From contig NC_091972.1 in assembly GCF_036711975.1 (NCBI RefSeq), positions 12,777,001-12,841,000 on the forward strand: DNA of 64,000 nucleotides. The letters run 5' to 3'. The stretch is from Onthophagus taurus (lineage: Eukaryota; Arthropoda; Insecta; Coleoptera; Scarabaeidae). A model generated the notes under the pieces. It saw nothing but the letters and a program-made list of their open reading frames with translations. It was not told the origin of the DNA and did not search any database. Of the stretch, positions 1 through 64,000 are shown piece after piece (the stretch's first letter is position 1; each line of letters opens with the position of its first letter). A program made the translations under genes and the position numbers.

Positions 1-1540
1 GATTTCAATAATAGCACTAAAAAAAGAAATCTAAGCTTTTCAACATTTCCTTTAGTATTTTTTATTACTTGTCTTGTTATTTTATGTACTGTTTTTATTA
101 TTCCTGTTAGTGTTGTGGGTTTTTTGTTTATTTTTTGTTGATTTTTAATTTATTGCTTTTGGATTCTTTTATTAAACCAACTAAAACAAATTAAAAATGT
201 GGTTTAGCTAAATCTACACTTGGATATGTTAAATACATAATTGTAATGACAGCTCAGTTCGATTTTCACTTGTCATTGCCAATTCAGATAATTTATTTAT
301 TTTTTTTTTTAGTGTTGTTGAATTCGGAGCCTAACATTTTTACATTTAATACGAAAACGGTGGATTTTATCAATATTCTCTAAGAGTGATAAAAGTTTCT
401 AAACTAAATTTACTATTAGAAACTGCAAAAATAAATGTAGGGTTATGATAGAATAAAAAAGTTCTGAGCATACAAACTTTAGGAACAGTCTGTATAGCAT
501 TGTTCCCGCGTACCGATCCAACTCAAAAATTGCCTAATGATTTTACGTGATATTAGTTTAGATTGTACCAAATTTCAACGCTTTACCATAAATAGTGTTT
601 AAGATATTTAGAAAAATGTGTTAAAATTTCCTAACTTTGATGGCCTTTATCTTTGCAATTTGAGGACTTTTACTAATTTTTTTTACATAAATTGTCATCA
701 TTTTCACTCTAGTACATGTGGGTACATTTGTTCCCAGAGTCACCGAAACACCCTGTATATTGGCATCTTCTTAATCTTGGTGGGTTGGATCCCATTGTTA
801 TTTTGTATAAAATAAGATTATGATCAATTCCTAAATTAGCTGATGTCTACTATATCTGTGCCCTTTCGTCTGCTAGTCGTGAGGGAAGAATTCCTTTACT
901 TGTTATTATAAAATCGATCATGGAGCGTGTTCCTCATGTAGGAAAAGGGTGTTATTTATTCTCATCTCGTATATGTGCTAATTAGATATGTGTATTGTAC
1001 TTTAATCAATTGTTGTGGACACCATAGGCTATCTTTCTTTATAGCGTTTTTAATCTATCCATTTTCCGACTTCCCTCACCTGAAAATCCTCCTCCTTTAT
1101 TCGGCTTAAGACCAGGTTTTGTTCCAGGCGGATTTTTATTCGTACATAGGATGAGATTCTATGCTTGGGTAATGTTAACGTTGAGGACCTGATCTTGTGG
1201 AATTTGTTGATAAGTCTACATATGTTACACAATTGACCTCTATAACTATAATGCTTTATTTCTTATAGTTTTTAGAGTAGGTATATGATCCAACTACCCA
1301 CAAATTTTCTATAGCTTTATTAAATTGCGGTCACTAGAGATCTTTTTGTTCTATAAAATAATAAAATGTGTACAATTTTCTGTTACTCTTTTAACTAGAA
1401 TATTTTTATTGATTTACCTATTATTAAGAAAAAAATAAAATTATTAAAATTAAGTCATTCTCTTTATTTAATTCCCCTTATTTTAATGTGATTACCTTAA
1501 ATGTGATTAAATAAGCCTAAAACTTAGAATATTACAATTT
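1..1540. other. AT-rich intergenic sequence, nothing recognised
   Basis: Only short, compositionally random ORFs occur here. I see no splice-bordered exon, no repeat family shared with the rest of the window and no RNA gene. Confidence 0.5.
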
Positions 1541-2950
1541 TAGAGTTGGTTGCAGTTAGCGGGTGGTTGCACCGCGTGTACGAGCCACACTAATAACGGG
1601 AATTACGTTTACGTGAAGTCGCTTTGAATTATAGGCATTTAGCAAAAGCAATAATAGTGCGGTTGGCGAATGCGACTGGATATTTTAACTCGCCATTAAA
1701 CGGAATAAAGGGGATGATTACGGTGGCGCAATTGGCATTAAATAATCGTCTGTCGTCAAAGGAATACTACATTTAACCAAGCAATTTTATAAGGTTCGCT
1801 AAACAATTCACTTTGAAAAACGTTTTCTTATCCCATACGAATGATTAATATTAGTATAATAAAATTGAGAGTTATTTAATTTTTGTTTGATCCGGCCACG
1901 AAGTGGTGGTTTAATCTTATTTTATAAGGAGATGGGTATCTCTTTCGAAACCGCTTTTAGCGGGAAATTCACCCGTTCTGACACTGAAAGTGGTTTTGAA
2001 TACGAGCTAATGGCTTCGGCTAATGCGGACATTGTGTGAAGAGCGAGCACAAAGTCGTGCACGCAAATGGAAGATGTTGTTACACGCACCTTTTGGCCCC
2101 CATTGTATGAAAATGGGGTTCACAAATCCTACAAGAAGGGAGAATAGAGAAGTACACAGAAGGTCGAATCATTTAAATTCCTTTAACTGAAATGTAATAT
2201 TGCATAAATACATAAAAAAATAATTTGATGCGATTTAAATAAAATAAAAAGTTTTGAACACCTCCCTACTAAATGATAAGTATTCCAGTATCAGTATGAA
2301 ATATGAAAATGATTTTCGACGTAACCTTATCGTATAATTATTAAGTCCTTTGGTTGGTTGGTGCTGGGTGTTGTTATCAGGTGGTGCACGATCGTGACTA
2401 ATAACCAAACGCGGCATACGTAACGTGACCGGTGCTAATTTCAAAAATGGTGAACCACAGCAGACTTTCTGGCTGAAAATTAATAGCTCCGTGGCCACCA
2501 GCGACTTGAGGTTTCGTGTCGGCCTCGAAGGTCCGAGTCTTTCTTTAATGGCGGTCGATGGTATGGCCGCGTCGGACAGACGAACGTAGGAACGAACTGT
2601 TTAGACGAAGGCCAAAAGAAACCGCAACACGGAGAAGACAGAAAACGTCCCCACGTGTATATACGTAGTACAGATTGTGTATACAGACGGGTCCCATTGT
2701 TCGCTGGATAACGTATGGATGGTGGTTGAGAGTGGCGCGAGCGGATTCGCGATTATGCATTCCCAGCGAATACGTTAGAATCGCGACAATGGGACGGTTT
2801 TTGCCACACTACGGTGGTAATGCGGCGGTCGCATGACCGTCGGCAATCATTTAATTCTCGCTTAGAACTTCGGATGGTACTTCAGATTATCTCAACAGAC
2901 GAGATTCCTTTCCTGTACTTGTTATTGTTTCGTATTCGGTAACTTCCAAC
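1541..2950. promoter_or_regulatory. GC-elevated non-coding blocks, possible regulatory elements
   Basis: Two stretches (about 1550-2150 and 2340-2900) are clearly richer in G+C and CpG than the flanking AT-rich DNA, yet all six frames are broken by stops and no repeat is visible. In insect genomes such islands within long AT-rich intergenic or intronic DNA are often conserved regulatory elements or 5' exons. That reading is inference from composition only. Confidence 0.25.
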
Positions 2951-4980
2951 TCCAACCTACGAGCTTGTTTTACTTTTACACCGATCAATATTACATTTTA
3001 ATAGCTAATCGATTTTCTGTTATTAAACACAACTTATTGTTTCAATCTTTATAAATTAATTAAAACAATTATGTCACCATAAAAGAGTGATCAAAATAAC
3101 ATTCCTAAAAGAGTCCTTTTCGTAGAGCTCGTATTTTGACACGATGTTGGAGCTAAATATCGTATGTTCGAAATGGTCACGAAAACAACAGCACAGTTGT
3201 TTTAGACAACGCCAACACTCATACATTGAAGCTATAAACCAGGAAGAAAAATTCTGGAAAAAATGAGTCCTTGTATTAAATCCAATAGAACATATTTGGA
3301 GTAAAAGTCGTACTGCATGAAATATATAACAACAGAATCCAAAAGACATCATAAAAATTACTATGCAAATACTTCGATGAAAATTCATCCTTGATGGTTT
3401 TGCTAAGTAACTCCCAGAACTTGCAATTTACACTTTGACATCGACTTATTTTTGCTGGAAGATCACCGGTCGTTGCTAACTCCTACAAGGACATGATCGA
3501 AGAGCTAGATGACATTTTTGCTATCTGGAGATACATGTACAAAATTATGACTTCACAAATTCTTACACCATTTAAACTGTCAACATGCAATGATAAAATT
3601 CGCCATGGATAGAAAAACTACCAACTACAATTTTTCGATATATGAGTAACTAAGAACAGGAATGAAAAAGACAAACACGGAGTGCACCAGGAAGAAATAG
3701 CAAAATAGAAATCAACAGAAGATAGCCGAATTACACTCTTGTAGATTTAATTAATAATGCAGCTTCACTTTCTACAGCTGTTTTTGCTCCTTAGTCTTAA
3801 TCTAAAGCTAACATCTTTCGCATTTAAGCTATTGATATTAAAATTCCGACAATTAGTTGTAGACTTACAAAAGAAGAGAGATAGTTGATCTTTTGACACT
3901 GTCATAATCGGTTAGAAATAAACCATCATATCTCTTTTACTATCTCCCTTACTTATATCATTATATTTTTGATTGCTAACATATTTTTTTTAATGCTGTA
4001 TTTAGTCTTTGCCTGCTGGAGTACTTATGCTTTGCGTTAATTTCTTGTTAGTATCAAATTATAAACTTCCTATGCCTTTGAAGATCGTCTTGATCCCAGT
4101 TTGCAACAAAAGTTTGCTGCTTTAATCATAAAATTACTTATTATTACTCAGACAACAATTAGCTCTACACGGCGAACAAACTTTTCTGCCTGGAACCAAA
4201 GATACCTAAATCTCTTACTTTCTTTTTGCTCTTCAGTATTTTCTTCGGTATGTCTAAACTATGTCAATGAGCATTAAGGCTGCACTTATCAAAATTAGGA
4301 GTTTGTGGGAAGAATTACTGAAAGTCTCGATTGCAGCAATATATCTGACAAAGAAGAAGAAATTAATCAGATGAAGAAAACGATGATCACTCGAACAAAA
4401 CCAAAAAGAAAACGGAAGAAGCACTGAAATAGTGATAACTTTTTCTTTTCAAGAAGAAGGGCAAAGCAGAAAATGATGAAAAAGGTCTTGTAGTGGTTTC
4501 GTATCGATGAATAAATCTGAGATAAAGCAATATGTTGACTAAACGTTGAAATAGTGTAAAACTCATAATTATTGTCCCAAATATGTACATCAATTCTAAA
4601 CTGGAAGTTCGTCATATACAATGGAACGAAACTAAAGTAAAATACAAAAGTTTACGAAATACTAGCTTTATTTGGAACTCTCTTGTGATCACTAAAGGAA
4701 AGGAATTTACATAGACATAATGGATCTATCGAACAATAATAAATCAATAAGGAATGGGGGAAAAACATATATTATTCTGTTCAAACCAGATTAATATTCC
4801 ATTTATTTCATAACAATTGCAAAAACATCTAGATTGTCGGTGAATAATCACATATATTTAGAGGTTGATGTTGTTTTGTCCAATGTACACCAAGTAAATT
4901 TGCTGAATATGGACTAAAATTTTGCCTTGTCTCATGTTAAATTTTTCTATACCAGCAGAACAACAAAATATCTTTGTTTA
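2951..4980. other. AT-rich sequence, nothing recognised
   Basis: About 2 kb with only short chance ORFs. No transposase or RT motifs and no strong donor/acceptor pairs bordering an open frame were seen. Confidence 0.4.
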
Positions 4981-6400
4981 TATTAGTGATGGAACGGATA
5001 TCCAGCAATTATCCGGTATCCGGCCTATCCGGCCATTTTTTAATATCCGGCAAATAGATTATTAACTTTTGAAAGATTTTGCCTATTACTTAGTACTCCA
5101 CCATTCACAGGAATTAGTATTTCTTTTAGGTGTTGGACAGTGTAGATAATAATCAAGTTCAACCCTAATAGGTCTTTTTTAAGTGATTACAACTTTATTT
5201 ATATCAAATTTGTCATTAGCAACCTCATTGTAAAAATCCCAATACGATATATAAAATAGTATTCTTCTCTTCTTTTATTCATCACCACATTCATTACTAA
5301 CATAACTGTCGCTGTTATCACTTTCTATTATTAATTAAAGTATCCTCTTTTTAATGCAAAAAGCCGTTTTGAAAAATCGCTTTTAGTTTTTGAGAAATAA
5401 ATTTTTGAAATAATCTACAATTTTTCCGCATTTTACAATTTTCGCCGATTAAATTTTAAAAATTCGTATAAAATCCATTTCTTGGAATATGAGTATGAAA
5501 ATTTCCCAAAGTGTTAATAAAAGTGTCCTCTTTCCAATGAACCAACTCGTTTTGAAAAATAACTCTTAGTTTTTGAGAAAACAATATTTGAAGTTTTGAT
5601 AAAATTTTCGATGATGCAATTTTCATCGATAACTTTCAAAATTCGCTATAAAATTAAATTCTTGAAAGATCCTTGTGGAAATATCACCAATTATTAATTA
5701 TAGTATGCTCTTTTTAATGCAAGAAGCCGTTTTCAAAAATCACTTTTAGTTTTTGAGAAATAAATTTTTGAAATAATCTACAATTTTTCAATTTTCGCCG
5801 ATTAAGTTTTAAAAATTTTTATAAAATCCATTTCTTGGAATATGAGTATGAAAATTTCCCAAAGTGTTAATAAAAGTGTATTCTTTCCAATGAACCAACC
5901 CGTTTTGAAAAATAACTCTTAGTTTTTGAGAAAACAATATTTCAAGTTTTGATAAAATTTTCGATGTTGCAATTTTCATCGATAACGTTCAAAATTCGCT
6001 ATAAAATTAAATTCTTGAAGGATCCTTGTGGAAATATCACCAATTATTAATTATAGTATGCTCTTTTTAATGCTAAAAGCCGTTTTGAAAAATCACTTTC
6101 AGTTCTTGAGAAATACATTTTTGAAATAATCTACAATTTTTCAATTTTCGCCTATTAAGTTTTAAAAATTTGTATAAAATCTATTTCTTGGAATATGAGT
6201 ATGAAAATTTCCCAAAGTGTTAATAAAAGTGTCCTCTTTCTAATGAACCAACCCATTTTGAAAAATAACTTTTAGTTTTTGAGAAAACAATATTTGAAGT
6301 TTTGATGAAATTTTCGATGTTGCAATTTTTATCGATAACGTTCAAAATTCGCTATAGAATTAATTTCTTGAAGGATCCTTGTGGAAATATCACCAATTAT
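4981..6400 (+). repeat. ~353-bp satellite, plus orientation
   Basis: From about 5320 a unit recurs roughly three times. The marker CCTTGTGG falls at 5671, 6024 and 6377, a period of 353 bp. Each unit is itself a dimer of about 180-bp halves: both halves contain a GTTTTGAAAAAT-like block followed by TTAGTTTTTGAGAAA, and both have a CAATTTTC-like block. The 5' edge (4986-5060) starts with TAGTGATGGAACGGATATCC and a TATCCGG-rich stretch. A similar TAGTGATGGAA precedes another fragment at 30628, and its reverse complement (CCACCACTA) lies beside the fragment ending near 17610, so this may be an element end. Confidence 0.85.
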
Positions 6401-7290
6401 GCTATACAAACTGGCTCATTTACTTTGTCCATCGAGCCTCGTTTCAAATACTTTCCATTTAAGTTACTTTCTGATTATATCCCTTCTGGTCCTGTCTACC
6501 ACTATCCATATACACTTCATTTCGGATATGGCTATTTTTGATCAAACTTTATAAATCTTTGTCCATAATTCTAACCGGTACAGCAGTTTAGAATTCACTT
6601 CGTTGTTAAAGATGCATTTGCTTTAAATACTGAATAATTTGTTGCTTACAATATAATAATTACCTGAACAACGAACAATATCAACGATACTACCTACTAA
6701 AATTACTAAGAAAATCAAAACTTTTCTGATTTTCCAATGAACCTTAACATTCCTCCCACTACCTTATTGTTGCTGCTCTAATTAACAGATTAAGAGATTT
6801 ATTAAGAGATCAGTATTCTTATGGTACTTTGTCAAATACAGCCTTACCATTTAGGAAAGCATAGAACATTTCCTCGTTTTTGTAATTTTTCAATTTTGTT
6901 AGGTTAGAGGTGGCAAAATTGTGCTAATTATTTTCTGGCTTTTTATGATCGTGACGAATCTAATGGCGCGGAAAGGATGTGAATTCTGTATTCAAAAAAA
7001 CAAAATCTACCATAACGTAAACATCAAGTAAGTAGGTAACAGAATTACAAACCAGTTTGTATAGCAGCCTATGAGCATAAAAAGAAAATGATCTAGGTAA
7101 GAGAAAAAAAACCAATTGATTTACATTAAAAAGTTACATCGAAAAAATGTTGTTGCAATTAGAATGATAATCCAGTAAGAAGAGAGAAAATCACTCAAAC
7201 TCATTAAATACTACTAAAACTTGAAAGTTTATTTATTTAAATGTTTTTGATTCTAAAGAATATATACGTAAATTCATAGAAGTAATTAAA
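6401..7290. other. AT-rich sequence, nothing recognised
   Basis: No repeat, exon or RNA gene was recognised. The 79-codon ORF that starts inside the satellite and runs to about 6541 has no recognisable features. Confidence 0.4.
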
Positions 7291-7935
7291 TTTATCCCTG
7301 AGGTAACGTCAAAGAACTCGCCCACTTCGTTAATTTAATTGGTGCGGCTTGAAAAATCGGTCAATTAGCGTTCCGCCGGGCGTGTTTTAATTGAGAGCAG
7401 AGCCGGGTAATTTTAAAGTGTTGATGATGATGAGAGCTCCGATGGCCGGAATAACGATGATGATAATACAGCCTGAAATTGCGCCACAACTTCGAGACTC
7501 CATCTCAAGTAACACCGTAATTTAAATTTAATTAGCACGATGCCGCTTCCTATAAGTACTTACGGTCAAGTCGTATTACTTTTTTCGAGGAAACGAACGT
7601 CTCGAAAATTCGAAAAGCGGGGGTTCCTTTCCAGAATTCCTACACAATCTCCGGGAACCGTACTTAACAATAAGGCGCGGCACCTCAAAGGTTTTAAATC
7701 GGCTTGTTTTGACTCGGTATCTCACCTGTGCGTGTCTTTTTAATGGTTACGTTTGACGTAAAGGTCGGTGGACCAGGTTATTCCTGGGCGTTCCTTAAGG
7801 ATCGTCCGATCCAACCAATGGGGCTCCCGCTGATTCAAGCTGTGTGGTATTTCGTATCTCCTTTCGAAATCACCACTGTCAGCACTGAAATAAATGTCCG
7901 ACCTGTATATATACATTGCATCGGTTAACCTTGTG
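7291..7935. promoter_or_regulatory. GC-elevated block with homeodomain-like AT cores, possible regulatory element
   Basis: This stretch is GC- and CpG-elevated and carries several TAATT/AATTA cores (for example near 7335, 7365, 7520 and 7530) within otherwise non-repetitive DNA. No frame shows a protein-like ORF with splice borders. An enhancer-like conserved block is possible; this rests on composition and motif clustering only. Confidence 0.2.
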
Positions 7936-8647
7936 TTGGCGGCATTTTAAAATGTGATCAAAAAAGAACCTATTCATTTTGAATTATTTATTATCAATCC
8001 TTTTTGAATGTAAAGCTCAATTTCAAATGCATCCCATGAACGTGTTAAACGTTAAGCAAATCAAAAAAAATTAATACCGGATGCAAACTCCCGTACAACG
8101 TAATCCTGTTTCTGAGTTGATCCCAAGAAAGGACATGATGTGCGTACACGGTGCATGGCAAACGACGTGACTCGCAGATGTTCCAAGTGACGTATTCCGA
8201 TTGGTGAGACAACCATTTGTTCCACTGTCAGCGATGTAGATGCGAGAACTAAGACGAACCGACGTCTGTCCGAACGATATCCGGCTGATATTTCAATGGA
8301 CAGGTCTCCGGTATTCAAACGGATAATAACGCATTATGATGGATGACAATTTCAAGTGGAAGAACGCCGGATTAAACTAGTAGAGTCGTTAAAGAACACA
8401 AAGTGGACAAAAAGATCGTGGCGACAACCGCGTCGACGCTAAAAAAAAGCTCGTAACGTTCTGTATATTTACTGCTGACACAAATGAAATTGTTTACTGG
8501 ATCGTTAAAGCCGAAACGAGCAAATAAACAACTGGGCAGTTGAGGAGAACATAAACGAAACACGAATACTAGAAGTCTTAACGACACCTTTATCCTCAAA
8601 CATGCTAAAATCCTAATGAAAAGAAAAATTCAAATTAAAATTTTTTA
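7936..8647. other. Unannotated sequence with a GC-elevated core at about 8060-8340
   Basis: The core has an 85-codon minus-strand ORF, but it has no recognisable domain and no clear acceptor or poly(A) signal. I do not call it a gene. Confidence 0.3.
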
Positions 8648-8935
8648 TTATATTCGTTTAGTTCTTCTTCTTAACGAAAACCGATCCTTGGCGTGCCGCC
8701 ATTCCTGAAAGTGTAGGTATTTGTGATGATTGCTTCTCCAGCTGTTGGAGTTAATATACTCGTTAAACCGGTTCGCCCGTAGCTCTCTCTGTACCAAGTC
8801 TCGGGCTAGGATGATATTCTTTAATTTTGCCGCCAGCATCTCCTCATAATTAACTCTATGCGATAGGAGGCTGGTAGCCAAAGGACCAAGGATAACCAAT
8901 CTGTCGTTAGGAACACCACCTACGGCTTCGTTCAT
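8648..8935 (-). CDS. Hypothetical protein, possible 3' terminal exon
   Basis: This 95-codon minus-strand ORF is markedly more GC-rich than its surroundings and reads as a plausible helical protein: a hydrophobic start (RLVILGPLATSLL), then an amphipathic Lys/Arg/Leu-rich stretch (EMLAAKLKNIILARDLVQRE), then a basic His/Trp/Arg-rich tail ending RRRTKRI. An AATAAA overlaps the stop codon, as expected of a terminal exon. An AG near residue 5 could be an acceptor, so the start shown may not be real. It lies downstream, on the same strand, of the possible first exon at 13565-13742, and the two could be ends of one gene; no middle exon was identified. I do not recognise the family. Confidence 0.35.
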   Translation of the reverse strand: MNEAVGGVPNDRLVILGPLATSLLSHRVNYEEMLAAKLKNIILARDLVQRELRANRFNEYINSNSWRSNHHKYLHFQEWRHAKDRFSLRRRTKRI

Positions 8936-10005
8936 AAATAGATGATTGCACGGTCGTTAACTTAACAATGTATGCTCTATGTGAAATACTCGTACTCGCA
9001 TGTATTCGCATACCTTCGCAGTTTACAGAAGCAAACAAACTAAATAAGTGGTACTATACTAGAGACTAGTCAATAATGAAATCCATCTATGGATGGCTTA
9101 TTTTCGTACCTACTCGGAAATCTCATACATGTTACTACTTAGATATGTTAATTAAAAACGAATCAGATCCATATCTAGATATTATAATCAATATTAAAAC
9201 TTAATATTTAACAATTAAGATTTATTAATTAAAACATAACTTTTTTGAATCACTAATCAAGAAACGAAGACATGTAGAATTTGGTTTCATGTAAAACTCA
9301 AAATTTATGACAATATCTTGTCTCGTCAACCGGTGTTTTAATTTATGTTGATTCATCTCTGTCTTTTAATCAAGTATTTTAGTGATCTTTGGATAGGTTG
9401 ACACCTACGGTTTCTCAATTCATTTATAGTCTGTTTAGGTTATATTAGATGCTAGGATCAGACACCAATACTTAGAAGAATTCCAATAGCAATTTTGTAC
9501 ATGTCTATATGGATAAACATGGGCAGAAAAAAAACGATCAACAATACAAGAGCAACCTAAGTTTCCGAAACTTTAGCACCATATTCATGTTTTATCTGTG
9601 TATTAGCTAAACACCTGAAAAGAAATTGCTACAGAAAAAGTTTTAAGAGAATTTGGTGATGTTGCAAACCTGCAGTTAATGGATATTGAATTAGCAACAT
9701 TTCTGACATATTGGAAATAATAACAAATTGTAGACGCTGTAAAACTTGATAGTTATGCTAATAATTTACACAAATGATTATAAAAAGATAGGGAATATTG
9801 AATTGTGACACAATAAATAATAAGAAATTATACCTTTCTTATAGGATCGCTAAGGAAGAAATCTAGGTATAAATAGATGAATAAGAACAGCCTTGAAAGT
9901 CTGCATTCCATAAAGTGTAGCAAGATACTTACAAAGACTTTCCATATTTTTTATTTTCTTAATTATTATTCGGTACATAAACGAGAAAAATTCCAGCTGT
10001 GTATG
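8936..10005. other. AT-rich sequence, nothing recognised
   Basis: No coding, repeat or RNA signature was found. Only short chance ORFs are present. Confidence 0.4.
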
Positions 10006-10009
10006 TACC

Positions 10010-10835
10010 AAATAAATTTCAGCTTTCCCGAACGCGAACCCACACCCAACTGAACCCTCTACACGAAACCGAACCAAAACCACAGAATAACATTGCCAGT
10101 ATTCCGCCAAATTTGACGCCATATTATAGCAAGTTGCTAAGGTATGCTGCTATTGATGGAAAAGATTTGGCGGAATACCGCCAATGTGTTCTGTGCCTTT
10201 TGATAACTCGCGATAAGATGGGGAATTTTAAATTGAGGTCACAAAACGAGGTTTCGCCAACATCAAACGAATCGACGTCAGTGTCATTTCTGTTTATTCT
10301 GTGCCAGAACACCAATCTCAAAGCCCAAACCCAAATCCAAGTCTCCATCCACGAAACCCAACATCGAACACTAAACTCCGAACCACGAACCCCAAATCCC
10401 GAACACGATATCTAAACCTGAACCCCGAATATGAACCCGTACATTGAACACAAATCCAAATCTAACACACGAACTTGATTACAAAACACAAATTCCGAAT
10501 CCCGATCCGTAGACCCCTAAACAGCAACCGCAGTCGATCCCTGACCCAAATCCTAATAATGAACACCAAACGACGAAGCCTAACCACAAATCCGAAACCG
10601 GAACCAGAACTCGAGTCAGAAACCAATCCTGCACTTGAATCCTGAACCTGGAACTCAAACCCCAACAAGTAATTATGAATCCAGAATCCTGAAATTGATC
10701 TCAAACACTAAGGCCGAATCCCTAAACCGCAGCCGAACCCAAACAACGACCGAAATCCGAATTCTGAACATCAAACCCCAACCCGAATCACGAACCTGAA
10801 CCTGAACCCCGATCATGAAACCACGAACCCCAGCA
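10010..10835 (+). repeat. Degenerate GAACCC/CCGAAC simple-sequence array
   Basis: The plus strand is strongly A/C-biased and built from drifting 6-7-base units such as CCGAAC, GAACCC and CCAAAC, interrupted at about 10110-10310. It produces open frames on both strands (up to 138 codons) only because G and T are rare on one strand. It does not match the usual insect telomere repeat (TTAGG). An old, diverged hexanucleotide expansion is the simplest reading. Confidence 0.75.
10091..10186. repeat. Imperfect 22-bp inverted repeat inside the simple-sequence array
   Basis: CATTGCCAGTATTCCGCC... (10091-10112) is complementary to 10165-10186 at about 20 of 22 positions, with a 52-base loop. The arms are not built from the GAACCC unit, so this is a separate sequence embedded in the array, possibly a small MITE core. 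Confidence 0.65.
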
Positions 10836-12180
10836 AACTTTCTAAAGCTTACGTTTCCATGTGGACTAAAGGGTTATACGGATTAAGCTATCCCCATTTT
10901 ATGTCCTTAAATTGACACCTGCTGATTATCACTTAGAGAGTCGTAATTATAATATTGATATAGCTTTCAAACGCAGTCAGTTTAACTAGGGCGGTACATT
11001 TGTTATGAATGATTTAGGTATAGGTCAGCTCAGCATGAATAGAAACTTTGTGAGCAAAAGGACAAAATTTAGATTGATTCCAATATTCAGTAGTACACGT
11101 AGGCAACATAGTTTGCTAAAAATCCAGATAAATAATAAAAGCTAAACATTCGGTAGTTTTTGGGAAACATTGCTTCAATATGTTGATCAAATTGTAATTG
11201 CAATTCACAAACTCTGCACATTCTGCAACAGATCAATGCCTAATCTGTAAGGGTAAGGCTAGATTAGGATGCCACCGAAATCTAATAAGCTAATCTAATA
11301 ATATTCAATTTGAAAACGATATGTTAGATTGAACAAGGCGCCAAATGCATATATAACCTAATAGATCTTTCTACCAAAGATATCATTGCTTTATCAATCC
11401 TAAGTTCATATATACAAGAGGTATATAATGTTATTTCGTTTCAATTTAATATCAGAATCAAATATTTCCTTAGAAAACACTCCAACTGATTCTATAAATC
11501 ACATTTTACTACTTTTAGGTATACATATATTTGCTTGTGCAAGCAATTGGAATTGAATCATATTTAGTATTATTGCGAAAAACAGCACATTTCATACTAG
11601 ACTTGGAATTATCACTAAATAGGAGTAAACAGGATAACAAGATAATTTTCCTTAGAAGAAAGAAAGAAAACACAAATATGATCTAGGTTAGTATATTAGG
11701 CTAGCTAACCAGTAGTTGAAGTTTTTACAAGTATGTATTCCTAGATTGTCATTTGAGCAGAAAATTTAATTATTTGTGGTTAGATCAATATGCTAGCACA
11801 ATGGTCCAAGAATTACGTATTATTTTCTCCTTTAACTGGCTTTGTCAAAGTACCATTCAAAATTAGGGCTTTAACTAAACTTAAATACCGAAAAATCTAA
11901 TCATGGTTATTGCCTTGGTTTCATTTCAAGGAAGGATTAAGTTCATTTTCAGAAATCTTTGATGGACAGAAAAGGATTGACTTGGGTTGATCTTGAATTA
12001 AATACCTTGAATGAATAGCTAAATGAGTTATTATGAACCACATCAAATAAAATCCAACTAATTGTAAGTTGATTTGTCCAGCTTATTATATATTGCTGTA
12101 AGTTGATGTGATGACGAAGAAACATTTTTAATAGCATTCCCAGGCAAAATTCTTTTTTTTTTTTTAACAATTGCACTGAT
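10836..12180. other. AT-rich sequence, nothing recognised
   Basis: No exon, repeat family or RNA gene was recognised. A poly(T) run lies near 12155. Confidence 0.4.
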
Positions 12181-12925
12181 TTATGAGTCCATTGGCAAAA
12201 ATACATCCTATAATCGTTGAGAATCGGTGGTCTCTCACGCACGCGTTGTATCATCCCTGGGGATCCCCTCGATGTCCTCGCCGGGTGTCCTCATGTGAGA
12301 AGGGACACGTGTTCGAGACACCTTTTGTCGAGCTTACAATGTACGACATCCATTTGCCGTGTACCCGATGTCGACGCCCCCGGCGCGTCCATTGTGGTGG
12401 AGCCGTGCAATCCTCGTTCCCCCTAAACGTTAAACCAGGGACATCACCGAACGCCCCCATTTATACCAACTTATATTCGTATCATTATCAACGGCCGCGG
12501 GAGATTTTCAGATTTAGATCATGATCCATAAAAAAGAACAAATAATCAATTCACCCCTTGGGAATTACACCAAACCCAAACGAGTTAGATCTTTTTCAAC
12601 TTTAGTACATTTTATAATTACAAATTAGATCAATTGTTTAGATTTTGTAATTTGGAGATTTGCTTTATTTGGAAAACGACATTTGGTTCCCAGCGGGCGA
12701 TGGGATTGTGATGGGTTTCACCCTAAGAAAATTACGTTATCCTGGTTCCCCTTCGGGTACTCGGGTAGGCAGGTAAAACTGAATATCGGTGCCGCCTATG
12801 ATCCTCTTAATGGTCTCGATGTGCAGCTGTTTTGTGGACCAATCGAGCGGTCCGAACCGCATAGACCGCGGACGCCATACTGGAGCCGACGGGGATGATT
12901 TGTGGACCACAAATTCCACAAATTA
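12181..12925. promoter_or_regulatory. Two GC-rich blocks with open frames on both strands
   Basis: 12181-12525 and 12680-12920 are CpG-containing, GC-rich blocks in AT-rich DNA. Open frames of 60-113 codons occur on both strands at once, as expected from composition alone, and none has a recognisable domain or convincing splice borders. They may be regulatory or unrecognised exons of the minus-strand gene suspected at 8.6-14.6 kb. Confidence 0.25.
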
Positions 12926-13564
12926 AAAGGTGACTGTTGCAAAGCCTTCCTTCAGTTCCATCATTTGCGGTTCCAAATTAGCATGAACCTACTTGTTTTC
13001 TTTTTTATTTTTTGACATCCAAGAAACGTTTTAACTTTAAATGGATATAATTACAAAACTGTTTCTCTGAAATATAATTACAAGAACATTCCGTTATCTG
13101 AAACAAATATTTAATAAATTAAATTATAACGTTATACTTTTTTTAGTTATACTTTATTAGCAATAAGTTAATAACTCCTTATACATATTAATCATAATCA
13201 CAAAATTATTTATATTATAACTAATTTATTAACATCTATTTGAAATAATAAATAATACCTCTTTACACCTAATTGATTTATCGGATTCCCACCCTGTACA
13301 GCTCGATGGAATTGCAAGAAATATATCATACCGGGCGAGACCATAAATAAATACACATCGGCGCTCTCTAGCGTGTATAATATGAACCGAATCACGTTAC
13401 ATGAATCGCCACTATTACGTAATAAATTTCTTGTGTATGACAACGCGGTGCAATCGTTTCACGATACCACAACTTTTTGCGTTTATCTCACTCACCTGGA
13501 ACTCGAACGAGCTGTGAGATAATTCGCTCTCTCTTTAGGCGGCGTTAAAGAGACTCTTACTTAC
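12926..13564. other. AT-rich sequence, nothing recognised
   Basis: If 13565-13742 is a real first coding exon, this is the start of its downstream intron. Nothing else is visible. Confidence 0.35.
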
Positions 13565-13742
13565 CTCTGTAGGAGTTCGTTTGCAGCGAAGTATGTCTCA
13601 AGCTGAGCACTCGGTAGACAAGGACCGCGTACATTGCAATGTTTATTAATGAGAATATGGTGAAGGTTTTGAAGATTTGTTTCCGGAGCCTCATAGCATC
13701 AGGACTTTTTGGCAACAAAAGTCCTTCGGGACTATTAACCAT
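13565..13742 (-). CDS. Possible first coding exon of a type II membrane protein
   Basis: On the minus strand, ATG at 13742 opens a frame of 59 codons ending at a very strong donor (CAGAG|GTAAGTAAGAG, cut after 13565, phase 1). The peptide starts MVNSPEGLLLPKSP, continues with a short basic stretch (RLRKQ) and then a hydrophobic segment (about residues 23-45, IFSLINIAMYAVLVY in its core). A short cytosolic tail plus signal anchor is the layout of Golgi type II enzymes such as glycosyl- or sulfotransferases. The family cannot be named from this exon. The rest of the gene would lie at lower coordinates; 8648-8935 is one candidate exon. Confidence 0.4.
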
Positions 13743-14351
13743 TTTAAACAATTTCAGATATCAAATTTTGAAGGATTACATTTTGGGTTTTTGCTTACGT
13801 CAATAAATGACATTTGGCAAAGTCCAGGTGGCTAAATTCCGGTGTATAGGTATAGAAGGTCGATTAGCAGACACAAAAAGACTAAAAAGATTATTTTGCT
13901 TTGACAGTTTGCGGTACGGCAACAAGCCTAAGTAATTGTAGGGCGACTGTGGTGTAAACATATATCACGGAATTGTCAGACCGTAAAAGGACAAAAGAAC
14001 CTTGTCCTGCTCGCTATCAGGACGCCAAACATCCGATTCTCTTTCATACCCAGTGGGTTGAAGAAAAGAATCTGCGGCGACATTGAATGTGCGAATACAA
14101 CAACGCGGAGATGAGTCGAGCATGTTCTTTATTATGTCCCTAAAGAAGTTTAAAAGTTAAACATCACGACGATATAGAAAAAGGGAAATCTTATTACCTT
14201 AAACCCGGACCTATAATTCATTGTTTGGCCACCCACGGCCAAAGTTTTGACTTTTCTCCACCTTTACTTGACTATTTGAAAAGAGGCGGTACGTTTGTCG
14301 GTGCGGCAAAGCTGCGTGTAAGCTTTAGTGTTTGGTGCTTACCTGTTGGCC

Positions 14352-14645
14352 CTTTGGCGTCGTCCCCGAAAATGTTTTGACTCGACGCGGCTAATTTATC
14401 TGTCCGGTAACCGGCGTTACACAATCGAAAGATAAATTCTGGTCGAACTGGAGAGAAGATAAGAACCAAGGGACGACGGCGGTGAGATATATGGAAGCAG
14501 CTTCTACACGTACCTCGGCTTATCTCTTTCGAATTGACCCAGGTTCGTTCACGTGGAAGGTGCCTTGGCTATCGACTTCCTTTCAAAACCTTTTAAGATT
14601 TCGCGGCTACAAACTGGTTGCATTAACGCCGTTAAACCGGTTCCT
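14352..14645 (-). other. Possible 5' untranslated exons with strong splice donors (minus strand)
   Basis: On the minus strand two good donors occur close together, CCGAG|GTACGTG near 14513 and CAACAG|GTAAGCACC near 14351, each behind GC-rich sequence. They lie upstream of the candidate first coding exon at 13742 on the same strand, so they could be alternative 5' untranslated exons. No promoter motif or acceptor decides the matter. Confidence 0.25.
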
Positions 14646-15140
14646 ACATTAATTTATGTAACGATTTAAAATTATCTTTTTATTTGATAATTTTACAAAT
14701 TTTAAGTTTATTAAGAAAAATTTTTAAATCAATTTAATGAATCTAATTGCAAAAGTTTGCTGGACGTTTTAATTGTGATGAAATAAATAGAAATAAGCAT
14801 TTTCCCATAAGATGTAGCCGAATGTATTTATATAGACATACTACAATTGTTGAATAGAACGGCTATGTTCAGAGATACCAGAGATAATACTTAGATATAG
14901 CAAAGATGATATTGGTAGATGTTGGGAATATGTCATGAACGAAAGGCTATGGTAGTATTAAGAGATGTAAAGGTTGAGGAATGTTAGAGGCAGTGTAGAA
15001 GGTGGCCATTAACGATGTTGAGATATACAATTGGCGACATTTTAATAATATTATGCATGATGGGAAAGTTATTGATTTTCCAATCGATTTCATAAAAGAT
15101 GAGATTGGGTTGGGTTGGGTTAGAAAGATGTTTAGAACGG
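14646..15140. repeat. AT-rich spacer with degenerate GATGTTGAGA-type minisatellite
   Basis: About 14870-15060 consists of loose repeats of words such as GATGTTGAGATAT, GAGATGT and GTCATGAACGA. The same vocabulary recurs at 17890-18290 and 30900-31880, each time next to the 360-bp satellite or a fragment of it. This suggests the two form one composite element. Confidence 0.5.
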
Positions 15141-16775
15141 CCACTTTTAGGACACTTTTATTACCACTTTGGGAAATTTTCATACTCATAGTCCAGGAAC
15201 TGGATTTTATACGAATTTTTAAAACTTAATCGTCGAAAATTGCAAAATTCGAAAAATTTTTCGATCATTTCAAAAATTTATTTCTCAAGTACTAAAAGTG
15301 ATGTTTCAAAACGGCTTTCTGCATTAAAAAGAGCATACTATAATTAATAATTGGTGATATTTCCACAAGGATCCTTCAAGAAATTAATTTTATAGCGAAT
15401 TTTGAACGTTATCGATGAAAATTGCAACATCGAAAATTTTATCAAAACTTGAAATATTGTTTTTTCAAAAACTAAGAGTTATTTTTCAAAACGGGTTGGT
15501 TCATTGGAAAGAAGACACTTTTATTAACACTTTGGAAAATTTTCATACTCATATTCCAAGAAATGGATTTTATACGAATTTTTAAAACTTAATCGGCGAA
15601 AATTGCAAAATTCGAAAAAATTGTAGATTATTTCAAAAATTTATTTCTCAAGAACTAAATGTTATTTTTCAAAACGGCTTTCTGCATTAAAAAGAGCATA
15701 CTATAATTAATAATTGGTGATATTTCCACAAGGATCCTTCAAGAAATTAATTTTATAGCGAATTTTGAACGTTATCGATGAAAATTGCAACATCGAAAAT
15801 TTTATCAAAACTTCAAATATCTTTTTCTCAAAAACTAAAAGTTATTTTTCAAAACGGATTAGTTTATTGGAAAGAGGACACTTTTATTAACACTTTGGAA
15901 AATTTTCATACTCATATTCCAAGAAATGGATTTTATACGAATTTTTAAAACTTAATCGACGAAAATTGCAAAATTCGAAAAAATTGTAGATTATTTCAAA
16001 AATTTATTTCTCAAGAACTAAAAGTTATTTTTCAAAACGGCTTTCTGCATTAAAAAGAGCATACTATAATTAATAATTGGTGATATTTCCACAAGGATCC
16101 TTCAAGAAATTAATTTTATAGCGAATTTTGAACGTTATCGATGAAAATTGCAACATCGAAAATTTTATCAAAACTTCAAATATTGTTTTCTCAAAAACTA
16201 AAAGTTATTTTTCAAAACGGGTTGGTTTATTGGAAAGAGGACACTTTTATTAACACTTTGGAAAATTTTCATACTCATATTCCAAGAAATGGATTTTATA
16301 CGAATTTTTAAAACTTAATCGGCGAAAATTGCAAAATTCGAAAAAATTGTAGATTATTTCAAAAATTTATTTCTCAAGAACTAAAAGTTATTTTTCAAAA
16401 CGGCTTTCTGCATTAAAAAGAGCATACTATAATTAATAATTGGTGATATTTCCACAAGGATCCTTCAAGAAATTAATTTTATAGCGAATTTTGAACGTTA
16501 TCGATGAAAATTGCAACATCGAAAATTTTATCAAAATTTCAAATAATTTTTTCTCATTGGAAAGAGGATACTTTTATTAACACTTCGGAAAATTTTCATA
16601 CTCATATTCCAAGAAAGATCCTTCCTTTATTGCGAAATTATCGATGAAAATTGCAACATCGAAAATTTTATCAAAGTTTCAAATATTGTTTTCTCAAAAA
16701 CTAATATATATTTCAAATCGTGTTGGTTCATTGGAAAGAGGACACTCTTATTAACACTTTGGGCCACTTTTATAT
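15141..16775 (-). repeat. ~363-bp satellite, minus orientation
   Basis: This is the same family as 4981-6400, but inverted. The marker CCACAAGG recurs at 15363, 15726, 16089 and 16452, an exact 363-bp period. The last part (16540-16770) is rearranged and partly deleted. Units are much more alike here than in the plus array, so this array was homogenised or amplified more recently. Confidence 0.9.
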
Positions 16776-17440
16776 GGCTGATGGAGAAATTTACAAATGA
16801 CGTCACTGCAAAATACTGAGCCTATAGAGATTAAGAACAAAGAATAGATGATGTACGTTTTGGCTTATTCATGTATGATTGATTGGAAAATTTTCAACTG
16901 TTCATCCTTTTCAGCTTTTTCCTCTCCACAGACATTCTTCTCTTCACATTGATTCGCACCAGGTATTCTGGAAACTTATGCCGGAGTGTAGTCTCTGTTA
17001 TAACTACTTATAACGCATATGTTTATTCCTTCCGTAAGAACCAGCTTAAATCATTTAGATACGCATTCAATGGTCCATGCCTAAAGAAGAATTGCAATCT
17101 TTTCCTCCAATACACACCTTAGCTTTATATACATTTGGAAATTTCATAGTTTTTCTTTCATTCCTTGCAAATCATTCAAACCCTTTAACTACCTTATTCA
17201 TATCCAAACTATTTTCCTTCATTTCAATTGTTGTAGATGCTAGATATAGTCTTGTGGCGAAGAAATGCTGATGCTAGCGGATAGCTGGTAAAGAAGTTGT
17301 CTACGTTTAATGTTCTACCTTCCTTCATTTGCAGTTAATCCATAATTTTATTATTATTAGTCTGCCTTTCTAACAAACAAGAGTATTGTCAATTTCATAG
17401 TCTTCGCGAAGATACTGATCTAATAGGACAATTTTGATTA
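16776..17440. other. Unannotated sequence between satellite fragments
   Basis: Contains chance ORFs of 64-79 codons with hydrophobic, low-information peptides. Nothing was recognised. Confidence 0.35.
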
Positions 17441-17454
17441 TCTTATAATCAATT

Positions 17455-17615
17455 TTTTTTTTGATTTCATACGAATTTTTAAAACTTAATCGGCGAAAAT
17501 TGCAAAATTTTCAAAAATGTATTTGTCAAGAACTGAATGTGATTGGTGACGGCATTTTGCATTAAAAAGAAGATACTTTTATTAATAATCGATATCCCTT
17601 CCACCACTAGTACAT
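17455..17615 (-). repeat. Fragment of the 360-bp satellite and element end
   Basis: ATACGAATTTTTAAAACTTA followed by the CGGCGAAAATTGC block is shared with the 15.2-16.8 kb array. The fragment ends at GATATCCCTTCCACCACTA, the reverse complement of the TAGTGATGG...GGATATC edge seen at 4986. Confidence 0.75.
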
Positions 17616-18520
17616 ACCTTGTAAAATATTTTTCAATAATCTCTAGTATCTGTTGTGTTAGTTGCTGAACTCACCAGAATAATTTCCGTGGGGCCATAGA
17701 AATCATTTCCCCATATAAAAATTGTTGTATGTGTATCTTTCTAGGAGTATCACATATTTGAAGTGTTTTCGGTTGAGTACCTACAATATTACTCATTAAT
17801 GGGAAAAATAAATTGAAACATAGAAAACAGAGAAAAATAATTAAATAAAATAATAGGATATAAGATAATAATAATAGATATAAAGAAAAATTTGAAGATA
17901 TTATCTAAAACACAATGCTGGATAATATCAATGACGATGTTAAGAAATACCACAATGAATTTTGAGAAATATCAGGAATAATGCTTAGATATATCAAGAA
18001 CGATGGTTATAGAGTTTGAGGAACATGGTTAAGGGGTCAGGACAGTGTTGAGATAGGTCACCGATGGTTTCAGTCGATGTCATAAATGATGGGTTGGGTT
18101 GGGAAAATGTTTAGATAGTTTAAGAGTTGTCTGGGTATATGTCCAAGAGATGGCAGAAACTATGTAGAGGTCACCATCAACAATCTTAATAGATGCAAGA
18201 ACTTAAGATACCTCCAAGTCATGACAAGGTTGTGCGATGTCATCATCGAGGAATTATATTGGAAGATATCAGCTTCTTATGGATATCATATAGAATGATG
18301 ATAAAAGATAAAAGGAGTCATGTTTTTTTTCAATGTTTTTCATATAATATAAACGTGTAAAAAAAAAGAACTATTCTGTGCAAGATACTGTATATGAGTA
18401 AATTTCTTTTCTAAAGCCATATATTGTATTTCAAAGTTTTTTTTTTTCTAGAAAAGTGTAATGTTGTACGATTGCTCAGAACAATAAAATCTAAATTTCG
18501 ATTGCCTTGTTCACTACTGT
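17616..18520. repeat. AT-rich sequence with degenerate GATGTTAAGA-type minisatellite
   Basis: 17890-18290 contains loosely repeated words (GACGATGTTAAGAAATA, GAGAAATATCAGGAA, GATATATCAAGAACGATG) like those at 14.9 and 30.9-31.9 kb. The remainder is featureless. Confidence 0.45.
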
Positions 18521-19640
18521 ATATAGTCAGGTCCGACGGATCCATGCCATGAAATAAAACCATTTTATGGTTGGAAAAACTCCGACGTTAAAGTAGAAGA
18601 ACGCGAGTGACTTCCCGGTGGAAACTCGCCGAGGAGGTTTTAACGTCGACGTTTCCACGAACCGTTTAGAACGTTTCGAGCGATTTAATCCAGTACGTTA
18701 GCGTTATCGCCGCCGGTAAATTGCTTTGTGCATTTCCAAACAAACCGTCGGCGTCGTCGCCTCCGTCTCTTTGCGCAGTAGCCTCTACGTTCGAATGGTT
18801 CTTGTAATTATACGTTTCAACGGAGCTTCTAGGTACTGCTTATGACCGAACCAACTTATGCATAACCATTTCTGATTTAATCGTTTTCTTGAGTCTGTGT
18901 TAAAAACAATCATATCAAATAATTAATTTTCTTATTTGTATAGGAAGTTGTTTAGATTTTATTTATATTTATACAGTAGCACGCAATAAAATAGTTAAGA
19001 GTTTTATTCGTTCCGTTTTATTGGTCGTCTTTTTCGTTGTCGTCACCCTGGGGACGTCCGTTAGAGGCGTCGATCGGAAAATTTCAATTTAGCTCTCGGA
19101 AAAAGCCGTTCCAGTTTGTCACTCCGTCCGTGGAACGCGAATTAATTAACAGACGTGACCGGCATCGCCATTGAACCGTCCCCGTCGACTTGCTTCTTTT
19201 CATTTATTTCTACGACCGTCATTTATCGTTTCTTTTTTCTTCAGTCGTTGGACGTTAATATGCGGCAGCACTTCCCCATAAACAGAACTAATAAAGAAAG
19301 TATTACAATTTTAATATGGTTATAGTAAACGATGGCGCCGAATAAATTTCAATTAATTACTTATAAGAAAATATCAATGTATAATTTATATATGATTTAG
19401 AATAGAAAATTTTCCAATAAAATTTTGTGAATATTTTATACAACATTCGCCATCTGTTTGTGGAAAGTCGAACGAATACCGCAAAGTTGAAGATTAAGTT
19501 AGTAGTCCACTGTATAAATTAGTATTTATAATAAGTTATTATTAATAATTTATAATAAATATAGCATTCTTTTCCTTCACCTTAAATCCAATTATTTAAG
19601 CATCATATAATTTTGTGGATTAAGATGTCTCCATGTTATT
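18521..19640. promoter_or_regulatory. GC-elevated non-coding blocks
   Basis: 18530-18850 and 19010-19270 are CpG-containing blocks (for example GTCGGCGTCGTCGCCTCCGT near 18747) with stops in every frame. They may be regulatory or untranslated; no specific element was recognised. 19280-19640 is plain AT-rich DNA. Confidence 0.2.
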
Positions 19641-19645
19641 GCTGA

Positions 19646-20300
19646 AGTTACATACAGAGTGTTCATTTGAAAACTTCTCACCTTAATTTCTGGAAATCTA
19701 GAAATTTTCTGGAAAAAAGTTTTCCATGTTTCTCTTTGTGTATTGTACTCAAACACAATTTAACTGCTTGAAATGTTTTATTATTGATTTAAAAATTATT
19801 TAAGAAAACAAATATATTTTTGACAGAAAAAGTTATTCAATATTTGTTCAAAGCTACTATATACAAAAACATCTGTTTCAATTCCACGCTAGCTTGCAAC
19901 AATCCTTTGAAGAAGTTCTATACATTTTAAAGTTAAGGGGTAGATACAACAGACTTTAAATAATCCTATAGAAAAACCTGTAGTGGCGTCAAACCAGGCT
20001 AATTTTCTGGCTATTCTACAGGTCCTCTTCGTCCTATTCATTTATTTGCAAATACATTGTCTAAGGACTGCTGTGCTGGAAGAACATAATGAGGAGGAAC
20101 GTTATTGTGTTGAAAATGTAATGCATTTTCCAACATATCCAAACATTTGATCCCCAAGATGCCTGCTCATATATTAATTTTTTAATGTCCATATAAAAGT
20201 TTTCGTTACAATTATGTTTACACAAATCCATGTAAATAAAAAGTACATTCATCACTAAAGTCAGACAAAGTTTGTAGTACAAAGAAATATTCAAATATGG
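19646..20300 (-). pseudogene. Degenerate mariner-like transposase, C-terminal half
   Basis: Minus-strand translation gives recognisable but broken pieces of a Tc1/mariner-superfamily transposase: FSDECTFYLHGFV (around the first catalytic Asp), then in shifted frames PPHYVLPAQQSLDN, IGRRGPVE and DYLKSVV. These match the typical APPHY...WIGRRGPIEWPPRSPD...GYLKSVVY region. Stops and frameshifts are frequent. A putative terminal sequence, ACAGAGTGTTCATTTGAAAA, lies at 19652. The copy is dead and is joined to a LINE fragment at 20290. Confidence 0.75.
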
Positions 20301-20665
20301 AAAAGCTCCCTACAAGGGAATTGTATGATAAAAACAGAATCAAAAGCAAGAAGAAAATCATAGATGTAAGAATTAATGGACAACGAGAGATAGCAGCAAA
20401 ATACAATTATCTAGGAACCATGATTAGTAAAGATGGTAGGATATATCAAGATATGACGTAACAGAATAGCAAAAGTAAGTGGAGTCTTTTACCAGATGAA
20501 TAATACTATGGTAAGTACTAAAGAATTAAGCACTAAAGCAAAATTACATCTATACACAACCATCTATGTATCACCCACACTCACCTATGGGCCGGAAACT
20601 TGGACAATGTTAGATAAATACAAATTAAAGACTGGAGCAACTGAAATCTGCAAAAAATAATATGA
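20290..20665 (+). pseudogene. RTE-like LINE reverse-transcriptase fragment
   Basis: Plus-strand translation reads NYLGTMISKDGR, then RIAKVSGVFYQMNN, then YVSPTLTYGPETWT. This is the C-terminal RT region typical of RTE-type non-LTR retrotransposons (YLG...DGR...RI..A...F..M...Y...L.YG.ETW). At least one frame break is present. It is inserted among mariner-like debris on the opposite strand. Confidence 0.75.
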
Positions 20666-20739
20666 AAAACTACAAGTGACAGAACACAAACAAGAACGCC
20701 GAAGAAGAACATGTGTCATTAAGATTTCGATTGATATGG

Positions 20740-21110
20740 ATCACTTGTTACTCCAAGGTATCTCTCCAGTCATCAATTTTATCAGGATACTGGATGTATT
20801 CTTCAACAGTCAGATGAGGGTTTTCGATACTCCGATATGTGCAGTTAAATTTATTTACAAATTCATGCAAATAGAAAGTACATTCATCACTAAACAGATA
20901 TTTTTTAAATTTTTATCACTATCATCTTCAGTTAGCTCTTGATGTATTTTCAATTTTTCATTATAGAATTTATGAAATTTTATAATATCATCAACAGAAC
21001 CCAAGGAAATTCCAGTTCCATGAGAAATTTGATGTAATGAAGTATTCGGATTAATGCTGAAATGATCCAACACTTTCCCTCAAGGGGCTTCATATAAAAC
21101 TTAGCTGATT
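20740..21110 (-). pseudogene. Mariner-like transposase remnant, internally deleted (copy 1)
   Basis: The minus strand encodes a helix-turn-helix segment (LDHFSINPNTSLHQISHGTG, then SVDDIIKFHKF and HQELTEDDSD). This directly abuts a piece of the catalytic region (DECTFYLHEFVNKFN, then NPHLT and YPDKIDDW in another frame). The middle of the transposase is missing. The same deletion form recurs at 21480-21840. Confidence 0.75.
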
Positions 21111-21114
21111 ATCT

Positions 21115-21475
21115 TATACAAATTGGCAAATCCATGATGGCTGGTCAGTTGCAGTTACATGAAAAACTAGAAAAAACACAACACACAAAGTACACAAGCA
21201 CAAACAAGGGTGTGATAAAAGAACTAAGCTTGAATGCTTTAGTAGAAGACATAGACAAGATATAGACGAAATGTTATAGCCACATGTTTCCAATAGCTAA
21301 GGAAAGAATACCAAAGGAAATATTGAATATAAAACCAGAAAGAAGAAGCAGTGGTGTTAAAAACGGGGAAAAATATCGCTGAAGTACGAAGAATGGTTAA
21401 AGATTAGAAGACTTACAGGAGATGGATCCGAGACCTAATACCATGAGATAGAACTTAAGGCAAGAGAACGATGGA
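21115..21475. other. Transposon-derived sequence between the two mariner-like copies
   Basis: No intact frame. A short plus-strand stretch (ILNIKPERRSSGVKNGEKYR, near 21322-21381) could be LINE-derived, but this is not certain. Confidence 0.3.
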
Positions 21476-21479
21476 GAAA

Positions 21480-21845
21480 AAGATGTGTCATTAAGATTTC
21501 CAGATATCAATTTTATGAGGGTACTAGGTGCATTCTTCGGCAGTCAGATGAGGATTTTCGCTACTCCGACAGGTACAACAATTATATTTATTTACAAATT
21601 CATGCAAATAAAAAATACATTCATCCAGTCTTCAGTTAGCTGGATTTCAATCTTATCAGGATAGAATTTATGGAATTTTATAATTTTATGAACAGAATCC
21701 AAGGCAATTCCAGTTCCACCAGATATTTGATGTAATGAAGTATTTGGATTTTTGCTGAAATGATCCAACACTTTCTTTGGAGCCCTCAAGGGGCTCCATA
21801 TAAAACTTTGCTGATTACGTTATACAGATTGGCAAATCCATCTTG
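21480..21845 (-). pseudogene. Mariner-like transposase remnant, internally deleted (copy 2)
   Basis: A second copy of the deleted form: RAPKKVLDHFSKNPNTSLHQ, SVHKIIKFHKFYPDK and QLTEDW, with the catalytic fragment read out of frame behind it. Flanks are also shared with copy 1: TGTGTCATTAAGATTTC on one side and ATTGGCAAATCCAT...GGTCAGTTGC on the other. The whole ~360-bp block was therefore duplicated, or both are copies of one deleted element. Confidence 0.75.
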
Positions 21846-21929
21846 GCCGGTCAGTTGCGCAGAAGAAGAAGTGCGACAGTAAATTATTGAAGCAGCTACC
21901 GTTGGTATAGCGCTCGCCAAAAATTTAGT

Positions 21930-24690
21930 ACATACATCGTAAAATTACAGTTATGCAAGGTTGGAATCAAAAAATCATAACTCCAAAATTTGAGGATTTA
22001 AAGAAATGGTCTTCAATACATTACTAAATACTAAATACTAAATAAATTTACTTTAAATCGTTTTTTATTTCATAATGATATCTCAATTAGTTTTGGAGAT
22101 ATGATTTTTTTAACATCTGTTCTTAAAGTTTAGAATAACCAAATATGACAAGTTGGATTTAAAAAATCATTACAACGATGTTTATAGAAAATAAATTATT
22201 TATGGCACATCAAATTTGCTTTAAAGTGCTCTTTATTTCATGGTGATATCTCATTTCGTGCTTGAGATACAATTTTTTAATGTTTATATTACATATCCAT
22301 ACTAATCAAAAATGTAGAGTTAAATTAAAAGTCAGAACAACGATGATTATAGAAAATAAGAATTTATGCTGCATTAAATCTTCATTAAATTTGCTTTAAA
22401 CTGCTTTTAATATCATAACGATATCTCAATTGGTTATTGAGATACGTAAAGATCAATTATCCTAATATTTATGTTTAAGGTTATGCAGGGTTGCAATAAA
22501 AGAACCATAACTCCAAAATTTGAAGATTTAAAGAAATGATCTTCATTACAGTAAAAACTAAGTAAATTTACTTAAAAATTGCTTTTTATTGCATGATGAT
22601 ATCTCAATTAGTTTTGGAGATACGTTTTTTTTAACATCTATTCATAAAGTTTAGAATAACCAAATATGACAAGTTGGATTTAAAAAATCATAAAAACGAT
22701 GTTTATGGAAAATAACAAATTATTTATGGCACATCAAATCTTCATCAAATTTGCTTTAAAATGCTCTTTATTTCATGGTGATATCTCCATTCGTTCTTGA
22801 GATACGATTTTTTAACATTTATATTACATATCTATACCAATCAAAAATGTAGAGTTAAATTAAAAAATCGGAATAACGATGATTATAAAAAATAAGAATT
22901 TATGCTGCATTAAACCTTCATTAAATTTGCTTTAAACTGTTTTTAATATCACAACGATATCTCAATCGGTTATTGAGATATGTAAAGATCAATTACCCTC
23001 ATATTTATGTTTAAGGTTATGCAGAGTTGCAATAAAAGAACCATAACTCCAAAATTTGAAGATTTAAAGAAACGATCTTCATTACAGTAAAAACTAAGTA
23101 AATTTACTTAAAAATTGCTTTTTATTACATGATGATATCTCAATTAGTTTTGGAGATACGATTTTTTTAACATCCGTTCATAAAGTTTAGAATAACCAAA
23201 TATGACAAGTTGGATTTAAAAAATCATAAAAACGATGTTTATGGAAAATAACAAATTATTTATGGCACATCAAATCTTCATCAAATTTGCTTTAAAATGC
23301 TCTTTATTTCATGGTGATATCTCCATTCATTCTTGAGATACGATTTTTTAATATTTATATTACATATCTATACCAATCAAAAATGTAGAGTTAAATTAAA
23401 AAATCGGAACAACGATGATTATAAAAAATAAGAATTTATGCTGCATTAAACCTTCATTAAATTTGCTTTAAACTGTTTTTAATATCACAACGATATTTCA
23501 ATCGGTTATTGAGATATGTAAAGATCAATTACCCTAATATTTATGTTTAAGGTTATGCAGAGTTGCAATAAAAGAACCATAACACCAAAATTTGAAGATT
23601 TAAAGAAATGATCTTCATTACAATAAAAACTAAGTAAATTTACTTAAAAATTGCTTTTTATTGCATGATGATATCTCAATTAGTTTTGGAGATACGATTT
23701 TTTTAACATCCGTTCATAAAGTTTAGAATAACCAAATATGACAAGTTGGATTTAAAAAATCATAACATCGATGTTTATGGAAAATAACAAATTATTTATG
23801 GCACATCAAATCTTCATCAAATTTGCTTTAAAATGCTCTTTATTTCATGGTGATATCTCCATTCGTTCTTGAGATACGATTTTTTAATATTTATATTACA
23901 TATCTATACCAATCAAAAATGTAGAGTTAAATTAAAAAATCGGAACAACGATGATTATAAAAAATAAGAATTTATGCTGCATTAAACCTTCATTAAATTT
24001 GCTTTAAACTGTTTTTAATATCACAACGATATCTCAATCGGTTATTGAGATATGTAAAGATCAATTACCCTCATATTTATGTTTAAGGTTATGCAGAGTT
24101 GCAATAAAAGAACCATAACTCCAAAATTTGAAGATTTAAAGAAACGATCTTCATTACAGTAAAAACTAAGTAAATTTACTTAAAAATTGCTTTTTATTGC
24201 ATGATGATATCTCAATTAGTTTTGGAGATACGATTTTTTTAACATCCGTTCATAAAGTTTAGAATAACCAAATATGACAAGTTGGATTTAAAAAATCATA
24301 AAAACGATGTTTATGGAAAATAAGAAATTATTTATAGTGTATTAAATCTTCATTAAATTTGCTTTAAACTGCTTCATAACGATATCTCAATTGGTTATTG
24401 AGATACGTAACGATCAATTATCTAGTATTTATGTTTAAGATTATGCAAAGTTGCAATGAAAAAATCGTAACTTCAAAATTTAAAGATTTAAAGAAATGAT
24501 CTTCATTACAGTAAAAACTAAGTAAATTTACTTAAAAATTGCTTTTTATTGCATGATGATATCTCAATTAGTTTTGGAGATACGATTTTTTTAACATCCG
24601 TTCATAAAGTTTAGAATAACCAAATATGACAAGTTGGATTTAAAAAATCATAACATCGATGTTTATGGAAAATAAATAGTTATTTACATA
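21930..24690 (+). repeat. 536-bp higher-order satellite made of three ~178-bp subunits
   Basis: The marker GGTTATGCA recurs at 22479, 23015, 23551 and 24087, exactly 536 bp apart, with a diverged first copy near 21949 and a last one at 24439. Each unit has three related subunits containing a [AC]GATATCTC...GAGATA block. The last interval is 352 bp, about two subunits, so one subunit was lost. Blocks of conserved sequence (AAATTTGCTTTAAA, TTTTGGAGATACG) alternate with variable spacers. All frames are closed. Confidence 0.92.
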
Positions 24691-25400
24691 ACCAGTTAGG
24701 AAAAGATTAATTTTGTTTGACGAACGTAATATTTGCCGAAAGAGTTAAGTACTGTAATGTGTTAAGTACAAAATTTTATCTAATTCCGTTGAAAAAGCAA
24801 TTTTTGTTCAAAACTTGACTTATTCTATTAGTGACAGATGTCAATTTATCAATTTGTAGTTAGTTAATAGAATTCAATACATCACTAGTGATGTAATGAA
24901 ATAATGTAATGAAATCATTACATCACTAGTTATAAAAAAGTGACGTTACTTAACGCCAGAAAGACATGTAAAATTTAATTTTCATAATGAAATTAGGTAA
25001 AAAATATTTATACCACATATATCTTTATCAATTTTGCTTTAAAATGCTCTTTATTTCATGTTTATCTCTAATACCATAAGGAGAAAGCTTGCGCAGAAGA
25101 ATCTAAAATCTAAAAAAAATCTAAAGTTGTTGATGAATTCGTTCACTTTAATCACCTTAATTATAGAATTCCCTTATACAATTTAAATTACAACACAAAT
25201 GTAGAATTACAATTATCAATAACAAATTATAAAGTTATTTAATACCCTGTCAACTGTAATAAATAATTATTATGGGTCACGTTAGTGAATAGTAGTAAAT
25301 ATATGATCATCGTCTGAATGTAGTTATACATAATTATTGTTCCACATGGATTGTTTTAATCTGATTTATAATTAGCTCAAGTTATGGTTGTAAATAATCG
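24691..25400. other. AT-rich sequence with a small ATCACTAGTGAT palindrome
   Basis: Around 24880-24935, ACATCACTAGTGATGT is a perfect palindrome followed by two ATGTAATGAAAT repeats and another TACATCACTAGT. Otherwise nothing was recognised. Confidence 0.45.
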
Positions 25401-26420
25401 GGTCGATGCTGTTTTCCCATCAGGAAGTCGAGCATAAATCATAACTATCTGTAATTTTCGCGTGCATCCATCTTGCGGGTGTGTGGCGTTTACGTGTTGG
25501 ACGACCCGCGGGCTGCGTCACGACGACCTCCTGGCCCGCGGGTCGGGGTTGAAATACGGCCCGTGTCGTGATTGTGTTCCGTGTTCGCCCGTACCCATCC
25601 GGCGACACCGTAAATAAATAATATTTAATGTGTTGTTAAACGGCTTTACGATTGCACAGCAGTTTTATTTCGTATACCGAAAGGGATCTAAATTTAAAAG
25701 CGGGACGGTGGTATTTTTATTTCGACGCTTCCTAAAAGATTAATATTTAACGGCGAATTTTGATTGAATATAATGGGTACGAGAGATTTCTTTTTTTGAT
25801 AAGTTTTCTTTGAAGAGGTACGTTTCGCGTTGTGAGGTATTGCTTTTGAGTAGCTGGTTTAATGATATAATTTAATGCGGCGATCTGTTCGTCTCTTCGA
25901 CACGAACTCTCGGCCTTTAACCGACTATTTCTTCAGCAACTTGGGTGGTCCGACGAGTCCGAACGCGAGTTTTATGACAGTATCGTTAGCCCCTCGGCGG
26001 TTTTTTTTCGCCGAAGGGCTGCTTGCAACACTAATAATCCGATGTGTTGCGAAAACGTCTCCCAAGATAGTAATTAATTTAAACAGCCATAATTATTGAT
26101 TAGTTTCGACGACAACTTTTGTCCTCGTCGTTTCTGCAAATCGTTCCCACGACTAAAAGCTGGCGTTATAGTGTTTGTTAGATCTGATTGGAGAACGTTT
26201 TCTCTACTGTTCAATTGTAGTTTGTAGCCGGAGGAGACCTTAAGACGTTCTTTCGTGTAATAACACCGTAGCCCTTCGATCGTAAAAACAATTTTACAAC
26301 GCTCGTTGGTGCTCACGCAATATCCAGCACGTGGAACAGTACTTATCCGGAGACCCAAGAGCTATTACGTACGTGCGAATATCGGTTGTTGACGGCAGTT
26401 TGTGGGAAAGGTGAAAATAA
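25401..26420. promoter_or_regulatory. CpG- and GC-rich blocks, possible regulatory or promoter DNA
   Basis: 25430-25610 and 25870-26060 are strongly GC/CpG-rich (GGCCCGCGGGTCGGGG near 25531) within AT-rich flanks. The ORFs here lack recognisable domains. The blocks lie just beyond the 3' end of the guanine deaminase gene and may belong to a neighbouring gene. Confidence 0.25.
25988..26020. repeat. Strong stem-loop with T8 loop
   Basis: AGCCCCTCGGCG pairs with CGCCGAAGGGCT (11 of 12 positions) around a loop of one G and eight Ts. It is a stable, GC-rich hairpin in a GC-elevated block. No RNA family is recognised. Confidence 0.7.
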
Positions 26421-26510
26421 AATTATAGGGAGTAGGAAGAGTATATAAGATTAGAATGTAGATGGTTTTATGGTTCTAATAAAAATAACTTTGTTTGGAT
26501 GCGAAAAAGC

Positions 26511-26516
26511 TTTATT
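26511..26516 (-). terminator. Poly(A) signal of guanine deaminase gene
   Basis: AATAAA on the minus strand starts just after the stop codon of the guanine deaminase frame. Confidence 0.6.
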
Positions 26517-26517
26517 T

Positions 26518-29500
26518 TTAATGAGAGTCGCCTCCCTTTACCTTTTTACCTTGAACAAATACATTAATTACATTTCTATCATCGCCGAGGAAAATAAACT
26601 TTTGCAGCAACTCCAGGGGAGTGCATCTCTTAAAATAATCGACAGCTGAGTTTTTAACATCCATATCGACAATGACAGCATCAAATTCTTTTCCAACTTC
26701 AAAATTACCAACCTTTTCTTCGATCCCAAGAGCAGCAGCTCCGCCCAAAGTTGCCAAATAAAATACTTCCGCGTAATTCAACGGTTGGTAACAACAATTT
26801 TTTCCAAACGAAATACATGTCGATACTTCGATGGCTTTTCTCATTGCTTCGATAATTGATGGTTGTGCACCACCAGCAACATCTAACAAAAATAAAACCC
26901 ATAAAATAATTTAACAACAAAATAGAGCAAATTTACCAGTTCCCAAACCAACTTTTACTTTAGCTTTTAAAATCTTTCTAACATCACACATTCCAGACTT
27001 TAATAAAGTATTTGATGATGGACAATGAGAAATTGATGTTCCCTTTTTCTCAAGTAATTTAAGTTCATCGTCTTCCAAGTAAATTCCATGCGCCAAAATT
27101 GTCTACGATTCAAAGAATTGTAAAGAATGAAGTTTATTAAATACAGTAAAATCTCGATATAACGGACTAATACGGAGAAGGAAGTGTCTGTTATAGCCAA
27201 AAGTTTGTTATATGAAAAATTATTAACCGTGGAGTTTAGCCATGTGTCTCTTAAGATGGGTAAATTCGAATGTTTCTAGTTCTAGGTCTAGTGTTAGATC
27301 AATGAAAAATATATAACAACATCTAACGCTGAATAACAACTAACATTAGAACTAACACTAGAGCTAGAACTAGAAACATTCGGATTTAGCCACACGTCTC
27401 TCAAGATCGCTAAGCCTGAATGGTCATATTTAGTAGCAGGGATGATTGGGCGAAAGGAGGGCCTCAACTAAAAAGAGGAGCCCTAGCCTGGTACACCGAT
27501 GCTTCAAAGACAGTAAGATCTGGAGTAGGCATGGGCATCAGTGGACCAAATAGCCACATCAAATTGCCCCTCAGCTCGGACTTAACAATTTTCCAAGCAG
27601 AAGTTCTTGCTATAAACTTCTGCACCGCTTTGAACCTAGAGAAGGGACAAAAAGGTGCATCCATAAACATTTTCACAGACAGTCGGGCCGCCTTAAAGGC
27701 AATTCAGGCCTACACGTGTGGCTCCGCACTGATCAGAGAGTGCACCAACAACCTGAGAGAACTCGCTAGGGGCAATGATGTTACCCTATGGTGGGTTCCA
27801 GGTCACAGCAACATTGAGGGCAATGAGAAGGCCGACAAGCTGGCCAAAGAGGCAGCAAACACGCCCTTCATTGGACCCCAACCTGGATGTGGACTACAAA
27901 AAAGCCACCTAAAACAAATAATCAACAACTGGGAGGCTTCAAAGATAGCCTTACGCTGGAAAGTACTTCCAGGTCACAGACAAGCGAAGTTATGATAACT
28001 CCGTCGCAAAACAAAACCAAAGAGGTTTTATGCCTCAGCAAAGGGGATCTAAGAACGCTCTCAGGCTACCTAACCGGCCATATGCCCCTAAAATACCACC
28101 TCTTCCACATTGGACAAGCTGAGGATCAAACTTGTCGACTATGCAACGACGAGTCAGAAACTGCTGAACATATACTGTGCAATTGCGTCGCCAGAGGCCG
28201 TCTAAGGCACAACGTCTTCGGTAAAACTCCCCTGTTACCTACCGACATAAAGGTTCAAGACCTCAGGACAATACTAAGGTTCATTAAGGACCTACATTTG
28301 CCCTAAACCTTTGGAGGGCTAAAGTTACAATAGATCTTATAGGTCGTGGTAACGTGAGGGGCCGCCCTCCTCAGCCCGGCAGCAATAATAATAATAAAGC
28401 CTGAATGATTGTAGTTCTAGGTCTTGTGTTAGTTCTACTGCAAAACTAGAACTAACACTAGACCGAGAACTAGAAACATTCGGATTTTGCCACACGTCTC
28501 TCAAGACGGCTAAACCCGAATGATTCTAGTTCTAGGTCTTGTGTTAGTTCTAGTGATAGTGCTAGTGTAAAACTTGAACTAACACTAGACCTAGAACTAG
28601 AACGTATCGGCTTTAGCAGTGCGTCTTCAGACGTGATTTATACATCGTATACACAGGAAGGAATACTCCGAACTTGTCTATGAATATAGAATAGAGTGGG
28701 ATTCTATCTATGAGCACTAACATTTATATTTAAATACAGAATGTTTCATAATATATGCGCAGGACTTGAGGATGTGATAGCTAGCCCAAAAATTTGAAAA
28801 AAAGTTTCTATCAACTAAATAATACAATTGATTTTTTTTATTAAATTTCAACACCCTGTATCTCGAAAATGATACATTTTAGAGGATAAGTTGATAGAAA
28901 CTTTTTTTCAAATTTTTGGACAAGCTACCACATCCTGAAGTCCTGCGTATAAATTATGAAACACTTTGTATATTGATAGTAATATTTTTACTTTAGGTGT
29001 TAATAATCTTGCATTATCATAAGCTTCAGCATATCCCATTCCATATGCTTTTTTAACTTGATCGATTTCCTCCTTATTTTCGGATATATGAGTTTGTATA
29101 TTCAAGTCGAATTCTTCAACAATATCGGCCAAATCTAACATTAATTCAGTGTCTACGCTTAAAGCAAATCTTGGCGTTATAATTGGTTGGACTAAATCCG
29201 ACTAAAACATTAAATTTTGTAAAAATTGTTTCGAAATATTTTTGTATGAACCTTTTTAGCATAAACGTCTTTAATAAATTGTTTTGTATCTGCAATTGAA
29301 CTTTCCCTTGTTTCAATATAATCCTTAGGAGCTAAGGTTATCATGTTAACTTTTCCAATAAACGCTCTTTGGCCGTTTTTAATACACGCATCAGCTAATA
29401 ATAAATTAGTGTCTTTGAAGATAGTGGCAAAATATGCGGCTGTAGTAGTTCCATGTGCTATTGTCTTACGCTTAAATTAGAATAAGTTATTAATAATTCA

Positions 29501-29935
29501 ATCTTTTTGTTGTCTTTACGTACCACAACTGCATCATAAACAAGTTGAGCAAACGCGCTCTCTTTAAATAATGTTTCAGTTGGATATGTATAAGCAGTTA
29601 ACCATTCCAACAGAGGTTTATCATATCCAAGACCTGAATTGGGATATTGAGGAGCATGAATATGTGTGTCGATCAAACCTGGAATTAATATTTGGGTTGG
29701 AGTTAACTTAATTATTTCTGCAGTAGGAAACGATTTTCTTTGTTTATCATAGGTACTCGAATCACCGATATGCACTATCTGTAAAAGAACTAGTCATTAA
29801 AATTCAACTTGTTTAAATTTTATCTTCAACCTTTTGGCAATGAATCACCATAACACCATCTTCAATAACTTCAGGTTCATCGATCTTTTTACAATGTATA
29901 AACGTTCCAGTAAATATTTGCACATTGACGGCCAT
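26518..29935 (-). CDS. Gda: Guanine deaminase, six coding exons
   Basis: Zinc-dependent amidohydrolase converting guanine to xanthine in cytosolic purine catabolism. Exons on the minus strand: 29935-29831, 29778-29524, 29464-29252, 29201-28992, 27102-26937 and 26882-26518. All borders are GT/AG, phases agree and the sum is 1314 nt (437 residues), close to the vertebrate enzyme. Visible family motifs in order: PGLIDTHIHAPQ (HxH metal site), HGTTTAAYFATI, QTHISENKEEI, AHGIYLEDDEL, HCPSSNTLLKSG and GLGTDVAGGAQPS (the Asp codon is split over the exon 5/6 junction). LATLGGAAALG and GNFEVGKEFDA follow near the C-terminus. The start MAVNVQIF lies two bases after a possible acceptor (TTTGCAG), so an upstream untranslated exon is likely. 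The 1.9-kb intron 4 is full of transposon insertions but its splice sites are intact. In insects close paralogues may act on pterins, so the substrate should be called with that caution. Confidence 0.95.
27145..27235 (+). mobile_element. Pogo/Tigger-like terminal repeat remnant
   Basis: CAGTAAAATCTCGATATAACG after a TA resembles the CAGT...CTCG.TATAACG ends of pogo/Tigger elements. GTCTGTTATAGCC and TTTGTTATATG behind it look like internal TIR-type words. It lies inside intron 4 of the guanine deaminase gene. Only a remnant is present. Confidence 0.55.
27240..27422. repeat. Palindromic CTAGTTCTAGGTCTAGTGTTAG repeat, left part
   Basis: TTTCTAGTTCTAGGTCTAGT at 27273 is answered by ACACTAGAGCTAGAACTAGA at 27354, giving a large imperfect hairpin. 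A second alternating palindrome, ATTCGGATTTAGCC...GCTAA.CCTGAAT, surrounds the insertion site of the LINE. The repeat resumes at 28397 after the insertion. Confidence 0.85.
27423..28396 (+). mobile_element. 5'-truncated R1/I-type LINE with RNase H domain, flanked by target-site duplication
   Basis: Only the 3' end of the element is present. One frame (27420-27995) encodes an RNase H domain: YTDASKT with its first Asp, then the E of FQAEVLA, FTDSRAALKA and WVPGHSNIEGNEKADKLAKE. A +1/-1 break near 27985 shifts to the second frame (to 28306), with LSGYLTGHMPLKYHL and the Cys/His cluster CRLCNDESETAEHILCNC. The element ends with a GCAATAATAATAATAA tail. An 11-bp direct repeat, AAGCCTGAATG, flanks it at 27412-27422 and 28397-28407. 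Retained coding sequence and an intact duplication indicate a fairly recent insertion into the palindromic repeat in intron 4 of the guanine deaminase gene. Confidence 0.9.
28397..28640. repeat. Palindromic CTAGTTCTAGGTCT repeat, right part
   Basis: Two more hairpin units occur: TTCTAGGTCTTGTGTTAG answered by CTAACACTAGACCGAGAACT (28418-28474), and the same layout at 28525-28603. The linker ATTCGG.TTT.GCCACACGTC and its complement lie between them. It is a tandem array of alternating palindromes, interrupted by the LINE. Confidence 0.85.
28734..28971. mobile_element. Foldback MITE with ~80-bp terminal inverted repeats
   Basis: ATACAGAATGTTTCATAAT at the left end and ATTATGAAACACTTTGTAT at the right are the outer edges of inverted repeats of about 80 bp, which also share GCAGGACTT.AGGATGTG.TAGCT and TTTGAAAAAAAGTTTCTATC. 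The centre is about 70 bp with no ORF. The right edge lies 20 bp from the exon 4 donor of the guanine deaminase gene, so the insertion came very close to a splice site without destroying it. Confidence 0.88.
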
Positions 29936-30300
29936 TGCTGCAAAGAGAAAGTAAGTAATGTTATAAAACATATTTTTTATGTAGATAAGTTTAAGAGAAC
30001 CATTGAATACCACAAAATGGTGACATGGTGCACAATTGCAGGTTATCATTTTGGCGATTTATGATTAGATTCAAAAGGTAAAGGAATATATGATACTAAA
30101 ATTTATAACGTAATAATGAACTTATGACAATTTGTTTATGGAAATGATGACAATTACATATTGACAAGATTTAGTTATTTACTATATCAAAATCTAGGGA
30201 GTTATTTATACATATCAAACTTAACATATTTAATTTTTTTAAATATTTAAACATTTAAGATTTGATCATATAATTACAATAATTATATTTCGGGAATGAA
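29936..30300. other. Upstream flank or 5' intron of the guanine deaminase gene
   Basis: AT-rich. An acceptor-like CTCTTTGCAG (minus strand) ends two bases before the start codon, so this DNA may be a 5' UTR intron. The first untranslated exon was not located. Confidence 0.4.
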
Positions 30301-31900
30301 GATGTGAAACGATATTTAGATTTTTGAACTGTTTGCTCGAGGAAGATTTCGGATCAGAGATGGGAAGGAAAGGAGAAGAGCAGGAATAATATACCATCTA
30401 ATCCTGGAGTTAGTTATCTGAACAGATTGAAGCTTCGAAATCCAAGACTAAATAGAGAAACCTCATTTATTACAAGATATTTTAATTTGTACATTTGTAA
30501 TGAAATGTTATAGAGAGTTGATCCCAAGAGGTAGTATTGAATACGGTTGGAAACGCTATTGAGAAAAGTTAAGAACGACTTTGTTTGTGGTTAGGAATAA
30601 TGTTGAAAAAAGTCATAGACGAAGGTAGTGATGGAACTTAATCGGCGAAAATTGTCGATCATTTCAAAAATTTATTTCTCAAGAACTGAAAGTGATTTTT
30701 CAAAATGGTTTGTTGCATTACAAAGAGGATACTTTAATTAATAAGTGATGATTGATAGCGAATTTTGCAAGGTATCGACGAAAATTGAACATCGAAAATT
30801 TTCTCAAAACTTCAAATATTGTTTTCTCAAAAACTAAAAGTTATTTTTCAAAACGTGTTGATTCATTGGAAAGAGGACACTCTTATTAACACTTTGGGAA
30901 ATGTTCAAAGATGTTAGGAATCGTAATAAGAAAGTTTAAGGACGATATTGAGCGATATCACCTTCAGTGTTGAGTGGCCAAACGAACGATATTTACAAAG
31001 TCCTCACCTTGAGTTGAGTGATATCTTTGATGATATTGAGGGCGACGCGATAAATGAGCTTGGTAACAATATTGAAAACAGTTACGGACACCGTTTAGCT
31101 ATTAGAGGGACGATTTGATGAAAGATAACTTTTAAAGTTGTTAAGTGATGGACGGTTTTGGTTGTGAAAGACCAAAAGCGATTACTCAAACGATCCCGTA
31201 TCAGTATTTATAAGTAAGGTGGAGGAAGAGACGATATGAATTGATGTCGAAAACGACTTTGAGAGGTACCAGGGATGATATTAACGAATGGCCAAGACGA
31301 TGTCAACTGATACCATCAGTTATTGGCGCATGTCAATTATTGAGAATTGTCAGAGACAACATTTAATACCGGAGATAATATTAAGGGATATCTTGTATGA
31401 TCTTGAGATGTGCTAGGAACGATTTTGACTGTTATGACAATATTGAGAGATGTTATAGCAAAATGTGGACAGTTTACGGATGATAATAGATATTGATAGA
31501 TATTCGAGACGATATTGAGGAATGACAATAAAGAGAACGACTGATGAACTTTGCAAGTATCTGGAACAATATTGAAAATACTTAGGGACGTCGTTGAACT
31601 GCGACACAAATGATTTTATAAAGTTGAAAGACGACTTTTAAAGCTGATATCAGATCAGTTATGCTGGAATGTCAGAGTTATCGAGGATTGTCGAGGATGC
31701 TATTGAGATGTGCTAAGGACGATTTTAACTCATGTCCGGAATGATGTAGACTATTTTCAGAAAAAATATAGAGAAATATCTGACAAAATGTGATTTAAAG
31801 GTTGGCAGAGACAATACTTGGAAAAGTTTTGGACTATCTATCAAAGATATCAAAAACGACCTCAAGTGTTATTAGAAACCTAATTGTGAAGCACTCTCAT
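30301..31900. repeat. Degenerate GATATTGAG-type minisatellite with a satellite fragment
   Basis: 30628-30910 is a deleted copy of the 360-bp satellite, preceded by TAGTGATGGAACTTAATCGG. 30910-31880 consists of loosely repeated words (GACGATATTGAG, GAGATGTGCTA.GGACGATTTT, GAATGATGT) with unit lengths around 20-30 bp and high divergence. The apparent minus-strand ORFs of 64-90 codons arise from this repeat. Confidence 0.65.
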
Positions 31901-32280
31901 TTTTTTTTTCAAACATTTTTAATTTTCGCACCTTTTCTCCATGACATAATAATCTATAACATAAACTGAATCAACATAAACTCCATGTTGTCACAAATAT
32001 CATCTAACTTTGTCATATAATCATTACCATGAAGTTTTATCTTTGATAAGCGAGACAGATAGCAGCCGAAGTCGCTAACGGCTTCGACTCTATAATTGAG
32101 ACTGCTTCAATGATGAAAATATGAATAAAATACCAAAACAAGAATGATGGAAGAACTTGTACCTAATATGCTTTATCACCACATTAACTTTTTCCCTTTT
32201 AATTTTGGACAGATGTCAGACAAGCATCGGAATAAATTTTACCAAGAGATAACTGTACAAATGTGGTATATACATATATA
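31901..32280. other. AT-rich sequence left of the mariner-like element
   Basis: Nothing was recognised. It ends in TATATATA, the TA-rich target of the mariner-like insertion. Confidence 0.4.
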
Positions 32281-34681
32281 CAGGGTGGTCCGTTACTAAT
32301 GGGACACAGAGCAACAGTGAATTCCTTACATTAAATTATTACGATTTAACCCAATTTATGTTAGTCCAATTGTTAATAACAACGAAGATACAGATGGTTA
32401 AAGTTAATACTTTATTTTCGTTTTTCTTTAATAATTTCGTTGTCTCTTACATTATGAACATGAAAATTGGTACATTATCATTTTTTAATACAATAAATAA
32501 TAATTTGGTGTTAGTTTTGATTTATCTTTCAGATGGCGCTGTCTACCTTAAAAAACCACCCTTAAAGTAGTCATATCTTTTTCATCGTTAAAATTTTTAC
32601 AACTCACATAACATAAAACAGTTTCTCAGACATTTTTACATAAATTTGGTATACCTATCAATATTCTCTAAAGTTCTCCGTTCCCGAGATAATCACTGTT
32701 TAAGGGCACTTTGCAAAATTTAATATCTCAGTAACATCAGTTGGCGTTGACAAAGTTTTTATTTAGTCAAACACTAGACAATCAGTTTGACATTCAGTTT
32801 CATTTTACGCTCAGTATTATTGTAATCAATGTATTTGTTACTTTGAAATAATGCCCCGGCATAATTTTTTTTCTAACACGGAAATGCGTGATATGGTGTG
32901 CATATACGCTCAAGAAAAGTTTAATGGAAGGGAAGCGTGCAGAAGATATTTATTAAAATACCCCAACAGAAGACAACCAAATCACAAGTTATTTAAAAAT
33001 TTGTATGACCGCTTAGGTGAGACTGGTTCATTTCGTCCTAAACGAAATACAGGTCGTCCAAAAAAGATTTCCGTTGATGAAGAAGATGAAGTTTTAGTAC
33101 GAGTTAGTAACAACCCAAAAGTTAGCTCTAGACGTTTGTCAGCTGCAACCGGGTTAAGCAAGTCGTCAATTCTACGAATATTAAAAAAAGAAAGACTGTA
33201 TCCATACCATTTTGTACCTGTACACGCCTTACTGCCTACTGATTTAAGAGTTCGGTTAGAATTTGCTAATTTTATCAAAAATCGGCAAAATTCTGACCCA
33301 TCGTTTATTGCCAACATTTTATTTACTGACGAGGCGACATTCACTCGTAGTGGGGTTTTTAATTTTAAAAATTATCATGTTTGGGAAACTGAAAACCCAC
33401 ACATGACACAATTATTTACAGTTTTTGCAAAACCAAGTAGACGATATGTTGGCTGAGTTACCATTAAATATTTGGACTGTCATGTGGTTTATGCAAGATG
33501 GAGCACCACCCCATTTTTCCAGGCAAGTGCGAGATTATCTCGATATGAATTTTCCACGAAGATGGATTGGCCGAGGTAGTTATTACACTTGGCCACCACG
33601 AAGTCCCGATTGTAATCCTATGGATTTTTGCGTATGGGGATTTGTAAAATCCCTTGTTTACAAAGACAATCCTGAAACTCGTGAGGAACTGTGGCAAAAA
33701 ATTGTAAAGGCAGTGACAACATAAGAAGATCATTTTCTAACCGGATTGGAAAATGCATTGAAGCTAACGGTGGTCACTTTGAACACTTACTCTAATGCAG
33801 TTCATTTTAATTGTTATTATTGTTTCCTCTTTTTGTTCGATGTTATTATTATTAAAATGTTTAAATAAATTATAGTCGTTATTAAAATCGATTTTTAATA
33901 TAGTAATTATGTTAATATTTTTGTAACATCAACTTATGTTTGTGGATAGTTAAATTATATCTGAAAGATAGATCAGAACTATACTAATTTATCATTTATC
34001 ATCTTAAAAAGTAATAATATAAAAATTTTAATGTTCATAATTTAAGAAAAAGCGAAATTATTAAAAAAACAACGAAATTAAAGTATTAACTTTAACCAAC
34101 TCTATCTTCGTTATTATTAACAATTGGACTAAGATAAATTGAATTAAATCGTAATAATTTTACGATTTAACCCAATTTATCTTAGTCCAATTGTAAATAA
34201 AGACTTTTTCACCGCCAACTAATGTTTATTGAGCATAGTGAAATTTTGCAATGTGCGCTTAAACAGTGATTATCTCGGGAACGGAGAACTTTAGAGAATA
34301 TTGATAGGTATACCAAATTTATGTAAAAATGTCTGAGAAACTGTTCTATGTTATGTGAGTTGTAAAAATTTTAACGATGAAAAAGATATGACTGCTTTAA
34401 GGGTGGCTTTTTAAGGTAGACAGCGCCATCTGAAAAAGAAATCAAAACTAATACCAATTTATTATTTATCGTCTAAAAAAATACTAATGTACCAATTTTC
34501 ATGTTCATAATGTAAGAGACAACGAAATTATTAAAGAAAAACGAAAATAAAGTATTAACTTTAACCATCTGTATCTTCGTTATTATTAACAATTGGACTA
34601 AGATAAATTAGGTTAAATCGTAATAATTATATGTAAGGAATTCACTGTTGCTCTGTGTCCCATTAGTAACGGACCATCCTG
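32281..34681 (+). mobile_element. Mariner-like element with ~480-bp inverted repeats and TA duplication
   Basis: The element starts CAGGGTGGTCCGTTACTAAT (32281) and ends in the complement ...GGACCATCCTG (34681), with TA on both sides (32279-32280, 34682-34683). Inverted-repeat similarity continues for about 480 bp on each side (32281 to about 32766; about 34195 to 34681), unusually long for mariner. The distal part of the right repeat is additionally duplicated inside the element at about 33990-34200, in an ATCGTAATAATTTTACGAT-centred palindrome. The central transposase gene is broken. Confidence 0.92.
32851..33795 (+). pseudogene. Mariner-like transposase, deleted and frameshifted
   Basis: The first frame (32851-33456) begins MPRHNFFSNTEMRDMV. 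It has an N-terminal HTH region, a GRPKK basic motif, a second HTH (VSSRRLSAATGLSKSSILRI) and the first catalytic Asp in LFTDEATFTRSG. After NPHM it jumps out of frame: sequence normally between this point and the FLQNQ block is missing. The second frame (to 33724) contains the second Asp in MQDGAPPHFS, WIGRGSYYTW, and the third Asp in RSPDCNPMDF. Another shift near 33720 puts the end (NRIGKCIEANGGHFEHLL) in a third frame. The D..D..D triad is all there, but the protein cannot be made from one frame. It is probably mobilised only in trans, if at all. Confidence 0.9.
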
Positions 34682-34683
34682 TA

Positions 34684-35320
34684 TAAGCATTTTAAACTAA
34701 ATAAAATGTAAGTCTTGCTATTACAAGAACGTCCATACCAAAAACTTGACCTGACCCGAAGAGAAGATATTGTATAATCGTAATCAATGGCCTCGAAAAT
34801 TATAAATATTATTATAATTATGGGTACAAAAATTATTTTGTTTCCTTATTATTTTGTACGATGTTTAATGTATCAAAAAAAAATTCTTAATGTAGATTGT
34901 CAAAAAAAGTGACCGAAAGAACTTGCAGAATTTATATTATTTCATTAATCATTTAGGAAGTAGACGCATAATATCTTTAGTATATTGAAACTTTAATAAT
35001 ACAGTCCATTATATGACTCTCTAACTTCCAAGTCTGTAAACTGTCCATATCTGCATACAATTCTCAAATTTTCCAATAGAAAATCTAAACGGAAATACCA
35101 TTTCAATTTTATTACTTCAAACAAATTTTATGTTCCATTGAGTTTTGTTTTTCAACGATTTTTTACAATCAACTTAACTACTGCATACAAAATGATTGAA
35201 ATCCGATTAGTACATAAGATAACATTCATTAAAAAAAAATGGACCAACTGTTTCAAATTGTTACATTTCACAACAACTCGTTAAGAATGGAATGAAAAAG
35301 AAAATCATTCAAAATCACAA
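34684..35320. other. Upstream region of the first secreted-protein gene
   Basis: AT-rich with no repeat or ORF of note. It contains whatever regulatory DNA the gene at 35412 uses. Confidence 0.4.
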
Positions 35321-35325
35321 TGCGG

Positions 35326-35332
35326 TATAAAA
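35326..35332 (+). promoter_or_regulatory. TATA box of secreted-protein gene 1
   Basis: TATAAAA in the context GCGGTATAAAACACC lies 80 bp before the start codon, so transcription probably starts near 35357. Confidence 0.65.
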
Positions 35333-35411
35333 CACCTACTTCGCTTACAACTGGAACAATACTAAGCAGAATTTTACATCGTTTACTGAAGTATCTGGAA
35401 GTCCAACAACG

Positions 35412-36382
35412 ATGATGGGGTTAAAGTTAATTCTAATCATGTGTTTTTTTGTAAGTCATTTTTTTTATGTTTTATTTAAATTTAGTAACACAATTTTTTC
35501 TTTATTTCCAGATACTTGCAACTGGTAATACTAAAAAGTTTTTTTAATATAAAATTTTTAACTTTAAAGATTTTTGTAGATGTAAACGGTTTCCTATTTA
35601 AGAAGGCCAGGTTATTAGGTGAAGATGAGGCGAAAGAGTTAATGTTATCAGGAGAAGGTGGGACCGCTATCGTTGATGTCGGCTTAGGAGATATGTTAAT
35701 AGTAATGAGTGGAAAAATGTACACATGTCGTGATTTACAAATAATAGGAAGTGCTGTAAAATGTCCCAGCGGTTACGATAAATTCGAGTTCAAAAATACC
35801 AAAGATATGTGTTTCGCACTGCGATACGCTGTCAACGATGATATAGGGATTAGAAATTATTGTCTTTCCCCGAATTACGAAACAGTCGATTTTAAAATAG
35901 AAAACGGCCGGTACTTGTGCAAATCGAGTTCGAGAAGTTTAAACGCAACAATCATCACCGAAGACATTTTTTATCGCGTGTGCAGAAGACGAATTTCGGA
36001 TCCAATCAAAGTCCACTTCTTTGCTAAAGATAGAGATACAATGCCTGCTGCAGATAACATCGAATGCAGTCATTACACGTGCGAATTTATGACTTACAGA
36101 AGATCAAATAGGAGTTTTCCAGGTGCTATGATTCCAATGAATGGCAACTTACAACCGGGACCACCTATCGTACCTCAAAGTTATCCTGGTTATCTACCAA
36201 GTGGTTATATACCAAATAATAGATATCCTCCTGTGTACCACGATCAATCAGCTGGTGGATATCATAATGATAATGCACCAGTTCAAATGGATACTCAAGG
36301 ATCGTTAGTTTTAAATCAAGCTTCTGATGCTGTACAAGATGATGTAGACGCGTTGAAAGCAGCCAAACAGAATAATCAATAA
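35412..36382 (+). CDS. Secreted cysteine-rich protein, family member 1
   Basis: Exons 35412-35450, 35512-35524 (a 13-nt micro-exon) and 35580-36382; all GT/AG, 855 nt, 284 residues. The N-terminus MMGLKLILIMCFFILATDVNG is a clear signal peptide. A short spacer ends in GGTAIVDVGLG, equivalent to the separate 99-nt exon of the next two genes. Residues about 55-190 form the family cysteine domain: MYTCRDL, AVKCPSG, DMCFALRYA, NYCLSP, YLCKSS, YRVCRRR, IECSHYTCEF. The tail is rich in Pro, Tyr, Gly and Gln (PGYLPSGYIPNNRYPPVY). An AATAAA follows at about 36427. Two codons ATG-ATG open the frame. I do not recognise the domain. Extracellular location is inferred from the signal peptide. Confidence 0.85.
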
Positions 36383-36993
36383 ACGAACAGAAATGTTTTA
36401 AACATTTGAAATGTTAATCTCATATTAAATAAAGCACCTTAAAAGTATACTATAGATGTTTTAATTAAAATTAAGATTCATTAAGTACTTACTTATTTCT
36501 TTTATTCAACAATAACTATGAAATGATGCACAACGCACTAACTATTATTTAATAGAACAAAGTTGGAATTTAAACAAGACGTAAGACCTATTTAAGTGTA
36601 TAACCAGCTGTTCATGCGGGTCATTGATATTGGAGTAACTAAAGATATACAGTATGCCTCGACTTGGGTTGCATATCGTCCTTTTAAAGTGTTTGTAATT
36701 AAGTTGTTATCGCTGGGTTATCTAAGCAGATAAGGAAAAAGTAATGTTTAAAATAAAACACTTGAGAATTTTTATTAAAAACTTAGACACAATTTTAAAA
36801 ATAAATTACCCCATACATTCAAAATTAATATTTATTTATCAATCAAGAAAATAAAAACTTCACACACACAGCTGTGGTCATTAACGATGTGGGAGGACTT
36901 GTTATCATCAAAATTTCCAATAAACACCCACACCCATCTCTCACATATGTGTATCTTATGATTGTCACTAAATAGGTGGACATTTAACAAATA
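36383..36993. other. Intergenic spacer between family members 1 and 2
   Basis: Holds the poly(A) signal of gene 1 and the unrecognised promoter of gene 2. No clear TATA box was seen before 36994. Confidence 0.4.
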
Positions 36994-37789
36994 ATGAAAT
37001 TTTCCTGGATAACGACTATATTAATATTCAAATTATATTTTCAGGGTTACACTGGTATGAAATCCATTAACGCTTTATACAATTCGCTTTTATTTATCGT
37101 AAAGTCTGTTTTAGATGGTCATGCGAGAAAATCTAAGCATCTAACCGATAAAGAGGTCATTTCCAATCTTATGCTAGGCAAAGGTGGAACGACCATAATA
37201 GAAACAGGATTAAGTGAATTTAAATTCAATTAATTTTATATCGATCATAATCTGTCTCATTTTAGGCGATCACCTCGTTGCTAAAAATGGAGTCTTTTAC
37301 ACTTGTTCATCGATGAAAATTTTAGAAACAACTGTAAAGTGTAAAAGCAAATTCCAAGAACTAACTATAGACGATACGGAGAAATATTGTTTTGCCCAAA
37401 GATACTCAACATGGCATAATACAAAGTCAACGAAGTACTGTATTGGGAATGATGGGGAAGAAGCTTCATTTGGTTTTAGCAAGGGTAAAAAAAAATTTTT
37501 GGAAAGTAATGAAATAAATGAGGAAGATGATGAAACTGAAGAGAGTGTCATTCAATGTGTATCATCAACCGGCACTCCAGCTTTGTTTATCGATCATACT
37601 GAATACGTTAAGATGTGCAAAATAAAACCAGACCAAGAACGACTGTTTGTATTTTACGCCAACACCAAAAGAAACGTCCCGCAAATTTCTCCTGCCAGTT
37701 CGATACGTTGCGATGGGTTAGTTTGTCGGTTTCGGGCCAAGTTAAAATTGGACACAACTATCGCTAGCTCGTTCAGGCGCAACAGATAA
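36994..37789 (+). CDS. Secreted cysteine-rich protein, family member 2
   Basis: Exons 36994-37054, 37115-37213 (99 nt) and 37266-37789; 684 nt, 227 residues, with phase-1 introns. The start MKFSWITTILIFKLYFQGYTG works as a signal peptide. However, the stretch before GGTTACACTG ends in TATTTTCAG, a good acceptor, so by analogy with genes 1 and 3 the real first exon could lie upstream. The spacer exon ends GGTTIIETGL. The cysteine domain follows gene 1 closely: FYTCSSM, TVKCKSK, KYCFAQRYS, KYCIGN, VIQCVSS, VKMCKIK, IRCDGLVCRF. It has an acidic insertion (NEEDDETEES) and no long repetitive tail. AATAAA occurs at 37857. Function unknown. Confidence 0.82.
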
Positions 37790-38277
37790 GGTGGATACAC
37801 GAAGGAATAGATAGGGGGATAGATAGATATATGAACACAAAAAATGAACATAACGACAATAAAGATGTGTACAAGTTTGATCCAAAGTGTTTTCTCTGCG
37901 ACGGCATCTCAGATCGAACGGAACCACCAAATTGATATGTGGGTTGCATGGAGAAAGAGAATTGTTACCAATTGGAGTAATTTCAAATAAAGATCTTTCC
38001 GAAAAAAAACCTTATGGTCTGATGTTCATGTATTACAATACATATTTACTTAGATTTTGACAAAAACAAAGAAAGTTATTTAAAAAAGTCAAACTATGTA
38101 GTTAGAGGAAAATAAGCATTCCTTTCCACCCTAATTATTACTTAAGAACGCGCGCTGGTTATTTTTACCCATTTGATATAATTAGGGTCAAATATACATG
38201 AATAAATTGTTTTAGAACTGTTTATTAACCAAAATATATAATAGATATGGGGTAAAATGCATAAATATAAAAAGTTT
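37790..38277. other. Spacer after family member 2
   Basis: Contains AATAAA signals at about 37857 and 37985. Otherwise AT-rich with nothing recognised. Confidence 0.4.
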
Positions 38278-39503
38278 TTAGTTGCTGCTGTCTCTTTCTA
38301 CATACTGATGGCATTTTAAATATACATGTTTTCTGCATATAAATTTATTACATTTTAAGAAGTCTTGACATCTACTTGATGTAATCTTTGGACGTTTTGG
38401 TGGTATCTCGTCTTCAACCATTGACTTTGGACATGTTAATTTAAACGCGTTTTTACGTCCCATGGGAGTGTTACAATTCTTTGTCGATATTGTAAATTTT
38501 GTCTACATCATTCCAAAGCAAGGGATTTCAGGAAATCTCTCCTAACACAGTTTTTGTTGGATTATTATTTTTGTGTATCACTAATGCATTTATTGCTTCT
38601 ATGTATAGCATATTGGAGCATACAGTTAGAGGCCATCGGCACGATTTTCTTGAAAGTGAATACGTTCCACAAAATCCATTTGCAGTATCAAGTCCACCTT
38701 TCATTGAAATATAACATTACATCATTTCTAGTTTCTTTTTTATTGAATTGCTATCATCAACATTCGTTGTTGTATGCATAGTGGAATCTAAAAGAATTGC
38801 TCTACCTTTCTTCAGTATGTGAAAAGGCACATTTTATTTTTTTGGAAGCCAAATAATGTTGTATAATTCGTATTTATTTTTATGGAGTGTACCAACACTC
38901 GTAATTTTATGTTTTACTAACACATTCCTCCACGTTTTATCAATGGGTTTCATAAACATTCTACAATGAAGACTGGATCATAATTTGTGTCGTATGGACC
39001 TGTTAGCTGCTTTCCTACGTAAACTTCAAAATCTGTTCAGGTTTGCTCTTTAAGCATTAGCGAAATGAAGATCTTCCACAAAACGGTTATAATTTTTCAT
39101 CAATCGTTGCGTATCCTCCTAGTACATATGATGTTTGCATATTTTCTCTAATCTGGAAAGAACTTCCCGGAGAGGTGCCAATTTATCAATCTTTCTTCTT
39201 TCAGTCCAATCCCTCAGATCATTAAACCGCAAACACCTTAGCAAAAACAAAAATCTCTTTCTTTACACACAGGAGATGACAAATCCATTCCTGAATGATC
39301 TTTAGACCAAAATCATGTATATTTAGAAGAGCTGATTTCATTACTCCAGCGTAATATAACAATCCAAATAACGCGCAAAGTTCGAATTTATTTGTAGATA
39401 TTGCGTCACGTTCTCGTGACAACTGTGGACGTATATTATGGTAACCAATTATTTTAAACAATTCCCTGAGTGTCAAAAACTGATATCCTGATCGCCAACT
39501 CAT
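38278..39503 (-). pseudogene. Degenerate piggyBac transposase
   Basis: The minus strand carries, in several frames and with stops, the order of a piggyBac-type transposase: TNKFELCALFGLLYYAGVMK (residues before the first catalytic Asp region), WTERRKIDKLAPLREVLSR, KHKITSVGTLHKNKYEL, AILLDSTMH, KRPKITSSRCQDF and a C-terminal Cys-rich finger with CNKFICRKHVYLKC. All parts are old and broken. It lies between family members 2 and 3 and is presumably a later insertion into the cluster. Confidence 0.85.
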
Positions 39504-39509
39504 TAGCCA

Positions 39510-39770
39510 AAGTATGGTGGGCTTAGCTGTGACTAAATCGAAGTCTGTAAGCCCGGCTGGCCAAATGTTTCAGATGAAGTTCAACAAAACGTGGTTTTGG
39601 CTGGACAAGAAAACCCTCATGTTACTATAAGGAGTATTGAGTCTAATTTGAAAAATTTGCACAAAAAAATTGAAATCTGTAGACCCGTTTCAGGGATTTT
39701 TCCATAAACCATTTATAATGATTTTATCGCCTATATCCGTTACTTTACGGACACACTGTATGTATGTAAA
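39510..39770 (+). pseudogene. Mariner/Tc1-like remnant with terminal repeat
   Basis: Plus-strand pieces such as VSDEVQQNVVLAGQENPHVT and IRSIESNL resemble the N-terminal helix-turn-helix region of Tc1/mariner-type transposases. The 39731-39760 stretch TTACTTTACGGACACACTGTA reads, in reverse, as a typical TACAGTGTGTCC-type inverted terminal end. No intact frame is present. Confidence 0.5.
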
Positions 39771-40085
39771 AAATCGGTTCATTAATTTTTGTGTAAATAT
39801 TTCGAAAAATACAACTTTTCAGGAGAAGCGTTTAAAATTTACGTACTGTTATTAAGGTGATAAATTGAAAAAACCTAATTTACCTTTAATCTTTACAGTA
39901 TATCGATTTCCACGGAATTTGTGTTTGCGTGGTCGATTTCTCGAATATTTTCTATCCATTTCGTTTTGAAATAAACGTTTTTAACACACTTTTCGCCGCA
40001 CGTTGTTATTACGAAATGACCCGTACAAACGGACGTTTGTGTTTCAAGACTATTGGTGGGGATAAACGACCAAAAAGACAAACAG

Positions 40086-40310
40086 TTAAAAAGACCCTTC
40101 GAAATCTGAGAAGGCAACCCTAAATGCAAACATAAAAATACAGCCGAACGGCAGGTAAACGTTCTCAATTAGCATATGCACTGTAAAAAGGGCATATCTT
40201 CGAGATATTCCAAAAACTGAATGCTCCATGCTTTTTAATCTATTATTTAGATATTTTTCCACCTCTAAAGGTACGGAATATTTAACTTCAAGTTCGCCTA
40301 AAAAAATCAA
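40086..40310 (-). pseudogene. Pogo/Tigger-like transposase fragment
   Basis: The minus-strand ORF contains VEKYLNNRLKSMEHSVFGIS followed by RRYALFTVHMLIENVYLPF. This is like the helix-turn-helix region of pogo/Tigger-type transposases (E..LV.Y......FGLTRRDVR.LAYQLAE.N...PF). Similarity is lost after this block. Only a fragment. Confidence 0.5.
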
Positions 40311-40914
40311 TCGGCTATTATTTCGAGTTTCGCACGATTAATATCATGCTAGCTGTCAAAAGAAATAGTCTTGGAATCTCAGTCACCTTGCTGTTCGCTA
40401 TTTGTCGCTTTTATCTCGCAAACTTTAAACCAGCATATAACGGCACTCAAATTTATTATTGCCCTAATCTTCATCTTGACCACAACAATTTGTTTTGCAA
40501 TCATATATAAGGCGTCAGAACAAGTATTGTACGATGGTGAGACTATTTCTTTTTAGATAACCTGATATAAGTAGAATCATAATGCCCAATCCAGACTAAT
40601 AGTAGTATTTGCTTCTATGGTAAGGCTGATTGGACAATAATATTACTGATAACCCCAGTATCTAGCGATTCAAAGGTTAAAAAGTTTATAGAATTAGATA
40701 AAATGTTTAAAGTTTTCTATTGCATATCATAATAAAGGGGTTCCATATTGACTGTAATAAGTTTTAAATAGGTATCCTTCGATTGAAGTTAGTTGTTGAT
40801 TAACTAGTATTGTTAATAAAAACCAATGTTGTGCAATACATAACAGACTGACATATTGAATACGTAAAAAATGCAGAATCTGCATACGATATGATATAAT
40901 CATTAAAATTAATC
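40311..40914. other. Transposon-rich spacer, nothing specific recognised
   Basis: Short ORFs with hydrophobic peptides only. Probably old element sequence. Confidence 0.35.
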
Positions 40915-41520
40915 TTTGGAAGAAAGAGTACGTTATGAAAATTGTATTAGTTGACTATACTTTGTGGTTAGAAGCAAGGGAGATCAAGAGCAAAACAAGT
41001 GGTGAAGTCATTTACAAGATGAAGTCAATATTTGCAATCTTTGGGATCCCACACGAAATAATCGCCGATAATAATCCTTTTGATAGGGGGGAATGCAAAA
41101 AGTTTGCTAAAGAGTGGAACTTTAAAATAATCACAACTAGTCCACATCATTCACAGGCAAATAGTTTGGCAGAAAAGGCTGTGGGAATAACTAAGAAACT
41201 GTTAAAATGCGATTGGCATTGATTTTAATCTGATATTGCTTAACCACCACAATGTCCTGGTGACCTCACCAATGTTTCTCTAGCCGAGATGATGTTTGGC
41301 AGACATTGGAATCGATCTATTACAAATTCATCGAAACAACTATAAAAAGTATTTTGGCAGAACAGCAAGAAAACCAGAGGTTAGTTATGGACAAGGAAGG
41401 CGAAATAGTGTATTTCTAAAACACTCGCCATATGAGATAATTTTGAATGGTGTAGAAGTGCAGAGGATAGTGAATCAAGTTTTTGGTACAAAGTGACTCG
41501 AAGAAGGTTCAAAATTATCC
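40915..41520 (+). pseudogene. Ty3/gypsy-type integrase core fragment
   Basis: 40935-41222 reads VLVDYTLWLEAREIKSKTSG, then SIFAIFGIPHEIIADNNPF, then SPHHSQANSLAEKAVGITKK. This is the integrase core with the catalytic Asp (the D of ADNN) and Glu (the E of AEKAV) regions in order. The remaining part to about 41500 is frameshifted. Together with the LTR at 42292 it is the 3' part of one LTR retrotransposon, split by a LINE fragment on the other strand. Confidence 0.85.
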
Positions 41521-41634
41521 TGAAATTATCAAAGTTCCAATTGAAGACAGAAAGGTAACTCGAGGAGGTAGGCTAGTCTGGATTTTTTGGTCAGCATTAG
41601 GGTCCTTCCAGCCATATTACCTTGGAGGCAAAGG

Positions 41635-42276
41635 CTAGAATTTGTCCGCCGATTCCTCCTCCTCGCAGCATCCTCTGCAGATGTCGGTGTCACTTATTCC
41701 TATGTTCAGCAAGTGCTTCTGTAGATGCCAGTGTCCAGTAATTAGACCTATGACCAAACGAAGGTTTTTCCTGGACAGCCTCATAAATAAATCTGTTTGT
41801 TTAGGGTCAGGGTAGATCAGCGCCTCCTTAGCTTGGCGACATCCTGGTGTCCTGTCCCAGTAAGTTAGAAACTTCTTACGTGTTTCCTCTTTAAGCCTGT
41901 TGCCTCTCTTTCTTATAAGCTCTATTAAAAACCTTATTGTTAGGGCAATGAATGGTTCTGGCGGTCCCGGAGGTTCGCCTGCAGCTTTCGTTGCCAGTTT
42001 GTCCACCATGTCATGAAACTTATTTCCCGAATGACCCTTCGTCCAGCAGATCGTAATATCATTGCTAGCGGCTGCCTCACAGAGATTGTTATGGCAGTCC
42101 TCAAGCAACGAGGATGAACAGCGATACTGCCCGAGCGAGAGGAGGGCTTGTCTGGAATCAGAATATATTATAATTTTTTTGTTACTAATTTTCTTGGAGA
42201 TTTCCCCAGCCGGCAGAGAAATGGCCACCAGGTAGGCTAGTAAAACCGGCGTCATATTTAATAGATTACATAACAT
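41635..42276 (-). pseudogene. R1/I-type LINE RNase H fragment
   Basis: The minus-strand ORF of 213 codons carries an RNase H region (IIIYSDSRQALLSL, ITICWTKGHSGNKFHDMVDK) and the downstream LSRKNLRLVIGLITGHWHL and ICRGCCEEEESADKF cluster. The RNase H start and the Cys/His end are missing. It is related to, but clearly distinct from, the LINE at 27423-28396. It is nested inside the gypsy-type element. Confidence 0.85.
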
Positions 42277-42291
42277 AGTTAAGAGGGGAGA

Positions 42292-42501
42292 TGTTATAAT
42301 ATTTACTTTATGTTAAATAGTTGGCAACGCTAAACAACCACATTCCAATACCCCTAAGCCAAGCGTAAAATGTAATGGCCTGTCATGAGTAAAGTGTTGT
42401 CTTTTCAGTAGTTATTAAGTATTTCTATTTCAACGCTTTCCAATAAAACTAAACTAGTTAATTTGGTATTTTATTTAATATCCTTAATGGATAATACAAC
42501 A
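42292..42501 (+). mobile_element. 3' LTR of the gypsy-type element
   Basis: AAGAGGGGAGA at 42280 is a typical polypurine tract. The following 210 bp begin TGTTATAATATTTAC and end AATACAACA, i.e. TG...CA, and contain AATAAA at about 42442. It lies in the position expected for the 3' LTR behind the integrase fragment. No second LTR copy is in the window. Confidence 0.7.
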
Positions 42502-43091
42502 TGCTACAATGCTTGTTATTACACTATTGAGTACAAAATTTCCTGAAAGTGTAAGTGGCCCCAAGATCGTGAGAAATGGCTATGTTGGGGCAACGATTCA
42601 AGTGCTCAAAGATAACATAACAGCTGTTTTATGTGAAAACGTAATAAAAATTTCATCAAAAAAAATTATTTGCAGACTAAAATCAAAATATCTCTAATTT
42701 TCACACAAATACTGTGTTTTTTCTCTTAATTGAAAATGAAACCAGTAGTTGGAAAACCCTATACTAACAATATTGTATTGATTAATAAATTCGGATTGTT
42801 CTAAACACATAAAATTGTCGGAAATTCTATTTATGCATTCTTTCTTCATTTCGTTTAATTATATTGTTTCCCTATATTTAAATAACAACCTATATTACGT
42901 CAACAAGTTATTAATTTAATGCTGCTACATTAAATTAAATGAAATGCCCACATCCTCAATATTCAATAAAAATTTAATTCATACTTGTTTTAACTAATTG
43001 ACTCGTGCAGACAATGACCCGCCCAACACTATTAAAAAACGACCTATTGTACCGAACAATAAATAATAAGAGATGATTTTTATTGCAAAAG
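42502..43091. other. Region upstream of the alternative-exon locus
   Basis: AT-rich. A 62-codon ORF (42509-42697) directly follows the LTR and has no recognisable features. Confidence 0.4.
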
Positions 43092-43099
43092 TATATAAG
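43092..43099 (+). promoter_or_regulatory. TATA box of the alternative-exon locus
   Basis: TATATAAG lies 67 bp before the start codon at 43159. Transcription would start near 43121. Confidence 0.6.
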
Positions 43100-43158
43100 T
43101 TACGATATTTCCCTACAATTGAGTTCACATCGTTTCATCATCACTGGTGAACGCAAAA

Positions 43159-43455
43159 ATGTATCTACCTAACATGATGATAGTAGTAGGGCTGCTTGTT
43201 TTGGTATGTTTACTCGCTCTAAATATCTATTTTATACGTATGTTAATTCAAATTTATTTGATTTTATAGTATGGATGTCTGGAAACCAGAGGTAAACCAT
43301 CAAACGGAGAAGTGCAAAACATAATGTTATTTTTCCAAATCATTATTTTTTCGTAGCTTACCTTGGCCAGGATGGCATGCTCAACAGACCATATACGCGT
43401 GAAGATATGATTCGGGGTTTACAAGGAATCACAGTTGTTGATGTAGGCGATCCAA
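43159..43455 (+). CDS. Constant 5' exons of family member 3 (signal peptide plus spacer)
   Basis: Three exons: 43159-43203, 43271-43292 (22 nt) and 43357-43455 (99 nt). Donors are GTATGT, GTAAAC and GTAAGT; acceptors are TTTTATAG and TTCGTAG. They encode MYLPNMMIVVGLLVLYGCLETRA (signal peptide) and a spacer ending GITVVDVGDP, homologous to GGTAIVDVGLG and GGTTIIETGL of members 1 and 2. The spacer exon is 99 nt long, as in member 2, and ends in phase 1 (last base A). Every terminal exon listed below has a phase-1 acceptor, so each can be joined in frame. This is the only signal-peptide exon set I can find between 43.1 and 57.4 kb. Confidence 0.85.
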
Positions 43456-44331
43456 GTAAGTAGATATGTGTGTGGGTTGAATTTTTTATTTTGCGCAACG
43501 TACGGTAGAATATCAATAAAGATTAAACAATGTTTAAACGAAAATTTTTTAAACAGATGTGCACATCTTCAAAATTTTTTTATTTATTTATAATTATGAA
43601 AGAATTATATAAAAGACGTCAAAATAAATGGTGTGAATACGTTGAATTTTTTACACATTTAAGTTACGATAATAAAACTCAACATATTCACATATTTAAC
43701 AATAAGATATTTGGCCATTAATTTAATGTAACAGAATATTCTGGAAAACTCCATGGAAGTAGATATAAAATAACAAAATTGTGCAATTTACTAAAAAACG
43801 GCGTTTCTTTGATTTATTCTGCCGTACGTCGTACAAAAATATATTTCATCATCATCCTCATTATTCCAAAACTATTCGTGAATATCCAGTAAAGCTTTCT
43901 AAAGCTGGCAGATTTAAATTAAGCGGCTGTTAATAAATTTATAGTTTATTATGAAGTGATTTAATTGACGGAAGTGAGTGCTAAATGTGAATGAAATTAA
44001 ATCAACAAAATCTGATATCAAATCCCAAAATAGGATGTGAGCTAAGTATAATTTTTATATATCATTTTTTGAATCTAATCAAACACAACAAAAAGGAAAT
44101 TGGATTACTTAACATTTACTAAATCGTTGCCTAAAATCGGTATAAAGTTTTGAATTTCGCATTTTAAACGTTAAAGTATAATAGTGTTTTGTTTATTAAA
44201 ATCGTTTCTGAAACAAAAGGTAAGTATAGCCTATTTTAATATATCATCACTTCAACATAGGGAAAATAAGGAAAATAATCAAGAAATTAAAGAAAGAAAC
44301 AGGCTTGAATCATCTCCTTCTATTGTTTCAG

Positions 44332-44756
44332 AAAAAAGTATTGCAATAGAAGACGATCGTCAATATGTCTGTATGACAAGATCCCTTGACCCTAAGACTG
44401 CAATGCAATGTATTCAACCGTTCGCAAGATATTCAGCGACATTAAACAAAGATTATTGCCTTTCTATCAAATACATTTTAAATAACAACACGATATGTAT
44501 TCCCTTTAGTGATACCACAAAAATTTTTATAAACAATGAAGGAATTTGTGTTTCTCACGATCACAGCAAAGTTCTAATATTAGACATAGAAAAGTATCAC
44601 GAATTATGTAATATTTACCCATGGCAACATCAATACACATATTTAAAACCATCGCTGGTTCCTGTTAATTCATTGGGATGTGTTAATCAAAACGTAGGAG
44701 CTTGCCAATTTATGTTACGAAATCAAAAAGAACATAGTAAGAAGAAAAAAAGTTAA
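44332..44756 (+). CDS. Alternative terminal exon A: full cysteine domain
   Basis: The acceptor is TATTGTTTCAG; joined to the 99-nt spacer exon it continues K-KSIAIEDDRQYVCMTRS. It has the long cysteine domain of members 1 and 2: YVCMTRS, MQCIQPF, DYCLSIKYI, TICIPFSDT, GICVSHD, HELCNIYPW, GCVNQNVGACQF. It ends in a basic tail (KEHSKKKKS). Stop at 44756 and AATAAA at 44815. This is the nearest exon to the leader and the most conventional product. A possible extra 5' exon (TATA at 44141, donor at 44220) precedes it. Function unknown; secreted by inference. Confidence 0.8.
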
Positions 44757-44908
44757 AACCGAACGAAAATTTGAGCTATCCCTTAATTATCTTAATTAAT
44801 CAAATCTAGGTGTCAATAAAATTAATAATTCATTTTGATTAAAACCATAAAACCATAATTCAAGTGTATTCTAGAAAGCATAAAGATAGATATTCTGGTT
44901 TGTTGCAG

Positions 44909-45528
44909 ACGACGCAATCGTATTAAAAGATAGAATCGAGTACGTCTGCCCAAAGGAGAATTTAACATTAAAAATGAGCGACCGATGTACGAGAGATTCT
45001 CAACGATACGAAGCAAAAGACCTTAAAGACTATTGCAAATCAGTGCGGTATGCACACAAAGAAGGAAAACTCTGTATTCCAGCAAACACAACAACCATAG
45101 TGGAGATAATCAACGCAAATTTGTGTGTAACTAATGATGGAACGGAAGCTTTGTATGCCGATGAAATTCAGTACGAAACTATTTGTGGAAGACTTCCATG
45201 GGACTTTAAATACATTTATTGGTCGCCACATTTGCGAAAAGGAACGATGCATCAATTGGGATGCAGCCCAAAGTCTCATCGGTACTGTGCGTTTCGAGCG
45301 ATTGTTAACACACCGTCTTTGTCTAAATTAACCGAGGATAAAATTATTATTAGCCACGCGCCTCAAGATGAAACCAAAAAATCCCTTCTCGGGCAAAAGC
45401 TTCTAAACATTTCTGGATCCTTCAATCAAGAACATACTCATATCTACAATATCAATAAAACGATAATTGGGAATATTGATATATCCGAAGAAGAACTTAA
45501 AAAAATTAATTTATCCAATTCTACATGA
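44909..45528 (+). CDS. Alternative terminal exon B: full cysteine domain with longer tail
   Basis: The acceptor is TTTGTTGCAG, only 152 bp after the stop of exon A, leaving no room for a separate promoter and leader exons. Joined in phase 1 it reads N-DAIVLKDRIEYVCPKENLT. The cysteine domain follows exon A closely: DRCTRDS, DYCKSVRYA, KLCIPANTT, NLCVTNDG, ETICGRLPWDFKYIYW, GCSPKSHRYCAF. The tail (TPSLSKLTEDK onward) includes NISGSFNQE, a version of the N.I..SFN motif found near the ends of exons C, F and G. Stop at 45528; AATAAA at 45572. Confidence 0.8.
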
Positions 45529-45693
45529 TATACAACTTGATATTCACCTTCATATTGTTTATAATTAACAAAATAAATGGATAGATGGTGAAGAATGCGT
45601 GTTTTCTATTAATTTTCTTATTCGAAATCCATTTCGTTCACGTAGTGATGAGTCCAAGTGTACAACAGCGCTAATTTTAGTGATTCGTTCCAG

Positions 45694-46604
45694 GCTTGAA
45701 TGTTCTTTACGATGGTAACCAGTTTTACGGATGCCCAAGGGATTCCAACAGAGGAACCTGGTCTTGCAAAAGATTTGTACCAGCATCAGATGATATTATA
45801 CACCAATTTGATCCAAATATGGGATTAAACGATGAAACCCAATCGGATGCTGTTGTTAAACCTAACGAGGAGGCATCGGACCAACAAACTGGTCTACGTT
45901 TAGGCCTATATCAGAAAGACGTTGACGTTGATACACCTGTAAGAGCAATGTTTAACCCTACTTCAATATTTAACGATGAATCAATGGGAATAATACAAAG
46001 CTACGAATCTCCGAGCATTATATCCCAGTCTGCACAACTAGGTTCTAACGTTCAAAGTCAAAATTTTGAGAACAATCCATCTCTACTTTTTAATCAAAAC
46101 ATTGCAAACGCCAACTATGGAGGTTACATACAACAACCCGCTTTCAACCAACAAGACTTATCGAATGGTTACGATACTCCTCTATATTATGGATCTGCTA
46201 CTCTTTCAAAGACGAGTGCCGATGAAGAGGCACCCACACAATCTCAAAATAATGATGTCTTGGCAGATGAAGAAGTATTTGCGCGAATTGGAAATGTTGC
46301 CACAACCATAAATAGGGGTTACAACATTGGAACTCATTATAATCCAGTTTATATGCAACAATTTGCACAAGCCAATGGAAAAGGTGGTGGTGGTGGCGGA
46401 AATGCCCAAACACAAGTTTATAATAACTCGCCATCTAAAAGGAGGTATGATGAAGTTGAAGCACGGTTTGGTGGATTTCCATCAAGAATCATGAATTTAG
46501 GCAACACTGATACAAGCGATGTTGAAGTAACCAACATTATAGCAAATTCATTTAATAAAGACAGTGAGAAAAAGACGAATATTATTGACAGTTTTAAAGG
46601 TTAA
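45694..46604 (+). CDS. Alternative terminal exon C: short cysteine module and low-complexity tail
   Basis: The acceptor GATTCGTTCCAG lies 165 bp after exon B. It continues S-LNVLYDGNQFYGCPRDSN, then RGTWSCKRFVP: only the first two-cysteine part of the domain. About 270 residues of Asn/Gln/Ser-rich sequence follow, with the motifs LADEEVFARIG, NIGTHYNPVYMQQFA, a Gly run, RRYDEVEARFGGFPSR and the C-terminal NIIANSFNKDS...NIIDSFKG. Several of these recur in exons F, G, I and J. AATAAA at 46628. The exon lacks an in-frame signal peptide, which supports use of the leader at 43159. Confidence 0.82.
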
Positions 46605-46804
46605 TTTATGTTAAATGAGCGAAGAGCAATAAAAGCTTATGATATAAATACACATGTTTGTTTACGAATTTAAATTCTTCATCCCATAACATTTTCTTTA
46701 TAAATTTGGATAACATTATAGATTAATAATGTGCAATGAACATTTGGATCATCTAATAACAAACAATGGAACACGAGAGATAGTGAAGTAATATTTCCTT
46801 TCAG

Positions 46805-46962
46805 ATCGACGCGATTTCGTAGTCGACGATAAGCGTTATAAATGTCGTCGATCAATATTCGATACCAACCAACGGACTTGGGAATGTCACCCAACCAGTA
46901 ACTTTTTAAGAAATATAAAACCGTTAACGTCAAGTGGATTGAGGATTTTCGTAACCGAATAA
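46805..46962 (+). CDS. Alternative terminal exon D: minimal two-cysteine module
   Basis: A short exon: the acceptor CCTTTCAG is at 46804 and the stop TAA at 46960-46962, with phase 1 as in all the others. It encodes N-RRDFVVDDKRYKCRRSIFDT, then NQRTWECHPTSNFL, and a short tail ending RIFVTE. The module aligns with exon C (QFYGC...TWSC), exon E (KYVC...EWNC) and exon G (FYMC...HWMC). AATAAA at 46999. Because it is short and has no ATG it is easily missed. Its in-frame stop, acceptor, poly(A) signal and match to its neighbours support it. Confidence 0.72.
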
Positions 46963-47122
46963 CGTTGCGATTTGGACGATTTTTTGTTTGGGATATGAAA
47001 TAAAACGCTAAACTATAACAAAAGCATTTGATTTCACATGAAATTCATATACTAAACTAATCGAACTATTTCACTTAAAAAAATTACCTACTAGAAAATA
47101 AAGAAATATATTTAATTTCCAG

Positions 47123-47637
47123 TTTCAGCACCGTCACAATTGATTCATGGTCAAAAGTATGTCTGCAAAATTGCTGATGGTTATTCTAATGAATGGAACT
47201 GCGTCCTCCCAATGTTAGGGAGAAGTGCCCATAAACTTTTTCGAAACGAACCTGTTGTATATAATAGATTTGCACCATATGGCGGAAATAGTATTTTACA
47301 AAACTTTCAAAATGTAAATACACCTTATTCACAGATTTGGGGAAATATGATGGAACCCATGCTATATAAAAACAACGAACGATTATTTAGGAATCGGAAA
47401 AAAAAGGGATTTAGTGATGATTTTATGGACAGCCTTATGAAAAAAGTCGAAAACTACAAAAAATTTGTTTCAAAAAAACTTAAAAAAGAAGAAATATATT
47501 ACGGTAAAACATGGGTAGGAAAGCAGACATCGCATGGCAACGTCCATCAGCAAGCTATTATCGGCAATGGAGGATACATGTCCAGTAACATTAAAAAACA
47601 TCGATACTCAAGAACACATCCAATTAAGCAAGGGTGA
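47123..47637 (+). CDS. Alternative terminal exon E: two-cysteine module and basic tail
   Basis: Tandem acceptors TTTCCAG|TTTCAG (exon starts 47123 or 47129) are both phase 1, so a two-residue difference is possible. It continues I-SAPSQLIHGQKYVCKIADG, then EWNCVLPMLGRS. The tail is strongly basic (NRKKKGF, KKVENYKKFVSKKLKKEE) and includes one QQAIIGNGGYM copy of the repeat that dominates exon J. The frame ends KQG-TGA; the stop overlaps a good donor-like GG|GTGAGT, but splicing there would give phase 2 and break the frame of the later exons. The nearest clear AATAAA is at 48079, farther away than for the other exons. Confidence 0.75.
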
Positions 47638-48308
47638 GTGAAGAATTTCAAAAAAAATATACTATAATGAGTCGAACTAGGACTTACTTGTAGCAGAAGT
47701 AACAAAAATCAAGAAGTTACAGAACCAAAAAGTAAAGATGGATCAAATAACGATTAATAATATAATAATATGATGAAGAGCACATACAAATATTGATGAC
47801 ATAAGTAAAAATAGATAAGATAAGAATAGAACATAAGGATTTTTTTGTTAATGATACATATCATTAGGTATTAAGAGTACCCACGATCTTTATACTTAAA
47901 ATACCAAAAATATTTCCCACATTCCCCGGTATATCTGAAATGATCGAGTAGTTCTTAAATCATACTCAATTAATTCAGATTAGCCACCTAATAAGCACTT
48001 TTATAACCAAGATCGTGACTACCAATAATACTTCGTACTTGTGATCATTTCAATAAGATATGATTACAACACAGTACTAAATAAAATGAAATAATTTAGT
48101 CAACTTTGCTGAAATCTTTGAAACAAAAAGTGTATTTTTCTATTAAACTAGATTAACTACTTTATAATCTAAAAAGTGTTGAATACGTGAAGATCGCGAG
48201 TGATTGCCCAAATGTTTCGTTCGGTGTTAACTCCAACGCATTACAAAACATAATCGGACATAAGCGATAACGAAACTATTGATTATAACCCCCTCTTTTT
48301 ATTTGCAG
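47638..48308. other. Intron or spacer between terminal exons E and F
   Basis: At 671 bp this is one of the larger gaps in the array. I searched for a signal-peptide exon and found none; short ATG frames close at once. It ends in a long pyrimidine tract, CCCCCTCTTTTTATTTGCAG. Confidence 0.5.
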
Positions 48309-50650
48309 TGCCTACAGCACATTTAATGAGATATAACGACGAGGATCCATTCCTTAGAATTCATCAATCAATTGACTTTAACGGGATAAATCAAGAGGCA
48401 GGTGTAGATAGTGGTGCGGAAGATATTTTACAATCTATCTCACCTTCTGGGGATATTATTCAAAGTATAGGAGGCGGTGCAACAAACGGTGTTGGTGTGG
48501 GAGCACGATCAAATGGTGGTGGTGGTTATAGTTCTAATTTTGGAATTGATCAAGCATCTAATGCAAGAGGATACCCTTCCAGTTCTGGTAGCTTATTAGC
48601 ATCTAGTGGAAGTAGATATGCTTCAAATTCCGCAGGAGTTTTTGGTTCTAGTCAAAATCAATATAACCAATACTCTGGAGCTGCAATGGGATCTAGTGGA
48701 AACGGATTCAGTTCTGCGGGGTTAGGAACTACCGCAAGTAGAAATACTTTTACTCCGGGAGGTGTTGCTACTACTGGTATTAATACATATAATTACGGAA
48801 GAGACGTTGGGTCTACGGGATATGGATATAATTACGGGTTTGGAAGAGTCCCAAATAATAATTTTGGAGGATATCCAACATCAAGCGAGACGTTAGTATC
48901 GGGATACGGAGCTGGTTCTAGTTCTTCATCTGCTGGTTATTCCGGATTGATTCACAACAAATTTATTAATCAAGCCGATAAGGGATTGAGTGAAACTCAT
49001 ATTCCCCATACTGTAGTTGGAACAAATACTGCGCAAGCTGCAGGGGGTATTAATAGTGATGTTAACGTTGGACTTTTATCAAACACGAATGCAGCTATGA
49101 TTAGCCAATCCGCAGGAACGTATGGAGCTAGTGCTAAAAATAGCATAAGTGGGGGTTCTGAATCTAATTTTAATTACAATACAGGCTACATGAAACCAGT
49201 CGCCCCAACAACCGTACAGACACAACCACCAGCTATAAATTCTTTGCCATCTTTACAAACACCTCCTGGAAGATTTAGTGGAAGTGTTCAACCATATCCT
49301 TATGGAAGTGCATCCTTAGGGAGCCATATACAATATCCCGGCACTTCTATGGCAGCAATAAACCAAGCTTACAAGGAGACTATGGAAAAGTCACATCATG
49401 CAACGCAAGCGACTTCATCAGCGTTTGGAGCTTCCATAGAAAACAAATTTAGTGGTTATAACCAACATAGTGGTGGTATTCAACAAAATGGAATTGCATC
49501 CTTAGGTCGAAGTATACAACACCCAGATGCCTCCATTGCAGCAATGAAGGCCGCAGCTGCAGTAACACAAACTCACTTAAACACTAACCAATTATATAAG
49601 GAAGCCAAGGAAAAGGCACTCCATAGTGCGCAAGTTGTTTCGGCATTAGGAGCATCTAAGGAATCTCAAATTGGTGGTCATATTCAACAAGCACAAGGCA
49701 ACAATATTATACAGTCCATAAGATCCGATGAATCTGCAGAAGATTTAGGTATTATACAGTCAAATCAAGCTGATGCAAGTGCTCTACAAGCCAATCACAA
49801 AACGGCTTCCGATGGTTATGCGGCTGCAGGAAATTATAACGGTAATGCTGTTGGTGTCGCCACAATGGATTCAAGCGCAATTGCTAATAGCGCAAACTCA
49901 TTCATCGCAGCAAACACGGCATTGGACTCCAGTGCTATGATTAGCCAGGGAAATTCTATGGACTCTTCTTCTAGCAATTCTAATCTTATCGCTCAAGAAA
50001 ATTCGGCTATGGATTCAAGCATATCAGGATCCAACTCTATCAGCCGAGGAAGCTTAAATATGGACGCAAGTGCTAATTCTAATGCTAATTCTATTTCTCA
50101 AAATAGTTTATCGGCTGATGTAAGCGGTTCCAGTGCCAACTTGGAAGCACAAAATGCTTTGGGCAATGATTTAAATGCAGCTAATTCTATAAATCAAGCT
50201 CGCTCAGAATCAGATTCCAGTTCTTTAAGTGCAACAGCAGTGAATCAAGTAAATTCACCTATGAATTCTGGAAGCTCAAGTGGTAACAACATGAACGAAA
50301 AGAATTATGCGCCAGATCCTCTTACCGCAAACTTTATTGGCGGTATTTTAGGTTCCAATAAACCAAGTGGACAAGGATTTGGAAATCCTCTTCAAAATAT
50401 GGTTAATTCTTTGACTGCCGACATAGGTAAATCGACTGCTGGAGGAATTGCAAATAACATGGGGATGGCAAACGCATTCGCTGCATCAGCTTTGTCTAAT
50501 ATGCCGTCCGAACATAACATGAATCAAGATGGTTCACAAATGAACATTGGCAACGTTTCCGAGAAAAAGACCCGCGTGAGAAATGTTATAAAAGGTTCCT
50601 TTAATAGAAGTGACACCAAAAAGAAAAATATCATCGGCAGTTTTCAATGA
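48309..50650 (+). CDS. Alternative terminal exon F: 780-residue Ser/Asn/Gly/Ala-rich protein without cysteine
   Basis: One uninterrupted exon of 2.3 kb behind a very strong acceptor; phase 1, M-PTAHLMRYNDEDPFLRIH. No cysteine was seen and the two-cysteine module is absent. The first third is Gly/Ser/Tyr-rich (SSSSSAGYSG, YNYGRDVGSTGYGYNYG). The middle has Ala/Gln segments with the repeated IQ(Y/H)P...SIAAMKAAAA theme. The last third repeats loose units of the type MDSS-SNSN-LIAQENS, SISGSNSISRGS and SISQNSLSADVS. The end NVIKGSFNR...NIIGSFQ matches exons C and G. The composition is like silk- or glue-type structural proteins. AATAAA at 50686. Confidence 0.85.
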
Positions 50651-50846
50651 TACGCATATTTTGTATGTATGTATACGAAAGTAAGAATAAATTACTACTA
50701 GTTGAATTTTCTCTTTTTATTTACGTGTAACATCCCTTACAAAAAAAAAGAAGATTGTTCAACTTTATCACATCGTAATTTACCATTCGCCGCCAAAACG
50801 AAAAATGACTTTATAAAAATGTGAGTAATAGTATGCTTTGTTCCAG

Positions 50847-51412
50847 GACAAATTGTGTACGCCCATAATAAATTTTACATGTGCCACCACTTGCAACAAC
50901 CACAATATCATTGGATGTGTATGGAAATTGTGGATCCGATTACCAAATACGAGGGATTTTACAGACCTGACAACTACCATGGAACACTAAATTCTGTTAA
51001 TTTTAATCCCTATTACCCACAACTTAGAATGTTACACCCTTACGTTCAAAGATCTCAAAATGACGATGTCAGTTCCGAAATGGAAAATAATGGTGCGTCA
51101 CCCGATGATGACAGACCTCAATTACGCATGCTTGATGATGTTGATGCTACAAATCTTTTTCCTCAAGAAATGCCGAGCCAAAGCATTGGCGGTGTAAGCG
51201 AAACAAAAACTACTGTTAATAACGTTATTTCAGATTCTTTTAATACAAAAAACAATGTTGTATCAAACGTTATCGGTTCTTTTAATGACCAAGACGATTA
51301 CGACGATGATGAGGAGGATTACCCGATAGCAGCAAGGTATTGGCGACGTCGTCGCCATCCTGGACGGAGTAGAAGATATCGCCCGCGATTTAGGCGTTAT
51401 AGTGATTATTAA
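50847..51412 (+). CDS. Alternative terminal exon G: two-cysteine module, acidic and Arg-rich tail
   Basis: The acceptor CTTTGTTCCAG lies 197 bp after exon F. It continues R-QIVYAHNKFYMCHHLQQPQ, then YHWMCMEIVDP: the two-cysteine module. Next come RPQLRMLDDVDATNLF (the shared D-D-x-D motif), ETKTTVNNVISDSFN and NVIGSFNDQ (shared terminal motif). The end is a highly acidic patch (DQDDYDDDEEDY) and an arginine-rich terminus (RYWRRRRHPGRSRRYRPRFR). The opposite charges suggest an ionic interaction role, which is inference. AATAAA at 51417 is five bases after the stop. Confidence 0.82.
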
Positions 51413-51557
51413 ATGTAATAAAGAAAATTTAAGAGAGTTGTTGTATTATTTCCGCTTACCGTCTGGCACAATCGTTCCTCAACTCATCGAACATACTTTT
51501 CACGTTATTCACACTTATTTCGTTTTTATTAATTATTTCGTGTAATTGTTACAACAG

Positions 51558-51653
51558 GTTATAGGTCACCATACCGAACTTTTGCTCCATCAGTAAACCC
51601 TGGAAACTACCGATTAGGACCTAACAACGATTATTATGGACCATATGCACCAG
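51558..51653 (+). CDS. Candidate internal exon H, symmetric phase 1
   Basis: ACAACAG|GT at the 5' side and CACCAG|GTAAAAG at the 3' side enclose 96 nt, phase 1 on both sides, so the exon can be included or skipped without changing the frame. It encodes a Tyr/Pro-rich peptide (SPYRTFAPSVNPGNYRLG, then NNDYYGPYAPG). Joined to exon I the junction would read APG-QQMASVADG. If the donor is not used, the frame continues 13 residues to a stop near 51687, so it could instead be a short terminal exon. Confidence 0.5.
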
Positions 51654-51930
51654 GTAAAAGATTTATTTTATTTTTTTTTAATAATTAACCTTTCTTGAGT
51701 CAAATTTAAAATGATTATGTTTCCATTGCAATTATTTATGCATAAATATTCATAGATATTTCAGGACAAGAGGGTTGGAAACTTGATAAATTGAGTTGAT
51801 TAAGTCATAAAAAATTCTAAAAACTTATATATAACAAATTTCTTTTCGGAAAGTTTAGTCTATATAGTGTTTGTGATGTGTGCTTTCAAAAGAGGTGTGA
51901 TGAAGTGCTAATATCTGTCTATCGTTCCAG

Positions 51931-53843
51931 GCCAACAAATGGCATCTGTGGCCGATGGCAGATATTGCACGAGCTGCGATCAGTTAAACTCAGGATTGTG
52001 GAACCAACCATCACCAAAGCTTATAGGATACATTGTAGTGCCCGTATATAAAAAAACTCAATTAAGACAATCGCTTTGTTCGACGTTTCCAAGAAGTTGT
52101 TTAGGAATTCAAAACAATCTTTCTCCAACAAAGAATTATCTACGATCTCAACCCAATTATTTAGCGCAGGGTGTTCGAAATAATCCTCCCGCAATACCAA
52201 TGAATTATCGACAAGATCAATCAAATTATCTTCCTTTTACTGCATCAATAATGAACAATCGAGCAATCCTACAGAACTATCCAATATCACAAAAACCTTA
52301 TCTAGGAGACATCCAACCAACTTCTCCAGGGATTAGATATCCTACAAGTCAACCAAATTATGAGTATCAACCAACATCTTTATCGTTCAACAGAGTTAGA
52401 AATGAATTACTTAAAAGATATCGTCAACCATCTTCTTTAACATCCACGATGCCAAATGGATTGTCGAGATTTACACCACAGTATACCGAATTTCCACAAC
52501 AAAATCTTCGGCCATCTTCCTTAACATCTACGATGCCAATTGGGTTGTCGAGATATACACCACAGTATACCGAATTTCCACAGCAAAATCTTCGTCCATC
52601 TTCTTTAACATCCGCGATGCCAATTGGATTGTCGAGATATACACCACAGTATACCGAATTTCCACAGCAAACACCATGCTCCCAGTCAAAATTACAAACA
52701 CCTCCTGTAATCAATCAAAACAATAATATGGATTCTTTTGCTGCTAATAATTATAATACTATGTTGCCACCAAATAGAGATGTGTTACTTCCTAGTATTG
52801 GAAACGCACGCGAAAACATAAACGTAAACATGGGATATGATCCTCAAAGAAATAGTATACAACAGTTTGGAAACGATCAACCATTACCATCATTGACAAG
52901 TACTCAAAATCAACAAAGTGATTATGGATCTAATTCATTTTCAAATGGGCAGCAAAACAATCAAGATAATGTACCATCAAATTTAGTAGCATCAAATACG
53001 ATGAATTATGATAGCGTAAATCAATTTGGATATGGCGCAAGCACTTCAAACGATCTTGATCAAACAAAACCTAACGGAGACTCTAACTTTGCGTCTTCTT
53101 TCGATTCAGTATCTAAAAGCATCGATACTTCCAATTCGGATGTCGGAAGTTCAGCCTTAGGTTATGATAGTGCAAAGGATAATGCTCAAATGGAACAAGT
53201 TGTGAACCCAAATGACGATTCGGTGAAGATACAACAAGCATCTCAAGGCATGGATAATATTCAAAATCAAGTTGTTTCGGGACAAGATGACGCAAAACTT
53301 CAACAAGCCGAAAATGTTATTAATAATGGAGATGCATCGCAAGATTTATTACAAAATGCGTCACAAGATTTATCACAAGATTCATCGAGTGATGCACCAA
53401 AGAAACCTAATTTAGAATTGAACGATGATAAACATTTTGCGCAAGCGTCGATTGGTAGAGGTATCAAACAACATCAAATACTTAATGTGGATAAAATAGA
53501 TAAAAAAGCAAAGCGCGCAATGCAAGCAACTATTGGTTCAAACAATGTACAAAATCAAATAGTCAATTATCATGATGCTGATATTCCTGTATCAAACGAT
53601 ATGAGTATGCAAAATGATATGCCAATGAATCAAGATGATGCTGATACAAAACTTCAAGATAATAGTGGAGCGGGTGATGTTGCGAATAGAATACATGATA
53701 TCCGAACAAACATTAATTTCGGATCAAATATTGGAAATCGGTACGAACCTGTTTACATGCAACAATTCGCAAATTCTGGATCTGACGCACCAAATGGAGG
53801 AGCCGGTAACATGATGAGTCAAGCATACAACAAGCAACCGTAA
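51931..53843 (+). CDS. Alternative terminal exon I: Gln/Asn/Ser-rich protein with 28-residue repeats
   Basis: The acceptor is TCTATCGTTCCAG with CTAAT branch-like sequence at about -21, similar to exon C. Joined to exon H or the leader it reads QQMASVADGRYCTSCDQLNS (two-cysteine module, changed spacing). The body is Pro/Tyr/Gln-rich, with an 84-bp (28-residue) direct repeat three times from 52428 (PSSLTSTMP.GLSR.TPQYTE). Then comes Asn/Ser/Asp/Gln-rich sequence with QQASQGMDNIQNQ, AQASIGRGIKQHQ and MQATIGSNNVQNQ (relatives of the exon J repeat), and the end NIGNRYEPVYMQQFA shared with exon C. Stop at 53843, AATAAA at 53900. Confidence 0.85.
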
Positions 53844-53996
53844 ACACATTAATTTTGACATTAAATTAAATATATTTTGTTGTAATTCATAAATAATTGA
53901 ATAAAAATAATTCTGACAACTGCCAATTTTCTTTTAGTCAACTAAACAAGCATTATGTGTTTTGACGTTTTTAATAATAATAATCTCTTCTTTTAG

Positions 53997-56900
53997 GGCC
54001 TCTTACTCGAAGGTGTAGATATCCAGGTTACTTTCAATGCTTGCTCTTAAGTTATCAGAACAATCCTTACAATCGGCCAATATTCGATTCTCCCCAAAAC
54101 AGGATGTTAGACGATGAAGATGCAAACCTGCGGTTTGGTGGATTTGGCGTTCAACAAGCTGCTTCGGGAACTGGCAATGTTCAAAACCAAAATATTAACC
54201 GCGGTATGGCTTATGATGCAAGTAATGTGGGCATCATGAAAGCACAAGCTGATCAAGATCTATCGAATATGCTACAACAAAGTGGTTTCGGAAGCAAAAA
54301 CCTTGCATCAGATACATTCCAACAAGCTGCTAGTGGACAAGGAAATGTACAAAGCCAAAACATTAAACGCAGAAATGATTTTGCAGCAAGCAGTTTGTCT
54401 GCACTCCCTGGCCAATCGAGCCAAGCACTATCAGATTTACTACAACAAAGCGTTCGTGGTATGGGGGCCGCTAACGATATTTCTGCACAACAAGGAGTAG
54501 GGCAGGGTGATGTACAAAGTCAACTGCTTAAACAATCACTAGCAGATTATATAAAACAAAACGCTGGTGTTGGTGGAAGAGGTTTTCAACAAGCAATTAT
54601 AGGAAATTATAATAATCAAAATCAACTAGCTGGAAGAGCACTATCAGATAACCCAAATAATCATGGTTTAGCAAACGATTTCTTTGCACAACAAGCAGCT
54701 TCAGGAGTAGGAAATGTACAAAATCAAATAATTAGGCGACTCCTAGCAGATTCCCTACAACAAAATGCTAATGGTTTCGGCATGGGAAATGATGCACAAC
54801 AAGCAATTGTAGGACACAAGAACAATCAAAACCAATTGCTTCGAAAAACATATGATCAAGTAGCATTACAAGGTGCTTTAGCTCAACAGGATGTTGCCAG
54901 TTTAATGAACGCACAAGCTGACCAACCACTATTAGATTTAATGCAACAAAGCGGACGCGGTTTTAATTTGGGACACGATGCACAACAAGCAATTATAGGA
55001 AACAGGAACAATCAAAACCAACAATTTCGTAAAACATTTGATCAAATAGCATTACAAGGTGCTTTAGCTCAACAGGATGTTGCCAGTTTAATGAACGCAC
55101 AAGCTGACCAACCGCTATTAGATTTAATGCAACAAAGCGGACGCGGTTTTAATTTGGGACACGATGCACAACAAGCAATTATAGGGAACAAGAATAATCA
55201 AAACCAACAATTTCGTAAAGCATTTGATCAAGTAGCATTACAAAGTGCTTTAGCTCAACAGGATGTTGCCAATTTAATGAGCGCACAAGCTGATCAACCG
55301 TTATTAGATTTAATGCAACAAAGCGGACAGGGTTTTAATTTAGGAAGCGATGCACAACAAGCAATTATAGGGAACGCGAATAATCAAAACCAAGGATTTC
55401 GTAAAGCATTTGATCAAGTAGCATTACAAAGTGCTTTAGCTCAGCAAGATGTTTCCAATTTAATGAACGCACAAGCTGATCAACCGTTATTAGATTTAAT
55501 ACAACAAAGCGGACAGGGTTTTAATTTAGGAAGCGATGCACAACAAGCAATTATAGGGAACAAAAATAATCAAAACCAAGCATTTCGTAAATCATTTGAT
55601 CAAGTAGCATTACAGAGTGCTTTAGCTCAGCAAGATGTTTCCAATTTAATGAACGCACAAGCTGATCAAGTGCTATTAGATTTAATAGCACAAAGCGGTC
55701 AGGGATTTGGTATGGGACAGGATGCGCGCCAACAAGCAATTCTAGGACATGGAAATAACCAAAATCAAGTTAAGAGAAGGCCTATGGACTATGCAGCATT
55801 ACAGGGTGCTTTTGCGCAACAGGATATGTCTAGTTCAATGAACGCACAAGCTGATCAACCACTATCTGATTTAATACAACAAAATGGACTTGGTTCTAAT
55901 ATGGGAAACGATGCTGTGCAACAAGCAGCCATAGGAAACGGAAATAATCAAAATCAACTTTTTAGAAAAAGAAATTTTGCCATGGATAATTTAATAAATT
56001 CCTTAAACGATGATTTCCCAGGCGGAAATGACTATTCAGGATATCGCGTTCAACAAGCAGCGTCTGGTGTAGGCAATGTTCAAAATCAAGCAATACACGA
56101 CGAAGATAATCTAAACGCTTTATTACAAAACCAAGCTTTAAACGATGAAGAAATGTTATTTAATCTAGGTTTTAATGGTAATATCGGTGCAACAACTAAT
56201 CCCCCACCACAACCAATCGCATATCAGCCATATCAGCCATATCCCACTTACAAACAAGTTCCTATTATAGTAAGTAAACCTGTACTAGCAGATGCTCCAA
56301 ATGCAAGAATCCAACAAGCGGCACAAGGCGTAGGTAACGTACAAAATCAAAATCTAAGACTACTGAGTGATGAAGATGCGGAAGCTCGATTTGCATTCAA
56401 TCCCTATAGTCCACCACCCAGTGAAGGTATTAGAGCTCAACAAGGAATTCAAGGAAGAGGAAATACACAAAACGAAATTATTAACAAAGGAATAGTTTTT
56501 AATGACGAAGATATGGGGGGAAATTTTTATGGTTTGCCCTCGGGAGTACAACAAGCCGCTCGGGGACTTAATAATGTTCAAAGTCAGGGTGTCAGAGGCT
56601 ACACGAATGGTATGAAAGTTCAGCAAGGAGCGCAAGGAGTAGGAAATGTTCAAAGACAAGCCATCAATAATGATATGCCAAGCAACGGTTTCGGTTATGG
56701 TTATGGCTATTCTCCCATGGGTGGTCCAGTTAGAGCTCAACAAGCTGCTTCGGGAACCGGTAACGTTCAAAGCCAAAGCATTAATGACGAGGACGGACTA
56801 TTCAATGATGAAGATGTAAACAATGCAGTTGCCAATCTTCGTATTGGTCCTCCACAAAATACCGCTAAGAAAGCACTTAATGCGCAACAAGCAGCAAAAG

Positions 56901-57412
56901 GAGTAGGCAATGTTCAAAATCAAGTTATAAACAAATATGAGACAGAGAATGCAGGTTTTGGCGGAGAAGGAGGTTTTGGTGGGTCAGGAGGTTTTGGTGG
57001 GCCAGGAGGTTTTGGTGGGCCAGGAGGTTTTGGTAGACCAAGCGGACCTTTCGCGGGACCAGGTGCCAGACCTCCAAGATTCGGCGGAGGACCTGGATTT
57101 GGTGGAGGACCAGGAGGTTGTTCTGGTTGTTATGGTATGGGTGGTGGTGGTGGTATCGTTGGAGGTGGAGGCGTTCCGGGACCAGCCTTTGCCGGAAAAG
57201 GCTTTGGTGGTGGAGGTTATGGTGGTGGAGGTTTTGGTGGTGGAGGCTTTGGTGGCGGAGCCTATGGCGGCGGAGCTTATGGAGGCGGAGGAGACTCTGA
57301 TGAAAAATACCAACAAGCGGCGAATGGAGTCGGAAATGTTCAAGATCAAACAGTGGCAAGAAGAAAAGTGATTAACGACGAAGATTTTCAAGCGGGATTT
57401 TTGGTAAAATAA
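53997..57412 (+). CDS. Alternative terminal exon J: QQAxxGxGNxQxQ repeat protein with Gly-rich tail
   Basis: The acceptor is CTCTTCTTTTAG; it continues R-PLTRRCRYPGYFQCLLLSYQ with two cysteines, then LDDEDANLRFGG. About 20 copies of a 13-residue unit follow (for example QQAASGTGNVQNQ, QQAIIGNKNNQNQ, QQAAKGVGNVQNQ). Between 54791 and about 55910 the unit sits in an exact 186-bp (62-residue) tandem repeat, about six copies, with the spacer FDQVALQSALAQQDV...DQPLLDL.QQSGQGF. Further DEDAEARF-like motifs lie between later units. The end is glycine-rich (GGFGGPGGFGGPGG, GGYGGGGFGG) with GCSGCYG, then a last QQAANGVGNVQDQ. The frame is 1138 codons. The unit resembles curli-type beta-solenoid repeats in its Q, G, N and Q spacing, which is inference. 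AATAAA at 57449. Confidence 0.88.
54791..55910 (+). repeat. 186-bp tandem repeat within exon J
   Basis: GATGCACAACAAGCAATT-type starts occur at 54791, 54977, 55163, 55349, 55535 and 55721, exactly 186 bp apart and therefore frame-preserving. The central copies differ by only a few bases; the outer ones are more diverged, as expected of unequal exchange. Confidence 0.95.
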
Positions 57413-58584
57413 AATAAGTTATTTAGATGTATTTCATGTAGCAATGACAATAAAAACGATAATAAATAATTCATCTTTTTCTGAAAACAAAAAAATAAAA
57501 TAAATAAAATACATTTGTAAATAAAAGTCTAAATAAAAATTCGAAATAAATCTGTACCTGAAGTGATTAACAATGTTATAATAATCCATAAACCTACGAA
57601 GCAGTTTGTCAAAAAAATGCTTAGAATGCTGTTCCACATCTTCTGATTTATTATCTATTACAACCCATCAAGTTTAATAATTTTGTGAGCAGGGAAATAA
57701 ATAACAGAAATGACCTTAAAGATACTAACATCCCAGTCTTGTTGATCATGTTCACAACCATCTCATTCTTTTAGTGTACATGACCACTGAACTCTGCTTT
57801 TGTACTCTCACAAATTACACCAGCTTGAAGCACTCAATCATCTGATTTTGATCTGGTCCATATTGTGGAAGATAACTGTTCATAACTCTTGACGAATTTG
57901 AGATTTTTTTTGGAGATTCCCCGCTCTTGATCGAACTTGTAAGGAGCGAATTATCCCGTGATTAAGAGCAGATTAAAGGAATTTAACATATTAAAGGAAG
58001 TTTCTCTACCTTCTATTAGGGAAATTAAATTACCTTATTACATGTGTTAAAATCTTTTTAAGGATTTTTTTATTGATTCTTATTTATTTCTTTTTTTAAT
58101 TATTTTCTTAATTAAATAAGGTCCCTACTTTTCGCAACAAGAAGCGAAAAATACTTTCCAACAATTATTAGAGAATAGCATAATCCACTTCAAGACGGCG
58201 CGGTTGTAAATTCATAACATATGAAAATAAAAATGGTTTAAATGATTAGATTCATTCCACTGTACAAAAATATAAAACAATATACTTTAAATAAATTGAA
58301 TTCAATTTAAATCTTTTTCTTCCGCATAGATCAAAATCATAAACCGTCTCAATACTAAATCTTCAAAAAAAATTTAGCCAACAAATTTATAACATCAATT
58401 ATAAGAAAATTAGTATCAAAATTAATACTGTTTAAACATATCACAGAATCAAAATCCAATTTTCTTTAGTACCTACACCTTTTCGTTTAATGAACATTTA
58501 GTATTAAACAGTTTACTCTGTATCAAAATCGGTATCATATCAAAATAGCTACAATATACTCCACTATTTAAATTTTTTGGAAAA
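57413..58584. other. Convergent intergenic region between the secreted-protein locus and the RhoGAP gene
   Basis: Contains the exon J poly(A) signal (57449) and AT-rich DNA. 57540-57960 may be old transposon sequence, but I could not assign it. Confidence 0.4.
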
Positions 58585-59773
58585 TTACTTTGGGTCGATA
58601 TTAAAAATTTTATTACAATTGACAATAAGTGTTTCAATCATGAGAATGTCACAGGTGATGTCTGGAATGCAAGAATCAGTCGATTCTGGTGGACCAATTA
58701 AAGTTGGTGCGAACACAGTGGCCAAATTGTGTGGCGTCATTTTATTAACAGAAGAAAATGATGCCACTCTATCAAAAAAACACAAATAGAAATAAAATAC
58801 TAAAATTAAACACTACTTATATACTTACTTTGCCAAGTGCTTTATCATAAACATTAATGTGTCATAATGAGCTTTGGGAAGACCTTTCAATGAGAAGATT
58901 ATAGACGAAATTTGTAAATCTACGTTTTTGTGCTCTAAAAAGTATTAAAAGATTATAAAGGAAATTTGAAATGGATGAAAAATGCTTACGAATTGCATCA
59001 ATAAGTCGTGGATGAACTTGGAATGTAATTAAAGGAATTGGTAGCAGTCTTAAATATAATTTTAAAGCTCCTGTTATCACATTTATATTTGGATATTTTG
59101 AAAGACTCAAATCAGCTTTTTCTCCATCTAAAATCATAAAGATTAAAAAATAAAACTAGTCATTAAAGAAAAGTATTAATTAACCTTTATCAAGGGCCAT
59201 TTTAATGGCATCAATTTCTTCATAAAACCCACTCAAACGATAAATTCCTTCAACTTGAAGACCCCTTTCTTCAACTTCTGCGACACATTTCGTTAAAACA
59301 AAAGGTAATTCGGAACCGTGAGCTGTGAGCAACGTTGTTAGTTCAATTCCAAAAACACCTCTTAAGTATTTTAAATCGGGCACACAATCATTTGGAAATT
59401 TTTCTGAACATCTAGCTATTTTATAATGGTTAGTTATCACATAAAAATAATTTAAATACTGACTTACTATGAGCAATCATTCCGCAATCATCACATTTGA
59501 CACCTTGAGCAGTAAATCCCCACAAGAAATTTCCGCAAAGTTCACACCAATTTAATCCTTTGAAAGTAGTTATTTTAAAAATATGAGATTTTTCGATTTT
59601 TGGTGGTTGTGGGTTGAGTATTTGTTGTGGAAGCGGGATGTCATCTGTACCGGACGTTGTTAAAAACGATGATTTATAATTATTATTCCTAAAAAAAAGA
59701 AAAAAGAGTGTAAATAAACTATGTATTAAAAATTCTATGAAAATTAATAATTATTAATAACTTACATTTTCAT
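58585..59773 (-). CDS. RhoGAP5A: Chimaerin-type Rac GTPase-activating protein (C1 plus RhoGAP), short form
   Basis: Six coding exons on the minus strand: 59773-59766, 59688-59468, 59415-59185, 59127-58990, 58934-58829 and 58768-58585. All are GT/AG with matching phases, 888 nt, 295 residues. After a short N-terminus ([11 protein letters not shown]) comes a full C1 zinc domain (H.FK..TF.....[24 protein letters not shown], then [10 protein letters not shown]). The RhoGAP domain follows, with the arginine finger in GIYRLSGF, then [19 protein letters not shown] and [17 protein letters not shown]. In the family this domain inactivates Rac and C1 binds diacylglycerol at membranes. The N-terminal SH2 domain of long chimaerins is not encoded here, so this is either a short form or the downstream part of a longer transcript with upstream exons beyond 59.8 kb. 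The symbol follows the Drosophila orthologue by family resemblance. Confidence 0.9.
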
Positions 59774-60195
59774 ATCTACTAAACGATTTCAATACAAGTT
59801 AACTTACAAAACATTTTGAATAGTAATGGATTGGCGTAGAGGTGTCGCGTTTAGAAAGCGTGATTATCCGTCGAAAATGAATTCAAAAATACGTGTTAGC
59901 GCGCGTGAAAGTTTTTAAAAGGCGAGATGTAACCCGCTGTTTATGGTCCGTGAATGAATTACTGATGAATCTAATTTTTAGTTTCCTAATTACTGATTTA
60001 TTTATATTTGGGACACGTCACGTGATCCTGCCCACTCAAACTATGGCTCTTCACTCGATCCAGGAATGAAGCCATGTCTCTACACTAATCCTCCCCTCAA
60101 CAATTACACACCCTCACCCTTGGAACAATCTTCCTAAGAAAACTCTATAATGGTTTACACCATTTAATGTAAAATATTCTGCAGACTTAAATAAC
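59774..60195. promoter_or_regulatory. Probable 5' UTR and promoter region of the RhoGAP gene
   Basis: CpG-bearing sequence (GCGTGATTATCCGTCG, GTTAGCGCGCGTGAAAG) lies directly upstream of the minus-strand start at 59773. No TATA box was identified. From about 60,000 on, transposon-like sequence begins. Confidence 0.35.
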
Positions 60196-60520
60196 AGAGA
60201 CTTTAAAAACAAATTAAGAATCTTTGAAATATGGGTCCAGCGCAAGATATATAGACGAATGCAAGATGGTGCTGGAATGTGGAGAATAAGAATGAATCGC
60301 TAATTGATCCAGATTATAGATTATAGTGCGGACATAGTACAACTTGTAAAAACATACCATGGCAGGGAGTCAAAGAAGTAAAGAGAATTGTAGAATGGGA
60401 CAGAGAGTTCCTCTAGCTCTCTGTCCCATTCTGTCAGAGCTAGAGGAAGACCAAAGAAACGATGGAAGGATAATGTAATGGAAGACGATAGGACGCTTAG
60501 TTGATGAGTCAAAGTATTTA
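60196..60520 (+). pseudogene. LINE C-terminal remnant
   Basis: The plus strand reads IYRRMQDGAGMWRIRMNR, then SADIVQLVKTYHG and, after a frame change, RARGRPKKRWKDNVMEDDRT. This is the W..R.N.EL...ADIV...K...GRP+KRW.DDV ending common to several insect LINEs. A 20-bp palindrome (GAGAGTTCCTCTAGCTCTCT type) lies within it at about 60401-60427. Confidence 0.65.
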
Positions 60521-60544
60521 TTAGATAATTAATTAATTTATAAT

Positions 60545-62330
60545 ATGTCATTTAATTATAGGAGACTATAACATATGTCTTAATGAAAACTCCAAAATCA
60601 AAGAAAATTTCTTATCTATTATGTTAGAACATGGACTTAAACCAGTCTTTAGTCAACCATCGGGTGTAAATGGAAGATGTACATATTTTTGTATTTATAA
60701 ATACATTTACAGAGGTTGTCATAAAAAATACAGTAAAGTGGCATCTAGATGACCATCTGGCGCAATTGACAACAATTATTCTTGAATGTAAAACCGAAAA
60801 GAATAAACATATAAAAATAAGACTAATAAATAAAGGAAGAACATTACATAAGTGAATTAAAAAATAGTTATTGGGCAATAATAAAAGATCAAAACACTGA
60901 TGCGCAAACAAGTTATACAAAGTTTCATCGAATAATTACATTGTGTTATCAGTCTGCTTTTCGAGAAATAACAATAAAAAAGAAAACGTGTACTATCAAT
61001 ACTAAAATTCAGATGATCTAAGAAAGATGAAAAACAGTAACGAAAGAAAAGAAATACAAAGAATTGTATCAAATAAAAAACGTGAGTTTAGAAGACTGTT
61101 AGATAATACAACAAAAAGAAGCTTATAAACAATTTATGATGAATTCAGAAAATAAAATAACTGCTGCCTGGAATATAGTGAAGCAAGAAACTGAAAAAAC
61201 AAGGCGCAAGAAAGAAAATAATTCTCTTCTGGGCGCAAATGATCTAAATCAATTTTTTTTAAACTCACTATCACTATTAATATGGAAATAAAAGATCCTA
61301 TTGGGTTTGAGAAAATTGAAGAAGGAATGCAACTAGAAGAAATTGGAGAATAAGTAGAAAATATAATCAAAAATTTGAATAAGACAAATACAAAAGATGT
61401 TTATGGGATGACAACGAAACTAATTCAGAACATAGAACCAACAATAAGGGAAGTATAATGTATATTATTAAACAAATGCTTAAGAGAGGGAACTTTTCCA
61501 AATGAATTAAAGTATGTTGAAGTCATTCCTACTCAAAAACCAGGGGATCGAAATGATAAAAGTAAATATGGATTAATATCAATAGTATCAACACAGACAC
61601 CAACAGAAAAAATCAACAATGACAGCACTTCTTCCTGTAATTCAAAACGTAATAGCTGCTTTTGATATGCAAGATTACACGCAAGTAACCTTCTGTGATC
61701 TTAGCAAGGCTTTTGATTCTGTAGACTATAATATTCTCTTGAAAAAAATAAAAAAAATCGGTATAAAAGAAAACGGGAAAGAACTAATCGGTTCTTATCT
61801 TCATAATAGACAGAAACAGGTTTAGTGGAATCAAACAATATCTAATTGGAGGAAGGTTGAAATTGGAGTACCACAGAGCCCCTTTTTATTCTTATTGTAC
61901 AGCACTGACTTGCCTCAAAATATACAGGCGGACTTTATGTGCCTATATACTGATGACACCTCTTTCATAAATACTTCAAAAGATTTTCAGGACCTAGATC
62001 AAAAGACTAAAAAGATTAGATGCAGCCAATAATTGGTTCAAATCGAATTATTTACACTTAAACAGGAAAAAAACTCCTTTTATACGAGAAAATCACAAGA
62101 GATAAAAATCGAACGACAACATTTCTAGTATAACAGTGTAACATTATATGAAACCCTTCCTTGAGGTGATCACATAAAATTAAAAAAGAAATTAGCGAGT
62201 TCACTGTATTGCCAGAGAGTGGTGTCAAAAATATTGGCAATAAGGATTTTGAAGCAGCTACGATACAGGGAAAGCTGTAGAGGACACTTTAAGAGTATAA
62301 ACATTTTAACAATACCATGTTGTATTCTCG
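60545..62330 (+). pseudogene. Jockey/CR1-like LINE, endonuclease end and reverse transcriptase, degenerate
   Basis: Order on the plus strand, in changing frames: GDYNICLNENSKIKENF and HGLKPVFSQPSGVNGRC (end of an APE-type endonuclease), a Lys-rich linker, DVYGMTTKLIQNI, LREGTFPNELKYVEVIPTQK (RT start), TFCDLSKAFDSVDYNILLKK (first RT Asp block), GSYLHNRQKQV, GVPQSPF-like sequence, then YTDDTSFINTS (the catalytic YxDD-like box). Stops are frequent, so it is dead. Confidence 0.85.
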
Positions 62331-62760
62331 CTTGCCTCCAGCATGTACACTAACAGAAAGAAACATAATTCAAGAATAACATTGTGGCCTAAAAATCAAT
62401 GATTTTTGTTTAATCGATAGGAAATGACCCAAAAAAGACGTTAATACTAAAAAAAAGTGCGGAAAAGTGTAGAACATACCAAAAAATCACTTTAAAGTTT
62501 CGATGTGACGTCACATTTTGTGAGGTTATAAGAAATGTTAACCATGTATTTTCATATTAAATCCTTACCTAATTATTTAATTTGTAACCACGCACAAAAT
62601 AAGTCTAATAAACTTAAAAGTAAAGTTATTTGCACTAAACTTGTTGAGATTACAACTAATATTTTCGGAAGAAATATATGTTGGTATTTGTAAATTTCGA
62701 AAAAGCCATCTAGCGGATTTCTTTCGAACTACTCAAAATTCCAAAACTTATTTTATTAAT
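62331..62760. other. AT-rich spacer between the LINE and the tandem palindrome array
   Basis: Contains the palindromic GATGTGACGTCACATTTT near 62503. Otherwise unremarkable. Confidence 0.4.
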
Positions 62761-64000
62761 CGGGGGTAAATACACAAGAGCTTGACTTTTAATCGGATAA
62801 TTTTATTTTTACACGAAAGTTTTGTTACCATGGAAATAACTCGAAATCAAAAGCATGATAAAATCGCGACAGCTTTAGCTGGAGCGATTTTATCTTTTGA
62901 TTTTGATTGAGAGTTATTTCCAAAGGGTAACAAAACTTGAGTGAATTAAAAATAAAATTATCCTGATTTAAAATCAAGCTCGAGCGTATTTTAGGGAGAT
63001 TAATACACGACAATTGCACAATTTATCGACAATTTTTAATTATTTATTAACTATTTTTGACTTAATTATAGTTGTCAAAAATGTGACAGGTAAACAAAAG
63101 TATATATATGGTAGTCGCGTTTTAATCAGTTATAAAATATCACGTGTGATTTATTCGGGGGTAAATACACAAGAGCTTGACTTTTAATCGGATAATTTTA
63201 TTTTTACACGAAAGTTTTGTTACCATGGAAATAACTCGAAATCAAAAGCATGATAAAATCGCGACAGCTTTAGCTGGAGCGATTTTATCTTTTGATTTTG
63301 ATTGAGAGTTATTTCCAAAGGGTAACAAAACTTGAGTGAATTAAAAATAAAATTATCCTGATTTAAAATAAAGCTCGAGCGTATTTTAGGGAGATTAATA
63401 CACGAGGATTGCACAATTCATCGACAATTTTTAATTATTTATTAAGTATTTTTGACTTAATTATAGTTGTCAAAAATGTGACAGGTAACCAAAGTATATA
63501 TATGGTAGTCGCGTTTTTATCAGTTATAAAATATCACGTGTGATTTATTCAGTTGAAAAACCTAGGTAACTTTTATCCACTTAAAAAATCACGTTATTGG
63601 TCGAAATTTTAAACGATCGTTACTCTGATTGGTTGTATATTATTGGAGTGCATTAATCAGTTGAAAAACCTAGGTAACTTTTATCCACTTAAAAAATCAC
63701 GTTATTGGTCGAAATTTTAAACGATCGTTACTCTGATTGGTTGTATATTATTGGAGTGCATTAATCGGGGGTAAATACACAAGAGCTTGACTTTTAATCG
63801 GATAATTTTATTTTTACACGAAAGTTTTGTTACCATGGAAATAACTCGAAATCAAAAGCATGATAAAATCGCGACAGCTTTAGCTGGAGCGATTTTATCT
63901 TTTGATTTTGATTGAGAGTTATTTCCAAAGGGTAACAAAACTTGAGTGAATTAAAAATAAAATTATCCTGATTTAAAATCAAGCTCGAGCGTATTTTAGG
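62761..64000 (+). repeat. Tandem array of a 395-bp unit containing a ~240-bp palindrome
   Basis: CGGGGGTAAATACACAAGAG starts at 62761, 63156 and 63766. Each unit begins with an inverted repeat of about 240 bp: GATAATTTTATTTTTA and TTTTGTTACC...GGAAATAACT on the left are answered by their complements on the right, around the centre ACAGCTTTAGCTGGAG. A linker follows containing GACAATTTTTAATTATTTATTAA and TATATATATGGTAGTCGCG-type sequence. Between units 2 and 3 a separate 108-bp sequence is directly duplicated (63550 and 63658). The third unit runs off the window. The 64-residue minus ORFs are artefacts of the repeat. Confidence 0.92.

Follow-up and report, generated by a model that had tools for sequence, protein, structure and literature searches.

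The question raised by this locus is whether one secretory leader serves nine different protein bodies by being joined to nine alternative terminal exons (A–I). That a single locus exchanges its whole 3′ module in this way had been proposed in an earlier note on the same stretch of Onthophagus taurus DNA, which comprises 64,000 nucleotides (the window). The arrangement is probably best explained by a single gene that has one promoter and a single secretory leader (L), followed by an array of tandemly duplicated alternative terminal exons (Table 1). The common phase, the acceptors, the poly(A) signals, the lack of any other detected leader and the existence of paralogues speak for the proposal, whereas the isoforms for which we searched are missing from the protein database.

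Table 1. Positions of the leader, the terminal exons and the paralogous genes in the window
Feature	Position	Strand	Remarks
U1, paralogous gene with own leader and one module	35412..36382	+	exons 35412–35450, 35512–35524, 35580–36382
U2, paralogous gene	36994..37789	+	exons 36994–37054, spacer 37115–37213, terminal 37266–37789 in phase 1
TATA-like box of leader	43092..43099	+	motif scan; consensus match only
Leader exon 1	43159..43203	+	signal peptide start, phase 0 out
Leader mini-exon, 22 nt	43270..43291	+	phase 1 out
Leader spacer exon, 99 nt	43357..43455	+	phase 1 out; donor CAA/GTAAGT
Terminal exon A, 141 aa, eight cysteines	44332..44756	+	
Terminal exon B, 206 aa, eight cysteines	44909..45528	+	33% identity with A in 127 aa
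Terminal exon C, 303 aa	45694..46604	+	has C-terminal stretches in common with F, G, H
Terminal exon D, 52 aa	46805..46962	+	weakest of the array as coding exon
Terminal exon E, part 1	47123..47633	+	unspliced form reaches stop at 47637
Probable last exon of E	47697..47757	+	AATAAA lacking within 80 nt
Terminal exon F, 780 aa, Ser/Gly/Ala/Asn-rich	48309..50650	+	
Terminal exon G, 188 aa	50847..51412	+	
Probable cassette exon before H	51558..51653	+	phase 1 at either end
Terminal exon H, 637 aa, Asn/Ser/Gln-rich	51931..53843	+	has C-terminus in common with C
Terminal exon I, 1138 aa	53997..57412	+	18 copies of QQ(A/G)..G..N(V/N)Q.Q repeat; Gly-rich end

The leader had been described as secretory, with a 99-nt spacer exon that ends in phase 1 at 43455, and these coordinates check out. 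It consists of three exons, which corrects the earlier description, and one of them is only 22 nt long. The encoded peptide is MYLPNMMIVVGLLVLYGCLETRAYLGQDGMLNRPYTREDMIRGLQGITVVDVGDP; the last base at 43455 is one base into a codon and is followed by GTAAGT. Near the TATA-like box the motif scan also found an Inr-like GAGTT at 43121.

The anatomy and the reading frames of the array are established from the nucleotide sequence. As claimed before, an AG stands right before the first base of each of the nine exons, and phase 1 is open to a stop codon in all of them. An AATAAA had been reported for all but one exon; indeed it starts at most 62 nt from the first base of the stop codon in 8/9, exon E being the exception. 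This is the layout of alternative terminal exons. The background frequency of such a signal is 0.172 (3305 random stop triplets in the non-coding DNA of the window), which for eight of nine gives a binomial P of 6e-6. With an untrained matrix of the general insect consensus, the assigned acceptor has the highest score over the initial 300 nt of the frame for A, B, C, D, F, G, and H (7/9), and that of F is the best among 804 AG sites. Three sites outscore the acceptor of E, the best two of them also in phase 1, and two out-of-phase sites outscore that of I. The top acceptor is in phase 1 for eight exons; the chance of this is 0.001 for random and independent phases, an assumption which duplicated exons violate. 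By leave-one-out codon usage the assigned frame beats the other five in every exon, weakly for D, which with only 52 codons counts against our reading. All ten rows of tandem repeats, found within H and I, have a period that is a multiple of three.

Two exons may have to be added. Exon E probably continues in a second exon after a good donor following 47633; this donor leaves phase 2 and is compatible with E's own second exon alone. Ahead of H, the sequence points to a likely cassette exon of phase 1 at both ends. We also considered that the exons of the array might be internal ones spliced in succession, and not alternative ends, and rejected this, as phase-1 donors scoring at least 4 are absent except in G (51092, 4.1), although the test is weak: only two of nine presumed real donors reach that score.

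One could argue that the leader is joined to the nearest one or few exons only and that the others are relics or rarely used. Here the protein database has to be considered. A search of nr with leader+B (lengths of about 144–457 aa, which admits the fusions of A, B, C, E, and G) returned no protein, and a protein search with exon I found none among the best 7993 word-sharing candidates. As both searches were empty, six isoforms (A, B, C, E, G, and I) are not in the database that contains U1 and U2. This result, like the shortness of D, would fit a restricted use of the array. On the other hand, the open frames of F, H, and I extend over 780, 637, and 1138 codons with coding-like codon usage, these exons have acceptors and AATAAA signals, the repeats in H and I are in frame, and the set of eight cysteines is intact in A and B. 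We therefore regard restricted use of the array as improbable.

Within the window two complete genes, U1 and U2, lie upstream of the leader; their identification is new relative to the earlier note. U1 is the O. taurus gene LOC111420952 of nr, our hand-made model, built before the protein was retrieved, having the same length and differing in 4 of 284 residues, and U2 is LOC111420953 isoform X1, again of the same length as a model built beforehand and with 2 differences in 227 residues. Both genes are nearby paralogues that combine the leader architecture with the eight-cysteine module, as the array locus does. The leader design is common to L, U1, and U2, and the spacer exon of U2 likewise has 99 nt and ends in phase 1. 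The similarity between the spacers of L and U2 is modest, since 34 of 2000 shuffles reach it. In contrast to the array locus, U1 and U2 have a single leader per module and no array of alternative ends was seen, LOC111420953 being labelled isoform X1 though. As U1 and U2 are complete with one module each, one leader per module is the usual form of this family. At the array locus it seems, judged from the gene structures, that the terminal exon alone was multiplied, without its leader. A profile of leader+A, leader+B, U1, and U2 retrieved among proteins only U1 and U2 of O. taurus, which are themselves rows of the profile.

Part of the homology among the modules is equally established. Eight cysteines are invariant across A, B, U1, and U2, and the combination that characterizes the secreted family of U1 and U2, namely a leader with spacer exon and an eight-cysteine module, is found in the leader joined to A or B. 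Exons C–I do not have the eight cysteines: C, D, E, and G contain two each, F none, H five and I four. The opening pattern of the module (aromatic-x-Cys...Cys, with its start at residue 11–13 from the acceptor) is present in C, D, E, and G, that is in four of the seven other exons, as compared to 2 of 443 open control reads. Exon F is without the cysteine pattern, H and I retain only part of it, and these three exons are mostly rich in Gln, Asn, Gly, and Ser. Local similarity connects A with B, C with H, F, and G, F with G, and weakly H with I; neither D nor E matches any other exon in BLAST at E ≤ 0.05. Genome searches with B, C, E, F, G, and H found no copy beyond this cluster among the best candidates scored.

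The earlier note had held that none of the individual exons starts with a signal peptide. We ran a leader scan across all nine spacers, which together measure 1,999 nt: at a loose threshold none of them contains a hydrophobic ATG exon with a donor, while the leaders of L, U1, and U2 are all recovered (3/3). At the strict threshold the U1 leader is picked up through its mini-exon, whose donor scores 1.08 as against only 0.73 for the first one, and the 876-nt intron before A yields no candidate. Detectable additional leaders are thus absent from the spacers. By chance this zero is unremarkable, as the loose threshold should let through 1.33 false candidates (P 0.26), and so the argument rests on the recovery of real leaders by the scan, of which only three were available. 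In the genome, the peptide of the L spacer exon matched only itself at E ≤ 10; as this search also fails to find the spacers of U1 and U2, which have diverged, it is no proof against diverged leaders elsewhere.

It had further been claimed that gaps of 140–200 bp leave no room for separate promoters and leaders of several exons. This fits most of the spacers, which measure 145–200 nt and, except behind E, are also occupied by the poly(A) signal of the preceding exon. It is less compelling for F and H, as their spacers of 551 and 518 nt (the latter composed of 145 + 96 + 277) could accommodate an undetected 5′ exon. The array might then be a tandem of separate genes for secreted proteins, each with a small promoter and an overlooked signal-peptide exon. 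U1 and U2 are just such genes and lie at most 8 kb upstream of the leader. TATA-like sequences occur within spacers at 46643, 46699, 50812, and 51826, of which the last two would be candidate promoter elements in this case, and a weak signal-like ATG at 50647 with a phase-1 donor (exon end 50680) overlaps the stop of F. Given the outcome of the scan we set separate genes with hidden leaders aside as unlikely, although they are the least improbable of the alternatives considered here.

Under the reading of one gene with alternative terminal exons, we infer the following course of expression. The pre-mRNA would start at about 43.12 kb and traverse the array, so that the nine exons would be co-transcribed. 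The donor at 43455 would be joined in phase 1 to one terminal exon, and that exon's own poly(A) signal would direct cleavage of the transcript, so that splice choice and polyadenylation would be coupled. Every mRNA would then encode the same signal peptide and an N-terminal tag of about 33 residues followed by a different body (52 to 1138 aa), and the product would be secreted, possibly with a structural role outside the cell. As to its origin, the array may have been born by duplication of the terminal exon in an ancestral gene with a leader and an eight-cysteine module, of which U1 and U2 would be intact single-module copies. Later exons in this order of duplication would have retained the start of the module and acquired low-complexity tails.

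Trans-splicing has been reported for mod(mdg4) and lola. Here too a leader, either the one at 43159 or that of U2 with its phase-1 end at 37213, could be trans-spliced to independently transcribed terminal exons. This would account just as well for the common leader, for the phase shared by the exons and for their separate poly(A) sites, and the sequence cannot separate cis from trans. Trans-splicing would, however, require promoters inside the array, for which the short spacers offer little room, and as the exons lie on the same strand in one 14-kb block, cis splicing suffices. We thus consider it the most improbable of the alternatives.

Searches for domains and structures returned little. 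In Pfam, the nine exons and the fusions of the leader to A, C, and G gave nothing above the cut-off with one exception: DUF2805, at 34.2 bits against a cut-off of 22.5, covers 24 residues of the repeat in exon I and was taken as a chance similarity of the repeat. A POLO_box in A was below the cut-off. The U1 and U2 proteins gave no Pfam domain. Compared with solved structures, the profile built from these two proteins together with leader+A and leader+B had no match at E ≤ 1. The AlphaFold model of exon I was unusable (mean pLDDT 33.0) and that of exon A, from six sequences, was poor (mean pLDDT 55.8); a fold search with the latter had no match at E ≤ 0.001, and neither model entered the interpretation. 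Among the papers listed by a literature search there was no report of this locus.

The locus had been likened to mod(mdg4) and lola. These Drosophila genes combine a constant set of 5′ exons with many alternative terminal exons at the 3′ end, and their products are nuclear BTB proteins with alternative C-terminal ends, the BTB domain being N-terminal and the zinc fingers C-terminal. The likeness holds for the exon layout. It does not extend to the proteins, as those of the beetle would begin with a signal peptide and no BTB or zinc-finger match was obtained in Pfam with the nine exons or the leader joined to A, C, or G. In the Drosophila eggshell gene dec-1, secreted Gln-rich repetitive proteins have a common N-terminus and a C-terminus varied by splicing, with few isoforms. 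The beetle locus would be similar in that its products are secreted, Gln-rich and repetitive, alike at the N-terminus and different at the C-terminus. Pfam contains DEC-1 family models, but no DEC-1 match was found at E ≤ 10 with leader+A, +C, and +G and exons F and I, or at E ≤ 1 with the nine exons, the filters dropping most matches above about 0.1. The orcokinin gene was considered for exon sharing and dropped as a precedent, as the passages on it do not state such sharing. Passages of a 2026 chorion review touch on dec-1 in general terms only.

For secreted proteins, serpin-1 is a closer precedent than mod(mdg4) and lola. Serpin-1 of Manduca sexta has 14 alternative copies of exon 9, and PpSerpin-1 of Pteromalus puparum has 21 C-terminal forms, confirmed by RT-PCR, which occur in venom and larval saliva and whose alternative regions are 44–50 residues on a common serpin body. 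Like the beetle locus, these loci have constant 5′ exons and duplicated alternative exons for the C-terminus of a secreted protein. In contrast, all but about 33 mature residues would vary in the beetle, with bodies of between 52 and 1138 aa, and there is no serpin match in Pfam among the nine exons or leader+A, +C, and +G.

Large arrays of terminal exons are known mainly from transcription factors. In secreted serpins the array affects a short region only. The beetle array, if we read it rightly, exchanges nearly the whole secreted protein. As a tentative idea, which we hold to be possible but doubtful, the locus could be a kit for extracellular material: the same promoter, secretion signal and N-terminal tag would be combined with nine bodies by the choice of the last exon and its poly(A) site, the tag would direct the bodies into one assembly, and the kit would evolve by duplication of the last exon. 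If so, its bodies would include a disulphide-rich domain at one extreme and, at the other, long repeat polymers rich in Gln, Asn and Gly. The genomes of the relatives O. sagittarius and Digitonthophagus gazella have been published, and one of O. binodis is also listed. Within 22 kb two routes of expansion would be seen next to each other, that of complete genes together with their leaders (U1 and U2) and that of terminal exons alone, and the cluster would be a clean case for studying when alternative splicing replaces gene duplication.

The most likely reading of the locus, judged from its sequence, is that one promoter and one leader serve a choice among terminal exons and poly(A) sites. As the earlier note had claimed, the leader ends in phase 1 at 43455 (see the table). 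It had described a signal peptide plus a 99-nt spacer exon; both are present, but the leader comprises three exons, one of only 22 nt. The nine acceptors of the candidate terminal exons A–I are found exactly at the bases it had named, all in the phase of the leader, and each frame reaches a stop codon. Within the opening 300 nt of each frame this acceptor outscores all others in seven exons (A, B, C, D, F, G, and H); in exon E three acceptors outscore it, the top two of them in the same phase, and in exon I two, both out of phase (scores from a general insect consensus matrix, not a trained one). Codon usage, tested for each terminal exon with the other exons as training set, prefers the stated frame in all nine, weakly for D. 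An AATAAA, which the earlier note had reported for all but one exon, starts at most 62 nt from the stop codon in eight of nine cases; as background, 17% of 3305 stop triplets taken at random from the non-coding DNA of the window have one within 80 nt.

Coordinates of the leader, the terminal exons, and the upstream paralogous genes U1 and U2
Feature	Position	Strand	Remark
Leader exon 1	43159–43203	+	signal peptide
Leader mini-exon	43270–43291	+	22 nt
Leader spacer exon	43357–43455	+	99 nt; stops one base into codon, then GTAAGT
Exon A	start 44332, stop 44756	+	
Exon B	start 44909, stop 45528	+	
Exon C	start 45694, stop 46604	+	
Exon D	start 46805, stop 46962	+	
Exon E	start 47123, stop 47637	+	stop 47757 with second exon spliced on
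Exon F	start 48309, stop 50650	+	
Exon G	start 50847, stop 51412	+	
Exon H	start 51931, stop 53843	+	
Exon I	start 53997, stop 57412	+	
U1 exons	35412–35450, 35512–35524, 35580–36382	+	complete gene
U2 exons	36994–37054, 37115–37213, 37266–37789	+	complete gene

Before B, C, D, E, G, and I the spacers are so short that a separate promoter would hardly fit, and spacers other than the one behind E also contain the poly(A) signal of the preceding exon. The argument of the earlier note that there is no room is weaker for F and H, as their spacers of 551 nt and 518 nt (the latter including a cassette) would accommodate a promoter. This probable cassette exon of 96 nt (51558–51653) has phase-1 ends on both sides and encodes a Tyr/Pro/Gly-rich peptide. 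A scan for leaders, which required an ATG, a hydrophobic stretch after it, and then a splice donor, picks up the starts of the leader, U1, and U2 (3/3) at both a loose and a strict threshold. The nine spacers, together 1,999 nt long, yield no candidate even at the loose threshold, which agrees with the proposal that no signal-peptide start precedes the terminal exons (0/9 vs 3/3). Going by the rate in other non-coding DNA of the window, the spacers should contain 1.33 chance candidates at the loose setting and 0.17 at the strict setting, which makes zero unsurprising in itself (P 0.26); the scan carries weight because it recovers this family's real leaders yet sees none in the spacers. A very short or further split leader could be missed. 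One weakly hydrophobic strict-threshold candidate in phase 1 (ATG 50647, exon end 50680) lies over the stop codon of F; the others past the leader fall within coding exons but out of their frame.

The complete genes U1 and U2, each encoding a secreted protein with a single module, lie upstream of the leader and belong to the same family and strand. The spacer exon of U2 has 99 nt and a phase-1 end exactly as in the leader; in U1 the spacer and the module, the protein part encoded elsewhere by the terminal exon, lie within a single exon. Spacer similarity is clear between leader and U1 and between U1 and U2 (reached by 0/2000 shuffles) and modest between leader and U2 (34/2000). In nr, the U1 protein corresponds to LOC111420952 (284 aa, 4 differences) and the U2 protein to LOC111420953 isoform X1 (227 aa, 2 differences), both from Onthophagus taurus. 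As our hand-made models preceded these matches of equal length, some confidence can be placed in the exon reading. The name isoform X1 implies that other isoforms of U2 may exist. The U2 leader ends in phase 1 at 37213, and splicing to the exons at 44–57 kb is conceivable in principle.

Pfam gave no match for the U1 and U2 proteins, and a profile search of the protein database found relatives only in O. taurus (U1, U2). Against the proposed splicing, a search for the leader joined to B, whose length limits also admit the leader joined to A, C, E, or G with 55 residues in common, found no protein in the database that contains U1 and U2. The interval may be missing from the annotated release, the isoforms may be unexpressed in the sampled tissues, automatic annotation may have failed on it, or splicing may proceed otherwise.

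U1 and U2 are surrounded by transposon remains (32791–42312): a helix-turn-helix frame at 32791, a weak minus-strand RNase H match under the Pfam cut-off (41638–42312), and piggyBac-like (39225) and integrase-like (40860) frames judged by eye, neither with a Pfam match. Two minus-strand amidohydrolase frames at 26518–29793, guanine-deaminase-like by eye, flank a plus-strand RNase H frame (27420–27992). At 59183–59750, minus-strand frames that encode RhoGAP and C1 domains and that we take to be chimaerin-like form the downstream border of the locus.

Exons A and B are related (33% identity, 127 aa, E 3e-22), and eight cysteines are invariant across the modules of A, B, U1, and U2. C-terminal stretches are common to C and H (45% of 71, E 2e-11), C and F (47% of 36, E 2e-6), and F and G (50% of 40, E 9e-6); C and G are more weakly similar (E 4e-4), and exon I matches C, F, G, and H marginally within low-complexity sequence (E 0.004 to 0.03). 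D and E match no other terminal exon at E≤0.05. The first cysteine pair (aromatic-x-Cys, residue 11–13 past the acceptor) recurs in C, D, E, and G, is absent from F, and is partial in H and I. These 4/7 remaining exons compare with 2/443 open control reads, a flattering contrast since the pattern was set on A, B, U1, and U2 and its width picked with the sequences in view. Among the best candidates scored, genome searches with B, C, E, F, G, H, and U2 found no copy beyond the cluster, nor did a search with the spacer peptide, which also missed the U1 and U2 spacers.

All ten reported rows of tandem repeats fall in H and I, and every period (12 to 186) is divisible by three, as selection on the frame would predict. 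Exon I carries 18 copies of QQ(A/G)..G..N(V/N)Q.Q at 54152–57349, 17 of them with A, reminiscent of amyloid-forming curli repeats; a Pfam scan of exon I gave no curlin match, and no protein match was found among 7993 candidates scored. The richness of F, H, and I in Gln/Asn/Gly/Ser suggests extracellular structural material.

A motif scan found a TATA-like box at 43092 and, 29 bases downstream, an initiator-like match. From this putative single promoter transcription would cross the whole array, the donor at 43455 would join one acceptor per transcript, and cleavage at the poly(A) site of the exon joined would form the mRNA end. The signal peptide and an N-terminal tag would be common to all products. 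Diversity would have arisen by duplication of the terminal exon alone; U1 and U2 each retain a leader. We infer that splicing is coupled to poly(A) choice in this way, that the products are secreted, and that the array evolved in this order.

Comparison systems are mod(mdg4), lola, and dec-1. The secreted serpin-1 is likewise encoded with an array of alternative terminal exons: 14 copies of exon 9 are reported for Manduca (PMC5691223), and for Pteromalus 21 C-terminal forms confirmed by RT-PCR, alternative regions of 44–50 aa, and a joint role of gene duplication together with alternative splicing (PMC10513286). In contrast to serpin-1, the beetle locus would swap almost the entire mature protein, with a size range of 52–1138 aa. 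Terminal-exon arrays are already known, and what would be new here is the exchange of nearly the whole mature protein and this size range.
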